Source of the DNA: Ceratodon purpureus
Lineage: Eukaryota; Streptophyta; Bryopsida; Pseudoditrichales; Ditrichaceae
Assembly: GCA_014871385.1 (NCBI GenBank)
Contig: CM026429.1
Coordinates: 9,887,640-9,951,639, forward strand
Length of the DNA: 64,000 nt
Direction of reading: 5' to 3'
Under the pieces are notes generated by a model. The model was not told the DNA's origin. It searched no databases and saw only the letters and a list, made by a program, of their open reading frames with translations. Below, one piece after another: positions 1 through 64,000 of this stretch. Every line of letters starts with the position of its first letter. Positions within the stretch are counted from its first letter, which is position 1. The position numbers were made by a program, and so were the translations under genes.

Positions 1-844
1 CACTCCACGTGGAGCTTCTACGGAATTGCTCCTCATGCCCGACGATTCTCGCCCCGCTGGCTTTTTCTCAGGGCGGGTTTTTGGGGCAAGGGGGTCTTCT
101 TTGGTCTAAAAAACGCTGGTTTGAAGCTCCGTCTCGCATCATGGATGTCTACTTTTTCAGCATCTAGAATTTACTTCTGCAACAAATTTATTACCCGTTT
201 TTACAGTTTTGCACGTTTACTTGAAGCTGAATATGTTCTTTCTCAAAGCGGGTGCACAGCCATGTGTCTTTGAGAAGAGGCACCGTGAGCAAGCTCTACA
301 AGCGGAGAGTAGTTGGCCAGGTGGCTTACAAGGCTGACAGCGTGGAGTTGACAACAAACATGCGCAATGTCCTCACCTATGTCCAATTTAGGTAGTTTTG
401 CAAAGATGCATTATAAAATGCAATTAATATGAATATTTAGAACTTGATGTATGAATAAAAATTATACATTTTGAATTTTAGATTCTATCTATACGGTTAG
501 ATCTATGACTACTATTACTAATCTTATTTATTAATCTTGAAACATAAAATAAAAAATTAGTTTGTATTTCATTTACGAATAAGATATTGATAATAAGTAG
601 ATGGAATTTGTTGTGATGGATCATAATGTAGTACTTTAGTTGTAGTGATTGTTTAGGAGTCTGAGCGTAGTGCCTCACCCCACCCATTCACCTTCCAAAA
701 CCAAGACAGACCGGAGGAGTAAGACTAGAACGTGATGCTAGTATATGCTAGTTTTTACTAGACAGCTCAACCTTACCGACATTCAAATTTTGTATTAAAA
801 ATATTATATAACGAAAGTACTACGACAATTTTCCACGGTAATAG
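1..844. other. Unassigned left edge, no recognisable gene
   Basis: Frame 1 of the plus strand is open from base 1 to about 263, but its translation resembles nothing I know. From about 380 the sequence becomes AT-rich. I looked for a copy of the 311-bp LTR found at 3747-4057 and saw none, so the 5' LTR of the downstream retrotransposon is not here. Confidence 0.4.
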
Positions 845-960
845 GCTCCGCATTATAGACCCCGGCGGTCAATTTTGCAACCCCGGCGGCAAAAAATTCT
901 GCTCACTTTTGAACCCCGGCGGTGAAATTCTCTGCTCTCTGCTCACTGCTCACTGCTCAC
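845..960. repeat. Short GC-rich and CTCACTG repeats at a retroelement breakpoint
   Basis: Three copies of the motif ACCCCGGCGG occur between 858 and 925, spaced about 20 and 33 bases apart. They are followed by a run of CTGCTCT/CTGCTCACT units up to about 960. Recognisable reverse-transcriptase homology starts only a few bases later, so this micro-repeat tract sits exactly where the Ty3/gypsy element is truncated. Confidence 0.6.
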
Positions 961-3735
961 CGCTGCCACAGTAGCATCGCTGAGCATTTGGGTAAGGGAT
1001 GGATTCGTCGATCCAAATCTCCCGTATCAGCCCCTATAGTTTTTGCCAAGAAAAAGGATGGATCTATAAGGGTGTGTATTGATTATCGAAACCTCAATAA
1101 AGTGACCATAAAAAATCGTTATCCTCTTCCACTTATCCCAGAGTTAACGGACCGATTAGTGGGAGCAAAAATTTTCACAAAATTGGATGTAAGAACAGCA
1201 TATCATCGTATAAGGATGGCACCGGGCCACGAATATAAGACTGCTTTTAAGACCCGTTATGGGTTGTTCGAATACCTAGTAATGCCTTTTGGTCTTACAA
1301 ACGCTCCAGCACAATTTCAATCTCATATGCAGAGTATCTTTTCGGATCTATTGGACATTTCAGTTGTCATTTATTTAGATGATATTTTAATATTTTCAAA
1401 AAATATGGACGATCATCAAAAAGTAGTACGAGATGTTCTCCAACGACTTTATGAACATGGGCTCTATGTTAAAGCTTCCAAGTGCCAGTTTCACTGTCAA
1501 TCAGTGGAATTTTTAGGAATGGTTGTCTCATCACATGGGTTAGAAATGTGTGCAGATAAAGTACAAATTATTAAAGATTGGCCAATACCGAAAAATTTAA
1601 AAGAAGTTCAGTCATTTTTGGGATTCGCAAATTTTTATCGTCGTTTCATACCCAATTATTCACGTATAGCAATTCCTCTTATAACTTTAACTCGTAAAGA
1701 TCAACCATTTTATTGGAATTCTGAAGCCGATAATGCTTTTAATGATCTCCGGGTAAGATTTTGTCGAGCACCAGTATTATTGCATCCAGATTTCGAACGA
1801 CCCTTCATTATTGAAACTGATGCATCCGATTTTGCTATAGGCGGAATTCTTTCTCAACATGGCGATGACGGCCATCTACATCCCTGTGCATATAGAAGTT
1901 CCAAAATGTCTCCAGCTGAACAGAATTACGACATTTACGACAAAGAGCTTTTAAGTATTGTGCACGCATTTCAGGATTGGCGTGTTTATTTGGAAGGGTC
2001 ACCGCATGAGGTGAAGGTTATTTCAGACCATAAAAATCTTGAATATTTTTTAACTACCAAACACTTAAACCGACGACAAGCGCGTTGGTCAGAATTTTTA
2101 TCAGCATTTCACTTCGTTATTCAGCATCGACCAGGTTCTATGAACATGCGAGCTGATGCTCTATCTAGGCTACCTGGTGTCACTGATCAAGACTTGCAAG
2201 AACCAAGACCGTTGTTAAAATTGGCTGCTTTAGAAACTTTTGAACCAGTTTGGAGGGACGACCAAATCATGGAGCAGATTCGGCTTAAGTCAACCACAGA
2301 CCCTACAATGCGGCCTATATTAGCATATTTTGAAAATGGAGCTCACAAGGCCCCATCAGACATTCGTCATCGTTTCCAATCCTATAGCATGAATGAGGGA
2401 ATTCTGTATTTCCGTGGACTTGTTTTTGTACCAGACGACCAGGAACTTCGCCGTCAAATTCTCAGATCACGACACGATTCTCCAAGTGCAGGTCATCAAG
2501 GTCGTGCTAAAACATTAGATTTGGTAGCAAGAAGGTTTTATTGGCCATCACTTCGAGGATATGTCCATCGATACGTCGACGGATGTGATTTATGCCAACG
2601 CTCAAAACCTTCTCGACATGCACCGTATGGGTTACTGCAACCTATTCCAGCAGCTAACGCACCTTGGAAACGCATTTCAGCAGATTTTATAGTAAAATTA
2701 CCTCCAAGTAATGGTTATGATGCAATACTAGTAGTGGTGGATAAAAACACGAAACTGGCTCATTTCATAGCTACTACGGAGAAAGTTGATTCTATTGGAA
2801 CTGCAAACCTCTACCTTCATCATGTTTGGAAACACCACGGTTTACCTGATGAAATCATTTCCGACCGTGGACCGGTTTTTGTTTCTAAATTCACAAGGAG
2901 ACTTTATGAGCTTTTACGCATTCGACCTTGTTTGACAACGGCTTTCCATCCTCAAGCTGACGGCCAGACGGAGCGTGTCAATCAGATTCTCGAACAGTAT
3001 CTTCGCATGTTCACGACTAGGCAGCAAGATGACTGGGCGGATCTCTTGCCAATAGCAGAATTCGCCTATAATAATGCAGTTCACTCAGCCACAGGGCTAT
3101 CTCCATTTTATGCGACCTACGGATATCACCCCTCTATATCTTTTGCAACTTCAACAATATCAACAGTCCCAGCTGCGGAGGACAGAATTCGGTATCTCCA
3201 ATATATCCATGAAGAAATTAAAACTCTACTTCAAATTGCTGGAGACCAAGCAAAGAGAAAGTATGATAGCACAAAACATTTACATCACGTTTTTAAAGTG
3301 GGTGATATGGTGCTGCTTCGCCATGACCATATTTCTTTATCAGTTCCATCGAAAAAATTGACATCAAAGTTCTTAGGACCATTCCCGATTATAAGTAAAC
3401 TCTCTGACGTTGTATATGGCCTAAAGTTACCTAAGACACTACGAATTCACGATGTATTTCACATCTCGCTATTAGAAGTATATCGACAGGACACCATTCC
3501 CGGGCGAAAACAACAACCACCTCCACCCATTATAACAGCCGATGGTGAAATTGAGTGGGAAGTGGATAAGGTACTCGCTTCAAGACGGTTTGGACGATGG
3601 AGAAAACTACAATATCTTGTTTCATGGACTGGATATGGATCGGAACAAAACTCTTGGGAACCTGCCTCAAACTTACAAAATGCCCCTCTTGCAATAAAGG
3701 ATTTTCACCGACGTCATCCCACGGCACCCACATAA
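922..3735 (+). CDS. Ty3/gypsy pol fragment: RT-RNase H-integrase-chromodomain
   Basis: This 937-codon open frame encodes the enzymes that copy and integrate a retrotransposon. The reverse transcriptase starts near residue 20 and carries the YLDD active site at residues 151-154. RNase H follows, with the ETDASD motif near 298 and a later DHKNLEYF block. The integrase zinc region has an H-x-H/C-x2-C pattern at about 525-565. The integrase core shows D near 589, D near 649 in SDRGPVF and E near 685 in GQTERVNQ, giving a D,D,E catalytic set. A chromodomain with the YLVSWTGY core fills about 876-930. The first 18 or so codons derive from the repeat tract upstream and are not RT, so the annotated ATG is not biological. 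A full chromovirus polyprotein would be some 400-600 residues longer at the N-terminus. By eye the RNase H and RT blocks look as similar to fungal chromoviruses as to flowering-plant ones. Confidence 0.92.
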   Translation: MKFSALCSLLTAHRCHSSIAEHLGKGWIRRSKSPVSAPIVFAKKKDGSIRVCIDYRNLNKVTIKNRYPLPLIPELTDRLVGAKIFTKLDVRTAYHRIRMAPGHEYKTAFKTRYGLFEYLVMPFGLTNAPAQFQSHMQSIFSDLLDISVVIYLDDILIFSKNMDDHQKVVRDVLQRLYEHGLYVKASKCQFHCQSVEFLGMVVSSHGLEMCADKVQIIKDWPIPKNLKEVQSFLGFANFYRRFIPNYSRIAIPLITLTRKDQPFYWNSEADNAFNDLRVRFCRAPVLLHPDFERPFIIETDASDFAIGGILSQHGDDGHLHPCAYRSSKMSPAEQNYDIYDKELLSIVHAFQDWRVYLEGSPHEVKVISDHKNLEYFLTTKHLNRRQARWSEFLSAFHFVIQHRPGSMNMRADALSRLPGVTDQDLQEPRPLLKLAALETFEPVWRDDQIMEQIRLKSTTDPTMRPILAYFENGAHKAPSDIRHRFQSYSMNEGILYFRGLVFVPDDQELRRQILRSRHDSPSAGHQGRAKTLDLVARRFYWPSLRGYVHRYVDGCDLCQRSKPSRHAPYGLLQPIPAANAPWKRISADFIVKLPPSNGYDAILVVVDKNTKLAHFIATTEKVDSIGTANLYLHHVWKHHGLPDEIISDRGPVFVSKFTRRLYELLRIRPCLTTAFHPQADGQTERVNQILEQYLRMFTTRQQDDWADLLPIAEFAYNNAVHSATGLSPFYATYGYHPSISFATSTISTVPAAEDRIRYLQYIHEEIKTLLQIAGDQAKRKYDSTKHLHHVFKVGDMVLLRHDHISLSVPSKKLTSKFLGPFPIISKLSDVVYGLKLPKTLRIHDVFHISLLEVYRQDTIPGRKQQPPPPIITADGEIEWEVDKVLASRRFGRWRKLQYLVSWTGYGSEQNSWEPASNLQNAPLAIKDFHRRHPTAPT

Positions 3736-4057
3736 GGAGGGGGTAATGTTACGACTCCAAGTCGTAACAGCTGGACTGCATGGTGACGAGGCTGGAAGTA
3801 GATTCAGCGGTTACATTGAAAGTAGCAGTTACTGATAGTTAGGTTCACCATCATCTCTTCGGTTCTGTATAAATCTTCTTCTGCATGAGTCATTATCATG
3901 CAACCTCTTGTAATACAAAGAGTCTGAAGGTCTACTTCCTTATGTCCGGGTGAACTTGTTTCCTGTGTCGATTGCCATGCATGTGACTTGGTTTGATTGA
4001 GTCCTGAAGCATCGACAGAGAAGCTTAGACTTTGCAAGTTATAGCTGGTCCGTAACA
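960..4057 (+). mobile_element. 5'-truncated Ty3/gypsy chromovirus with 3' LTR
   Basis: The element contains reverse transcriptase, RNase H, integrase and chromodomain in one uninterrupted frame. A purine-rich tract at 3734-3743 (probable polypurine primer) and a 311-bp LTR follow. The 5' LTR, primer-binding site, gag, protease and the first part of reverse transcriptase are missing. The order RT-RNaseH-IN identifies Ty3/gypsy, and the terminal chromodomain places it among chromoviruses. Because the surviving pol frame has no stop or frameshift, the truncation looks recent on the sequence evidence. The true left boundary is inferred from where protein similarity begins. Confidence 0.9.
3747..4057 (+). 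repeat. 3' LTR of the Ty3/gypsy element (311 bp)
   Basis: The LTR begins TGTTACG right after the polypurine-like tract and ends CGTAACA, a perfect 7-bp terminal inverted repeat in the usual TG...CA form. A TATAAAT-like box lies near 3868, as expected for the LTR promoter. Only one LTR is visible, so a target-site duplication cannot be tested here. Confidence 0.8.
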
Positions 4058-4555
4058 GTTGCTACATGTTTTTTTTGTTCTGCTATAGCCTCGAACATCT
4101 CAATATAAGTAATCGACACTATAGAAATACATGCCAAGATGGCTCTATCTTCCAATGCGGTGGCTCTTCTTTCTGCTATAGCCCCGACCATCTCGATATG
4201 TTGGTCCAATATTAAAAGATATGACTTTGAATAGTCCACTAATGGGTGGGACCTGACTCTTGGTTGGGATATGACTTATTGTGGTAATCTCAGAAATTTG
4301 GAGTAATGTCTTGGTTGCACATGTTGCCCTTTACCTAATGGTAAATTTTCTTCGTCACTACCTTCCACATCCACATAATAATGGATTAAATCCTCAGTAG
4401 GGCTTGTGACCTCTTCCTCTAAGATTTCAGTAATTGAAACTTCTAGTGACCTTGAAATGAACCCTTCACTAAGTTGCATTCTATTTGCTATGGCACTATT
4501 GTTTAAAGGCTAAATCCAACCTTTATATTACTTGGTGTCATTGCTTTCTGGAGTG
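4058..4555 (-). other. Possible C-terminal tail of the pogo-like element
   Basis: The minus strand has short open frames without recognised domains. A motif encoding IEM(V/F)xAIAE occurs twice, near 4090 and 4185, as an imperfect duplication about 95 bases apart. It may be the degraded C-terminal region of the neighbouring transposase, but this rests on position only. Confidence 0.3.
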
Positions 4556-5300
4556 CTAATGATACTCATTGAGCAAGATTCTCCTTCCTTGCAGTGATAC
4601 CTTTGTGTGACATGACCAGATGTCCATGTATGCTCTGAAAGTAGTCTTCAACGGTTTGAAAACAAAAACATCTAAAGGCTGAAGAGTATGTGATGGAAGA
4701 GTCAACAAATCTAAACCAGCTTCTCTAGCTTTAACAACTACCTCCAAAGTAACATGTGAATTGTGCCCATCTAAAATCATTAGATGTCTGCGGGAGGAAC
4801 TCATACCTCCTTTTTGTTGGATCGCTGCAATAAAGTGGTCTATCTACTTTGAAAATAAGAATGATGTCATCCATGCATTCCGCTCCATTGCCATAGTAGC
4901 ACCTTTCTCACACAAAGCGATGTAGCCCCTCCTTCTTTGTTTGCCTTTGAAAATGTAGAAGTTAGGAATGGATTCACCTACTGCGTTTACTATAGAAAGT
5001 TCTATTAGGCTCTCTCTTTCATTTGGAACCAACGTATGTACATTCTTACTTCCTCTTTTAGCTAGTACTTAGGCTCCGCCATTCCTAGATGCTTGTGCTC
5101 CATTCTCATCTACATTCCATATTTGATTTTATAGGTTTGTGTGTTTGGAGAAAAGGTGCGTCAAGTTTTCATAAAAACTTGTCACAAGTTCTCTGGGCAA
5201 AGACCTTTTTCTCTACTCATCTCTAAACCTAAGGAAGTTCTTAAACTGAATTGAGGATGTCTAATTTCCACCACTTCATCCAGCTTAGCCCTAACACAAC
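4556..5300 (-). pseudogene. Decayed pogo/Tigger-like DDE transposase
   Basis: On the minus strand one frame from about 5165 to 4844 reads through a block with WNVDENG (first catalytic Asp, near 5113), VPNERESL and FYIFKGKQRRRG. A second block at 4804-4556 contains LMILDGHNSH (second Asp) and LQPLDVFVFKPLK (third Asp). This is the layout of the DDE_1 superfamily endonuclease used by pogo and Tigger transposons and shared with CENP-B-derived proteins. In-frame stops at about 5137 and 5071 and a break near 4840 show that it is dead. The helix-turn-helix DNA-binding half is not recognisable upstream. Confidence 0.8.
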
Positions 5301-6720
5301 ATTTTTGAAAGGTATTACTCTTTCTTGTATCATCTGGGCGACCTTCAACTTCAGGTGCATGGGACTCAATGGACGGCCTAATGCCGACATATCTTCTAGG
5401 TATTTTACAAGTGCCTAATCCTCTTCCTCTATGAGTATATGTTGTGGCTTTATTTTCCTTGATCTAACATTTCCTTCATAGTGGCTTTCAAAGATGTTCT
5501 TGGTATATTATAGGACTCATATACTTGATTGTTTGCAACCCCATCGTCCAAAGCCTAGAATGCAAGCTGGAGTTGATTGTTTGTCTAAGATCTCCTTTTC
5601 TTCTTTGTAAAATTTTGACATTTTGTATGTGGCAGCATATTCTCTTCAATGGATTGTGGTTGCTGCAGGTTTCTTGATTTTCTTTCTCTAGGTTGTCGAA
5701 GATATGCATGGCTTTTCTCTAGCCTCTCCACTTCTTCTATGACGTCTCTGCTCTTGTCATATCCCTTAAACCTTGATTCTACCCTCAATGCCCTTACATG
5801 ATACAAATCATGATAAACCATATCCTCCGGTTGTATGTCTCTCTCACTCTCTTCCGGCTCTGCAAATTTTTATGAAGGTGTGCGTTGGCAATGCTCAGAC
5901 CACTCTTCAACAGGCTTTCTTTTTTTTGCCTTGTTGCATGTTGCTCTTCTCTGTTGCTCCATCTTCTTGGTTCATCCCTTTCCAACTAGATACTTACACG
6001 TTTCCTTTCCTATGATTTTGATAAATAACACTTGTAGGAATATCTAACTGGTCTTTGCCCTCATATCCATCTATTGCAGGTAATGGACTATCAGTCTGCT
6101 TTAGTGAAGCCGTTCAATGAATACCTAGTGCTTCACTCCCTCTTTGTTCAAAAACAAATGTGCCATCATGTGCAACTCCGAGTACATACCTTGAAAGATG
6201 TGTGTCTTCATTGTTATTGCGCCATTGTTGATATTGACTATGCGTTCTAAGCTGGTCTCCAAATATGGTCTTTGAAGTGGTTGCTTGTATTGTACTAGTT
6301 TTCTTGCATCCCATTGGAAGTGCACCTCTTTGCTTCAACTCAATGTTTGCCTGAGTGTCCAAATCATCTATCCTTTATCCTTGTTGATACTCCTATAACC
6401 AGCTTCCATTTGACATTTTTATGTGCTTGCGTGCTTCATAAGATTCTCTACATTCTGCTTCATCATCCTCCTCTTCAAGGACATTGTCTACGCTTTCGAC
6501 ATAACTATCACTCTCATTTGCCCTGTCATATATGAAACTTTCGCTGCTCTCATTCATGTTGCTCTCGCTAAACATACTATTGTCCTCCTCCTTTTCTTTT
6601 CTTTTCATTCTTGCTCCTCCTTCTCTTTTCCTTTCATTCATGCTCACTCTTGAAATTTTCAAAGAAATAGTATATTTGGAAATTGCTAAGTAGATCTTCA
6701 CTAAAACTGTATCTCAACTA
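5301..6720 (-). other. Degraded minus-strand coding-like region of a transposon
   Basis: Several overlapping minus-strand frames of 60-100 codons occur (for example 5585-5821, 6114-6362 and 6393-6701), rich in charged residues. None matches a domain I recognise. The region could be the upstream part of the pogo-like element or a second decayed element. Intact genes are not supported. Confidence 0.3.
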
Positions 6721-8561
6721 CTCATCATACAAAGATTTAAATTGGCTAGACAACTACTTATGTTTGTATATTATCCATCTCAACTCTCACTAGCTGTCGT
6801 ATTTACTTCTGTAACCGCCATTCTCATAGTCCATATCTATTGATTATCAGTTAGGTGACTATCAAATTAGTTGTAGTTATTGGTTTAAACAGTTAGTGCA
6901 TAGAATTTTAAGATAGCCACCCAATTACTTATAAGCGCCAGCATTCATTATTAAACCCCGTCTCTTTTAGCCCATAACCACCATTTTATTTAGAAGACGG
7001 TTTAATGGGAGAAAAGTGACGTTTCTAGACTCATTTGGCTCCAACAATCATGGGAAAATGGCGCTCATTGGGCAATCCGCCTTACGAAAAAAATTCCAAT
7101 AAAATAACATGCAATCAAAAAAATCTTCAAAACCGTTCAAAAATAGAATTCTATGAAAAAGCTTAAATTTAATATTAATATGTGTTAAAATGGCCTTATA
7201 ATGTCATGTAATAACTAAAATTTTACAAAGAAAAGATGTCAAAAAATGCCCATGTTCCTTTTTTGTGGTATAAATTAAATAAAAATATCTTATGGTACAA
7301 TAAAATAGTCATGGCTTATTCATAGAATTTCATTTTAAATATTTTGATTCTTTAAGAATTGTCTTATATTATATTCAATCAAAAAACCACTTTCAATCGA
7401 GCTATGTTTTCAAAGTAACTTTATTGACAACCCAAACTAATTCCAAATTTTGGTGTATCTTGTGCCTAGTGTATGGCCTACCATCCAGTGACAAAAGCAG
7501 GCCGGCACTTCATGATTCGATTCCCATCTTTTGTACCTGGACTCATCTGAGAAAATTCTGTCTGTGATCCGATTTCTGCTCACCAACACTCCGCATTGTT
7601 GTTCAAACTCCTCAAAGACCAAGCAAGCAAACTACTCTTCCTCCCCATGGCAACACAGAACAAAAAATACAGCAATACACTAACGCCCACTTCACATCAT
7701 AGGCAACAGCAGGCAGAAGCTGTGGATTCTGGAAGAGTGGAAGTGCATTTATAATATGGAACATCATTTTAAAGTACATGGCTGAGACAAAACAAAAATA
7801 CTTTGAGAGAGCATAATATAGAAAGCCCAAATTTCAGGGAGTACCTGGTAAATATGATTTCTTTTCATCCATGATGAAGACAATGTCTTTGCCATTAGTG
7901 TGAAGGCACAAGAGGCAATTTCAGCTCCGTGAACCAATTATCTTCAAGGAAATGTGCAATCTCTCCCAAGTCTGAAGTGGGCCTAACTTAGCCCTGATTT
8001 GCGGCACATCAACCCAAGGAATTGGTACTGTCGGTAAGTTACTCTGCAGACAGTGGAAAGGTACACGTTTTCCTTCGAACACAAGTATTTCGGCTGCCTT
8101 GCCTTGCCTTGATCATCACGTTGCTTGCAGGATGATATGTGATGGTTTCTAGATATTTGTCCAAGTTGTGATTAGCAATTTGAGTCTAGAGCTTTCTCAC
8201 TTCATTTCTCACATGGGCATGTATATCCTTCAGGTCAGGTCAGGTTCTCTTCGGTGAACTCATTTCACGACAATTTGGGAGCTTGTTGAGTTTGGGTTTA
8301 AGAGGTAGGTTCTTGCTGTGAAGACCAATTTGTAACTACCGTCGTTAGGAACACTTGTTGGTTTTGCTAGCAATGATTGCGTTGTAGTGATTGACGAGCT
8401 AGACTGTTGGTATTTGTGATCTCTTAGGAAAACTGTTACTTTTAGGTCGTTTGTGGAGAGTGATAGTTTGGCCAATATGGTTGTTGTTATTTTTGCAGAG
8501 TGTGATCATCAACCAATCAATTCTTGTAATAGGTGCTTTCTCTCTGTGAATTCAGCAGACC
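6721..8561. other. Intergenic; 5' region of the F-box gene at its right end
   Basis: From 6721 to 7430 the sequence is AT-rich with nothing recognised. The interval 7850-8561 is less AT-rich and probably holds the promoter and leader of the F-box gene. A pyrimidine-rich tract ending in TTTTTGCAG at about 8499 could be the acceptor of a 5' UTR intron, but no donor was fixed. Confidence 0.35.
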
Positions 8562-9854
8562 ATGGCTCTGGAGATGGAAGAGGAGGCTGAGAGGGTGAGC
8601 AGAGACGAGGAGGGTACGTTCGTGTGGTCCGAATTGCCCAAGGATGTGCAACACAAGGTGCTCAGCTGCTTGCCAATTCAGGATTTGTGCCAAATGCGAT
8701 GCGTGTGCAAGCAATGGCGCGACGTGATCCACCGACGTGAGTTTCGCAGTATGTATGACATAGTGAACAGTGGGTCACAGAACCCTAGCCCTGTGATATG
8801 TTACATGGAGTCGTCTTATCCGATTCGTCTCGAATGGGCTGCTTACGATTACGCTGGAAGGACGTGGAAGAAGATGAACAGCTTTCCTTCTCTACCTCAG
8901 AGTATCCTTACCCAGCTCAGTGTTCGTCGTCACTACAGTTTATCTTCAGTAGGAGGACTTCTATGTTTGTACTTCTGGAAGGAAGAGAAAAGCCCGAAGG
9001 GATATCGAAATTATGCCCATAATGCACCACCGGGTGTGAGTTCGTGGACAGTGTGGCATCCTTTTCGGAACAAATGGAAGAGGCTGCCCCCCTGCAAGCA
9101 CAGAGTGAGCGACAGAGCCCCTCTCTTCGTGCATGCTTTTGTCTCGGATGAACAAGCGAAGACTTACAAGATCTTGATGGCTCATCACCCTAAGAGCCAC
9201 CGGTACCAATTCGATGAGGGGGACCCTGACCGAAGATTGGTGACCGAGATCTATGATTCTGCAACTGGAGTTTGGACCGATGGAGCTGAATTTTCTGAGT
9301 TTTCCCAAGGCTTTCGAACGTATCCGCAAGCCGGGCTGATTAGGAGAGGCGTGCGTTGCAATGACATGATCTACTTCTTGACTGGGGGATACACTTCAAT
9401 AGGCCAGAATGCGCTCTTGTCTTACGACATCAAAAACGATCGATGGCACGAGGAGAGCTACAGCACTCGCTATCCAATTTTCGAGTGGGACGGTCGTCTG
9501 ATGTCAATCACATTGCGAACCTCTGAACCTGATGAGTGGAACAGGATGCTTAGAACATATTCCTTCGTCGAAATGAACCCTGATACGAGAAGGTGGGAGG
9601 ATACCGGGATCGAGATACCTTGGAATAAGATACTAATCAAGTTTCGAAATATGGACAGTCTCGCAATAGTTGCTAGTGGAAATGAACTTGCTTTTACTGG
9701 TAGCGCAACAGGTGGAGGCTTCAAGATTGCAGTTTATAAAAGAGCCGAAAATTATTGGAGACTTCCTCCGACTGGAGCTTTCTCTGATAAGATGGAGCGT
9801 AGTAAGGTTGAAGGATTGCTTCTGCACACGCCATTGTTGGATTGGAGACCTTGA
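8562..9854 (+). CDS. F-box protein with probable kelch-type C-terminus
   Basis: The 430-residue single-exon product should be the substrate-binding subunit of an SCF ubiquitin ligase. The F-box spans about residues 22-60 (SELPKDVQHKVLSCLPIQDL, then CKQWRDVI), which binds SKP1. The rest has repeated strand-and-turn patterns such as YDSATGVWTDG, YDIKNDRWHEES and MNPDTRRWEDTG, typical of the kelch-like beta propellers of plant F-box proteins, though I cannot count blades with confidence. The chosen ATG lies in a good context (ACCATGGCT) and directly precedes the F-box. The TGA at 9852-9854 closes the frame with no sign of decay. The target protein cannot be read from the sequence. Confidence 0.88.
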   Translation: MALEMEEEAERVSRDEEGTFVWSELPKDVQHKVLSCLPIQDLCQMRCVCKQWRDVIHRREFRSMYDIVNSGSQNPSPVICYMESSYPIRLEWAAYDYAGRTWKKMNSFPSLPQSILTQLSVRRHYSLSSVGGLLCLYFWKEEKSPKGYRNYAHNAPPGVSSWTVWHPFRNKWKRLPPCKHRVSDRAPLFVHAFVSDEQAKTYKILMAHHPKSHRYQFDEGDPDRRLVTEIYDSATGVWTDGAEFSEFSQGFRTYPQAGLIRRGVRCNDMIYFLTGGYTSIGQNALLSYDIKNDRWHEESYSTRYPIFEWDGRLMSITLRTSEPDEWNRMLRTYSFVEMNPDTRRWEDTGIEIPWNKILIKFRNMDSLAIVASGNELAFTGSATGGGFKIAVYKRAENYWRLPPTGAFSDKMERSKVEGLLLHTPLLDWRP

Positions 9855-11755
9855 TTGGGCTCAGAGATTGTATCACTGAAGAAGTTAAGCAAAGTTTTAA
9901 GTTCACCGCTCTGTTTCTCTTTTAGGTCTACCATTCGATCTCATCTCTTCCTCCACAACCAGGGTCAAAGAATGAAACTCCTGCTGCAGTACACCTTTTC
10001 ATTACACTCTGATGCATCAAAAGGAGTTGATCCAGAACCAAATTGTGTTGATTCACTGATTAGAGCAACACACCGTTACACAGAATCAATTCAATACTAT
10101 CTCTTGCCAATTTTTTTATATGGATGAGTAGTCACTCGACCATTTATTCACATGATATGCAATACGACTTGTAATGATAGCATATTTTTGGAACTTCTTA
10201 AAAACCATGCCTCATATACAAGATGAGGGGTTAATACTGGGTATCAGAGTCATTTGTAAAGTCATCCAGTATCCAGTTAACTTTGTGATTTTTTTATCAA
10301 ACATAATCTAATTAATTTACTTTAAATAAATAATAAACATAGATGTGCTTGGTGGTTTCTCCATATTTAATGTCTAAGACTTTGATGGTCTCTAAATACA
10401 AGGAAAATTAGTTTTAAAGGATAGTTGACGATAGAATTGATTTTTCATGAATTTAGAGACCACATAGCTCCTACAAATCAAACATGAAACGACCATCAAC
10501 AACTTGTATGTCTCTTAGCTGTTTGGAGTAAGAGAAAATAACACTATGAAGCAAAACACATTATGCATTTTTAAAACTCAAGGTGCATTAAGAACAACTC
10601 TTGGGTTCTCAGACGAGGGAATGCACTCAGGTTAAGTGGAAGGGTATGCAGTGTTTAGACATGTCCATCTTTCTCTAATGGGGAGAAACCACTCCAACGC
10701 GTGAACAAGCATAGCCAAGTCTGATGGAAGTTACCAGACAATCACATATTTCGTTCTCTGCTCTCCTGTAAAATCAACCAGAGTTCTTCATTCATTCTTC
10801 CTTCCTTTCCGAATTCTAGAAAATTTTGAGAGTAGGGATATGTTTGATAGAAGCCAACACAATTTGATAATTTATATGTGCATTGTATGAGTTGATATAC
10901 GATTATTTTTTCTACTGTGTAGAACGTGGGTCGGTTAAGCAATAAGATTCTACAAACAAGGCAATTTAGACCTGCAACGTCCAGGAGATCATTAATTTAT
11001 CATAGGGGAATCACAATGAATGGAGCCGCTAAACTGATCCAATCAAGGCATCACACATTAATAGCCCATACGAATCCAGACTCGAAAAAATCATAACAGT
11101 CTCCGAAATGCATCGCAATAAAAATGGCGGTTAATTTCCAACTAAGAGCCTAAATTCTAGAAGACTGTCCAAATGCGGACGTCTTAGCGTATAAAGTCTC
11201 GTTCGAGACTTAAATACATAGTACACCTGTGCAGCTTCTTTGAAGCTCACACTAAAATAATTGACTGGCGAACACCTGGTAACAGGCAAGCAATTTGAAA
11301 TGCAGTCCCACAGTCAAGCTAAAAAAACTTCATCCACCATGGAGAAAAGGGTTTCCTGCGGATAAAATAACTGGACCACTTCCCACAATTTAGTAGGTAG
11401 TGCAGCTGCCATTGCCTTACAAGAGCAAAGAGTACTACCAGCAATACAGGGAGGGTGAACAGGCCTTCATGATGTCACGTGAAGTGTGATGAGTACTAGA
11501 GTATGTAAGGACCGCCACTCTGAACACAGCCAAAACGAAGCGCACATCCACCGGTTACATCAGCTGTAAGGTATGGAAGATTTGAAAAGACACCAGGAAT
11601 TCACAATCTTAGAACAAGGTCGGTGTTTAGCAAAGCTCTCAAAGAAAGCACCTCTAAATCCTAAAAACTCAAGTCACTGTTTTCCCATGTTCAAGCAACA
11701 ACCTGCGTCATGGCTTCCTTGCCACTCTTCCAGAGGTTCGAGTCACCCTTGGACC
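9855..11755. other. Intergenic: 3' ends of the F-box gene (+) and kinase gene (-)
   Basis: No coding region is supported. The two flanking genes converge here, so both 3' UTRs should lie in this stretch. The middle (10130-10950) is AT-rich. A tRNA primer-binding-site-like string near 10230 is treated as chance. Confidence 0.5.
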
Positions 11756-14700
11756 TTATTTTGCTGATGAGCCTGGTGCATTGACTAGTCTCCGCTCGAG
11801 GAACCTTTCCAGGAGGAGCTGCAACTGTTTCTGATCAAGTGGCTGACACCACCACAACAATACATCCAAAACGGCGTTAGGCGGAAGCTTCTAGATTCGA
11901 CATAAACAGAGGGTAAAAGAGTAATTGTATGCTCTGTGAGAATCAGGGAGTGGCGAAATCTAACAGAAGTACAAGCTTTGTAAACACATACCTTAGGAAT
12001 GTAATCGTCCATCCCAGCACTAAAACACATCTCATGAGTCCCCTTCATGACATCGGCTGTAACTGCCACTATAGGGATTCGATGATGCGAGCACTCTTTT
12101 ATTTCTTCATAATCATACTCTATCTTCTCCAGAGCTCGGCATTGCTCACATTTGTCAACCTCCCACTTTCTAATGAGTCGTGTGGCTTCATACCCGTCCA
12201 TCTATGGATTATAATTCAATTTGCAGCAAACCATGGTAAGTGATGATCACAACGTCCACTGAAAACTAACCAGTATGGATTATAATTCAATTTGCAGCAA
12301 ACCATGGTAAGTGATGATCACAACGTCCACTGAAAACTAACCAGGTTGACCAAGTTTAATGTTTTATAATAACTGCCAAGCAAACCGACAGAACACACTA
12401 CGAAATAAATGGGACGAATTAAAAATCAAGATGCTTACCTCTGGCATTTGAATGTCCATCAAGATCATGTCGAACTGCTTCTCAGGTGGTTGATTTCTGA
12501 CAGCATTAATGGCCTGGTTTCCACCATTCACAGTGACGACGGTCGCACCATACCGTTGAAGCATGGAGCTCGCAACTCTTCTATTTACCATGTTATCGTC
12601 CACCACAAGCAGCCGCTTGTTCGAGAGCATCTCAGCATTGGTGTTCTGCTTCCTGGACGGATTCGTCACTTGCATGCCAAGGCTTTGTATCAATCCAGCT
12701 ATCAAAGTGGTGCACCGCAGTGGCTTGTGAACTATGTGCAAGTAACCAGCTTCATGTAACTCACTTTGCAGTGAGCTATCCGGTGGAATAGAAAGAGCCA
12801 ACACAGGGATTCTCTTAAACGTCGACTCCTTCAATCGTTGCACCAGCCGAATTGAAGAATTGTGATCCATGCCTTGCAAATCCACAATCACTGCTTGGAA
12901 TGGGGGCCCGTCATTCCTGTGTTCCAGAAGCAAGTATCGACCCATGTATAATTCGTCAGAGAACTTAACCAATGCAACGCTTATTCAAAATTGTACACTA
13001 AGATTCTACTTCGCAAATACAGTTATGTGATTCCAAAATGGGTCGTAGTGATAATTTACCTTGCTAATAATTCTAGAGCAATACGGGCATCCTCGGCATA
13101 CTCGATCAACGCTCCAACTCTCCGCAAATACGTCGCTGCAACTTCCTGCTCCACGTCAAACAAATTTGTCAGAAAGAAAAACTAAACAATTACAAAAAGA
13201 AAGCAAAAACATATCAATCAAACAGAATGCGTAGGCTTGAAGCTCGAGCACCAGGAAATCATCAACCATAAATTTTGAAAATGCATAGCAAATCAAATTG
13301 AAGCAGTAAAAATCATACCTGTCGCACAGGGTTAGCATCCACCAGAAGAACCTTAATTCCGGAAACTCGCTCGTCTTGCAAGCCCGACGGCGTGCGCTTC
13401 ATGGCGAAGGCTAGCTTCTGCAAATCACCCCTTTGTCCTGACGTCGGCAATACCTGTGAAAACTTGAAGACACTGCCTTCTCCAGGTTCGCTTTCAACGA
13501 TTATATCTCCCCTCGTCAACCTTACCAACTTCTGCAAATTCATACCAAACATCACAACGTTAAATTCAATACCTAAATGCTCGTCTACACCCTGGACCCT
13601 AAACCCCTAGGAACATGGTAACTGTTAAGAAACAAGCTATGATGGATCTGTTGCTCAAAAATTTGCAGCACAATGCAGATAATACCCGCTGTGGTCCTAG
13701 ATTGATTACCTGGCAAATAGATAAACCGATGCCAGTGCCGCCATACTCTCTGGAGGTGCTGCTGTCGGCTTGCACAAAAGGCTCAAAGAGCCTGCTCTGC
13801 ATGAACTTGGGGATCCCTATTCCTGAGTCTTCGATGGATATGACGCAAGTCACTTCGTCGAAGCCCAGATCACCAATGGGCTTCCAGTTGCGCCACTCTG
13901 CCACACAAGATGATGAGCTCAGAGGACCCGGTTTCATGCTCAACCTTGGAGGAGCCATGTGTTGGTGCCGTGCCCGGAATAAGCTGCTGCGCACAGCTAT
14001 GGCGCCTTTGAGGCTAGTCTGATCCTGCTGGCTGTCCACCCCTTCCACCTCTACAATACTATGCTTCCGCTTGATATCCACCAGGTCGAAAAATTGCTCA
14101 CTTGTAGGCGGGGAGATGGTCTCGTAGAAAAAGGGATCCACAAGGCGCACGCACAGGAAGATGTGCCCTTGCTTTGTAAACTGCACACAATGCAAGATTA
14201 GGCTTATATCCTTGCATAAACCCTTGAATGATCGCTAATACCCTAAATTCAGATTCCACACTAACGCGATTAAGGTGGTTGGAAGTCAAATTGTGCAAGG
14301 TCGATGCACCAGTAGTGTACCTTGATAGCGTTTCCCACAAGGTTGATCAAAACTTGCCGCAATCTGCCAGGGTCACCGTACATCCACTGGGGCACAGAGT
14401 CATGAACTAAAGCTGATATTTCTAGCTTCTTCTGATGCACTTTCTCTTCAAAGAGAGACAATATGTTGTCTAACTCCTCCCGCATATCAAAAGGCACTGT
14501 TTCTATTTCCATTCTTCCCGCCTCAATCTTGGAAAGGTCCAGCACGTCACTTATCAAAGCCCTGCAAATGGAATAGCGTAGCCCCCGCTTATCACCAACT
14601 GCAGTGATCTATCCTACTTCAAGATGATGCTTTTCATAACCCCAAAGCCCAATAACCAGACGTGGTTGCGAGAGAAGAGTACTTACACGAGAGCGTTGCC

Positions 14701-17665
14701 GCTGGCCTGGGCAATCTTCACATACTCAAGCTGCTGGGGTGTCAAGTCGGTTCCCATTAGAAGATTTGTCATTCCTGCACATAACAAAAAGAAAAAACCT
14801 TTCGTAACTAGATGTACATTCGAAGATGTTACAATTATAGACAGTTTCAGTTGAATCTGCGAAATATTCAAAAAAACTGAAGCACATCCTGGTGTTCAGA
14901 AATGGGCAATCGTACCTATTACACCGTTCATCGGAGTCCTGCAGAAGTCGAAAGTACAGTTGGTTAAAAACTAATCAGATATCTTCAATAAGCTACCCGA
15001 AACTTAACCAAATTAATATCCAACGACCAATACAGATAGCAACCAACAAATCAACAAGATGTCAATCCATTTTGTAACAGAGACGACATTCATAGATGAG
15101 CCGTATCCTTGCCAATTTCAAGGCCTGAAACCAAGTTACGACTCCAGAAGTGAATGAGCAGTGCAATGGTATGAGAAGACGGTGAAGCCATCCTACCTGA
15201 TCTCATGTGAAACAGTAGCAAGAAAACTGGACTTGGCAGTATCCGCAGCCTCTGCTATGAGCTTAGCCTCTCGAAGCTTCGCGTGGATCTTCTCCCTTTC
15301 GTCCACATCTTTTTCAGCAGTAGACATCCTCTTCAGCACGAGATACACAGCCACAATGCAGAATACCACCACTGCTAACATCAGCAGTGGCCATGCGATC
15401 ATTTCTCGCAGGACATGTAAGTGTATATTATGAGTGTACCAGCATTGGAGTTCGATATCCTGCGACCCGTACGTAAACGGGACGCTGACTCCCTCGGAGT
15501 TTTTAGGCTTCGGTCGGTTCCCAAAAAACCGAACTTCACAAGGATTTTGGTCTTTGGTACAATTGTAGTAATCATTCAGTTCCAAGGATGGAGACACTCT
15601 GGTGATAGCACTAATATATAGGTCTGAGTCTTTGAATCTGTGCAAAAAAAAGTTCACTTAGTTCATGAAAACTGCGTCCCTCTTTCAATCAATCAATTTT
15701 CAAACAAACTACGAATAATTTTGACACCATCTTTCAACCCAAGCCACTCAAAACCTTCTAAACGTAACCATTAATTTAATTTCTAAAACTCTCGTTATAA
15801 ACCGCAATAAACTTTTGTACTATTTTTCAGAGTGTCAAGTGACACAAAACTGTACGCGTCTAATCAAATGAATTCAAATGACCCAGGTGCTAGAAACTAA
15901 GATTCAGTACCTTGAGATGACACTTCCAAAGACTTCCTCAACATTGAGAACGGTCACCACGTAGCCTACACAAGTGGCATTCCTGGCTTCAACAGTAGTG
16001 AGAAGATTGGGGTCTACGTCACCATAATGGGGCAGGAACGACCCCATTCGCCAGTGCCCTTGCTGCAGGAAAGGTGGGGACATGGAGAAGTTGCCACTCT
16101 GCCTGACCTGGTTGATGGCAGCTCTCCAGATAGGGTACCCGTAAACGTCCATAAGGTATGAAGAAATATTGAAAGACTGGAGGACTACAGGGGCATATTC
16201 CTCAGCAGGTCCTCGAGGAATTTTCGAACCATTGCTGTAAATATAAAAAGTGCCGTTGTACCGGCGCTCCACTTCTGCTCTCTGGGGTGGCATCACACGC
16301 AGGCAGTACGCCAGGCTTCTCACATGCGGACGCAGAAACAGTGTCTGATTTGTGAATGTCATCCATGTCGGCTGGTCTACCGTCGGTACACTGGTCACCA
16401 AACCCAGAATGACAAACGAAGCGCCTAGATTGTTGTCCACTTCCGACTTGAAAACCTGCATTCATGGTGTCATCCATTGCCAACAAGTGAATCCCACTTC
16501 AGACCAAATCAACTCCTGCTTTTCCAAGGCCAATTCATTAGTTAACACCGGTATGATAGACTACCTGGTAGAACTAAAGTTCAGAACTGTGTAATGGTGG
16601 TAAGCACCTCAACATAACAACCACATTGCATACCATGGAAATCATAGATTGTCTACCAATTTACTTGTAACACAATTCCAGACCATCTTGAATAAATCTC
16701 CACATGTAACTCTAAGTTGCGTTTGCCTAGAGGTTGTGTCATGAACTTGTGATTTGCAAGGTCCGTTCAAAAACAGAAGATTCTGAAGAGAACCTAAAAC
16801 ACAGCCCGAGCTAAACGCCATTTCGCCGCCAGTGCGTGAAAGCTGGTATGTTGATATGAGAAACCGATATTAGCTTGAAAAAACTAAGACTGAGAGACCG
16901 ATATCAACTTCAAAATCCCATCATGTCATCGCCAAGCTCGCTCCTAACATGACACTCAAAAGTTGAACTGGTAATGATGTTTCAACATCAAAAGAGCCCT
17001 AAAGCCGTTGCATCCGATCCATAAAAGCCCTGCCCATGTTGCCGGCCATGATACCTACGACTAAACTAGAAACGCCCTGGCACCATGAAACTTGACGCAC
17101 CCTGGCTCCATGAATGTGCTAAGTCGAAAGAAAGGTAATCCATTCCGCCACTGGTGGGCTGACAATATTCTACTCCCCTTTCACCGTAAAAGAGATTCCA
17201 CAATGATTGCACACTGGTCAACCGAAACGCAATTATGGAGGTGGGACACTCGTAAACATCATGACAACAACCCACACAGAGTCTAGACCGACTCACTTCT
17301 TTCCGATTCTCGCACTTAAGCAGAATCTCCTGGCGCTTGTTGATCATCGCACTCCGGTACACCACCACGCCAACCACAATGACCATGGCAAGCGCGCACA
17401 AGATACAAATCACCTGCATCCACCAGAACCGCAGCAGGTTCAGCTTACACCACTGCCCCATGATGCGCATTCTCGGCCCTCCAGTGATCCGCCTCTCGTG
17501 ATCCCCATCCTCCGACGCCATGGACTCGTCCCGCTCATCCCGCTCCCGCACCGTCTCCATCCTCCTCGCCCTCTGGTGAATCTCCATCGCCCTCATCCTC
17601 ACCTGCCGCCCGCCCGTAGGCGCCCCTCTCTCACCCCACTCCACTGCCTCCCCACCCTGCTGCAT
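11756..17665 (-). CDS. CHASE-domain hybrid histidine kinase (cytokinin-receptor type), minus copy
   Basis: This is a predicted membrane receptor kinase starting a His-Asp phosphorelay. Twelve exons join in phase: 17665-17297, 16455-15911, 15637-15197, 14938-14916, 14774-14687, 14561-14321, 14180-13710, 13531-13319, 13145-13060, 12916-12439, 12201-11992 and 11842-11756, giving 1083 residues. A membrane segment lies at about 78-106. The extracytosolic CHASE domain (about 124-300) contains EYAPVVL, and a second membrane segment lies at about 384-407. The H-box follows, with phosphoacceptor His449 in SHEIRTPMNG. The ATP-binding N (NLVGNAIK), G1 (DSGIGIP), F and G2 (YGGTGIGL) boxes come next. A pseudo-receiver ([17 protein letters not shown]) precedes a canonical receiver with VVDDN, phosphoacceptor Asp980 in MDIQMPE and Lys1055. 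ATG 17665 is the first in frame; the frame stays open upstream to 17908 but without ATG. The CHASE domain diverges from AHK2/3/4, so ligand specificity is inferred. Confidence 0.9.
12203..12344. repeat. 71-bp tandem duplication inside kinase intron 10
   Basis: Bases 12203-12273 are repeated as 12274-12344 with no difference that I can see. The unit ends two bases from the acceptor of the intron between exons 10 and 11 of the minus-strand kinase, so the intron's 3' portion is doubled. The perfect identity implies a recent event. Confidence 0.9.
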
Positions 17666-18250
17666 CCGCCCCCCTCCTCCCCATCTCCAACCAGTCACCT
17701 CCGAAAAACAACCCCACCAGTCATCTCTGCAAACGGAATCTAACTTAGCTCCACCTGCGCGACCTCGACCTCGAGTCAGACCGGTGAAACTTCCTGGACA
17801 ACCCACCGCGAAGTCGTCGCTCCAGCGAGCCCAACTAGTACTAGGTGAGATGAGAGATAAGCATGCAACCGAATGATGGCCACAATCGTGTAACCCAGTT
17901 AACTTCACGTCATTGTTTCACTGTCGCTCCATCAACTTGGCACTGGCCAGTCAAGTTAACCGTCTCGCCCAGTTACTGACTCAGCTACAGTGTTCACCTT
18001 CCGTGGCGCATTTCGATCACCGCATCGCCCTGCATGTGTGTCCCTGGAAACCAGCTCGCCGCGCCAATGCCGACAAGCCACAGCGCCTCCGCCGTCGCCG
18101 CTCCCGTCTCGCAATCAAACCAGTCCCCGGACTCCAATATCTACATCACTTCTAAACTTTCTTGCAAGATGGACTCCACGTGAACATATTCGGAGTAGTA
18201 ACGGTTTTGGATACGTGGCTCTTCGCTGATACCCGGGACCATGTCCCGTG
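17666..18250 (-). promoter_or_regulatory. GC-rich leader and promoter region of the minus-strand kinase
   Basis: The sequence upstream of ATG 17665 is much richer in G+C than the block beyond 18300. It is purine-rich on the coding strand near the start and pyrimidine-rich farther out. I could not place a TATA box or transcription start. The frame runs open through part of it without ATG, so a long 5' leader is the simplest reading. Confidence 0.45.
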
Positions 18251-20275
18251 CCACCGGTTACGGTGCCGGCACCAGGTTGTGTGATGTTTATATTTGCTGA
18301 CTTACAAATTTAGTGCTTATGGAATTTGGAATTTATGGAACTTCTAGAATTTAGTGTGATCTTTTTATGATTCGTGTTCCTGGTACAGTAACAGAAATGG
18401 AGCAATTTGGTGGTACAGTAATTGGGAGTACTGGATGAGTACTGTACGGTAATTTTTCTTGAGGGGTAAATAAGGTGGGTGTTGTTGGTTAGGTGGTGAG
18501 TGACTCATGGATCTGGAATTAGTACTGCCACGCAAGCATTCCACGAGAGTTCTGTCCCCAGTCTCACAAGTGTCAGAAGGGTTCCGCGTCTTTGACACTG
18601 AGCACGTTCCCAGTTTGTTATTTTGTTTCCCTCTCTTGTTCTTTTCCAAGTTTGTGATGGTTTTTCCCCTTTTTTTTCTCCTTTCTGAAAATGAGAGAAA
18701 TATTTATTTTAATGCCTAAACTACGTGGAACGACATGGCAGGCTCTACGAAGGTAGAAGTCAACAGGAAATAAGGTTAATTTGAAGATTGAAGTAAATGA
18801 ACTGATAGTTTTATGATGAAATATAATTAGTTGTGAATTTTCATAGGTGTTTATGCAAATTTCAAAAACAATCGTGCACGTTATATTGCACATATAAACA
18901 AGGCAATTTTTTTTATTCTAAATATCATACAACAAAACCTGTTAAGAGACTATCAAACAGTTTGTTTAATGCATTCTATATACAAATGAATGACAATATT
19001 TGACATTTGGAGTTAGTTTACATTTACTAAATGAATGTATAAATATGAAATATTAGTTATTAATCCTTATCATTAATAGACATCATTAATTTTAATTAGT
19101 CAAAACTAATTTGTGCATCCAAAATAACTGCACATTTATATGTAAGGTTCCATTACAAAGGATGTGTAATGTATTTCAATTGAACCAAAAAAAAATTAAA
19201 AAATCATAGATTCTCTCTCAATATATATATAATAAATTTGTTGCCATAATACTTTTTGAAACTTGAGATGAAAAGCAACACATAAATAGGAAGTTTTGGG
19301 TTATATTTGAAACAATAACAACAACTATTTGTCCTTGCTTAAGATTTTTTATTTTTTTGAATTTTTTAAATTTTAATGCAAATACATCTACTGTACAAAA
19401 ATATGATTTGTCCTTAACTAGATAGGTCCCTCAAAATGATCAACAATTAAGGTTATTTGTTCATGTTTTTTGAATATATATGTGCACAAAATAGTCAAGA
19501 ACAAACCATCCTCCATTAGCTTGTTATTAGACGAAGAAGGTGATTATTTTCTTTTCCTTTTTAGTAAAATGGTGAAAATTCCACTGCAAAGATGATTCTA
19601 CCCCTTTCAACTTAGACAATGTTGTATTTTATTCTGGATTTAAACTGATGTTTTAAATTCAATAATCTTGGAGTCGAGGAAGTACATCTATGAATTTGGT
19701 CAAAGTAGCTTGATAACATCTACAAGAAGAGAAAAGAAAAAAAAGATTGATAATAAGAGAGAAGTCAATGAAGAGTGAGAAATATAGAGCAATGAGAGGT
19801 GAAGAGAATTTATAGAGTTAAGGTTTTGAATGAAAAGAAACTATCTCTGCTTTATATAAATCAACACCTAATTTAAATCATCAACTCTAATCACTTCTAA
19901 AATACTTCTTGCAAAGATCGTCAGCCAGTGCATGCCATGGTTGTATGACCTTTTAGCTATTGTCCTCGTGTATACTACACGGCCTTCACCTTTTGGCACA
20001 ATAAAAGAACTTTCAAGCCTCTCTATATTTCCCCCCAACAAGCGTGGCTTGGTTGCCAAGTTCGGTTGATTCCAATTTTTGGCCACTTTCTGTTTTGGAG
20101 TTTTAGAGGTTGCGGGTCTTTTTTGATTGTTTTTGCTTTATTTGGGGCTGCATGCCCTAAATTTATTTATGTAGTAAATGACGAGGTCTCAGATTCAAGC
20201 GGCTGCAAATACTTGATGTTGCATGCGCCTCACCACCTGATGCAATGCTACCAGCCAAAAAGTGCCATGTGTGCC

Positions 20276-20276
20276 A

Positions 20277-20306
<30 letters not shown>
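20276..20306. repeat. (AAAT)n microsatellite
   Basis: About seven uninterrupted AAAT units occur here. A string of this kind often varies in length between strains. Confidence 0.9.
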
Positions 20307-20308
<2 letters not shown>

Positions 20309-21049
20309 ACTCTATGTAGATCCACTGAGATTAGTAGGGCCCATTCAAACATAATAATAGGAGCAGAGATTTGCCCCAGCCCTTCCAAGCTTGGGCTCCG
20401 AGCCACGCTCATAGGGGAATTTAGAGTCTAGACACTTCCCTCCAGAAGTTCAAAGTTTTATCTAGGATGTCTGTAATGTAATCCTACAAGCATTTTTCGG
20501 GGGCAAGGTTGATGAGCCCCCTAGTTTTTGGTTTTTTAGTTTAAAGTCTCTAGAGGGATGCTTCTAAAGTAGTTTGGGGCCGCAAGTCCCATTTCTGAAT
20601 TCAAAATCACCAAAAATGGTCTTGGGGGGGCCGAACTGAGAATTTCACGGTTTTGGAAGAAAAAAGCCCATTGGCTCCTGTAAACGCTCGTAGCACTAAA
20701 ATACGTGGATCCCTTTATCTAGAGTGTCAGTCATAGTCTTCATGCAATTTGATATAAAATTCAAACTCTTGTGAAATTTCTTGTGCAAGCAATGTGATTA
20801 TGTTTACTTGACTGAAACTGCTTTGATGCAGTCAGCTAGATATTGTGTCAATTAATAACTTAGGAGATAGAAGACTCAATAGCTTTAGAGGAATCAAGGG
20901 TTCAGTTATCCTGAGGTTTATTGATTGAACTTTCTTGCTCACGCCTGCTGTATGTTTTCATCGAAAATATTTCTTCAGAGAAATACAAGCATACAATGAG
21001 AATTTTAAAAAGTGCATAAATTTGACATTGAATAGAGGAGTATTAATTT

Positions 21050-21430
21050 AGTATTTTTGACCATTCACTTGCATGAATGAATACAATCATTGCATATAAC
21101 TTAGTTATCATGAATACTGAGTTTGTTTTAAGGAATGCATTGCGTATTTTGTAAATTGAGTGAATGCAGTTGTTGCATAGAGTTATCATGAATGCTGAGT
21201 TTGTTTGAAGGAATCCATCGCGTAGTTTGCACATTGAGTGAATATAATCATTGCATAGAGTTATCACAGATGTTGAGTTTGCTTGAAACAATGCATTGCT
21301 GAATTTGCACAAATGAATACAATTATTGTGTAAACTTATTATAAATGTTGAGTTAGTTTGAAGCAATGCATTGCAGAGTTTGCACATTTAGTACAATCAT
21401 TACGTAGAGTTATCATGAAAGTTAATTTGA
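21050..21430. repeat. Minisatellite of about 75-83 bp, five diverged copies
   Basis: Successive copies can be anchored on a CATAGAGTTATCA-like core at about 21090, 21172, 21251, 21326 and 21400. Between the anchors lie TTGAGTTTG(C/T)TTGAA and (G/A)CATTGC(G/A/T) blocks. Copies differ by substitutions and small indels, so the array is old. Read on the minus strand, several units happen to stay in one frame and encode a 26-residue repeat, but there is no other sign of a gene. Confidence 0.85.
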
Positions 21431-22201
21431 TAAAGTTCCATGACTATGTTTCACCAAAAAATGCTCCAAAACTGCCATTTCCAATGTAAAAAGCATGAAT
21501 GACTAAAAAATCATTTTTTTCATATTCTACCCATAAGATCTTCAACTAGATTATTGTAACAAACAGCTCAAAAAATTTCAAAATAATCGACCGGAAAGAT
21601 TAGAAGGTTATAGCAATTGAAATTTGAAAACTAAATTTTTTGACAAGATTTTTGACTAGATTGACACACTCTAACTTTTTTTTTCTTAAGTTTTTTGCAT
21701 TATGGATTTTGGGGGTTTTGATGCATGTCAAATTAGACTAGGTTAGCTAATTTTATTTAAAAAATTACTCTCAAAAGTCAAGTGTAGCATGTTGAAAACA
21801 ATATTTTTATGAAGTTGAATACACAAGAATGCTAAATCTTATTTCTTTCCTAGAAATTCTATTGTTTAATAAAGTTATAATCCAAACGGTCAAAGTAAAG
21901 ATTGATGTCCATCCTTTCACTGGAAAAAAGAAAAAACCTAAAATAATACTTTTTAATGAAGGAAAGAAGATTTTTTTTTTAGTACACTGCCTAAAATGGT
22001 GAAAAAACTTTGATATTTTGTGGAGTGGACATTATGCACTCAAAGTCGTTTTTTTTGGAGAAACCTCAAAGATGACATCATGAAGTATTTATAGAAATAT
22101 TTGCAGAGGAAACAGATGTATTTAGCATGGCTGCCCGAATTGCCCCTATTATAGCTTTTTCCACTTTGGGTACTATAACTATTTTTATAAATGTCTAATT
22201 G

Positions 22202-22240
<39 letters not shown>
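22202..22240. repeat. Poly(A) tract of 39
   Basis: This is an uninterrupted run of 39 A. No flanking target-site duplication was found, so it is not called a retroposon tail. Confidence 0.9.
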
Positions 22241-22243
<3 letters not shown>

Positions 22244-23903
22244 CTTCAAAGTTCTTGTTATGGCCTTCATTCACAAAAAGGTTTCAAAAAAATCTCGACT
22301 TCAATTGAAGTCACAAGTACATGCCCAAATTCCAAAAAGCCCTTTCTAGGACAATTGTCCTTTAGAGGTTAAACAATGCATTGCAAAGTTATACTAAAAA
22401 GTCATTGATAGGAAAATATGTTTTTAAAGAATAAATGTAAATATTACCTAGAATGTGGACTTCTTTGACATAATATAAGTGTGCCATTAATCAAAATGAA
22501 AATAATTTGAAGGTGGTGTTAAATGAATCATCATATCTCTATCGTATAATAAAAGTTCATTGGGTAGCCTAGCAAACTAGTTACTTGATAAAAGTAAATG
22601 GGTAAGTTTAAGTAAACATATATTATACTTCTCACGAATGAATTCATACAAGAGATGATTTCCACCATATCACTCAATGATTTATCACTGTTGAACACAT
22701 TGAATTTGTTTTTTTTTTTTTTGGGGGTAAAAATAACATTTGTTTAGAAGAGTGTGCTTAATGTCATTGTACTATTATTTAGATTTGTTGTTTATAAGTT
22801 TACATTATGTAGATACTTGAGATTCATAGTTACTACATTGTTAAATGGAACACAATAATTTTTTTGCTGCTAATTAACATCACGTAGAATGTGTAAGATT
22901 ATAAGAAGAGCAAAATAATTGAACAAGAGTTTGATGCATGTAAATACTTAAATCATAACATCCATCAGACATTATTCTATTACAATATTTTTTTGTAATT
23001 GATAATCTTAAATAGTAATTAGATATAGTCCAGGAATTGACAAACTTGAGTTTATTGATTACCATGCATCTCAATTTGATCATGGATGTGAAAAATGATA
23101 GTATGAAAATATATCATATCGTTTTAGTAATTATGGAAAGAAATAAATTTAAATAATAAAATTTTAGAAATTACTTTTGAAAGATTATTGTTAAATTAAA
23201 TTTTCTAAAATACTTAAAATAATAACCTTGAAATACAAAATTAATTAATAATTCCAAATAAGTTCAAACTAGCCAAAGTTGTCCGGCAAATTGTTTGCTT
23301 TACATTGATGGTTACAATCTTTGGAGACTAGATTTTACAAGTTCAATTTTATGAAGTTGATCTAGAGGTTGTACACTAAGAGTTGATTGCCAGGTCTGTT
23401 ATGCACTCTATGATGGTAAATATGTAATAATTTTATATTAGTACCACTGCACTAACTTCTGGATGAAAAACAGATTTCTAAAAAATGTTGTTTCAAATTT
23501 ATCTGAGATCAAGTTGCTTATTTTTCAAATTTATTGTCTATTTTAGTTTTTAGAAATTTTTTATGTTGATAAATATTAGTAGAGAACTTCTTGAAAATTA
23601 AAAGTAATTGATTCCACTTTCTAACAATTTGCCCTTTGCGGACATTTGAAAAATATGAAATTCAATTAAAGTCTGATTTTTTGAGAATAACGTTAATTTT
23701 GATTTCCTTATATTTTCGGGTTTCTACATGTTCTTTGGAATTTAATGCAGCTTCTTCCACTTGTTATATACATATTTTTTATTTTCTATGATTTAATGGA
23801 TCAACTGATGAATTTCAGACCTCCAAGATCGTGAACCTCAAACACCATTTAAGTCCCAATTGCCACGTAGAGTATATTTTATTGTAATCGGTTCCTGCAA
23901 CCC

Positions 23904-24013
23904 AAACATTTGACTGCTCCTGGTTAGTGTCAGTCTGTCCGGGGCCAGGCCACTTGTGGCTGGTCCGTCATGTATTCTGTTTCCTTCTGCAATGAATCCC
24001 GTTCATTTATTTT

Positions 24014-24048
<35 letters not shown>

Positions 24049-24063
24049 AAAACATTTGACTGC
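23904..24063 (+). mobile_element. Short poly(A)-tailed retroposon with 14-bp target-site duplication
   Basis: The 14-mer AAACATTTGACTGC occurs at 23904-23917 and again at 24050-24063. Between the copies lies a body of about 98 bases ending in a run of 32 A. A poly(A) end with a direct flanking duplication is the signature of target-primed reverse transcription, as made by LINE enzymes. The body has a GC-rich hairpin-like segment around 23940-23965. It could be a 5'-truncated LINE end, a SINE or a processed RNA. I cannot identify the source RNA. Confidence 0.75.
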
Positions 24064-25740
24064 CATCCTTACTGGGAGAGGCACGTTGGAGTTTGAGCTG
24101 AGCATTGGGTCTAAATCCTCTGCAAACCAAAACAAGAATAGAATATAATTCAATTTAATTCAATATTTCTTGACACAGTAAATATGGAATTCATTCCTCT
24201 CAAGAATTTAAACGTTATTCTTCCAAAAAAAGGAACTTATATACAGTAATCCTCCACTGGACCCGGGAGCCGTACTCATCACAATGACAACATAAAATAT
24301 AATAAACTATTGACAGTTAAAATACTGGTTTCCAGTACCGTACGGTATAAGATTCGGCTACAATATGTACAGTTTTCGACCCAAGCTTCACCAATGAAAG
24401 AGCAGATTCCTGCACGTACCACATGAAGGTGCGCAACGACTTTAGAGAAAGGCTCCATCTGATGGCTCGCAGTGTAAGTTAGCTTGCTGCTTTGTAAGCT
24501 CAAAGGCATCATTAGAGCATCACCTCCGAAACTATTTCTGATTGTTTCACAAAGTCAGCCGAATGGGATCCCGAAGTGGGGTGCACCGTTCGAACGTTTG
24601 AACTCGGCTGTGTTTTATTGAAGAAGTTGCATACCTTTCGACCTGGCTTGGCTTCAAAGTGCCGGAGTTAGACCCGGATGCCACGCCGTCGATCAGATTG
24701 ATAGTCCACGCACCTAAAGAAAGGGTGAGCGAGCAAGATCCAATCCGGAAAAGTTTTACTTTGTGTTTTATGCGTTATTGGTGGTGTAATGGAATGGGAT
24801 TACAGTGCTCGTCCCAGGAACTCGGAGTTGCTTTGTCCCGGATCTGACCTTTCTCTGAGTATGGAACAATTTAGATCCATAACAATTTATCAATTTAGAT
24901 CCATCACAATTTATACTTAGATAGAGGAATTCGAAGTTGTATAATTTGAAATAGTTCATCATGAATTAGATTATATTGTTAAGATTAACTTGCTCGTCTT
25001 TGTGCCAAAACTCTCCAAAAGAGTTGCCATGTGAATACAATGCAAGGGAATGGCCTTTGGACCTTAGAAAGATGAGTGTTTGAACTTTGAACACACTTGG
25101 ATTAATTGGTAGAATTTGACTACTTTTGACCTTTGGTCATAATGTGAAGCGGCGTTGAAGTCCTTGAAAAATATTATACTTCTTCACATTCATATAATTA
25201 CAAGGATTCATTATAAAATGTAAGTAAAAAGAAAAATTAAATAGAGAACTCTGGTCCGGAGGACCAATGTGAATACTGTGTCCGTTCATCTATTCCATGA
25301 AACCATGTCCACAAGACAAAGTATCATTAGGGGGAGAAAAAACTATAAGCGGATGTTGAAAATGAAGTTATACGTCATGAGGTTTAGGTTACATCTATAC
25401 AGTTATATTCAGGATTGCTCAATATTTATTTATGATTTTTGGAAATAAAACAAAAAAAATCAAGGATTAATTAAAACAAAACAAAATCGACAATCAACAG
25501 CTGAAATTTATTTCAATGGGTTGAAATGTGACACATTTATAATGGCAATCTTACTCCATCTAAATTTATATGTGATTACTCAATTTTACGTGTAAATTTT
25601 TTAAGGACATATAAAAAAACTTAAATCTCAAGAATTTTTTGTGAATCACTTTAGCATGAATCAAAGTATAAAAAAATCATTTATGATCTCCTTTCTGTAG
25701 ATTTAATTTGTGCCACAAAGCTAACAAACCGTTGGATTTC

Positions 25741-27130
25741 ATATCATATATTTTGGAGATAGATGAATGGCATACACGAGAAATCTGCCACTTTCTCGAA
25801 CGTCGACGCTGGGACCGTCAAGAGTGCAGAGACAAAATAAAATATAAATAAAGTCGACGATAAGAAGACCGGTAACGAACAAGACACGACCTGCGTCGCA
25901 CGACGTTCCCAGCGCCCCCGACCACCCGCTCCCCGCTCCCCTCCCAAGCTCCCATGTTCCCAATCCAAGTTCCCTCGATATGGTTCCCCAACCCCACGTC
26001 CGATCGCAGCCCTCCGTCCCCGCCCCCCCCATCCAACGACCCGAAATGGACGCACACCCCACTCCGAGAACGCATCCGGCCGCGGCGGTGACGAAGGCGA
26101 GAGTTGGGTCGGAGCAGGCCGATTTTTTCACGAATCCCAGATTTGTTGCCAAAAGCTCACTCCAGTGCAAGAGGGCTAGTAATGCCCCCCACTGATCATT
26201 CCACGTGGGATGGATTCTTCTGCCGCGCCTACATTCCTGCGCCCAGTACCCTCCCACTTCACGTCCACTGCACATAGCAACTTCGCCCCACATCTTCGTC
26301 TCGACTAGATTCATCTAGACACAGTACTCGTCTCCTGCCGCGTCTCCGACTGTTGCTTCGTACGTCGACTGCGCGCTGCTGCACGCACTTCCTGCAACTT
26401 CACTCAATCCATACAACTTGCGTGCAGATCATGCTACAGTGGTACTAGATTGTTCGTATTCGAGTTGACTGATCAGTGTATCGATGTTCGTTGCGGGAGG
26501 AGTGATGGTTGATGGACTTACTGCAGGACTGTGTTGAGGTTTTGTGTGTGTTAGTTTTTGGGCTGGATCGGGAGTGGAGAGAGTGAAGTGGGTGGGGAGT
26601 GGTGAAGGAGGTTTTCTAGTGGGACAGCAGGTGGGAAGGGAGTTCGGAGTGTTTGCAGGTTTGTGGAGGATTTTGTTTATGTAGGTGGGTGAAGTTGGCG
26701 CGTTGTCGACGTGCAGGTCGGAATGTAGGTCTTTGTTGACGTTGGTGTGGGAAAAGGTGGAGACTTTATCTGGGCCGGAGGGGCATGCATCAGATTGCCA
26801 CACTTGGCGAATGTTAGTTGTTGAATTTCTGGTTGTACAAGGAATGTGATTTGTCATAAATTCTCCATCTAGAAAAGTACGTGATGTATGTCAGACCCAT
26901 TCAGGTCGCCTGCATCTAGCTCGGAATTTGCAGAATGAATCGGCGGCGGTTGGTGACTCGCTCCGAGTTTGAGCTTCACTCACAACCGTGCTTCATATCT
27001 ACCTAGTCGTGACACGCTGCCGACGTTAATACTCGATTTGCCGACATAAAGAACCGATGCTTGGGAGCTGGAGACGAAGGTAGCAACGAATAGTGGTAGA
27101 TGGGAAAGCTGATACCCATGTCGATGCTTC
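25741..27130 (+). promoter_or_regulatory. GC-rich upstream region and probable leader of the plus-strand kinase
   Basis: Base composition changes sharply at about 25780 from AT-rich to GC-rich. From 26440 to 26760 the plus strand is strongly G-rich, like the leader of the CAF1 gene on its own coding strand. An in-frame TGA at 27110-27112 precedes the first ATG at 27131. The long minus-strand frames here are by-products of this G-rich composition. No core promoter element was placed. Confidence 0.45.
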
Positions 27131-30100
27131 ATGATAGTAGATTCACTTCTTTGGTTGCGAATGGGTCCGAGTGATCTAGTTCGAGAGATGGTCTCGATGG
27201 ATCGCAGCATCAGTAAAAGATGGAGTTCGCGGAAATCCTTGCTTCCTTCCTGGCACAAAAAGTCGAGCACGTGCATGCGCAACAAGCCGTTGCGGTTGGT
27301 GTTACTAGTCTTAGGGTGGATGCTGGCTTGCGGCGTCGGCGCAGTTTTGTGGAAAAGTTCTATACATTCCATGGAAGATGAGTTTTATCTCAAGTGTGAG
27401 AATCGGAAGGAGGTGAGCCCAATCAATTCCGCTGCGAATTCGTCGATTTTCCCTTTCCTACAGGAGAATAATCCTTCTAACCCACATTGTTTCTTCGCGC
27501 AGATTTTGAAGTCAGATTTGGAGAACAACCTGAATGCTTCTTTTGTAATCGTAGGCCTGGTAGCAAGCGTGCCAAATCTCAACGAGGGCATATGGCGTGA
27601 GTACTGTTCCCAAACCCTATTCCTCCGGCCAAATGTGGAGCGTTTGGTTTACATGGAGCGAGTATTGCAAAACGACCGACCTGCCTTTGAGAGGAGATGG
27701 AATGGCAGCATCAGTTACGTCAAAGGCAACAATTCGTATGTGAGGGGTAACGACACAGAGTACGCGCCTATCGTGTTCGAAACGGCTAACGTGCCGTTTA
27801 CCCTTATAGATCCCGGAGCCTACCCTGTCCTTGCGAATGCCATCCGTGCTGCCCGAGATACTGGCCTCTTCACTCTCTCCCCCGCGACCTTAGCCCACTC
27901 TTCATGGACAATGGGCGGTTATCTTGCATACTACGGCCCAGGTAAAGAAGGCTCCTCGTTCGCCACCACACAAGAGCGCCAGCAGGCGTGCCGGGGATAT
28001 GTTGGAACCATGCTGAATATTTCAGAAATCTTCGCCAGAGTGTTGTCAAGGTTGGAGCCAAAACCATCATTTTTAGGGTTTGGTGGTTTTGTGTCTGTTT
28101 TCACCCATTCCCTTTCTTTGGGTTGTCTTATCTACGACGCAAATTGTGCAAGTTTGTTTGATCTTTTTCAGGATTGCAAGTTTTTTTAAAGATTGGTCTT
28201 GAGGTACACTTGTGTTTTCGGTTTAGAACTTGTTTTAAGTTCTACTACGTGCAGCTGGTTTTCATAGAACTTGATAAATTTGCGATGGTTTGAACTCTGT
28301 AATTTGGAGTTTTGATTTGCAATTGTAGTTGCTTTACAAGTCTCTTAGCTGATTATGTGCGTTCGGTTGGTTTTCAGGTTTGTAGACGACTTGGACATGG
28401 ATGTGGTGGCTGTTTATGTTGTGGATCAATCAGCAGGGTTAAACGGCGAGTACAACTGCAGCGCTTCAGCGCCTACTTGTGCATTACCTCTTTATGATCC
28501 AGCCGGTCGGACGCCAAATGCTAAGAGTGTGGCTTCTGTTAGTTGGAGTTATGGCACCCAGCAGTTTCAACTTCGGTGTATTTCGAAGCACAATTTGAAG
28601 TTGTTGGCACTCCGGAATATCATAGCATGGCCCCTGCTCATGTCACTCGTAGTGCTCTTCTTCTCCATCATCGTCTTCCTTGTTATGAAGAGAATGGAGG
28701 CCATTGAGAAAGACGTGAGCCTTATAGAGAAGATGAATGTCGACCTCAAGGCCGCCAAAGTGGCCGCTGAAGCTGCCGACAAAGCGAAATCAAGCTTTTT
28801 GGCGACGGTATCTCATGAAATCAGGTACTACTCCACATTGCCCTAACGGTGATAGAGAAAAGTTTGTACTTAATACTGCATGCATTTCTTTAAAACTTGT
28901 CAGTGAGATGACCATGTTAAGATGTTGAAGTGCGGAACAACGTAATTCATTAGTATTTCTAGCGTAGAAGAGAGGAACATGGTTTAGTTGGAACTCGTTT
29001 TTCTGAGTTCTCTCTGTCTTCATGCCTGTAACTTGCAAATTTAAGCTTTACTAACCACCTTATTATATTCTGGCTGTTTGGTGTAGGACCCCCATGAATG
29101 GAGTAATTGGTAAGTATTCCTATCTGCTTCAAGAGTTGAAATAAATTATGATTGAAGTTTAGTTTATGAGTTTGATTAGTGCTATTGTGGAAGTATCTAA
29201 GTCAGTTGATCAGTGTGTTTTGTAATAATTTTGTGCAGGGATGACCAATTTGCTGATGGGAACAGACTTAACAGCTCAACAGCTTGATTATGTTAAAGTT
29301 GCACAATCAAGTGGAAACGCGCTCATGTAAAACACCATCACTGAACCACCGCTAGTGAGAACTGATTTTGAACCGGAATTTCCATGTGATCTAGAACGGG
29401 AGATAGGATTTTTATCAACTTGCAATCTATTTAGAAATGTCACAGGTTTTGCTTCTAGAGTTTTGGTATTCGCTTACAGGATGTGCGGTTCCTCTGTTGG
29501 CTCTTCTATCAGTGCGCTCATCAACGATGTTCTGGACTTATCAAAGATTGAGGCTGGAAAGATGGAGCTTGAGTCTGTGACCTTCAACCTTCGTAAGGAG
29601 GTTGACAGTGTCTTCACATTGTTTGATGAGAAACTGCAACAAAAGAAGCTTGAGGTCTTCATGCTTGTTCATGAAGCTGTGCCAACTTGTGTAGTTGGTG
29701 ATCCTGGACGATTTCGTCAGGTACTGAACTTCGTGGATTTGCTTTTCTTTATATTTTTAAGAATTTACGACCTGAACGAAGTCTCAAGAAAAATCAATTG
29801 CTAATCGTTGCACATGATCTTACATTTTTGACGTGATGGAGTGTTTAATTTGTGCAGATTCTGGTGAACCTTGTAAGTAACGCACTGAAGGTGAGTGTTG
29901 TCCAGAACTTTTCAACCTACTGTGGTTTAGAGATAATTTTTATTTTTTTCTGTGTTTCGGCTTCATATTAGATCATTCCTTAATTCTATTGTGTTTTCCA
30001 TGTTCTCAGTTTACCAAGGAGGGTAGCATTCTTGTTTCCGTACGCGTGATGGACCCTCATTCTGAAAACGACGAAAGTTTTCCAGCTTCTGAGTCTGTCT

Positions 30101-32709
30101 ACATAGTAGGCTCTAGAGATTCAGCTCCAAGACCTGCATCTATACAACTTTCACAGGTGCTGCCCAACTCTAGCCCACAGTCGAGCTACAATTTGCGGTC
30201 TGGACAGTCAACAAGAGATGAAGCAGACTTGGCAAGAGGGAATACTGCTCCAAGATTAAGCATGCATCCTGGAGATGAAGCCAACACTAGAGAAGCCGTG
30301 GCAGCGTGGAGGGCTTGGAAATTAACAACAATTTCTGGCAGGAACTGCAAGCCTCCCAAAGATTTCACAGTAATAGTTTCGGTTGAAGACACAGGTGTTA
30401 CTTCACCCCAAGGTTTACTTGATCTTGTAAATTGTGTGATAATGTTACGTGATTATTGATATTTTGCAATTACTTTTAGTCATTCATCCCAAGTTTACTT
30501 TGCTTTTTTTTAGGTATTGGTATCCCACTTCATCTGCAGCATCGTTTGTTTCAACCCTTTTCACAAGCTGATAGCAGCACTTCAAGGGAGTATGGAGGGA
30601 CTGGCATTGGATTGTCTATTTGTCAGGTAAATTTCTGTCACGTGAGGATGTTTACCTTGCCAGACCATTGGATTCAGTTTTGTGATTTAATTCTTTAGCA
30701 ACTCCATCAAACTCTTTCCCTTATTGATGCATTCCTAGATATCAAGGATCTGTAATCATTCTTTAACACACTCATTCTTTGATGTTTGTCACAGAAATTA
30801 ATTAAGCTGATGAACGGAGCTCTCACTGTGAAGAGCAAGCCGGGAGTGGGCAGTGTTTTTGAATTTACTCTTCCTTTGTCTGTTCCGGAGACGGCTGATG
30901 CGAAGCTGAGTAGCTGCGTCAGAACTTCCATGGCAGAGAGGACTAAATTGAAAGGAATGCGGGTGGCTCTCGTTGATAGTAATATTGTTCGACAGGTACT
31001 GAAATCATCATTCGAGGTTTCATTGATATCTTTCTGGGTTGTTAACTAACGAATAACAAAAACTTCATATGTATTAAACCGGTAAAGTAGAACTGTAGGT
31101 CTTGTGATGATTTTCAATTGTTAGTCATTGATGTGAATATGCTGAAATGCTATGTGTTGTGGTGCAGGAAGTGACAGCTAGCTATTTGCGATGTCTAGAC
31201 ATTATCATTGATTCGTTTACGGAGGACGTGGAATCCACTATGAATTTTCTGCTAAGGTATGGAATTTTCATCTTGCTACTGTGGACAGTTTTTTGCAAGA
31301 TATACATGATTTTCGTCATGTTATTCTCGGGTATTTACAGAGCTTGAGAGCCAAGATGTTACTTTTCTCTCGTGAATATAAGAAATATATTATTGATTCA
31401 CATTCTGGCCAATATTCTAATAACATTATGATTTGCCCATGTCGAGCATTAGTTGATGTCTCATAAAACGACGTTATGTTCCTCTGTTTCTTTGACATCT
31501 TTTAGGAGTACTAAAATTCGGAATTTTTATTAATAATCATCGCTGATTCTACCGATATGCTTGGATTTGTAGCGACCGAAGCCCGAAGGTGCAAGGAGTT
31601 GTAGTTGATCTTAAGGGAATGCCGCATGAATCTATTCTGGAGCTAGCGTCTTCGATTCGCAGGGTCCCAAGTTTAAAAACTCTTCCTGTTCTAGCGCTCT
31701 CAATGGGCCTGACGCCATCCGGAGAGAAGGAACTAAAGGATGCCGGGATATCGCACATCATCAACAAGCCACTTCGCTATACTACTCTTGCTACTGTTTT
31801 GTTGGAAACGGTTGGTGTACCAGCCAGAGCTCCCATGAAGAAACCAAATGCCAACGCCAATATGCTCAATGGCAGAAAGCTCTTAGTGGTAAGTCAATTT
31901 TCGTTGTAGTTAACCGCTTTGAAATTTGGGGTATAGCTGACTTCTCTGCCAATTGTAGGTATATGTTTTAAACTCCTTGATTTGTGTATTTTGATGTCCA
32001 GGTGGACGACAACATGGTCAATAGAAGAGTAGCATCTTCAATGCTTTCACGGTATGGAGCAATTGTCACGAGTGTTGATGGTGGCGGGGAGGCTGTAAAT
32101 GCTGTAAAGAACCAAAAGGAAGGCGAGGAGTTTGATCTGATACTAATGGATATTCAGATGCCAGAGGTATGTGAACGGTTACTTCTAGTCTTGGCTATTT
32201 CTGTGATGCTATATGCTTTGGGTGAGTACTAATGGTGTCTGCATCGACAGATGGATGGTTGGGAGGCCACACGTCGGATTCGAAGATGGGAGCTGGAGGT
32301 TTGTGAGTTGTGTCAAGATTCTGGCGAGGATTTCTGCCCTCATCATCGACTCCCCATCGTTGCTGTGACAGCAGATGTTGTTGTGAAAACTCGGTCTATG
32401 TGCTTTAGCTCGGGGATGGACGACTATATAACTAAGGTAATCTAACAGCAGCCTTTGCTGTAAGCAATCAACTATTGCTGTTTTGTCCATAACTTGTCAT
32501 GGGTTGATTAGCATATGTGCACCTTGTTAGTTTCATAGTGACTGATGAGAACGTTTATGTGGCAGCCGTTGGATCAGAAGCAGCTGCATGCTTTGCTGGA
32601 GAGGTTTCTGAAGAAAGATTTGGTGAATGCACCTCTTGCAATTAAAACTGGAGCGGCTAATGGAGGACCGATTCGAACCGCGTCAAATTCTTCTGACCTC
32701 TCATGTTAG
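27131..32709 (+). CDS. CHASE-domain hybrid histidine kinase (cytokinin-receptor type), plus copy
   Basis: This is a paralogue of the minus-strand kinase with the same domain order. Fifteen exons join in phase: 27131-27412, 27503-28050, 28378-28824, 29087-29109, 29239-29326, 29513-29720, 29858-29890, 30010-30394, 30514-30626, 30795-30995, 31168-31256, 31573-31888, 32002-32166, 32251-32436 and 32566-32709, giving 1075 residues. A membrane segment lies at about 54-75. The CHASE domain includes [12 protein letters not shown] and [10 protein letters not shown] second membrane segment is encoded near 28620-28690, and phosphoacceptor His423 sits in SHEIRTPMNG. N (NLVSNALK), G1 (EDTGIGIP) and G2 (YGGTGIGL) boxes are intact. 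A pseudo-receiver ([17 protein letters not shown]) precedes the receiver with VVDDN, Asp961 in MDIQMPE and Lys1028. Three introns present here are absent from the minus copy. No disabling lesion is seen, so it should be an active kinase; whether it binds cytokinin is untested. Confidence 0.9.
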
Positions 32710-33786
32710 TCAAGGCATCTCATAGCGAGATAAACTCGTGTTTCTAGTCAGGAGTAGAACAAGAGTAATTTTATTACTTGATTTGTGAGGCACTGATCTA
32801 AATTTAGTGGCACAGTAGCCTGTATTCAATTAATGGTATAGTGTCAGAACGCAGGGAGAGTGCTTCCGGGGTGAATGCGATGTTTTTGGATATTTGTATC
32901 CAACATGGCCTTCGTAGTGTACAGAAAATTGCAAATCCCCGGAAGAGATTTTGAAGGAAAGGTAACCATCTGTATAGCGGAATTTTTTTAATGGAAAAGA
33001 AGAATTCAATTCCCATGGTAGCAGTCCCTGGTGTTCTAGTCTCACAATTTTGCAGCCAGTTCGCCAACTCCCCAAGTGACTTTAAAGATAGATGTGATGT
33101 TAAACTGAATGTTTTCAAGTCTACAGATCTTATGGAAACGATGTCATTTTCTTCTAATTATGAAAAGGCTTCAATTCCTGAACACGGAAAGAGAATCAGA
33201 TTTACTTCCATTTTGACTTCAGCTTCCTGGCCATCTCAGATGATTACTTGCAATTTTACTAGCCTCTACAAGTACTCTGCAATGAGCTTCTATTCCTCGA
33301 ATACTCGCATCTTCAAATTTGATAGGAAATAAGCACTTGGACAGAACCCAGTTCACCTTCAATTCTTAAAAGGAACCATACCTTCAAACAAAACCCATCG
33401 TAAGATAGGATGGTGAAAACCGACAATGGCCAAATTGGAATGTTTAAATGTACTGATCTTGATCATTTAAGAGCCGAACTGTAGCTCTACATTACATGGC
33501 TTATTCTTTCATGCTCCGACATGGTGTCTCCTGGCGGAGCACACGAAGACTCAATTTCCGGACATTCCAATGGATAAAGCTTGGCAGAATGTAACTTCGA
33601 GATTTGAGGCAGATTCCCACACCTGGGTGTGATTGGTGAGGTCTTCGAGGCCATTCATTCTGCGATCGCCAAGGGAATTCTGGCAACTGAGGGAGGCGGA
33701 TCACAAGCACCGGGAAGGAGTTTTGAACAAGACGATCGATCGGTTGAGACAGAGAAAAATTGTAGAAGTGTAGGACAGTTTTCGGA
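32710..33786. other. Kinase 3' end and SINA-type gene promoter and leader
   Basis: No coding region is supported. The left part should be the kinase 3' UTR, and the right part, from about 33500, the leader of the RING gene. Confidence 0.4.
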
Positions 33787-34898
33787 ATGGCGTCGCTGCA
33801 ATACTTTTCCGGGTCAACCACGCGGAGGCATCGAACATCCTTGCCGACAAGAGGGAAGCTACAGATGGACAAGGATCGCAAGTCCATTTATCATCTCGAT
33901 GCCGACACCCTTGAATGCCCTCTCTGCACAGAGCCACTCACATCGCCTGTCTACCAGGTACAATATGATCATAACATTTCTCATCTTACTCGTCCAATTG
34001 TTGAATCACGAACTCGCATTGTACACTTCAAACGTTCACCCAATTGTCGCGCCCATTAGTTGCGTACCATGCTGAGAATTGACCGCATTCAGCAAGAGTT
34101 GGTTGTATAAACCCAAAACCCTAACCCTAAATAACTTGGGGAGATGATCTGTTGTTGTTTTGTGGGTCGAGACAGTGCGAGAATGGTCACATTGCGTGTG
34201 GCCCGTGTTGCGAGAAACTCACCAAGGGATGCCCATCATGCTCCCAACCCACGGGCCGGATTCGGTGCTTGGCGGTTGAGAAGATCATAGAGTCGCTCCA
34301 AGTGGCCTGCAAGCACGCTCACCATGGCTGCAAGGAGATGCTGCGCTACAACAAGAAAGATGAGAGGGACGAGCACGAGCAAGAGGAGTGTAAGTATAAG
34401 CCCGTCCCGTGTTACATCCCTTGTTGCATGCACGAAGGGCCTAAGTTCACATTGCCCGACCATCTTGCCAAAGATCACAAGGTAGGGAAAATGCAACTCG
34501 ACCCGGTGACTGGAAGCGTGAATTTCATCATGTCTGGCTCGAATTACTTCATGATGGTAGCTTTCGACGACGAGGACTCTATCGATGGAGGGCTGCTGCT
34601 TGTCCATCGTGAGAGCAAGAGCTTTCTGGGCGATGCGTTCTACTGCACCACCATCTCTGGGCCGTCCAAAGTGTACAACCTCCGAGTCAAGTGCAGAGCC
34701 GGGTCATCGCTCTACATCCTGGAGACAACCGCCCCTGACATCGCCAAGAATGTGCCCAAGTTCTCCGTTTCCAAAGAGTATCTCCTCATTCCGTCATCTG
34801 GTGATAATGCCAATCCCCGGGAGTTTGATCTGCAATTGTCTTTTCCTAATTCGAACCTCCCGTCGTCTACTCAGAAATTAATACCTCCCGTTGTCTAG
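33787..34898 (+). CDS. SINA-like RING E3 ubiquitin ligase
   Basis: Two exons (33787-33957 and 34176-34898) join in phase at a canonical GT-AG intron of 218 bases to give 297 residues. The RING finger spans about 44-79 (ECPLCTEPL, then CENGHIACGPCCEKL, CPSC), and the intron splits it. A SIAH-type cysteine-rich region follows (CKHAHHGCKEML, CKYKPVPCYIPCC and an H-x-K-D-H end). The C-terminal half is beta-rich and TRAF-like, as expected of SINA substrate-binding domains. Such proteins ubiquitinate targets with an E2 enzyme. Length and domain order match the plant SINA-like 7/10 group. The ATG at 33787 is the first in the exon frame before the RING. A telobox-like CCCTAA pair lies in the intron. 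Confidence 0.88.
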
Positions 34899-37788
34899 TA
34901 GTTGAAAGAATTCCGACCAGTGTCTTGGTAACCAGTGCATAATGGATTGAAGATTTAGATCATTAGAGTGTATGGTTTTATGTTTCGCCTCGGTTGATAT
35001 GGAACTGGGCCAAAGGCTTGTACTCGAAATTAGAGCATGGGACATACAGATTAGAGACAACAAAGAGTCTCAGTTTTTGACAGTAGATAATGGGCCCTTG
35101 TAAATGCGTTCTGCAATTTGATGTATCATTGCAGCAACAGGATTAGCATGAAGTAATGGATTCGGATGGATTTGCTTCTTCTCTGAATCGAATCTGGATT
35201 GTGGTTGTGAGTAAATAAAAAAACGGCTTCTACAGTTTTGTTTTTGAGACTTCTAGATGAAATGACATTGTGAGAGCCAGCTTGGTTACCTTGCTCGGTT
35301 CGCAGCGGTGTGCTTTTCTATCTTGCAATGGAATTTCACCATTTGACTCAAAAAGTAAAAGAAAAAAAATGACACTGTGAGCCGAGAGAGGTTCGAGCCA
35401 GTGTTGACCTTGGGATTTCTCATGTGTACTGTACCACTGAGCGTTTTTCATAATTGGTTTTTATTTCCAGTAATGAAGATTCCAGGAAACGGAAAGCGAA
35501 CGAGGGAAAACAAAGATGGGAAGTCGTGGGAACAATGTGAGAACGGAAGCCATAGCAATCAATATTTAGCAAACCCGAAAATCGAGCAAACGTCATACAC
35601 TAATCTCGGGTAATCTTCGCACAGTACTAACACTTTGGAGGCCTTAACTCGGCAGGAATATTCTCAAATTTACTAAAGACCAAGATTCTACAGGTCACAA
35701 GTGGATTAGCCATAAAGCAATCTTCACTAGAAAAAAGGACCAAATGTCTCTAGAACCGCTTAGTTTTGCAGAAACACTTGGATATTCCCACGCAATACGC
35801 GGCAGGATCTCTAGGCTCTCTGCTATTCTGGTAATGTTCCAAATCTCCACACCCTCTGCAACTAATAATTGACAACTTATCTGGGATCCGATACTTATAA
35901 AGAGTTTAGGTGCGCCGGAGCCTACTCAAACTCTTGACAAGGTCTGATGCGAACATTCACATATGCTCGATACTGCAGTCTGCAAGCTAAACAGGAAAGC
36001 TAAGAGGCACCAAAAAGAGGTTAGACTAGAATGTAAGAAAAGCTAATGAATGTCTCTACGAATGCACAGCGCGAGAAGTCAGCCCGACTCCCTTGCATAC
36101 AAAACCGAACAAAACTCCACGACTGACTATTAAAACGATGCAAGATCGGAACGACGCATCCATTTGCCAGGTTAGATTGAAAACACAAGAGACGATCTAT
36201 TTACGCCCCAACTTCTGAACACTTGCTTTCACCCAGCCACTGCCAGATTCTAGGGAGCTAAAGCCTCCCAATTCAGCAGATTAGAAGATTATTCGATAAT
36301 TTGCGATCTGTCTAACCTCAAAGGAAATATAGCAATGCCTGCATATCAGACTAAACCAGTGCGCAAGATTTCGATGACCTAAGCATTTTCCAAGGCGTTT
36401 TCAACATCCAAGTCCACCTGTTTACTTCCAACTCAAGAATAGAGTTTAAAGAAAGAATCGAGCGAACTTAGTCTAGTTGCAAAGTTAGCAACTGAGGGAT
36501 GTCGAGAATGAGCACAGTCGATAACACTGGAATCTAATTGCGTAATAATAACCCCGCAATCATTGTAATTTTGGGCTCCATCTGGATTATTAGGCAACGA
36601 AATAGGACGCTTAAGGATACATTTGATTAAGCATGACTTAGAAAGTCTTTAATTTTAGGCTCCTAAATTGTAAATTAAGTCCTACAAAATCTAAGAAAGG
36701 ACAGGTTGGGGAAAAACTGAGTACCTGGTATCTTAAAAGGCAGTAGAATTTTGACAGTTCTCCCACCACCAGCGCATGTTTTCATTGCAGCGAACGCTTC
36801 CGCTCAGGATGTAGGTCACAAAAAACAACCTGGACGAGGGATCAATCTTGAATTGCCGCAGTCTGAATTATGTCAACATAAAGTATCCATCCACCACTTT
36901 GAACTGACACAATAAGTTCACATAATAGAGAGTGATTGTATATAAGAATCGAGAACACAAGGTAGTACAGACATCAGTCAACGGTGTATCCACCACGTAG
37001 CCATTTGAATTTGAATTCACGATATTCGTGAAATTCAGAATCATCAAGAACACTAGTCGCTAAGTAACCAGATGTAAGCTCCTGCGCATATCCACAACTC
37101 ACAATCCGCAAGCAATGAGCAATACACAGTCGGACATGCCGTAGGAAACCCTAAGGAGTGTTCAGCATGCAGGAACCAAGATCAGTTCGAATGAATACAA
37201 TCTTACCCTAAGTATGTCAGAAATAATATCAGTAGCTGTGCTACATTTCCTAAAAGTTCAAATTCGACCTGCAACCCTTCCAAATCCTAACCCTCAATTT
37301 CAGTCACCACCCTGCATCTATTCAGCGAGTGAAATAGTCTCCCATTTCTATAACTAGGCTGACTGGCAGCTGGTGCTCGTCACTTGAATCCCAAGAAACT
37401 ATAGAACGGTTTAGGTTAAATTAAACACTTTGAAACAGTGCTAAATTCACACCTGCACTAAGCATGGATTTCACGATCGTAATGTAACTCCAGACCACGT
37501 ACAACAGAGGTAATTTCAAGAACCTTCAGAATCCTAGGTCAAGAAGTACATTTTGAAGTTAAATTATTGCAAAGAAGTAGAAGCAACTGCCAAACCATCC
37601 TACAAATCCCATAAGAAGCACTTAAATGTGCATCGGGAGGTCAATAAATGCACACGAGTATCACAACCATCCCACAGAAGCCATGTATAAAAAGTAACAA
37701 AAAAGGCTGCAAAGTTTAAATGACGGACTTTGTCCATAAGAGTGATTACAAGAGCCACAAATGGCAGCAGACAAGCTGCACTGTGAGC
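34899..37788. other. Intergenic between converging SINA-like and CAF1 genes
   Basis: Both 3' UTRs should lie here. From 35500 to 37780 I see no coding frame longer than chance. Donor-like strings on the minus strand (for example near 36720) would allow a spliced CAF1 3' UTR or a non-coding transcript, but this cannot be decided from sequence alone. Confidence 0.4.
35372..35445 (-). repeat. tRNA-like pseudogene or tRNA-derived SINE head
   Basis: On the minus strand GCTCAGTGGTACAGTAC resembles the D-arm and A-box of plant tRNAs. GGCTCGAACC, about 35 bases later, resembles a T-arm and B-box. A run of eight T follows, a possible Pol III stop. Cloverleaf stems do not close well, so it is not a working tRNA. 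Near-identical strings AAATGACAYTGTGAG occur at about 35259 and 35367. Confidence 0.35.
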
Positions 37789-38607
37789 TCAAGAGTCGGC
37801 GCTATCTGAACCCAAACCATACAAAACACCAGCATACTTTTCTGTGGAACCGTTAAAGAAGCCATCCTTTAACTTGCGGAAGGTGCGAGAAGTGACCAAG
37901 CTATCAGACCCAGCCTGATGGCAAGGCCCAATCCGCTCCACGTCCAACACCTCCGCCAGCCGGTTCAGCCCACCGTGCAAATTGTCACAGAACTTCATGA
38001 GGTACTTGATATCATACAGAGTGGGGAAATACGTCCGCAACAAGTTGAAGAACTCGTCCTCCACTGTCGGCAAATTCTGGCATGTGAGCAGCTTCAACAA
38101 GTAGCCAAAGTCATACCCACTATGGAAAGTGATCCAATGCACATTCTCATTCAACACAATCCCAGACGACATCATGAGCTCCCCAAACCTCTGCGAATCG
38201 ATCCCCCTCTCCTCATTCTGCTGGAAATCGATCCCGCTCTGCTTCAGCAACTCAATTGAGTCATGCGCGTACACATCCTCCCGCAGATTAAACTCCCGGA
38301 AATTGAATTGCCACACGCACGAATCCCGGCTCCCACACCGCGGCAGCACCCCATTCTCGTCCGAAAACGTGAGCCCCAACTGTATGAGCTTGAGCATGTC
38401 CACATTTGCCCTCAGCATCTGGTACTGATACTCCGCATTGTTCTTGAACGTCCCCACCGGCCTCACCACCACGCCCGGAAACTCCGTATCCATAGCCACA
38501 TACGGATACTCATCCACTATGTCGCGTATCAGCTCGAACTCATCCTCCAGGTTATCGGCCCATACCTCCCGGATGCGGAGGGACCCTCCGTTTGCCACAA
38601 TTGACAT
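37789..38607 (-). CDS. CAF1: CCR4-associated factor 1 (CAF1/POP2) deadenylase
   Basis: The single-exon, 272-residue product matches the usual length of plant CAF1 proteins. It is the DEDD-type 3'-5' exoribonuclease of the CCR4-NOT complex, which removes poly(A) tails in cytoplasmic mRNA turnover. Catalytic residues are present: Asp40 and Glu42 in MDTEFPG, Asp166 in [11 protein letters not shown], and His230 with Asp235 in [10 protein letters not shown], giving the DEDDh set. Family blocks [17 protein letters not shown] and [10 protein letters not shown] are also present. The ATG at 38607 begins MSI and fits the family N-terminus. Lack of introns is common in plant CAF1 genes. The leader upstream is GGA-rich on the coding strand. 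Confidence 0.95.
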
Positions 38608-38770
38608 GTAGTTGCGGTTTCCTCCTTAGGGTTCTCCTTCCCTCCTCCTCCTCCTCGCTGCTAATCCTCCTCCTCCTCCCCCGCCGTTGCATACACTCCC
38701 CCTCTCCCCTCTCTTGCCCTTCTCCCCCCCACCACATAAGAAACCCCCGTCCCACGCCCCTCTCCCTCAC
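38608..38770 (-). promoter_or_regulatory. Purine-rich (GGA)n leader of CAF1
   Basis: On the CAF1 coding strand this stretch is almost only G and A with many GGA units. It lies just upstream of the ATG, so it is probably 5' UTR. No TATA box was placed. Confidence 0.5.
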
Positions 38771-38899
38771 TCCACCCTCCCCTCACTCATCCTCCCACTC
38801 AACCCCACTCCCCTCCCAAACTCACCAAACTCACGCAACTCCCCGAACTCCACAAAACACAACAACACTCCCCCAAAAACACTCCAAAATACTAACACC

Positions 38900-39770
38900 C
38901 GGAAGATGATCTAGACATCAAAACAAAGTTGGGTATGTGTGAAACCAGCACAGGAGCGTCGTTCCTGGCTTCAGCACCTGAGCTATGGTGGGAAATCGGA
39001 GACGCGACCACGGAATCGTTGCCAAAAACACAACCAAACACAACCAAAAACACAAGAAAAATACCACGCTTCTACTACAGTCCTTCCAAGCGACCTTTCT
39101 TCCTCGAGGCTACACCCCAACCTCCCCCGAGCCACGCCCGAACGTGTCCCGAGCCTCGGCAACCTTCTGCCGAGCCTGTCCCGAACGGGCCCAGTCAGAC
39201 TTGGGCAGCAAATTCCTTCGTGGAGCTCCCCCCGAGCCTGAACCGAGCCTGAACCGAGGCGGGGCTTGGTCAGAGGAGGGCAGCGGGTGCCGGTTGGGAA
39301 AGTGAGGGGAGTGAGTTTGATCCCGTTACTGTGCAGAAACGCGTTTATTGTCGCTGAATGGCGAATGGGAGGTGAGTTGGAATGTAGGGGCGGTGTAGAT
39401 GCTGACGGGTTTGGGGGTTGGGTGGCGGTGATAGGGTGGGGACTGTGGAGTGTAGCGGGTGAAAGTGGCGCTCGCGGCACGGGGCAACTTGCGGGGTGTC
39501 AGAGAGGGGGGCGAATGGGGGCCGTGCGATGGGGGGAGCGGGCGCCGTGGATGGGGTTGGTCGGTCTGGTGGTGGGGTAGGCCCTGGGGGAGGGTCCGTG
39601 TGAGACTGTCCGGCATTAGCAAATTGGTCTGGAAACCGAACAGCATCTTCTTCATCGTGAAACTAGCCTACAACATTCTATTTGTGTTGTGCAGTGGGGC
39701 GCTTTTCGGACCCCCCTGCCCCTTTGTGCCCTGTGGGAATCTTGTTGTGGACAACTAGCCTGGAATTCAA
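38900..39770 (+). other. GC-rich region next to CAF1, G-rich on the plus strand
   Basis: From 39120 to 39250 there are repeated CGAGCCTG/CGAACC strings. From 39250 to 39600 the plus strand is strongly G-rich. Frames on both strands are open by composition, but none is recognised. The layout resembles a divergent promoter with a leader on each side, yet no plus-strand gene follows; transposon debris begins at about 39780. Confidence 0.35.
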
Positions 39771-40061
39771 TGTTGTTCCAGGGAATTGCCTCTGTCTCTA
39801 CTGATGTTGAAATGCTTTGTCAAAGGCTGTGTCCACTTCTGTGAGATTCACATGTAGGTACAAGTTTGGACACGAAGAATTAATTTCATGAAGTTCGATT
39901 CTATATATGAATGGTGAATTTATAGTTGGTGTAATTAACTTCTGTGAAATTCAGCTGCGTGAGATTCTGAAGGGACTGTCCCTTTGAATGCCCTCACTGA
40001 AAAACTCCTTTGGAAAGGTATTTGAAAGGAGTTTGAAGTGAACAGGAGTGGCTATAGGTGA

Positions 40062-40152
40062 GCCACCCCATAAATACTCGTTTTTAAAAAAAAATCAAGG
40101 GGCCGGGAATACGCTAATTGCGTGAGGTGTGATTAGCTTAGGTGGCTCTTTC
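40062..40152. mobile_element. Possible small MITE-like inverted repeat
   Basis: GTGAGCCACC near 40062 faces AGGTGGCTC near 40140, an inverted pair of about nine bases around 70 bases of sequence. The same core forms the ends of the element at 54311-54539. No target-site duplication was confirmed. Confidence 0.3.
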
Positions 40153-40689
40153 CCATACGGTATCCTCCGTATTTTGGCTACTTTCATGCAATCCAAGAAG
40201 CTAGTAGCGTCCATCTAAAAATATATATATATTTTACAAAAAAACTCAAAATGTTTAAATCGTGTAGCGAGGGAAAGATGATTAAGTGTGTACATGTGGC
40301 GACGGAGTGTTCTCTCAAGTGCCAAAATGATGACCTCACGTTCATCTAGTGGCGGGAGAATTTAGAAAGGCTAAAGTCCAAAACAAAGTTTTTTTTAAAA
40401 TCAAAATTCTCCTAAAAGAATTGAACCATAGCGGAAATTGGCCTTACCTAGCGTAGGTAATAGACCTGCGTCTCCACCGAAGTTAGTACACTTTAATAAA
40501 GAATCTAAAATCAGAAACTTGTTGTCATGTTGAAAATAGAGTATCTGCGCCCCTTCTCATTGTGTCTTCATACCATGAAGTTATGGTTACATTAAAAGGA
40601 AAGTTATGAAATGTTAAGAATTGCTATGCAAACACCTTTACATACAAATCCAAGCGCCTATCAAGGTCGTTTTGTAGTTTAGGTCTTAT

Positions 40690-42950
40690 GAAACTTCAAA
40701 GTAGAGAGTGTCCTTTCATCTTTAACACTATCCAAGACACTAGTGATGGCCACTTCAACCACCTTGATGAACTCCGAGAGACGGTTGACCACTAGAGCAT
40801 TTTGCTCAGGTAATGTCCACCAATTAGTTTGTAGATTCTCATTGTGGACTCCTTTATGGATGGTTTAGCGCAAGAGTTTATTGTTAGTTAAACAAACTAG
40901 ATTGCAAACTAAGTGTGCGTCTATCAATGGTAGAATTGATATTTTTCATAAGGGGCGCATCTTTGGTTCTAAAATCAAATGTGCGAAAAACATAGTATCG
41001 AGACTTTAGAGTTTTTGTATGCAAAAGAAAAAAGTTGTCACAATTAGCTGCAACCAATATTGAAAGAACACAACCTTTAGCGCATTCATCAACTCTAACT
41101 TGGAAAAATTGTAGTCAAGTTCAAGCCGTAAGAGCTCCGCAACATCCTTGCACTATTTCTACACCAAGGTGATTATGGACTGCAAGTCACCCCGTGACAA
41201 TGACAACTTTTTGCTGTTAATTCCACAAATTGAGTAAGCACGGTAAATATGGTCTCTATTCCAAAACGACAAGTGCACATAACCTTTTTTAGGTTGTTAA
41301 ATCACCTTTAAGCAATAATGTAGGAATGATTATTGACAATGTTATGAAACATTAGAAAATGTTGCTGCTACCAAGCCATGACGTCATTATTAATTCATTC
41401 AACATTATGTACGATCAACCATAGAAAATCTGCACAACAACCACATAGTGAGACACAAAAACATGGTCAGATTGAACAATAAGAAGTTCCACATATTCTA
41501 GCATAGGCAAGATACACAATATGGCGAGCAAAATGAATTCCACATTGCACAATGAGATGTATGATGATGTTTTAGTTAAAGAACTAGACATAACATTGAA
41601 ACAGATGGCCGAGAGGGAGAGAGCACGTCGTAAATACATCTTTGCCAAGAGAGTTTTGTATTCTTCCACGATCCAACAATGAAATCCACTATGCCTTTAT
41701 GTTGCAAAGCATTTAGAGCCCTTTTATTTCGACAATATCAATGAGTCTTTGAAATTCCAAATGGCGTTTGAGGCTCACATTAAAGCAGGCATACATGGCC
41801 TGACACAGTGATTCTAGTTTTGCTACTTTAGGCAAATTTGATAATGGCTCTACGGCTAGATTAATTTGGTGTGCCATGGACTACACATCAAATATGAGCG
41901 CGTCAGCGTAAACCTTTACAATCATAGTGAATCTATTCCAACGACTCTAAAAAACGGAGTTCCTATCCACCCCAAAAGACACAAGCTGTCTAGTAAGGGC
42001 AAGATCATTGAAGCCCAAATGGTGTAAGACCATGGCTTACATGGCCCTAGCTAATGCGTCAATTGTATTACCTTCATTGAATCTACTTGGATTCAACATG
42101 AGAGGGATGTGCTTAAAATCCGCACATACATAAAAATGGATTGAAAGTCAAAATTGTGAGTCAATAGTGTCTACTTCGTCTACAAATATTGAGAGAAACT
42201 TTGCCTTTGCAATCACAGACTTTGTGTGTGTGGCCAAGGTCATCGCAGCTAGATAATTAACCATATTCCATCCAAATTCTGGTGACCAATGTTTTTTGGG
42301 TACTTTAGTGACATACACAATTTCAAAAAGCTCAGAAAACAATTTAGATTTATCTTAGCATGATTCTCATTCTTCAATGAGGACATTTTTTCGTCCTTCT
42401 TTTTACTTCAATTCGATCTCTTTGAAGAATGTTTGCAATATTGAGCACTTTAATAATGTCCTATAGAAAGGCAAACAAGCAAGTTCGAAACAAGTATGAA
42501 TTCATTTAATTGTTTTTCATATTGCTTTATTTCAAAGTAATGTCTTTATCACATGCATTAAAGCATAAATAATTAATACATGTAGTATAGATAGAATTGT
42601 TAGTATGGTATATTTTTTTTAAATGAACTTACTGCATTGTATATGACGCTTAATTTCCTAAGCGCATTAGTCTTGTATGGTTTCAGAGTGGTTGAAGCAT
42701 CAATTAGCTCCTCCTTTATACGACCTCCATGAAGTAGTGATGCATTACAAAGACCCAGAGAAGGCTTTCACAGAGATTTTTTCCAATTTAGCTAATACTA
42801 ACAATTTCTTTAGAAAACGTTGCTTGTGAAAACTAACCCCTTCCGCAAGGCCATACTCTTCTTGCAATATTGCCGGTCTTAACGTCAAGTAAGTTTTTGT
42901 TTGCATTAGAATTTGTTTACTTGGTATTAATAGGATCATTGTATTTGATA
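40690..42950 (-). pseudogene. Fossil hAT-like (DUF4371/ZNF862-type) transposase
   Basis: One minus-strand frame from about 42342 to 41690 reads KHWSPEFGWNMVNYL, FLSIFVDEVDTIDSQ, LMLNPSRFNEGNTID, MAHQINLAVEPLSNLPKVAK and LKRHLEFQRLIDIVEIKG, broken only by isolated stops. A further block at 41669-41415 has EEYKTLLAKM and ILCILPMLE. The order (VDE motif, AHxxNLAV block, RHLEF block, then a WIS segment) matches plant hAT-related proteins with a DUF4371-like core. A possible N-terminal piece lies at 42939-42745. At least five stops and frame changes show that it is dead. The subfamily name is from memory. Confidence 0.65.
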
Positions 42951-43215
42951 AAGCAAGAAGAAATATTAAATCCTATAATCAAAGTTTGAATTTATGATTG
43001 AAAATATTGCCCTGAATGTTTTTGCATGCAAGTTAGAAGTCTTATAAGAATGTTTGGCTTGGATCATGGAGCCTTTAAAACAAGCAAGCTTCAAATCCTA
43101 ACTGAATTTATTTATTTAATTTAATATAGGTTTTATTTCCAGATCTTAACTTTATCCTATGAAAAGATGTTTTATAGTTTTTTGTATTGTGAATATTTAA
43201 TGGACTTTGACTTTA

Positions 43216-43872
43216 TACCATTGTATAAACAATACAAAGGCCTTAATGACATCATATTTGTAGATACCAACAAGGCATAAAATAATCACCTGAAAATGAC
43301 ACAATAATACAAAAAAAAAAACTTTAATACCAAAATGATATTTAATAAGATTTTTTTTACAAATATGTTCAATATTCATGAAGGTAGTAAAAAACAAATG
43401 CAAACTTGCATAATTGTTCCATGTTCAAAACCAGCATAATTTGCATTTGATCCAGTTCCTTATCAATTCCTAGAATCCTGAAAAAATAATAACTAAAAAA
43501 GTCAATTAAATCAATCAAACATTATGTTTCTTACTTGAAAATAATTTATTCAAAATCATTCATCTTCTACAAAAAAAAAAAAAAAAAAAAAAAAAACATC
43601 AAAATCATAAATTCAAGATTAAAAAAACTTTAAATTAAAAAAAGCCTAAGCAGACAAGCTACAATAAATTAATGATATTTCATTCAAATAACTTTAGGGA
43701 TGAAATAAATACTTGAAATGAGTACAACGGGCTTCATTTTTTATGACAAGAAGGCATTGGTCAAGCTTTTTAATTGCCTTTGAGTGCATAATATCACCAT
43801 CAATTGTCATAGATCTCAAAATTCCTACAAGCATCTTGAATATACCAACATCTTTTTCATGGAGGATGTCAA
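43216..43872 (-). repeat. Left arm of a long inverted repeat
   Basis: Bases 43216-43827 are the reverse complement of 46359-47000, with differences mostly in the A/T homopolymer near 43571. Bases 43826-43872 are the exact reverse complement of 44281-44327. Together they show that the plus-strand copy was split by the sequence 44328-46358. Confidence 0.9.
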
Positions 43873-43936
43873 CTTGAATGGCCAAGTAAGAATTGCCAAA
43901 TAAATATTTCCACCATTGAATTGTCAAAAAGTGCAC
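43216..43936 (-). pseudogene. Plavaka/CACTA-like transposase fragment, left inverted copy
   Basis: The minus strand carries the same coding-like pieces as the plus strand at 46359-47000: MTIDGDIMHSKAIKKLDQCL, and, behind a TTTTCAG acceptor, VIILCLVGIYKYDVIKAF. It extends 64 bases farther upstream (to 43936) than the region shared with the right copy. It ends at 43216, exactly where similarity stops, and lacks the C-terminal part. Family assignment depends on the right copy. Confidence 0.6.
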
Positions 43937-44280
43937 TATAATAAAACAAACTAACTCATTTAGACTAAATAATTAAAGTAGCACATTAAAAAATTGGGTT
44001 ATTTAAATCAGATCCATTGATAAAAACATAGAATGATATGAGATCGATAGGCACCGGTGTAAAGTAAGTTCATCCCGGAGCTTAGGCTGGAGCCCTTTAG
44101 AAAAGATGTAGACAAGGTGAATGAAGAGAGAAACATTTGGCTTCCTACACCCATGGGTTTCCGATCGTATCGCTACGCACGTGGTAAACCGTGATCATCA
44201 TGTAATGGAGCGAAAGGTACGGTAACCGTGGAGCAAATGGTTTACAGTGGAATGTTGTATGTTTTGAAGTTACCAAGTGA

Positions 44281-44327
44281 TTGACATCCTCCATGAAAAA
44301 GATGTTGGTATATTCAAGATGCTTGTA
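44281..44327 (+). repeat. Severed 47-bp piece of the right inverted-repeat arm
   Basis: This 47-base block is identical to the reverse complement of 43826-43872. In the left arm it is directly contiguous with the sequence that resumes here only at 46359. Confidence 0.9.
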
Positions 44328-46358
44328 CTACCATGTTTGCCGGTGAGGTGACCATTCCTCCGACCATTCCTCTGACCATTCCTCCTATGGTGATCAACCC
44401 TGTTAGTGGCGCACAATCAGAGTTCTCGTTTTCGTGGAGAGTGGCACTAATGTTGCAGGAGGAGGACCTTCGAGCGACACATGTGGAGATGCTCGATGAG
44501 GCAACACAATTGGGAGATATGCCTATACCGAATGTCCTTGGCGTCTTCAACCCTCTCACAATCCAAGGCATGCTTGAAGGTCTCACCTCTTAAAGAACTG
44601 ATAGAAACATTTTGTACCAGTTTAGTGCATTTGCATCGTTAGTGCATTGTTCAGGTAGATCTCTTAAGAACCTTGTGGTGAGCTTCCATGACTCAGATGG
44701 CCTCTCTCTTCATTCATCCGATTTTGAGAGTTCGAGGGGTCCACATACACTGTTCGGTGGTCCCATAGAAATGAATAAAGCATGTTTTTCTGTTTAGTAT
44801 CATCGACTTCAAGTGGTAAACATGACTGACCGAAGGGGCTTCATCTTCTGCGGACGTGCAAGGTTTGCTCCAAATTTGATTTATTTAGAAACATGCTTAG
44901 ATCAACCTTTTAGTTGTCATGGCCACCACATCTCAGAATGATAACACAATATCAAACAAATATGAGACTAAACACAGGACCTAGATGTGCAATTTGTAAC
45001 ATAAAAGTAGTCATCTGGGGTTTGAGGGTTCCTGAGAATACAATAGAGTTTCAGCATGACACAATGCAGATCTTGGAACAAGAACAATTCCTTCCAATGA
45101 TCAAATCTCAGGGTTAGTATTTTCATCTCTTGTTTTCGTCTGAAAGCATCCAAAGCCCCTGGGGCATTTTTGTTGTTACAGAACATATTGTTTTCATTGT
45201 ACAATACTTGTACTGACGAATAGCATGCAGGTGCCTAATTTACCCAATTTCAACATAAAGAAATTTCCATGCATTGGGGTGGAAGACTTTGTATAGTGTT
45301 TGTAGGTTTTTTGGAATGGGTTTTGGTAATCATAGCGTGGGAGCAGGTTTCTTACGTATGATATTCATGATGTGGAGTGATTTGGATTTCTTTCTCGAGG
45401 ATAATGAGAAAGTCGGGTCCAGATGAGTTGTCCGAGTTGAATCGGGATAGGGTTTCATATAATTATCTGAAGAAATTGTTAGGTTTCAATCAATGGAAAC
45501 AGGACAGGATTGGGGGGCATGGATTGGAGACGCTAATAATGTGTGAAGTTGATTGAGCATTCCCATGGTTCATCTCAACTGAACATAAGAAGTTCGGGAT
45601 TGCCAGTCTGCGGAGTGACGCTACGGAATGGCAGGCAGAGAAGTCAAAGATTTCACCAATTTGAGTGACCCTAAAGGTATGATTCCTTTATTTGCGTTAA
45701 TTTTTGTTGCGACTCCAGTTTCAGACTGACGTGGTTTGATACTATGTGAGTTTTGGGAGTGATTATTTACGTATTGCTGTGCTAGAGTGAAGGCTTCAAT
45801 TTCTATTCAGACTTCTTAGTACCTAATTTACAAAAGTTATCTCAACTGGCTGAGTTACTGCAGATGTGCAAGTTATATTAGTCAATAGCCTTTGCTTCTT
45901 TGACAAATACTAAGTTCAAGTTATCTCACACGCTTACGCAGGTACATGAACTTGGCGCCTATGCTGTTGCAGCGAGGGCAAGTCTTCGTGATATTGACCA
46001 GGTGTGCGGGCTCCGGCGCCATGGCGATCGACGTACGGGAGACAGCTAGCGACTAGGGACGGAGAGCTACATGTATGTAGATACCTGCTGAGCCCAAAAA
46101 CGATCAAGAACCCTACAAATATTCAATTATAAATAACATCAATATTGTCCTGAACATGAACCTTTACATGAGCTTCATAAGCAATACATATGATTACAAA
46201 TATTATGTATGTTATCCATGGGTCATCAACGGAGCTTTTTGAGACATTTTGCTCCAAATTGTGGCTGTGAATACACTCAAGCAGCTGTGAATCTAAATGC
46301 TCTCGGTGCACAACTGTGAATCTGCACTTTGGTTATGCAGCTGTGAATCTAACTTAAC
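44328..46358. mobile_element. 2.03-kb insertion splitting the right inverted-repeat arm
   Basis: The uninterrupted left arm defines both edges. The insertion is flanked by TA on each side, compatible with a TA duplication but too short to prove it. I see no terminal inverted repeat. Inside are repeated GACCATTCCTCC units near 44350-44390, a coding-like remnant at 45404-45683, and CAGCTGTGAATCTAA repeats near the right end (46275-46355). It may be a non-autonomous element that captured host sequence, or ordinary filler. Confidence 0.6.
45404..45683 (+). pseudogene. Coding-like exon remnant of unknown family
   Basis: An ATG frame of 51 codons (45404-45556) with ordinary amino-acid balance, including YNYLKKLLGFNQWKQDRIGG, continues in the same frame past TGA for about 37 codons (FPWFISTEHKKFGIASLRS and on) to a second TGA. 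It ends near a GTATGA donor-like string. I do not recognise the protein. Two stops in an otherwise protein-like frame suggest a dead exon carried by the insertion. Confidence 0.35.
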
Positions 46359-47000
46359 TAGGAATTTTGAGATCTATGACAATTGATGGTGATATTATGC
46401 ACTCAAAGGCAATTAAAAAGCTTGACCAATGCCTTCTTGTCATAAAAAATGAAGCCCGTTGTACTCATTTCAAGTATTTATTTCATCCCTAAAGTTATTT
46501 GAATGAAATATCATTAATTTATTGTAGCTTGTCTGCTTAGGCTTTTTTTAATTTAAAGTTTTTTTAATCTTGAATTTATGATTTTGATGTTTTTTTTTTT
46601 TTTATTTTTTTTTTATATTTTTTTTTTTTATTTTTTTTATTTTTTTAGAAGATGAATGATTTTGAATAAATTATTTTCAAGTAAGAAACATAATGTTTGA
46701 TTGATTTAATTGACTTTTTTAGTTATTATTTTTTCAGGATTCTAGGAATTGATAAGGAACTGGATCAAATGCAAATTATGCTGGTTTTGAACATGGAACA
46801 ATTATGCAAGTTTGCATTTGTTTTTTACTACCTTCATGAATATTGAACATATTTGTAAAAAAAATCTTATTAAATATCATTTTGGTATTAAAGTTTTTTT
46901 TTTTTGTATTATTGTGTCATTTTCAGGTGATTATTTTATGCCTTGTTGGTATCTACAAATATGATGTCATTAAGGCCTTTGTATTGTTTATACAATGGTA
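46359..47000 (+). repeat. Right arm of the long inverted repeat
   Basis: This is the reverse complement of 43216-43827. The poly(T) region at 46590-46650 is expanded and interrupted compared with the poly(A) of the left arm, accounting for the length difference. Confidence 0.9.
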
Positions 47001-47643
47001 CAAGGTTGCCACTTGTAGTCCAAGACACACATGAGATTCATTAGTGGAAAAAGATGAGTTTATAATGTGGTTTGTTTTTTTTTTTTTTTGTTTTTTTTTT
47101 TTTTTTAATTTATTTTTAACCTCTTTAATGATTATGTTGGATTTAAAGTTGAATGCATTATTTTCTTGAACTGAATTGTAATGTTTAATAAACTAAAGTT
47201 TTCCTGCGGTCAAGTCATATTGTTTATTGATTATATTTGTTTTAAGAATGAAACATTTTGATTATAAATAAAGAAATTATGTTCTAGATGTTTTTATTTT
47301 TAGTAATAAAAGAGATAAAATCTGGCAGTAATCTTCAAATAATTTGTGGCTAATCAAGTTTGTACAAGCTATGAAGAGATCCATGTTGGAATGTCAAAAG
47401 TTGGGACTTAACACGGTGAAAATTCATGCCATGTCACATTTTAATGATTGTATCCGCCGATGTGGACTTCCTTGGGAATATAGTAACAATATGTATGAAC
47501 AAATGCATATAACTTTGATGAAGGATGGATACCAAAATAGCAATAAGAGGTAATCTATTCCTCATATTGTCCAACATAATCAAAGGCTTATAGCCTTACG
47601 AAAGTTGCAAGACACTATGGAGGTGCTTGATTATCCTAGATAG
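46362..47643 (+). pseudogene. Plavaka/CACTA-like transposase remnant
   Basis: Exon-like blocks are separated by acceptor-like TTTTCAG strings: MTIDGDIMHSKAIKKLDQCL at about 46380; ILGIDKELDQMQIMLVLNM at about 46740; VIILCLVGIYKYDVIKAF, WYKVATCSPRHT at about 46927-47030. The clearest block is 47344-47640: KIHAMSHFNDCIRRCGLPWEYS, NNMYEQMHITLMKDGYQNSN and HNQRLIALRKLQDTMEVL. The H-x-x-x-H-F-x-x-x-I-R-R-x-G pattern followed by E-x-x-H-I-x-x-x-K-x-x-Y-x-x-S-N recalls the C-terminal part of Plavaka-type transposases. Stops at 47033 and 47551 mark decay. The family call is tentative. Confidence 0.55.
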
Positions 47644-50600
47644 AAATGAAGTATACTTCAGTAGATTAAGTAAGTTTTCAATCATTTGGTTCTACCTTTG
47701 TTTAAAAAGTCATTTTTAATCATGTTTTTAAAGTTGGCTAAAATATGGCATTTTTTAATTATAGAAGTTAAAGTGGTTTTAAACTTGATTTTTATTTTTT
47801 TTAATGTAATGTCGGTTTGAACTTTTGAATCTAGTCTAAATGTTTTATGGAGAGCAAAAGTCAACTTGCAGAGTTCATGCTTGGATCCAGCTTTTGGATT
47901 TTCATTTGACTCCACACAACTTTTTGTATTCAAGAATGCTTACAATCTCAATTATGGGCAATCAAAGTTACAAACCAATTTCTATGAAACTTTCAATACC
48001 TTTGAGGTTGAGAACAATTTTCCAGGTGGAGAGGTACGCTTATATAGCTTTGTTTGCAATTGATGCTAATCACAATTTAAATTTTATTTGGGTGATCCAT
48101 GTTTTGGGTGATAATTAATTTCTTGATTTGAACAAGTTTTTCATGTTTTTACTTCTATAGCCATCTTTGCTGGTCCCGGTGACAGCTTTGGTAGTATGCC
48201 ACAATATGTACGGGCAACAAACAACTTTTTTGATTTAACATAGTTTAGGAGTGCTGCCACTTTTTTGGTTTAGTGTTGTTGCCATTTAGATGGAGGCACC
48301 TGGTGACTTTGAATTAACCTATTATGGTCAACTTCTATTGATTTTGAAATTGTCTGTTAGAAATAAAGTGCAAAATTGAGTTATAAAAGATTTAGGATTA
48401 CTTAAAATGTATGAAGTTCATGCCATACTGCCACTTTGCTTAGTAGGCTAGTTGAATGTCCCCAACTCATCTGGGTCAAAATAAAATCTCAAATTAGTAA
48501 TTCAAAGAACAAGAGTATTATAGAAAAATATGAATCTTGCATGATTTTTGATGTTCAAAATCTTCTTAGAGCCATTCATGTGCTTCTAAATTTCAGCAAG
48601 AAAGGCTTTTTTTTCATAAACTCCTTCAATACCGTAGATGCAAAGTAGCCTAGTCCTGTTGGAAAGCTCATTGATCTAACTAGCATGTGTGCAAGAGTAT
48701 TGTAGCAATGGTTAAGCGGAGAGGAATGCGATAGATTGTGTCTGAGACGAAGCTATTTTGCAAGCGGTGAGTAGTAAGTTCTGGAATTTTTGATGAAAGA
48801 TAATTACGAGGAGTAAATTTAGGGTTCTTTTTAAACTAACATTCTTTTTGGCAAATTTTTCAAAATATAGTATAAAGTTGGACCTATGACTATGGACAAT
48901 ATGGAGCTAAAACCGTGGAGAATTTAGTTCTATGGCTGTGGAAAATTGGAATTATTGCTGTGGAGAGTTAGGGTTTATGACTCTATGGTCATGGGAAGTT
49001 TGGATGTATGATGTGGAATTTTTGGCCATAATAATTAGTGACTAGGGTTTTTTGTGATATACATTATAGGATGAAAATGATTTGCTCAGCATGGACTTGG
49101 TTACAGTTCTCCAATCGTACGAGAAAGACACATATCGTCTCAGTAAATTACAATAAAATGATTCTTATTGTTTCAAGGTTGGGAATTACTACAAAAATTA
49201 AATCATCAAATAGATTGGCTTATTGACAAGCTCTTGTCTTTTTTATTTTTTTTATTTTTTTTATTTTTTATTTTTTATCAATACTAGTATCTATTGGAAA
49301 TATAATTTTTGTTTTTGTTTCTAACTATTCAAGATAATAGTTTTTACAATCATCAAATGAATTTAAGTAGCTTCCTTTCCTCATCTTTGAATCTTTTCTT
49401 CAATCTCTAGATTATCCAAGTTAGTTGTATTAATTTTCTACATGGTCATTGAATTCTATTTACACATCTTGACTTTGTATCTTTCTTATCTTAGCTACAG
49501 AAATGGATTATAGAAATGTAATTGTATTGGCACCTTAGGTACACAAGCTTTGAAGTTACCAACTAAGTTAGTAAATATAATTCATTTTAGGTTATTTCAA
49601 GTATAAACTTCAGACCTAATTAACATAAAATCTATTTGTTTAAATCTTTTAATTAAGACTTGCAGCAAGTTTCGTATTACAACAAGGAATCACTATGCCA
49701 GGTTCTTGCAAATGGTGTAACTGCCCTGTATTGAACCTTGCTAGAAACACGAAGTTCTAAGAATGTTGCCATTATCCCAGTTTTGAACCGATTTCGCATC
49801 TCCGATGCTCAGGCATTGCTTTCGGCGACTACATTGCTTCTTAGACGTTGCTTGACCCACCTGAATCGTGTACTGTTAGTTTTACAAACTTGTTATTGTA
49901 TGAACCATTTAGTATATGGACTCATAACTTTCTAATTCATTCACAGCCGATAGTGGCAAGTTTTTGCTCTTCTGTGCACGGCAGCGGAGGTGGACGTATC
50001 CTTACTGAAGTTGTCTGTACAGCATTGTATGATAAAAAAAAAGGCTAATGGTGAGAGAAGCTCGGTGAGATACCAGCACTCACTGTTAAGATTTCCTGAT
50101 GACTCCCATCCAACTGTGTCTTGTGCTTGCTTTCCGATTTTATGGAGCGTTGAGTAGTATCAATTAAGAGCGGTGATCATCTTTGAATCTGGATATCTAT
50201 CCCTGTAATGCTTCTGATCATCAAACCATCGCAGGAAAAGAATTCGATATTGAGCTAGAAGCGTCGGCAAAATATTAGCTTGGCACCCAACCGGGTTAAA
50301 TTTGGATGTCTAGGATCAGGTTTCTGGATGCAGTTTCTCTTCCATCAAATTTAATATGTTCTAATGGGTCCCTCGATCATTTCTCCAACCTAAAAATATT
50401 TGTGGACAACTCAATGTACTTTTGGTGTCTCAGTTGTACTCAGTGACGTGGGTGTTCGTGGTGTTAGGTTTCTAACTGAAGATAAAGCTTCTGAATCTCT
50501 TGGTTCAAATCACTGGGCATGGATTTGGTTTTTTGATTGCAGCTCAGATTGCTGCTTTTCGATCTCACATTTGAAGGGTCTTGTTGATCGAATGTTTGTA

Positions 50601-53600
50601 ACTCGAAGCAGGTATGGTTGCAGACCTACGAATGATACCTTCGTAATTATAATTGTCATCAAAATTGTAAGTATTGTATGTCTTTTTATCTTCTAAACGG
50701 TCCATTGAATGACCATGGCCAGACTGCAAATGACCATATCTGCTTGGAAAAATGATTGCCTTATCTCTGCCAACTGCGTCAGACTAGGGGTTTTGAATTC
50801 TCTCATATTTCTTTCTTTCCTTCTTCCTTTCCCCATGTGAAAGACCATGATTCACTGCAATCGTTCTGGACGTGAAATTCAGCAGCATTTGGATGTGCAC
50901 TTGATTGAGCATGGGAGTAAGAAAGATCACGTCCATGCACGTCAGGCCGGCCTGCTGCAGGTATGTATGTCAATACAAGTGACTGTTTCCCTCCCACGTG
51001 TAATTCACCGAGGGCTGCACTTCGAATCTGACAAGCCCGCTTCGTTTTGATTCTTCACAACAAGTCTAATTGCTCATTCATATCAATGGCAATTGCAATT
51101 GGTACCCAGCACATGCGGTGTTCTGGATGAGCCATCATAATTTAGAGTCGTCTTGTCCTCTTTGGTTTGCGTCTGGGCAGTCTCGCTGGTCAGAAATCCA
51201 CTGAACGAAACCAACCTGATCCTCTGCAAAGGAATCAAGAACAATTCTAAGCCCTCTCATGCGTCTCATCATTTCTTTGTCAACGAGATCATCAACATGT
51301 AGTGTCCGTGCGGGTGACACCCTGCAGCGGAATCACTCAACATTTGTCCTTGCTCAAATCATGCATGATGATTAGAGTCTGCCACCAAATTCATCAACAC
51401 TTTTTTCTGCGCGATTTAATCCTCTCCGAACAGCTCAGACCTGAGATCGAATCTGACCCTTAGGTGCGCCGGAGGTGATGAGTGACATTAGCAATTTCGT
51501 TCTTCAGAGACACGTGAGGCTGGCGTTGTTAGATAAGAAGTCCTCTGCTTCCTTGAATGAATATGGCGAAAGTGATCAATTGCTGAGACTGTGCGCGTCC
51601 AGAGATCTCATTTTTACATGTGTATTATGACAAAAAAACAATTATTGAGCTGCACTATGATCATCACTTTACCAAGATAGTAAAACTTAATGGCTAGCGT
51701 CAATCTCTTGTGGAAGGTGCAAGCATTTATCACCCTTATAGATTGAGTTGTGCACATGTCGGTTGAGATTGGGCAGTGAAGATGAAGAGGCTGCAAAATC
51801 ATGATGTTGGAGGTGTCCTGGGGTTGGACTCTTCGGAAGCTCGTCGGAGCCAAACCTTTCTCTGGCTGAAGAATTTGGAGACAATACATGCAACTAACCA
51901 TGACAACCAACCTTCGGAGGTCACTTAAAGAACATTTTCATATCTTGCTTTTCACTTGGCGCTGGTAACGTTTCGCCGGATTCTTGCACACCTTCAAAAA
52001 AGATCCAGTCAAGAATTTATTGATCATGCAACGACTTCACAGGTCGAAATGAATTTCTCCGACGACCTGCACCTTCACAGTAGAACGCATATGTTGCAGA
52101 TATACTTGAAGCCCAAAAATTGCAAACTGGTGCGGCAGTTGACTATTTCGTGTGAAAAGAATTTGACAGGATTCATTACCATTCTTAGGCACTTTCCCAG
52201 CAGGCTCTAAATATGTTGAAATTGCATATCAGAAAGTTTGATTGCGAGGATCTTATTGTGTATCCACATTTACAGTTGGTCTAGGATCCTTCTTCAGAAA
52301 TGGTGATTCTCTTCCATGAATATTTTTTGTATGTCAGTTTGGGACTCCACTTAGGAGCAATTGGAAGACCGGTAAGAGCTGACTTGATAGCATATATGTG
52401 CATTTCCTCCGTCCTAGTTCAACAATACTTGTCCCTATACAGTGTAGTATTTTACAGCTCAATCAGTATGTTTGGTTCATGCTGGTGTCAACCCATCTTC
52501 AATTTAAAGCTTGACCTAGGTCCTAGACAGAGAAAGAAGTTTCAAAGTCGGATTGCAAATTTCAAGTGCATATTGCAAAATGGTTGGAAGTTACAATCTG
52601 CAGTATTTGTGCAGAGCCATGTTCACCACTCTAACTGAGTACATTTCATGAGGGCTACAGTATGCTGAGTCACACTATGTCAGTGACATGACATCTTTGC
52701 AGATTAATTAATTATAAGATTCATTCTGATACTTGCTTCTTTTACTTTCTGCCTTCCATTCAGTGTTCATGCCAGGCAACTTATGTGAGAGGGTACTAAT
52801 TTAGATATGCACCAAATCGGAGGTACAACAGAGCAGGTCAAATATCTGTTGAGAGTGAAGGCTGTGTTAGGACACCATAATGACATCCTGAAGGAAATTT
52901 GAGCAAGATTTGCCTCATAGCAAAAATCATAACGCGCCATGCACCATGCTGGGAGCTCCAGATCACTTCGGACTAAGGTATGAACCCAAAAACCATCAGG
53001 TATCGTAAACCCATGCAGTCCTGGCTCGGTTATCATTTAGGGACTTGAAATGAATTATACCTTGGGTTCATGTTGTTAGTTTCTGATGCCTGTCATTTTG
53101 GGGTTTTCAGATCTAAATTAAAAGTGAAATAAACTCTCCACGTACTGTCTCAACTTGGATAGACAATTTGCTGTAAAAACCTACCTGAATCCATGTGTGG
53201 ATACACAATGTGCTTACGAAGAGTGCTCCTAGATACATGATCTGTTACACACCATTCAAAGTTGTGACGTTCTGTCCTAAGCACCAATGCATGAATGAAA
53301 TCAATTTACAAGTTCATACATTCAAATTCTCAGGTCATTTGCAAGCCTAAAACTTAAGGCTTTCAGGTTTTCATTGTTCTGGATTATGATGAGTTACGCA
53401 CGAGCAGACCACCATTGCCGTATGCATAGAGTATTTGTAGTAGAGTCTAGAAGTTAAGAGATTTCTCCAGCAAAAATTAGCTACAGTAACAAGTTCTGAG
53501 ATTTCCCTTTAACGATATATTGCCCCTTCCTTTTCTTGTTGCTCAAGAGACACAAGTGCTTCCACAAGTTGATTTCTAACAACCAAGTTTGGGACCTCTT

Positions 53601-54310
53601 TCTGTCTTGAGAATCAGAATCTTGTATTCTGTTCGTGCTGCACTGGCCTAGTGCACTGTAACAAACCTCGCTGTGCACGTTGGGCCCATCAAGTGCATAT
53701 TTTTATTGTATATTGTATATTTTATTTGTTTGATTGATTTTTTCTTTTTGACACCTGCGGCACGCTTTATCACCACTGCAACAAGGAAGGTAGATTCTGA
53801 AGCTAACCGCTATCTCTTTGATAAATAACTAATTTTCTACACCATTTAGTGTCAAAGTCCTTAAGAGCACTCTGACCTATTTCTTCTGTATTTTACCGGA
53901 CTGTATTCTTCATGTTGGACCAGTCAATCCTTGCGTAATCCAGGTGCCCATGTCAGATGAGCTCCTTCATGTAGGCTTCGCTCCATGTCGCTTGAGTGAC
54001 AAAGCTTGCATTTCTTGTAATCTAGAAAACCCATATGGTAACCGCCCTAAGCAAGTCCCAAACCCTGGTGATGGATTTATGTTGAAATCATACTCTTTTT
54101 GCAAAGGTGTGCTATTTGATAAAAAAAATGTTTTTATACTTTGACACTAGCTCTACCTTGATTGAGGCATCATATGACATTGAAGGCAAACTTCCAGGCA
54201 GTTTGGCCATAAGAAAAAGATAGAATGTGTAAAAGAAGGTTTCTTCCTCTTTAAGAGTACAACGTTCACAAATGTATTGACATCCTAGATATTTGAGCTT
54301 CATGAATTAT
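47644..54310. other. Long interval without recognisable genes
   Basis: The interval 47644-49700 is AT-rich, with a TTTTTATT-type tract at 49237-49280. From 49700 on the composition is more balanced and contains many short open frames (for example 50400-50696 and 52300-52638), but none has a recognisable domain. A frame at 50847 ending in CTGCAG|GTATGT looks exon-like but stands alone. Non-coding transcripts or lineage-specific genes cannot be excluded. Confidence 0.4.
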
Positions 54311-54539
54311 AGTAAGTGGCTCACAAACCGCTCAAATTTCTGATTGGGAGGCTTGGTGGGGAGTTATTAAGGGAATCAATTTTTGGAACGTGTGCAAAGT
54401 AGGTGGCTCAAAAACCGCTCGGCTTAAAATGTATACCATGATTACATAGAAATTTGAATTTGGAGGCTATAATGTACCTCCTGCTTGGATAGGTGTAGAC
54501 TGCGGTTTCTGGTGTTGCGTGGGTTTTGAGCCACCCACT
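54311..54539. mobile_element. MITE-like element with GTGGCTCA terminal inverted repeats
   Basis: AGTAGGTGGCTCAAAAACC at 54398-54416 faces GGGTTTTGAGCCACCCACT at 54521-54539. The two match at 16 of 19 positions as an inverted pair around 104 bases. A related direct copy, AGTAAGTGGCTCACAAACC, at 54311 suggests a nested or duplicated end. No coding sequence lies inside. A clear target-site duplication was not found. Confidence 0.5.
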
Positions 54540-55206
54540 CTAGTTGCAGATGCCCTTTGCCGAATGGACTATATAAATCCTCCTTCATTTTCCCTCCCTA
54601 ACATCTTTCCATTCCTATCATAAAATTTAATCCACATGTATTCCAGGTTTATGAAGTAGTAATTAATAATTATAGCTAGATTTCATTAAAAATCCTAATT
54701 TCCTTATCCCTCTTTATCTCTCTAAGCCTCTCTGAGCCTCTTTTAGCCTCTTAGATTACAAGTCAAACAATATTCACTAACTACATGGGATAACCTTTTT
54801 ATAAGTATGGAAATGAGCTCAATCTTTTTTTGCTAAATAATGTAGGAATTTAAAGCCATCAATCCAATTCCAAATGAATGAAATCAAATTCATCAGGCCT
54901 TCCCTGAAATGTATAATTGCCTCTCTCATATTCTTCAAAATGAATGTATTTAATTCAAATCCTAGAACTCCTCATAAATGCCAAGCACACCATTCCGAGG
55001 ATCTAGCTCTCATCTCCATCTTCAGAAGCATAAGTGCACGACTGACTTCACAGACCCGAAAACCAAAGTTGATATTCTTCGATCAAATCATGCTGCGACA
55101 TGGTTGAACATCGTCATATTATTGTTCCCACGACAGCGAATGCTCGTCGTCTTGCATGAACATGTCCAACTGCAAGTCGAAAATGCGGACTACATGTTTG
55201 GGCTAG
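54540..55206. other. Intergenic, nothing recognised
   Basis: AT-rich and low in complexity around 54600-54850. No gene is supported. Confidence 0.5.
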
Positions 55207-55677
55207 ATGGCGCAGGAAGGCAGAGATGTGCCGAGAAGGAAAGGAAAAGAGAGCCATGAAGGATGCAAGAGAGGAGATCGAGCCGGCCCAACTGCCCATG
55301 AGATCAACATGGCCCCATGCGATGCGCCAACTCGGACCGAGGATGTTGTCCGGGAAATGGACAACCGAAATCCCACCTCGGCTGCACCGAGCGACAGGCG
55401 TCTGCAACTGTTGCCACGGTTTGTCATGGAGCGTGACCTGGCCATGGGCCATGGCTGCCTACTCCTCCCTCCACAATGCAGCCTCGACCTGCAATACTCG
55501 TGCCAGTGTTATTATCATCGCCACCACCACTACCTCGTGCGACGTTCTCTGATCGTGCTGATCAGTGTATTCCGTCGTCGAGCCCGTCGCCCAACCACTG
55601 GCATGGTAGTTCATACTCCTTTGCTGCTCTGCTCAGCTAGTGCTCTGCACAGCTCGTGCGACAGAGTCAAAACGTGA
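55207..55677 (+). CDS. Hypothetical 156-codon open frame
   Basis: A genuine ATG opens 156 codons in a locally GC-rich stretch. The N-terminal half is charged. The C-terminal half has a His/Tyr-rich stretch followed by a hydrophobic segment. A minus-strand frame of 112 codons overlaps it, so base composition alone may keep both open. I recognise no domain and regard it as more likely chance than gene. Confidence 0.2.
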   Translation: MAQEGRDVPRRKGKESHEGCKRGDRAGPTAHEINMAPCDAPTRTEDVVREMDNRNPTSAAPSDRRLQLLPRFVMERDLAMGHGCLLLPPQCSLDLQYSCQCYYHRHHHYLVRRSLIVLISVFRRRARRPTTGMVVHTPLLLCSASALHSSCDRVKT

Positions 55678-56752
55678 TTAGAGCTAGTATTGATTACAGG
55701 TTTTAGAACAGTAACGGAGCTGCTGCAAGAGGGCCCTGTTCTGGATTAGTAAGTCAGAGGAGAAGCTACTACGCTAGTTTAATTCATGTGAGGAAGTTGG
55801 GTGTATAACAGCCTGATCGAGCTATGTTGGGTACTGCATCTCCGGAGTCCGGCCGCTTCCCGTTGCATCGTGTCTTTGGAGTCCTCCGAGTAGTCCTCCC
55901 AGGAGCGATTCATGTCCTGGATTTTTTTCTTTAAATTAGGCAGTGGATTGTCCCACGACGAAGTTGCTTAAGTTTGGAAGATCGCTAGGACTTAAAATAT
56001 GAGGAGCGAGGCCAGAGGATTCATAGTAAAGAAAGCATTGGGTGATGCAGGAGCAGGCGGCCTAGGAGTGAAACATGGGAAGCGTTCAGTATGTGCCAAG
56101 ACAAACTTAAAAAAAAGAGCAGCGTCCTGGGAATCACGTGAAAACCACGTGGGGAAGGCATCTAAGGATCCAAACGTTGCATTGGATTGGCTGCAGCAGT
56201 AGGCCCCATGTGCCTCGTTTCAACACGTCATTACCGGTCCCCCTTCCACCCCTGACTGTAGCATCCGACATGTCTGTCAGATTATTTTTAAAATGATAAC
56301 GAAAAAATCGAAGGAAATTTAGAGAAACACCTGGACCGGCCGAGGCTAATTTGTCAGATTACCATCATAAACGCTGCTTGTTGCATGCATTTACTATGCA
56401 CTGTTCCTTGCACAAGAGTCCAAACCTCGCCTTTGGCCAGACTCTGGGTGAAATGTTTATCCTTAGTCTTTCAGCCATTGATATGGATACAATATTGGAA
56501 CCGGAATGGTGAAAACATAGGAAATGGATACAATATTGAAACGTTTTCTGGATCTCCAAAAAACCACCCATTACAAGTTAGTTGACATTCTTTTCTCCGT
56601 CTGTTTACGGTTGTCCCGGTCACGCTGTCAGCAACGTTAGGTATGCCACCTGACAACAGGATCTTGGCCTGAACAGTGGAGTTGTAAAATCAAGGAAGAA
56701 TAATTTTCTTTTTGGACGATTGGGTCATTTACAGGAAAAGCGAGGACACAAG

Positions 56753-57178
56753 ATGATTTTGTCTGGGATTTTTGAAAAAGAGACAAAGAGAAAAAGCGGA
56801 ATTTGCAATATGTATGCTCTTAGGCAACCAGGATTGAATGCCACTGCTCCCGCTGCTCACTTGGCACCGTTAGGTGTCACTTCAGTTCACCTAAAAGACG
56901 GTCTGAGGTGCGGAAATAGTGAGTTGCTCAAATACTGGGCATCTTCTAGTGCCAATTTTCTTCTAATGTGCACCGCTGTACTGCAAGGTTTGCATGATAC
57001 ATGTTGCAAACATGCACCCTGGCTTCTTATACTCTTGGCTGGAATATATGATGAGCCCCTTGAGCACTCCTCTTCAAGAGGAGTTAAGTTTGTGAGCTTT
57101 TCGGCAGATCCTCAGATCATCGAGTACCGCAGGTACTATTTTGGTAATCTCGCAGACGCCTACTGGGCACACGTATAG
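56753..57178 (+). CDS. Hypothetical 141-codon open frame
   Basis: The frame starts at ATG 56753, 19 bases after a TTTACAG acceptor-like site at 56734, and is open on both sides of it. The translation has normal residue balance with several Cys and a Leu-rich segment near LLILLAG. No known domain is visible. It may be a lone exon of an unseen gene or the remnant of one. Confidence 0.25.
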   Translation: MILSGIFEKETKRKSGICNMYALRQPGLNATAPAAHLAPLGVTSVHLKDGLRCGNSELLKYWASSSANFLLMCTAVLQGLHDTCCKHAPWLLILLAGIYDEPLEHSSSRGVKFVSFSADPQIIEYRRYYFGNLADAYWAHV

Positions 57179-57734
57179 CTTGTCGAGAGGTGACATCGCA
57201 ATCAACAGCAAAGTGACTGGTGCAGCAGGAGGGTGACGAACCAGGAGCCTCGTACACTAGGGTATTTGATGTCGGTGTTGACGTACGAACTCAGTCTCAG
57301 TGAGAACCGTATAGTGCATTAATGAGCCCACATTATGTTCGATGTGCCCACCAGTGAGGCCTCAAGCACTGCAACAGTCATCTAAGTTAGATCTCTCACA
57401 CTCTCTAAGTTCAGGTTCAAGTGATCTGGAAGTTAACTTAACATAGTACTAGTGCGCCGTCTTCATCATCGCGTGCTGCACACTCTATCCATCTGAGTGT
57501 CTTGTCCCAAGACTAACTTTCTTAGTTTTAAGTGTTCATGTGCCTACTTCCTAAGAGTCCGATAATGCGTGCGTTTGAAGGGTATGAGTGATTTTCCTGG
57601 TGTCCTCTGAGATGGTTTGATTCAGATTGATTGGTAGTAAGGCACAGTATCATGTAGCTGCCGGCTAATTCCTGGAGGTCGCAGCAAAGATCACAGTCGA
57701 TCGCAGCGAGCGATCGGGGGCCGGCGCGCCTCAA
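57179..57734. promoter_or_regulatory. Probable upstream region of the HtrA-like gene
   Basis: No coding frame is supported. The last 60 bases are CG-rich (GATCGCAGCGAGCGATCGG and GGCCGGCGCGCC), unlike the flanks, and fit a promoter-proximal or leader region. Confidence 0.3.
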
Positions 57735-60700
57735 ATGAACTTGAGTGACGATGAAGAAGCTCCAGTTGCGGTACTGCTACTATTACTCGGCTCTCCTTTG
57801 TTTTGATCACTTTGTTTAGGTTCCTCATGAGGATGTACTGCTCTAGACTACTACTCCATTAAGGTTGCTCTTTTGATGGGGGCTCATGATCAAGTGGCCG
57901 TACGCTGTACGACCAGTTTGAAATCTCTAGGGTTTAGTGCAATCTGAAGAATCGTAATCGGAGTGACAGACAGTTATGTTAGGGTTTAAATTCTCGTCGA
58001 ATTAGTCACTACAGTCTCTATTTGGAATGAGGCCCTCTTTGAAGTGCATATCCTGCATGCCACTGTCTCCCATAGCAGTAGTCTGAAGGATCACAATCAG
58101 GTGCACGCAGATCAGTGCAGGTTTGGTAGAGGCAGACAGTGAAACGCCAGGAGCGTCAGTTTACGGGATATTATCAGAAACTTGGCTGAGTGGATAACTG
58201 ACTCAAAGCGCAGGCTCTGGCCTAGAGGCACTTACATTTTCTAGTGTCGAATGATTAGCTAGACTAAACTCCTTCAGTTCCCCTCTTGTGTTAACACTTC
58301 TTCCAAGCCCGGACTTGAAATAGAGCCCTTGCTAGTCATGGGCCTGAAAGGTGTATTCTCAGACTGATAAGGTGTCAAAGGTAGCATCGGGGGAAGCCTT
58401 CTCCTATCTTCTAGTGTTCTAACTAATTGGTGCACTAGATGCATGTGGCCGTCTTCTGCCTTCCCAAAAGACGCTACCTACAGCTGCTGCTGGGAATATA
58501 ACTGAATGAGTTGACAAGTTTCGATTATTTTCTGTCTGCAAGGGAAAGGAACCTCGTAAACGAAAAATCGGCGAAGTTGAGCCATTACATCTGTCTTCGT
58601 TAGCTCCTGACAAGTTTGGTGCACTCCGAGACCAGGAAGCCGAAAGACCCAGTGTCCACCGCCGTGTGCAAACCACGGCAGACTCCAGCACCGGATCTTT
58701 TACCCCGTTCGAGCAGCACAGTATCGAAGGAGGTGGAGGTGGTGGTGGTGGTGGCAGGCAGCAACATCAAGGCGTGAGAGCGTTGGAGGATCAAACTTGC
58801 AGCACGTGGGGCAGGTACATCGAATTCGATTTGGAGAACGAAGGTACAAGCCAGCCTGTTGTTGGTGGCAGTCAACGTCTTGACGATCCGTCATCGCATT
58901 CTTCGATACCCATCTCTTGCACCCTTCACGAGAGGACGTCCATCAGCAGTGCAGGAGGAGGACCAACATTGCAACTGCAGCAATTCTTTGCAGTTGAACC
59001 ACCTTCTGAACATGTGAGTGACTTCTGTGCTTCAAGTCTCACGGTCGAAAGTCATTCTTTTTGATGTTAGGACTTCTTTTTGACGAATAGACTGTAATTC
59101 GGAAACTTGGGACTACGCGCACTAGTGTTGGTAAATGTCCGCCATGAACTTTAGTTGATATCTTAGCAGAGCAGTCTAAAGACAAAGATACGGTTCAAAT
59201 TGCCTTGGGAATACGCTCAGTCCTTGTGTACTAAGATAACTCCTGTTGTAAGTCACTGGCTACAGTACTTTTGATCAGTGAGGGTACATCGAAGGTCCAA
59301 TGAGGCAGCCAATGACGTCCAATAGTACAATTCATTGATACAGATTATAGAGCGTCAAGTTTGGACACTGGGTAATTGAAGCGCCATTGTCTTTCTTCGT
59401 ATTAAGTTGACCGTCGAGAATTCTCTGAACAACTAGTTGGGAAATGCTACAAGAACCTATGACCAGAAATATGTTTCCAATATTGATCAGATCGTCTTTC
59501 ACAAGATTACTATAATTTCTTGTTTGTGAGATGGGAGGAATAACTACTTAAAATTCATGCCGGAGTATCAGACTTAATGTAGAGCAGCGAAATAGACGTA
59601 CATTTAGGAACGGCGATGAGAAGGAGTTCAACGTCACCAATATAGATATATCGCAACTATTTAGTTAGCCAAAGCAAAAAAAGCTGCAGCTAAGTTCTTT
59701 GAGTGCAGCTTAATGCAGATGGATTTCGTACTCTTGGTTAATTGCGGCTAAATATATTCGCAGAGAGGCAGGAGTTAGGCTTTCAGCGTTGGATCTTCAA
59801 TGGATTGCTGATGATATGATGCTGGAATATTTAGCTTCATTGATAGGATAGGAGCTGTAGCAGCGTCTTTTGAAGGGAAACCGCCGGATCACGGTGCAAA
59901 AAATGATTTTGCAAAAGCTTCTGAAATAATTCTCTTTTGGCAATGTTTTATCCTTTCATTTGGGTCCAGAACAGAATGTGGACGAATCTACTCGCGTAGA
60001 GCCATCTGAGCCCTCTCAAAATGAGCTGCAGCAGGCAGTAGAAGAGCACAATGAATCCGAGCAAGGGTTCAATGCAGGATCTATGCCCACAGCTCTCTCC
60101 AGAATATACTCCATTCAAGATCGCACCACCAGGACAGCAGCAGCACCACCATCCACTTCAGCAGACCCGAGGCCAACTATTCGCTTCAACATTGAAGGTG
60201 ATCAACCTGCAACTATCCTGGAACGTGCAGGCTCATCTGAGCTACACAGCCTGGACGACCTCCCAAGGTTTGCACCCATGGGCGACTACACCGAAAGCTC
60301 GGACGACGCATGGCACTCTCGCCAGTCAACCGACCAATATCCCGTGAGGATCAACTATCGCTTTGCTTCAGCAAGACTAGAAGCGTCCTTGCTTGAGCGC
60401 ATGGAACAACGACAAAGAGTGCAGGTACGTAGTTTCTCTCAGTCCATTTCAACTAATCAACCAAAACTTACACCCAGTTCCTTCTGACCTTCGGCCGTAA
60501 ATTCCCAAATTATTAACTTGATTAAAATGTACAGTTACTTGACTTTGTGGACGTACGTTGGTACTGCTTTTAGGATGAAGACCATCGAGAGGAAAGAATT
60601 TGTGGTCATGTCATTTCACCAGAGGTATACATTGCAACCATCAAATGATTTTTATGCAATTTTGGTTTTAAAAACATATATTTCTCCTGCATAGTACTGA

Positions 60701-61911
60701 CGATGTTGTTACGATCAAGTGTAATTGTATGTACAGTTTCAGTTTTATCAAGTTTTGGTTGGCAAAGATTTCTCATGTTTGGATTGAATGCAGGACTTGG
60801 TGTGGGGAAGTGTGAAGCACTATTGCGGAATGGTGCTAGACAGAGAAACCAGCGCTGTGCTAGGCACTGCTATTCTATTCATGCCCCCGGATCAGGCAAA
60901 CATACCTCCTGAACGGAAAGCCGAGACTTCATCTCGGCCTGCATCAGGCTCCAAGTCGGCGTGGGTGACGAGTGTGAAAGTGGTGGAAGGGCGCACGGAG
61001 GTGCTCATCAAGAACAGTAGGGGCAACGTTCACGTTGCGCAGCTGATGCTCACAAGCACCGTCCTGGGATTAGCCCTGTTTAGCCTTCATGTGGGGCAAG
61101 GCACATTTGCGCTAGCCTTCCTGAGCAGAGTGATTGGGCCGGCGAGCCTCCCCCATCGACTCTTCGTGGACGTCGATCGGAGCGACCGCGTCTATGTCGT
61201 TGGGTAAGCTCTTATCTCAATTTCTAATTTCACTTTGTTTACCTTTGTCATGCTATACAAACCGTGCCAGTTGGTTGCAATCATCAATTCCTTCTAGGTG
61301 ATTTCAAGGTTTAGGATTAAGGTTTCGTTAAAAGATTCTGCTTGATTAACAAAATTGATGATTAGTGGAATTGCGTGTATGATATGGAAAGAGTTCAGTA
61401 AGAATCCAGTGCGGAAGGTTGTTTTTTGAATTTAGTGTTTCGAGGTACAGTTCAGTTTTGATGTGCTCTGATTTTTGGGGTTACAATTTTTTGTGTCACG
61501 GGAGTTGATTTTGAAGTTGGTTTTGGAATAAGAGGAATTTATGAGAATAAGATGTTGGTCACCATAGAGATCGAATACAGTAACTTGCAGATTGTAGGTA
61601 CTAATCGATTGAAATTGGTGCAACGCAGATACGAGGAGCCATGGGAGTCCGAGGTTGGGACAATATCAGATGTCAGAGTGCGACCAGGAAGAATAATCGA
61701 TGCGGGGAGGCATGCGATTGTTGAGATCGACTTCACTTCGGGTCAATTGGGCGGTTCTATCAATTCTCCAGTAGGATTCCGAGGCGGATTGGTGGTTCGA
61801 GCAGATGGGCTTCTGGCAGGTGTTGTAACCGGTGATGTCTTGGGCAATCATCCAACCAATATTGATTTTTCTCCGGCTTTTAATGTTTACTCCCTTCTTG
61901 AGGAGCTATAG
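57735..61911 (+). CDS. HtrA/trypsin-fold protein lacking its catalytic triad (pseudoprotease)
   Basis: Six exons join in phase: 57735-57770 (uncertain), 58543-59013, 59975-60424, 60574-60624, 60794-61203 and 61629-61911, giving about 566 residues. The first third is low-complexity and acidic with a run of nine Gly near residue 80; no domain is seen. Residues about 337-566 follow the HtrA/DegP strand order. WVTSVKVVEG sits where proteases have the V-T-N-x-H-V-V active-site His, so the His is Lys398. TSTVLGLALF replaces the D-x-A-L strand, so the Asp is Gly428. GFRGGLVVRADGLLAGVVTG replaces G-N-S-G-G, so the Ser is Arg524. With all three lost, hydrolysis is not expected; a binding, chaperone or scaffold role is inference. 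No PDZ domain follows. The exon 1 choice and the acceptor at 58543 (GCAAG) are weak, so the N-terminus may change. Confidence 0.65.
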
Positions 61912-61957
61912 TTAAATCTATTCAAGGTGATCTAGTTCATACATGTCGATCCCGTGA

Positions 61958-62155
61958 TAGAAATTATATGATCTGTAATGGTCATTAGTATTATTCCACT
62001 ATGATCTCTACCAAAAAGCTTGATAGAAATTATATGATCTGTAATGGTCATTAGTATTATTCCACTATGATCTCTACCAAAAAGCTTGATAGAAATTATA
62101 TGATCTGTAATGGTCATTAGTATTATTCCACTATGATCTCTACCGAAAAGCTTGA
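61958..62155. repeat. Three tandem copies of a 66-bp unit downstream of the HtrA-like gene
   Basis: Units start at 61958, 62024 and 62090. They are identical except for an A-to-G change near the end of the third. The array starts 47 bases after the stop codon and probably lies in the 3' UTR. Each unit contains one TGATCTGTAATGGTCATTAG block. Confidence 0.95.
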
Positions 62156-63298
62156 AAAGACTTTGTTCACTCTCGAAGTTTCAGTGCACACTCCAGAAGT
62201 TGGAGTTCAATGTTCAAGAAAATATAATATGTACACCATTAGATATAAATATCGAAAGTAGAAGTGGGGTTTTTCGATAACAATTGTAATCCAAAACTTG
62301 TTTGCAATTTTAAGCTGATGTATTCTTGTAGCGGTGGCTATCTCTAATTATTTTATGTGAAAGATTACTCGAGCATGTTGTGGTAACTGTCACGAGTTAG
62401 CTGCGATGTTCAATTAGGTTCTTTCCAATCTGTGTATATGGTGTTACGGTTTGACAAAAGAGTTAGAAACCGTGTCCATGTGAAATCAACCCAGGCCATT
62501 TCCTTTGACGAAGAGGTCTGTTTGTGTGTTTTGACTGATCAATAACTGATGTTTTTTTCAAGTGTAAGTAGAATTCTAAAGATGTCACTCATACTGTAAA
62601 TCAAACCATGGAATCATCTTAGTCTACGATTAAAAAAGCAATAGTGAGTATGTAGTGACCCTATACTCTGTCCGAATTCCGGACTTACATATGGGTCTCG
62701 TGTGATGGCAAATGTGTTAACAAGCCTACTCTAAAAATTAATCCACTGTTTTCCCTAAAAATCAGACTTAATTCATCACGATGTTGTGATAGTTGGTAAC
62801 CACCTGGGCAGATACAGTTTTGGATTAACTCAACTTACGGCATCAATGTTGCACATGCGATTATATTGTGAACAGAAAGTTAATTACTCGAACAGGATGT
62901 ACTGGTATTCAATACTACTTTTATTCTCACTCTTCAACAAAGTCGACTCAGTTTGTCTCAATTATATAGACTACATTTCCTGGAGAGGAGTAGGTCGCAC
63001 TTTTGGAGTCATGTATGATCATTGAACCAGAAGGCTACCGGTAACCTTATAGGAACTGACAGTAGGAGTGAGCACAAATGTTGTCCCTACGACGTGGATC
63101 ATTACTGATTTAATACTCCGGCGCAGAAAAAACCATTAAATCCCGCATTCTGGCAGAATCAGTATGTTCGAAATTCTAGTTGTCACAATCCCCTAGAAAT
63201 GTGTACAGGGATTGAAAGAATCGTGCCTAGAGCCGGTTCTTTCTTCTACAGTGCTTGTGTAGACAATCCCGGCCTTGTTGGGGTTTCAAGCCTCTTAA
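62156..63298. other. Intergenic between HtrA-like and lipid-transfer protein genes
   Basis: Both 3' ends should fall here. No additional coding region is supported. Confidence 0.45.
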
Positions 63299-63860
63299 TT
63301 ACCAGCCTCCAGGCACTTTCATTCCTGAGGTAAACAACAAGAGATCGAGCAAAATCAGAAACAAATATAGTGCATCCAGTCACTGCAATGATCACTTCGA
63401 AATTCAGCAAAATCTTCCACGAAATGCTGAGGAGAAAATACAAGAGTTCATGGCCTGTATTACGAAGTGATTCAATCAAGAAAAAGAGTCCAACTTGAAA
63501 CAAAAGGAGGATATTATATAAAATTCACTCACCGTTGCACGTTTCATGCCAAGGCACAGGCAGGCCACATCTGTAAGGCATACCAACAGCGTATTGTGGA
63601 ATTACTCCATATTGATATGCTATTTGAGAAGTCATCAACGAGCAAAGACATTGGGAACCCATCACTCCGCCCCCAAGAGACCCCAATGCGTTGCAGCAAG
63701 CTCTGCTGGGCACCTGCGTAGACTTGGCATAAGCAATGCACGAATACAACGCGTAGATGTTGCAGGCTGAGCCCTGGGCTTTGAGTGCTCCCGAGCTAAG
63801 GATAACGAGGAACAGCAACACATACGTCTTGGGCACGAGGTGGGGCCGTCGTTCTGCCAT
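63299..63860 (-). CDS. Non-specific lipid-transfer protein (DIR1-like 8-cysteine type)
   Basis: Two exons (63860-63533 and 63324-63299) give a 117-residue secreted protein. The first 30 or so residues form a signal peptide with a Leu/Val-rich core (YVLLFLVILSSG). The mature part has the eight-cysteine pattern C-x7-C-x13-CC-x14-CxC-x23-C-x9-C, which folds into four helices around a lipid cavity. AVGMPYRCGLPVP near the end recalls DIR1-like (type d) proteins. The second exon supplies only MKVPGGW and the stop. I chose it because GGTGAGT forms a donor right after the last Cys, and the TTACCTCAG acceptor restores phase. Without splicing the frame would end two codons later. The first in-frame ATG is 63860. 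The lipid and role (cuticle, defence or signalling) cannot be read from sequence. Confidence 0.82.
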
Positions 63861-64000
63861 TTCCAAAAAAAATTGAGCAACGACAAGTCAAGAAAGCTAG
63901 AGGATGAGTTGCATTAGAAGCTGGCTTGGTGAGCACCTCAGAGGGATCTTTCATTTGAGGAAAGATGCGAATGGGGAAGTAATAATGTAGTTTGTTAGCT
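63861..64000 (-). promoter_or_regulatory. Start of the lipid-transfer protein gene's upstream region
   Basis: This is only 140 bases before the window ends. It is probably leader sequence, with no element placed. Confidence 0.3.

What the first reader, a model, noticed from the sequence alone, without database searches (positions are those of the whole stretch)
57735..61911. HtrA-like pseudoprotease with His, Asp and Ser all replaced
The C-terminal half keeps the strand order of an HtrA/DegP protease, but each catalytic position is substituted: His to Lys in WVTSVKVVEG, Asp to Gly in VLGLALF, and Ser to Arg in GFRGGLVV. The reading frame is otherwise clean over several exons, so it looks selected rather than decaying. 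A plant pseudo-HtrA with a Gly-rich acidic N-terminal extension would be a new kind of regulator or scaffold. The residues are seen in the sequence; the alignment to HtrA is by memory and eye.
Basis: partly seen in the sequence, partly recalled or inferred. Interest (0 to 1): 0.75.

Follow-up and report, generated by a model that had tools for sequence, protein, structure and literature searches.

The report
Moss family of dead HtrA-type proteases
A moss gene encodes a protein whose second half is predicted to fold like a well-known protein-cutting enzyme (HtrA/Deg) but lacks all three cutting residues, and relatives in other mosses share the altered form, so the dead enzyme probably does another job such as holding partner proteins together.

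The parts
57735..57770 (+). exon 1 (residues 1-12)
   Evidence: GT donor, frame; same residues in the public model P0001
58543..59013 (+). exon 2: N-terminal part with RKRK (58555-58566), DKFGA (58609-58623) and Gly run (58729-58755)
59975..60424 (+). exon 3: rest of the N-terminal part and most of the predicted helix 302-322
   Evidence: donor after ..RVQ matches 6 of 6 pieces that cover it
60574..60624 (+). exon 4: link into the domain (ends ..SPE)
60794..61203 (+). exon 5: first barrel of the HtrA-like domain, His and Asp positions
   Evidence: borders match 8 of 8 and 8 of 8 pieces that cover them
61629..61911 (+). exon 6: second barrel, nucleophile position, C-terminal helix, stop codon
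   Evidence: start matches 2 of 2 pieces
60977..60979 (+). Lys398 codon, at the catalytic His position
61067..61069 (+). Gly428 codon, at the catalytic Asp position (30 residues after the His position, as in DegP/Q/S)
61780..61782 (+). Arg524 codon, at the nucleophile Ser position
58609..58623 (+). DKFGA motif (residues 35-39), identical in 11 of 11 rows of alignment A1
60248..60265 (+). SLDDLP (residues 261-266), aligned where the Ser-keeping clade has SLDLNELP
   Evidence: alignment; motif scan; coordinates counted

Best explanation
The gene encodes a non-catalytic HtrA/Deg-type protein of mosses. A long, probably disordered N-terminal part with short conserved motifs (DKFGA above all) is followed by a helix and then a two-barrel HtrA protease domain in which His, Asp and Ser are Lys, Gly and Arg. 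Shown here: the gene model, the family, the conservation and the residues at the aligned positions. Predicted here: the fold. Inferred: it cannot cleave peptides, and it works as a scaffold or adaptor, the domain holding partners or copies of itself together while the N-terminal motifs dock other proteins. Trimer formation through the domain is a guess from HtrA proteins and from the inactive domain of Deg7.
Against: Both models have low confidence (mean pLDDT 38.5 and 55.4), and Foldseek's own superpositions are loose (rmsd 7-10, TM to target 0.3-0.6), so the fold rests on agreement of several weak lines. The window protein itself does not match Trypsin_2, whole or domain alone; no relative passes the Pfam cut-off; PDB sequence searches find no protease; hhalign against DegP/Q/S gives probability 0.7% (its short stretch does pair the Ser motif). 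The catalytic alignment by MAFFT is forced in the sense that it always aligns something. No binding partner, localisation or oligomer is shown.
Confidence: 0.72

Rival explanations
1. The domain is not just a scaffold: other conserved residues (H457, H547, D552) form a new active or metal site in the old fold, as MamO turned an HtrA-type domain into a metal binder.
Against: No coordinates were examined, so it is not known whether these residues meet. MamO's His next to the Asp position has no counterpart here (Leu or Phe at 427).
Confidence: 0.12
2. A corepressor adaptor: the family works in the nucleus with TOPLESS-type corepressors, the inactive domain binding rather than cutting, opposite to NAL1.
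For: DLNELP, an EAR-type motif of the DLNxxP form (form recalled; it was not found in the one paper searched for it), is in 3 of 3 full-length Ser-clade proteins and fragment P0032; DLNxxP arises in 0.5-0.7% of shuffles per protein. ZmNAL1a binds a TOPLESS-type corepressor through an EAR-like motif and degrades it (PMC12915138, passages).
Against: The window protein and its clade lack the motif, as do Sphagnum P0010, P0019 and P0025. RKRK is in the window protein but a basic run is not in every relative. No sequence link to a solved protease was found.
Confidence: 0.12
3. Decaying duplicate of a Deg protease with no function.
For: All three catalytic residues are gone; the Pfam match of this member is below detection.
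Against: Domain identity 77-78% with three Physcomitrium paralogues, exon borders shared with Sphagnum-type pieces, and the Asp position Gly in 23 of 23 covered. Absence of stops in the relatives is no evidence, since they are predicted proteins.
Confidence: 0.04

Closest known systems
HtrA/Deg protease domain (DegS, DegP, DegQ, HtrA1, plant Deg1/Deg2)
   Same: Predicted fold and C-terminal helix; spacing of 30 residues between the His and Asp positions
   Different: No His, Asp or Ser; no PDZ domain detected; 96 rather than 75 residues between Asp and Ser positions; long N-terminal part without confident fold
Inactive Deg proteins of plants (AtDeg16, OsDegP1/11/14, two Physcomitrella PDia-PDZ genes) and the second domain of Deg7
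   Same: HtrA domain with catalytic residues lost; Deg7's mediates trimerization (PMC3473262, passages and part 2 of section 5)
   Different: The two Physcomitrella entries are listed with a PDZ domain, none was detected here; no Physcomitrella entry with a long N-terminus and inactive domain is listed. Identity with those sequences was not checked, since they are in a supplement
MamO of magnetotactic bacteria
   Different: Bacterial, with a transporter domain; the metal-site His beside the Asp position is not present here
NAL1 trypsin-like proteases of grasses
   Same: Plant protein with a trypsin-type domain; its EAR-like motif parallels the DLNELP of the Ser clade
   Different: NAL1 is reported to be an active protease that degrades TOPLESS-type corepressors (PMC12915138 and PMC12529038, passages); not aligned here

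Membership tests
HtrA/Deg proteases (MEROPS S1C type; subfamily name recalled) | two-barrel trypsin-like protease domain | tested here: met
   predicted only; Trypsin_2 in 8 of 20 relatives; models of low confidence
HtrA/Deg proteases (MEROPS S1C type; subfamily name recalled) | catalytic His-Asp-Ser | tested here: not met
   Lys398, Gly428, Arg524
HtrA/Deg proteases (MEROPS S1C type; subfamily name recalled) | one or more PDZ domains | tested here: not met
   No PDZ match in the 11 proteins of alignment A1 at E up to 10; the chain ends at the C-terminal helix of the domain. AtDeg5 and AtDeg15 also lack one (PMC3473262)
HtrA-type pseudoproteases (non-peptidase homologues) | HtrA fold with catalytic residues lost, conserved in a lineage | tested here: met
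   fold predicted only
HtrA-type pseudoproteases (non-peptidase homologues) | absence of peptidase activity | not testable with these tools
   needs purified protein
EAR-motif corepressor adaptors | LxLxL or DLNxxP motif (forms recalled) | tested here: not met
   absent from the window protein; DLNELP only in 3 Ser-clade proteins and P0032 of 13 scanned
NAL1-type proteases | sequence homology to NAL1 | tested here: inconclusive
   no protease chain among PDB sequence matches; NAL1 itself was not aligned

The most novel reading that the evidence does not exclude
Mosses evolved a family of PDZ-less HtrA pseudoproteases that split into an Arg clade, a Ser clade and a Sphagnum Leu/Met line, and use the dead fold as an oligomeric hub for short motifs, one clade recruiting TOPLESS-type corepressors: a non-cutting counterpart of the NAL1 proteases of grasses.
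Probability: 0.1. Interest if true: 0.75.

Novelty: new variant of a known kind. Interest (0 to 1): 0.47.

Why it matters
HtrA proteins are ancient quality-control proteases that form trimers (recalled). A moss family that lacks the active site and any detected PDZ domain, keeps the domain conserved between Ceratodon, Physcomitrium and Sphagnum, and varies the nucleophile position by clade is a natural series for asking how a protease becomes a scaffold, in plants (Physcomitrium) where gene removal is routine. The relatives score below the Pfam cut-off and most carry names such as 'uncharacterized' or 'hypothetical' (one, P0007, is called 'Serine protease' in UniRef), so routine annotation largely passes them by.

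Tried and rejected
Pfam and PDB sequence searches with the window protein alone gave nothing useful; of the 11 proteins in A1, NCBIfam matched one weakly (MarP family protease, E 0.22). Profile PDB hits to KMT5A/SETD8 (8 chains, E 0.1-2.1) were taken as chance; the two best run into what looks like an expression tag. hhalign against three E. coli Degs was not significant. The LxLxL form of the EAR motif is absent in all 13 sequences scanned; my note called SLDLNELP an LxLxL motif, which is wrong: only DLNxxP fits. P0032 came in at E 2.0 and is counted as family because its N-terminal part resembles the Ser clade. dN/dS was not run. Papers: no work on this family was seen in the listings (open-licence PMC only); two searches looked for NAL1.

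Full report
The gene. The splice choice at exon 3 (59975) is the one that keeps the frame; the acceptor 5 bases upstream breaks it. The 566-aa result is identical in 565 positions to Ceratodon purpureus M758_8G105500, so the window is from that moss or one extremely near it. Among 17 of the 32 family proteins, chosen as pieces or intron read-throughs, the exon borders are the same wherever covered: 6 of 6 after exon 3, 8 of 8 before exon 5, 8 of 8 after exon 5 (4 end at the Gly, 4 leave the family sequence one Tyr later), 2 of 2 before exon 6. A 518-aa relative (P0006) lies uninterrupted on a 2,191-base contig; with introns this well conserved, that contig is probably a transcript (inference).

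The family. Three protein searches returned 32 proteins, P0001-P0032. All those with an organism name are mosses: Ceratodon, Physcomitrium, Sphagnum. Many are fragments; P0011 reads through an intron and lacks the second barrel; P0005 and P0006 look like one gene, and P0029 is a piece of P0004, so counts hold some repeats. Ceratodon has members on chromosomes 8, 11 and 3, going by gene names. Identity of this protein to 10 relatives is 54-78% over residues 333-566 and 20-48% over residues 1-300, the pattern of a folded domain behind a disordered region.

The active site. Pfam positions were calibrated on E. coli Degs: by DegS, catalytic His is profile position 17 and Ser 130 if ungapped; the relatives' end points place Lys, Gln or Asn and Arg or Ser there. 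MAFFT in two modes with DegP, DegQ and DegS puts Lys398, Gly428, Arg524 in the His, Asp and Ser columns. The His-to-Asp spacing is 30 in all three Degs and in 20 of 23 family sequences, and 37 in three with an insertion. Over the 32 proteins, the His position was found in 23 (N 12, K 8, Q 2, G 1), the Asp position in 23 (G 23), the Ser position in 14 (R 7, S 4, M 2, L 1); in the other 9, 9 and 18 my pattern found no such stretch, and they were not counted.

The tree of 11 domains (fragments, P0005, P0011 and P0025 left out) groups the Arg sequences (94/94), the Ser sequences (100/99) and the two Sphagnum sequences (100/100). The root is not known, so whether Ser was kept or regained is open. 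The Ser clade lacks His and Asp and should also be inactive (inference).

N-terminal part. DKFGA is identical in 11 of 11 rows of A1 and present in Sphagnum-type fragment P0019, but not in the diverged Sphagnum P0025. The run of nine Gly is missing in the 4 relatives checked. Acidic residues exceed basic ones 54 to 32 over residues 1-332. DLNELP is in 3 Ser-clade proteins and fragment P0032 of 13 scanned.

What is known. A 2012 census of plant Deg proteins lists 17 in Physcomitrella, two of them inactive with a PDZ domain, plus the inactive halves of the two Deg7 proteins, and says that inactive variants might have roles other than proteolysis (PMC3473262: passages and part 2 of section 5). 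The present family is not recognisable in that table by domain layout, but I could not compare sequences. MamO shows that an HtrA-type domain can be turned to a different use (PMC4794232, passages). NAL1 shows a plant trypsin-type protease acting on TOPLESS-type corepressors (PMC12915138 and PMC12529038, passages).

Verdict. The finding stands: a conserved moss HtrA-type pseudoprotease. Loss of activity is very likely, a scaffold or adaptor role plausible, partners unknown.

Noticed in passing
window 61955-62155: Three copies, 99% alike, of a 66-base AT-rich unit start about 40 bases after the stop codon, perhaps in the 3' untranslated region.
   Followed up: no
window 12367-17917 (-) and 27113-30456 (+): Two CHASE-domain genes in opposite orientation (CHASE in both, HATPase_c in the first), like histidine-kinase cytokinin receptors (recalled).
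   Followed up: partly
window 63531-63860 (-): First exon of a lipid-transfer-type protein gene (LTP_2 E 2e-11).
   Followed up: partly
window 37792-38625 (-), 34131-34895 (+), 8550-9851 (+), 913-3732 (+): CAF1-type ribonuclease frame, Sina-type zinc finger frame, F-box frame with a weak kelch match, and a 940-codon retroelement polyprotein frame (named by eye).
   Followed up: no
protein P0011 (Ceratodon M758_11G076600): The public model reads through the intron before DLVWG and lacks the second barrel; the other Ceratodon model on chromosome 11 (P0003) is complete.
   Followed up: partly
DKFGA motif, residues 35-39: A five-residue motif, preceded by a second D.FGA eleven residues upstream in 6 of the 10 proteins P0001-P0010, is the longest invariant piece of the N-terminal part and has no meaning known to me.
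   Followed up: partly
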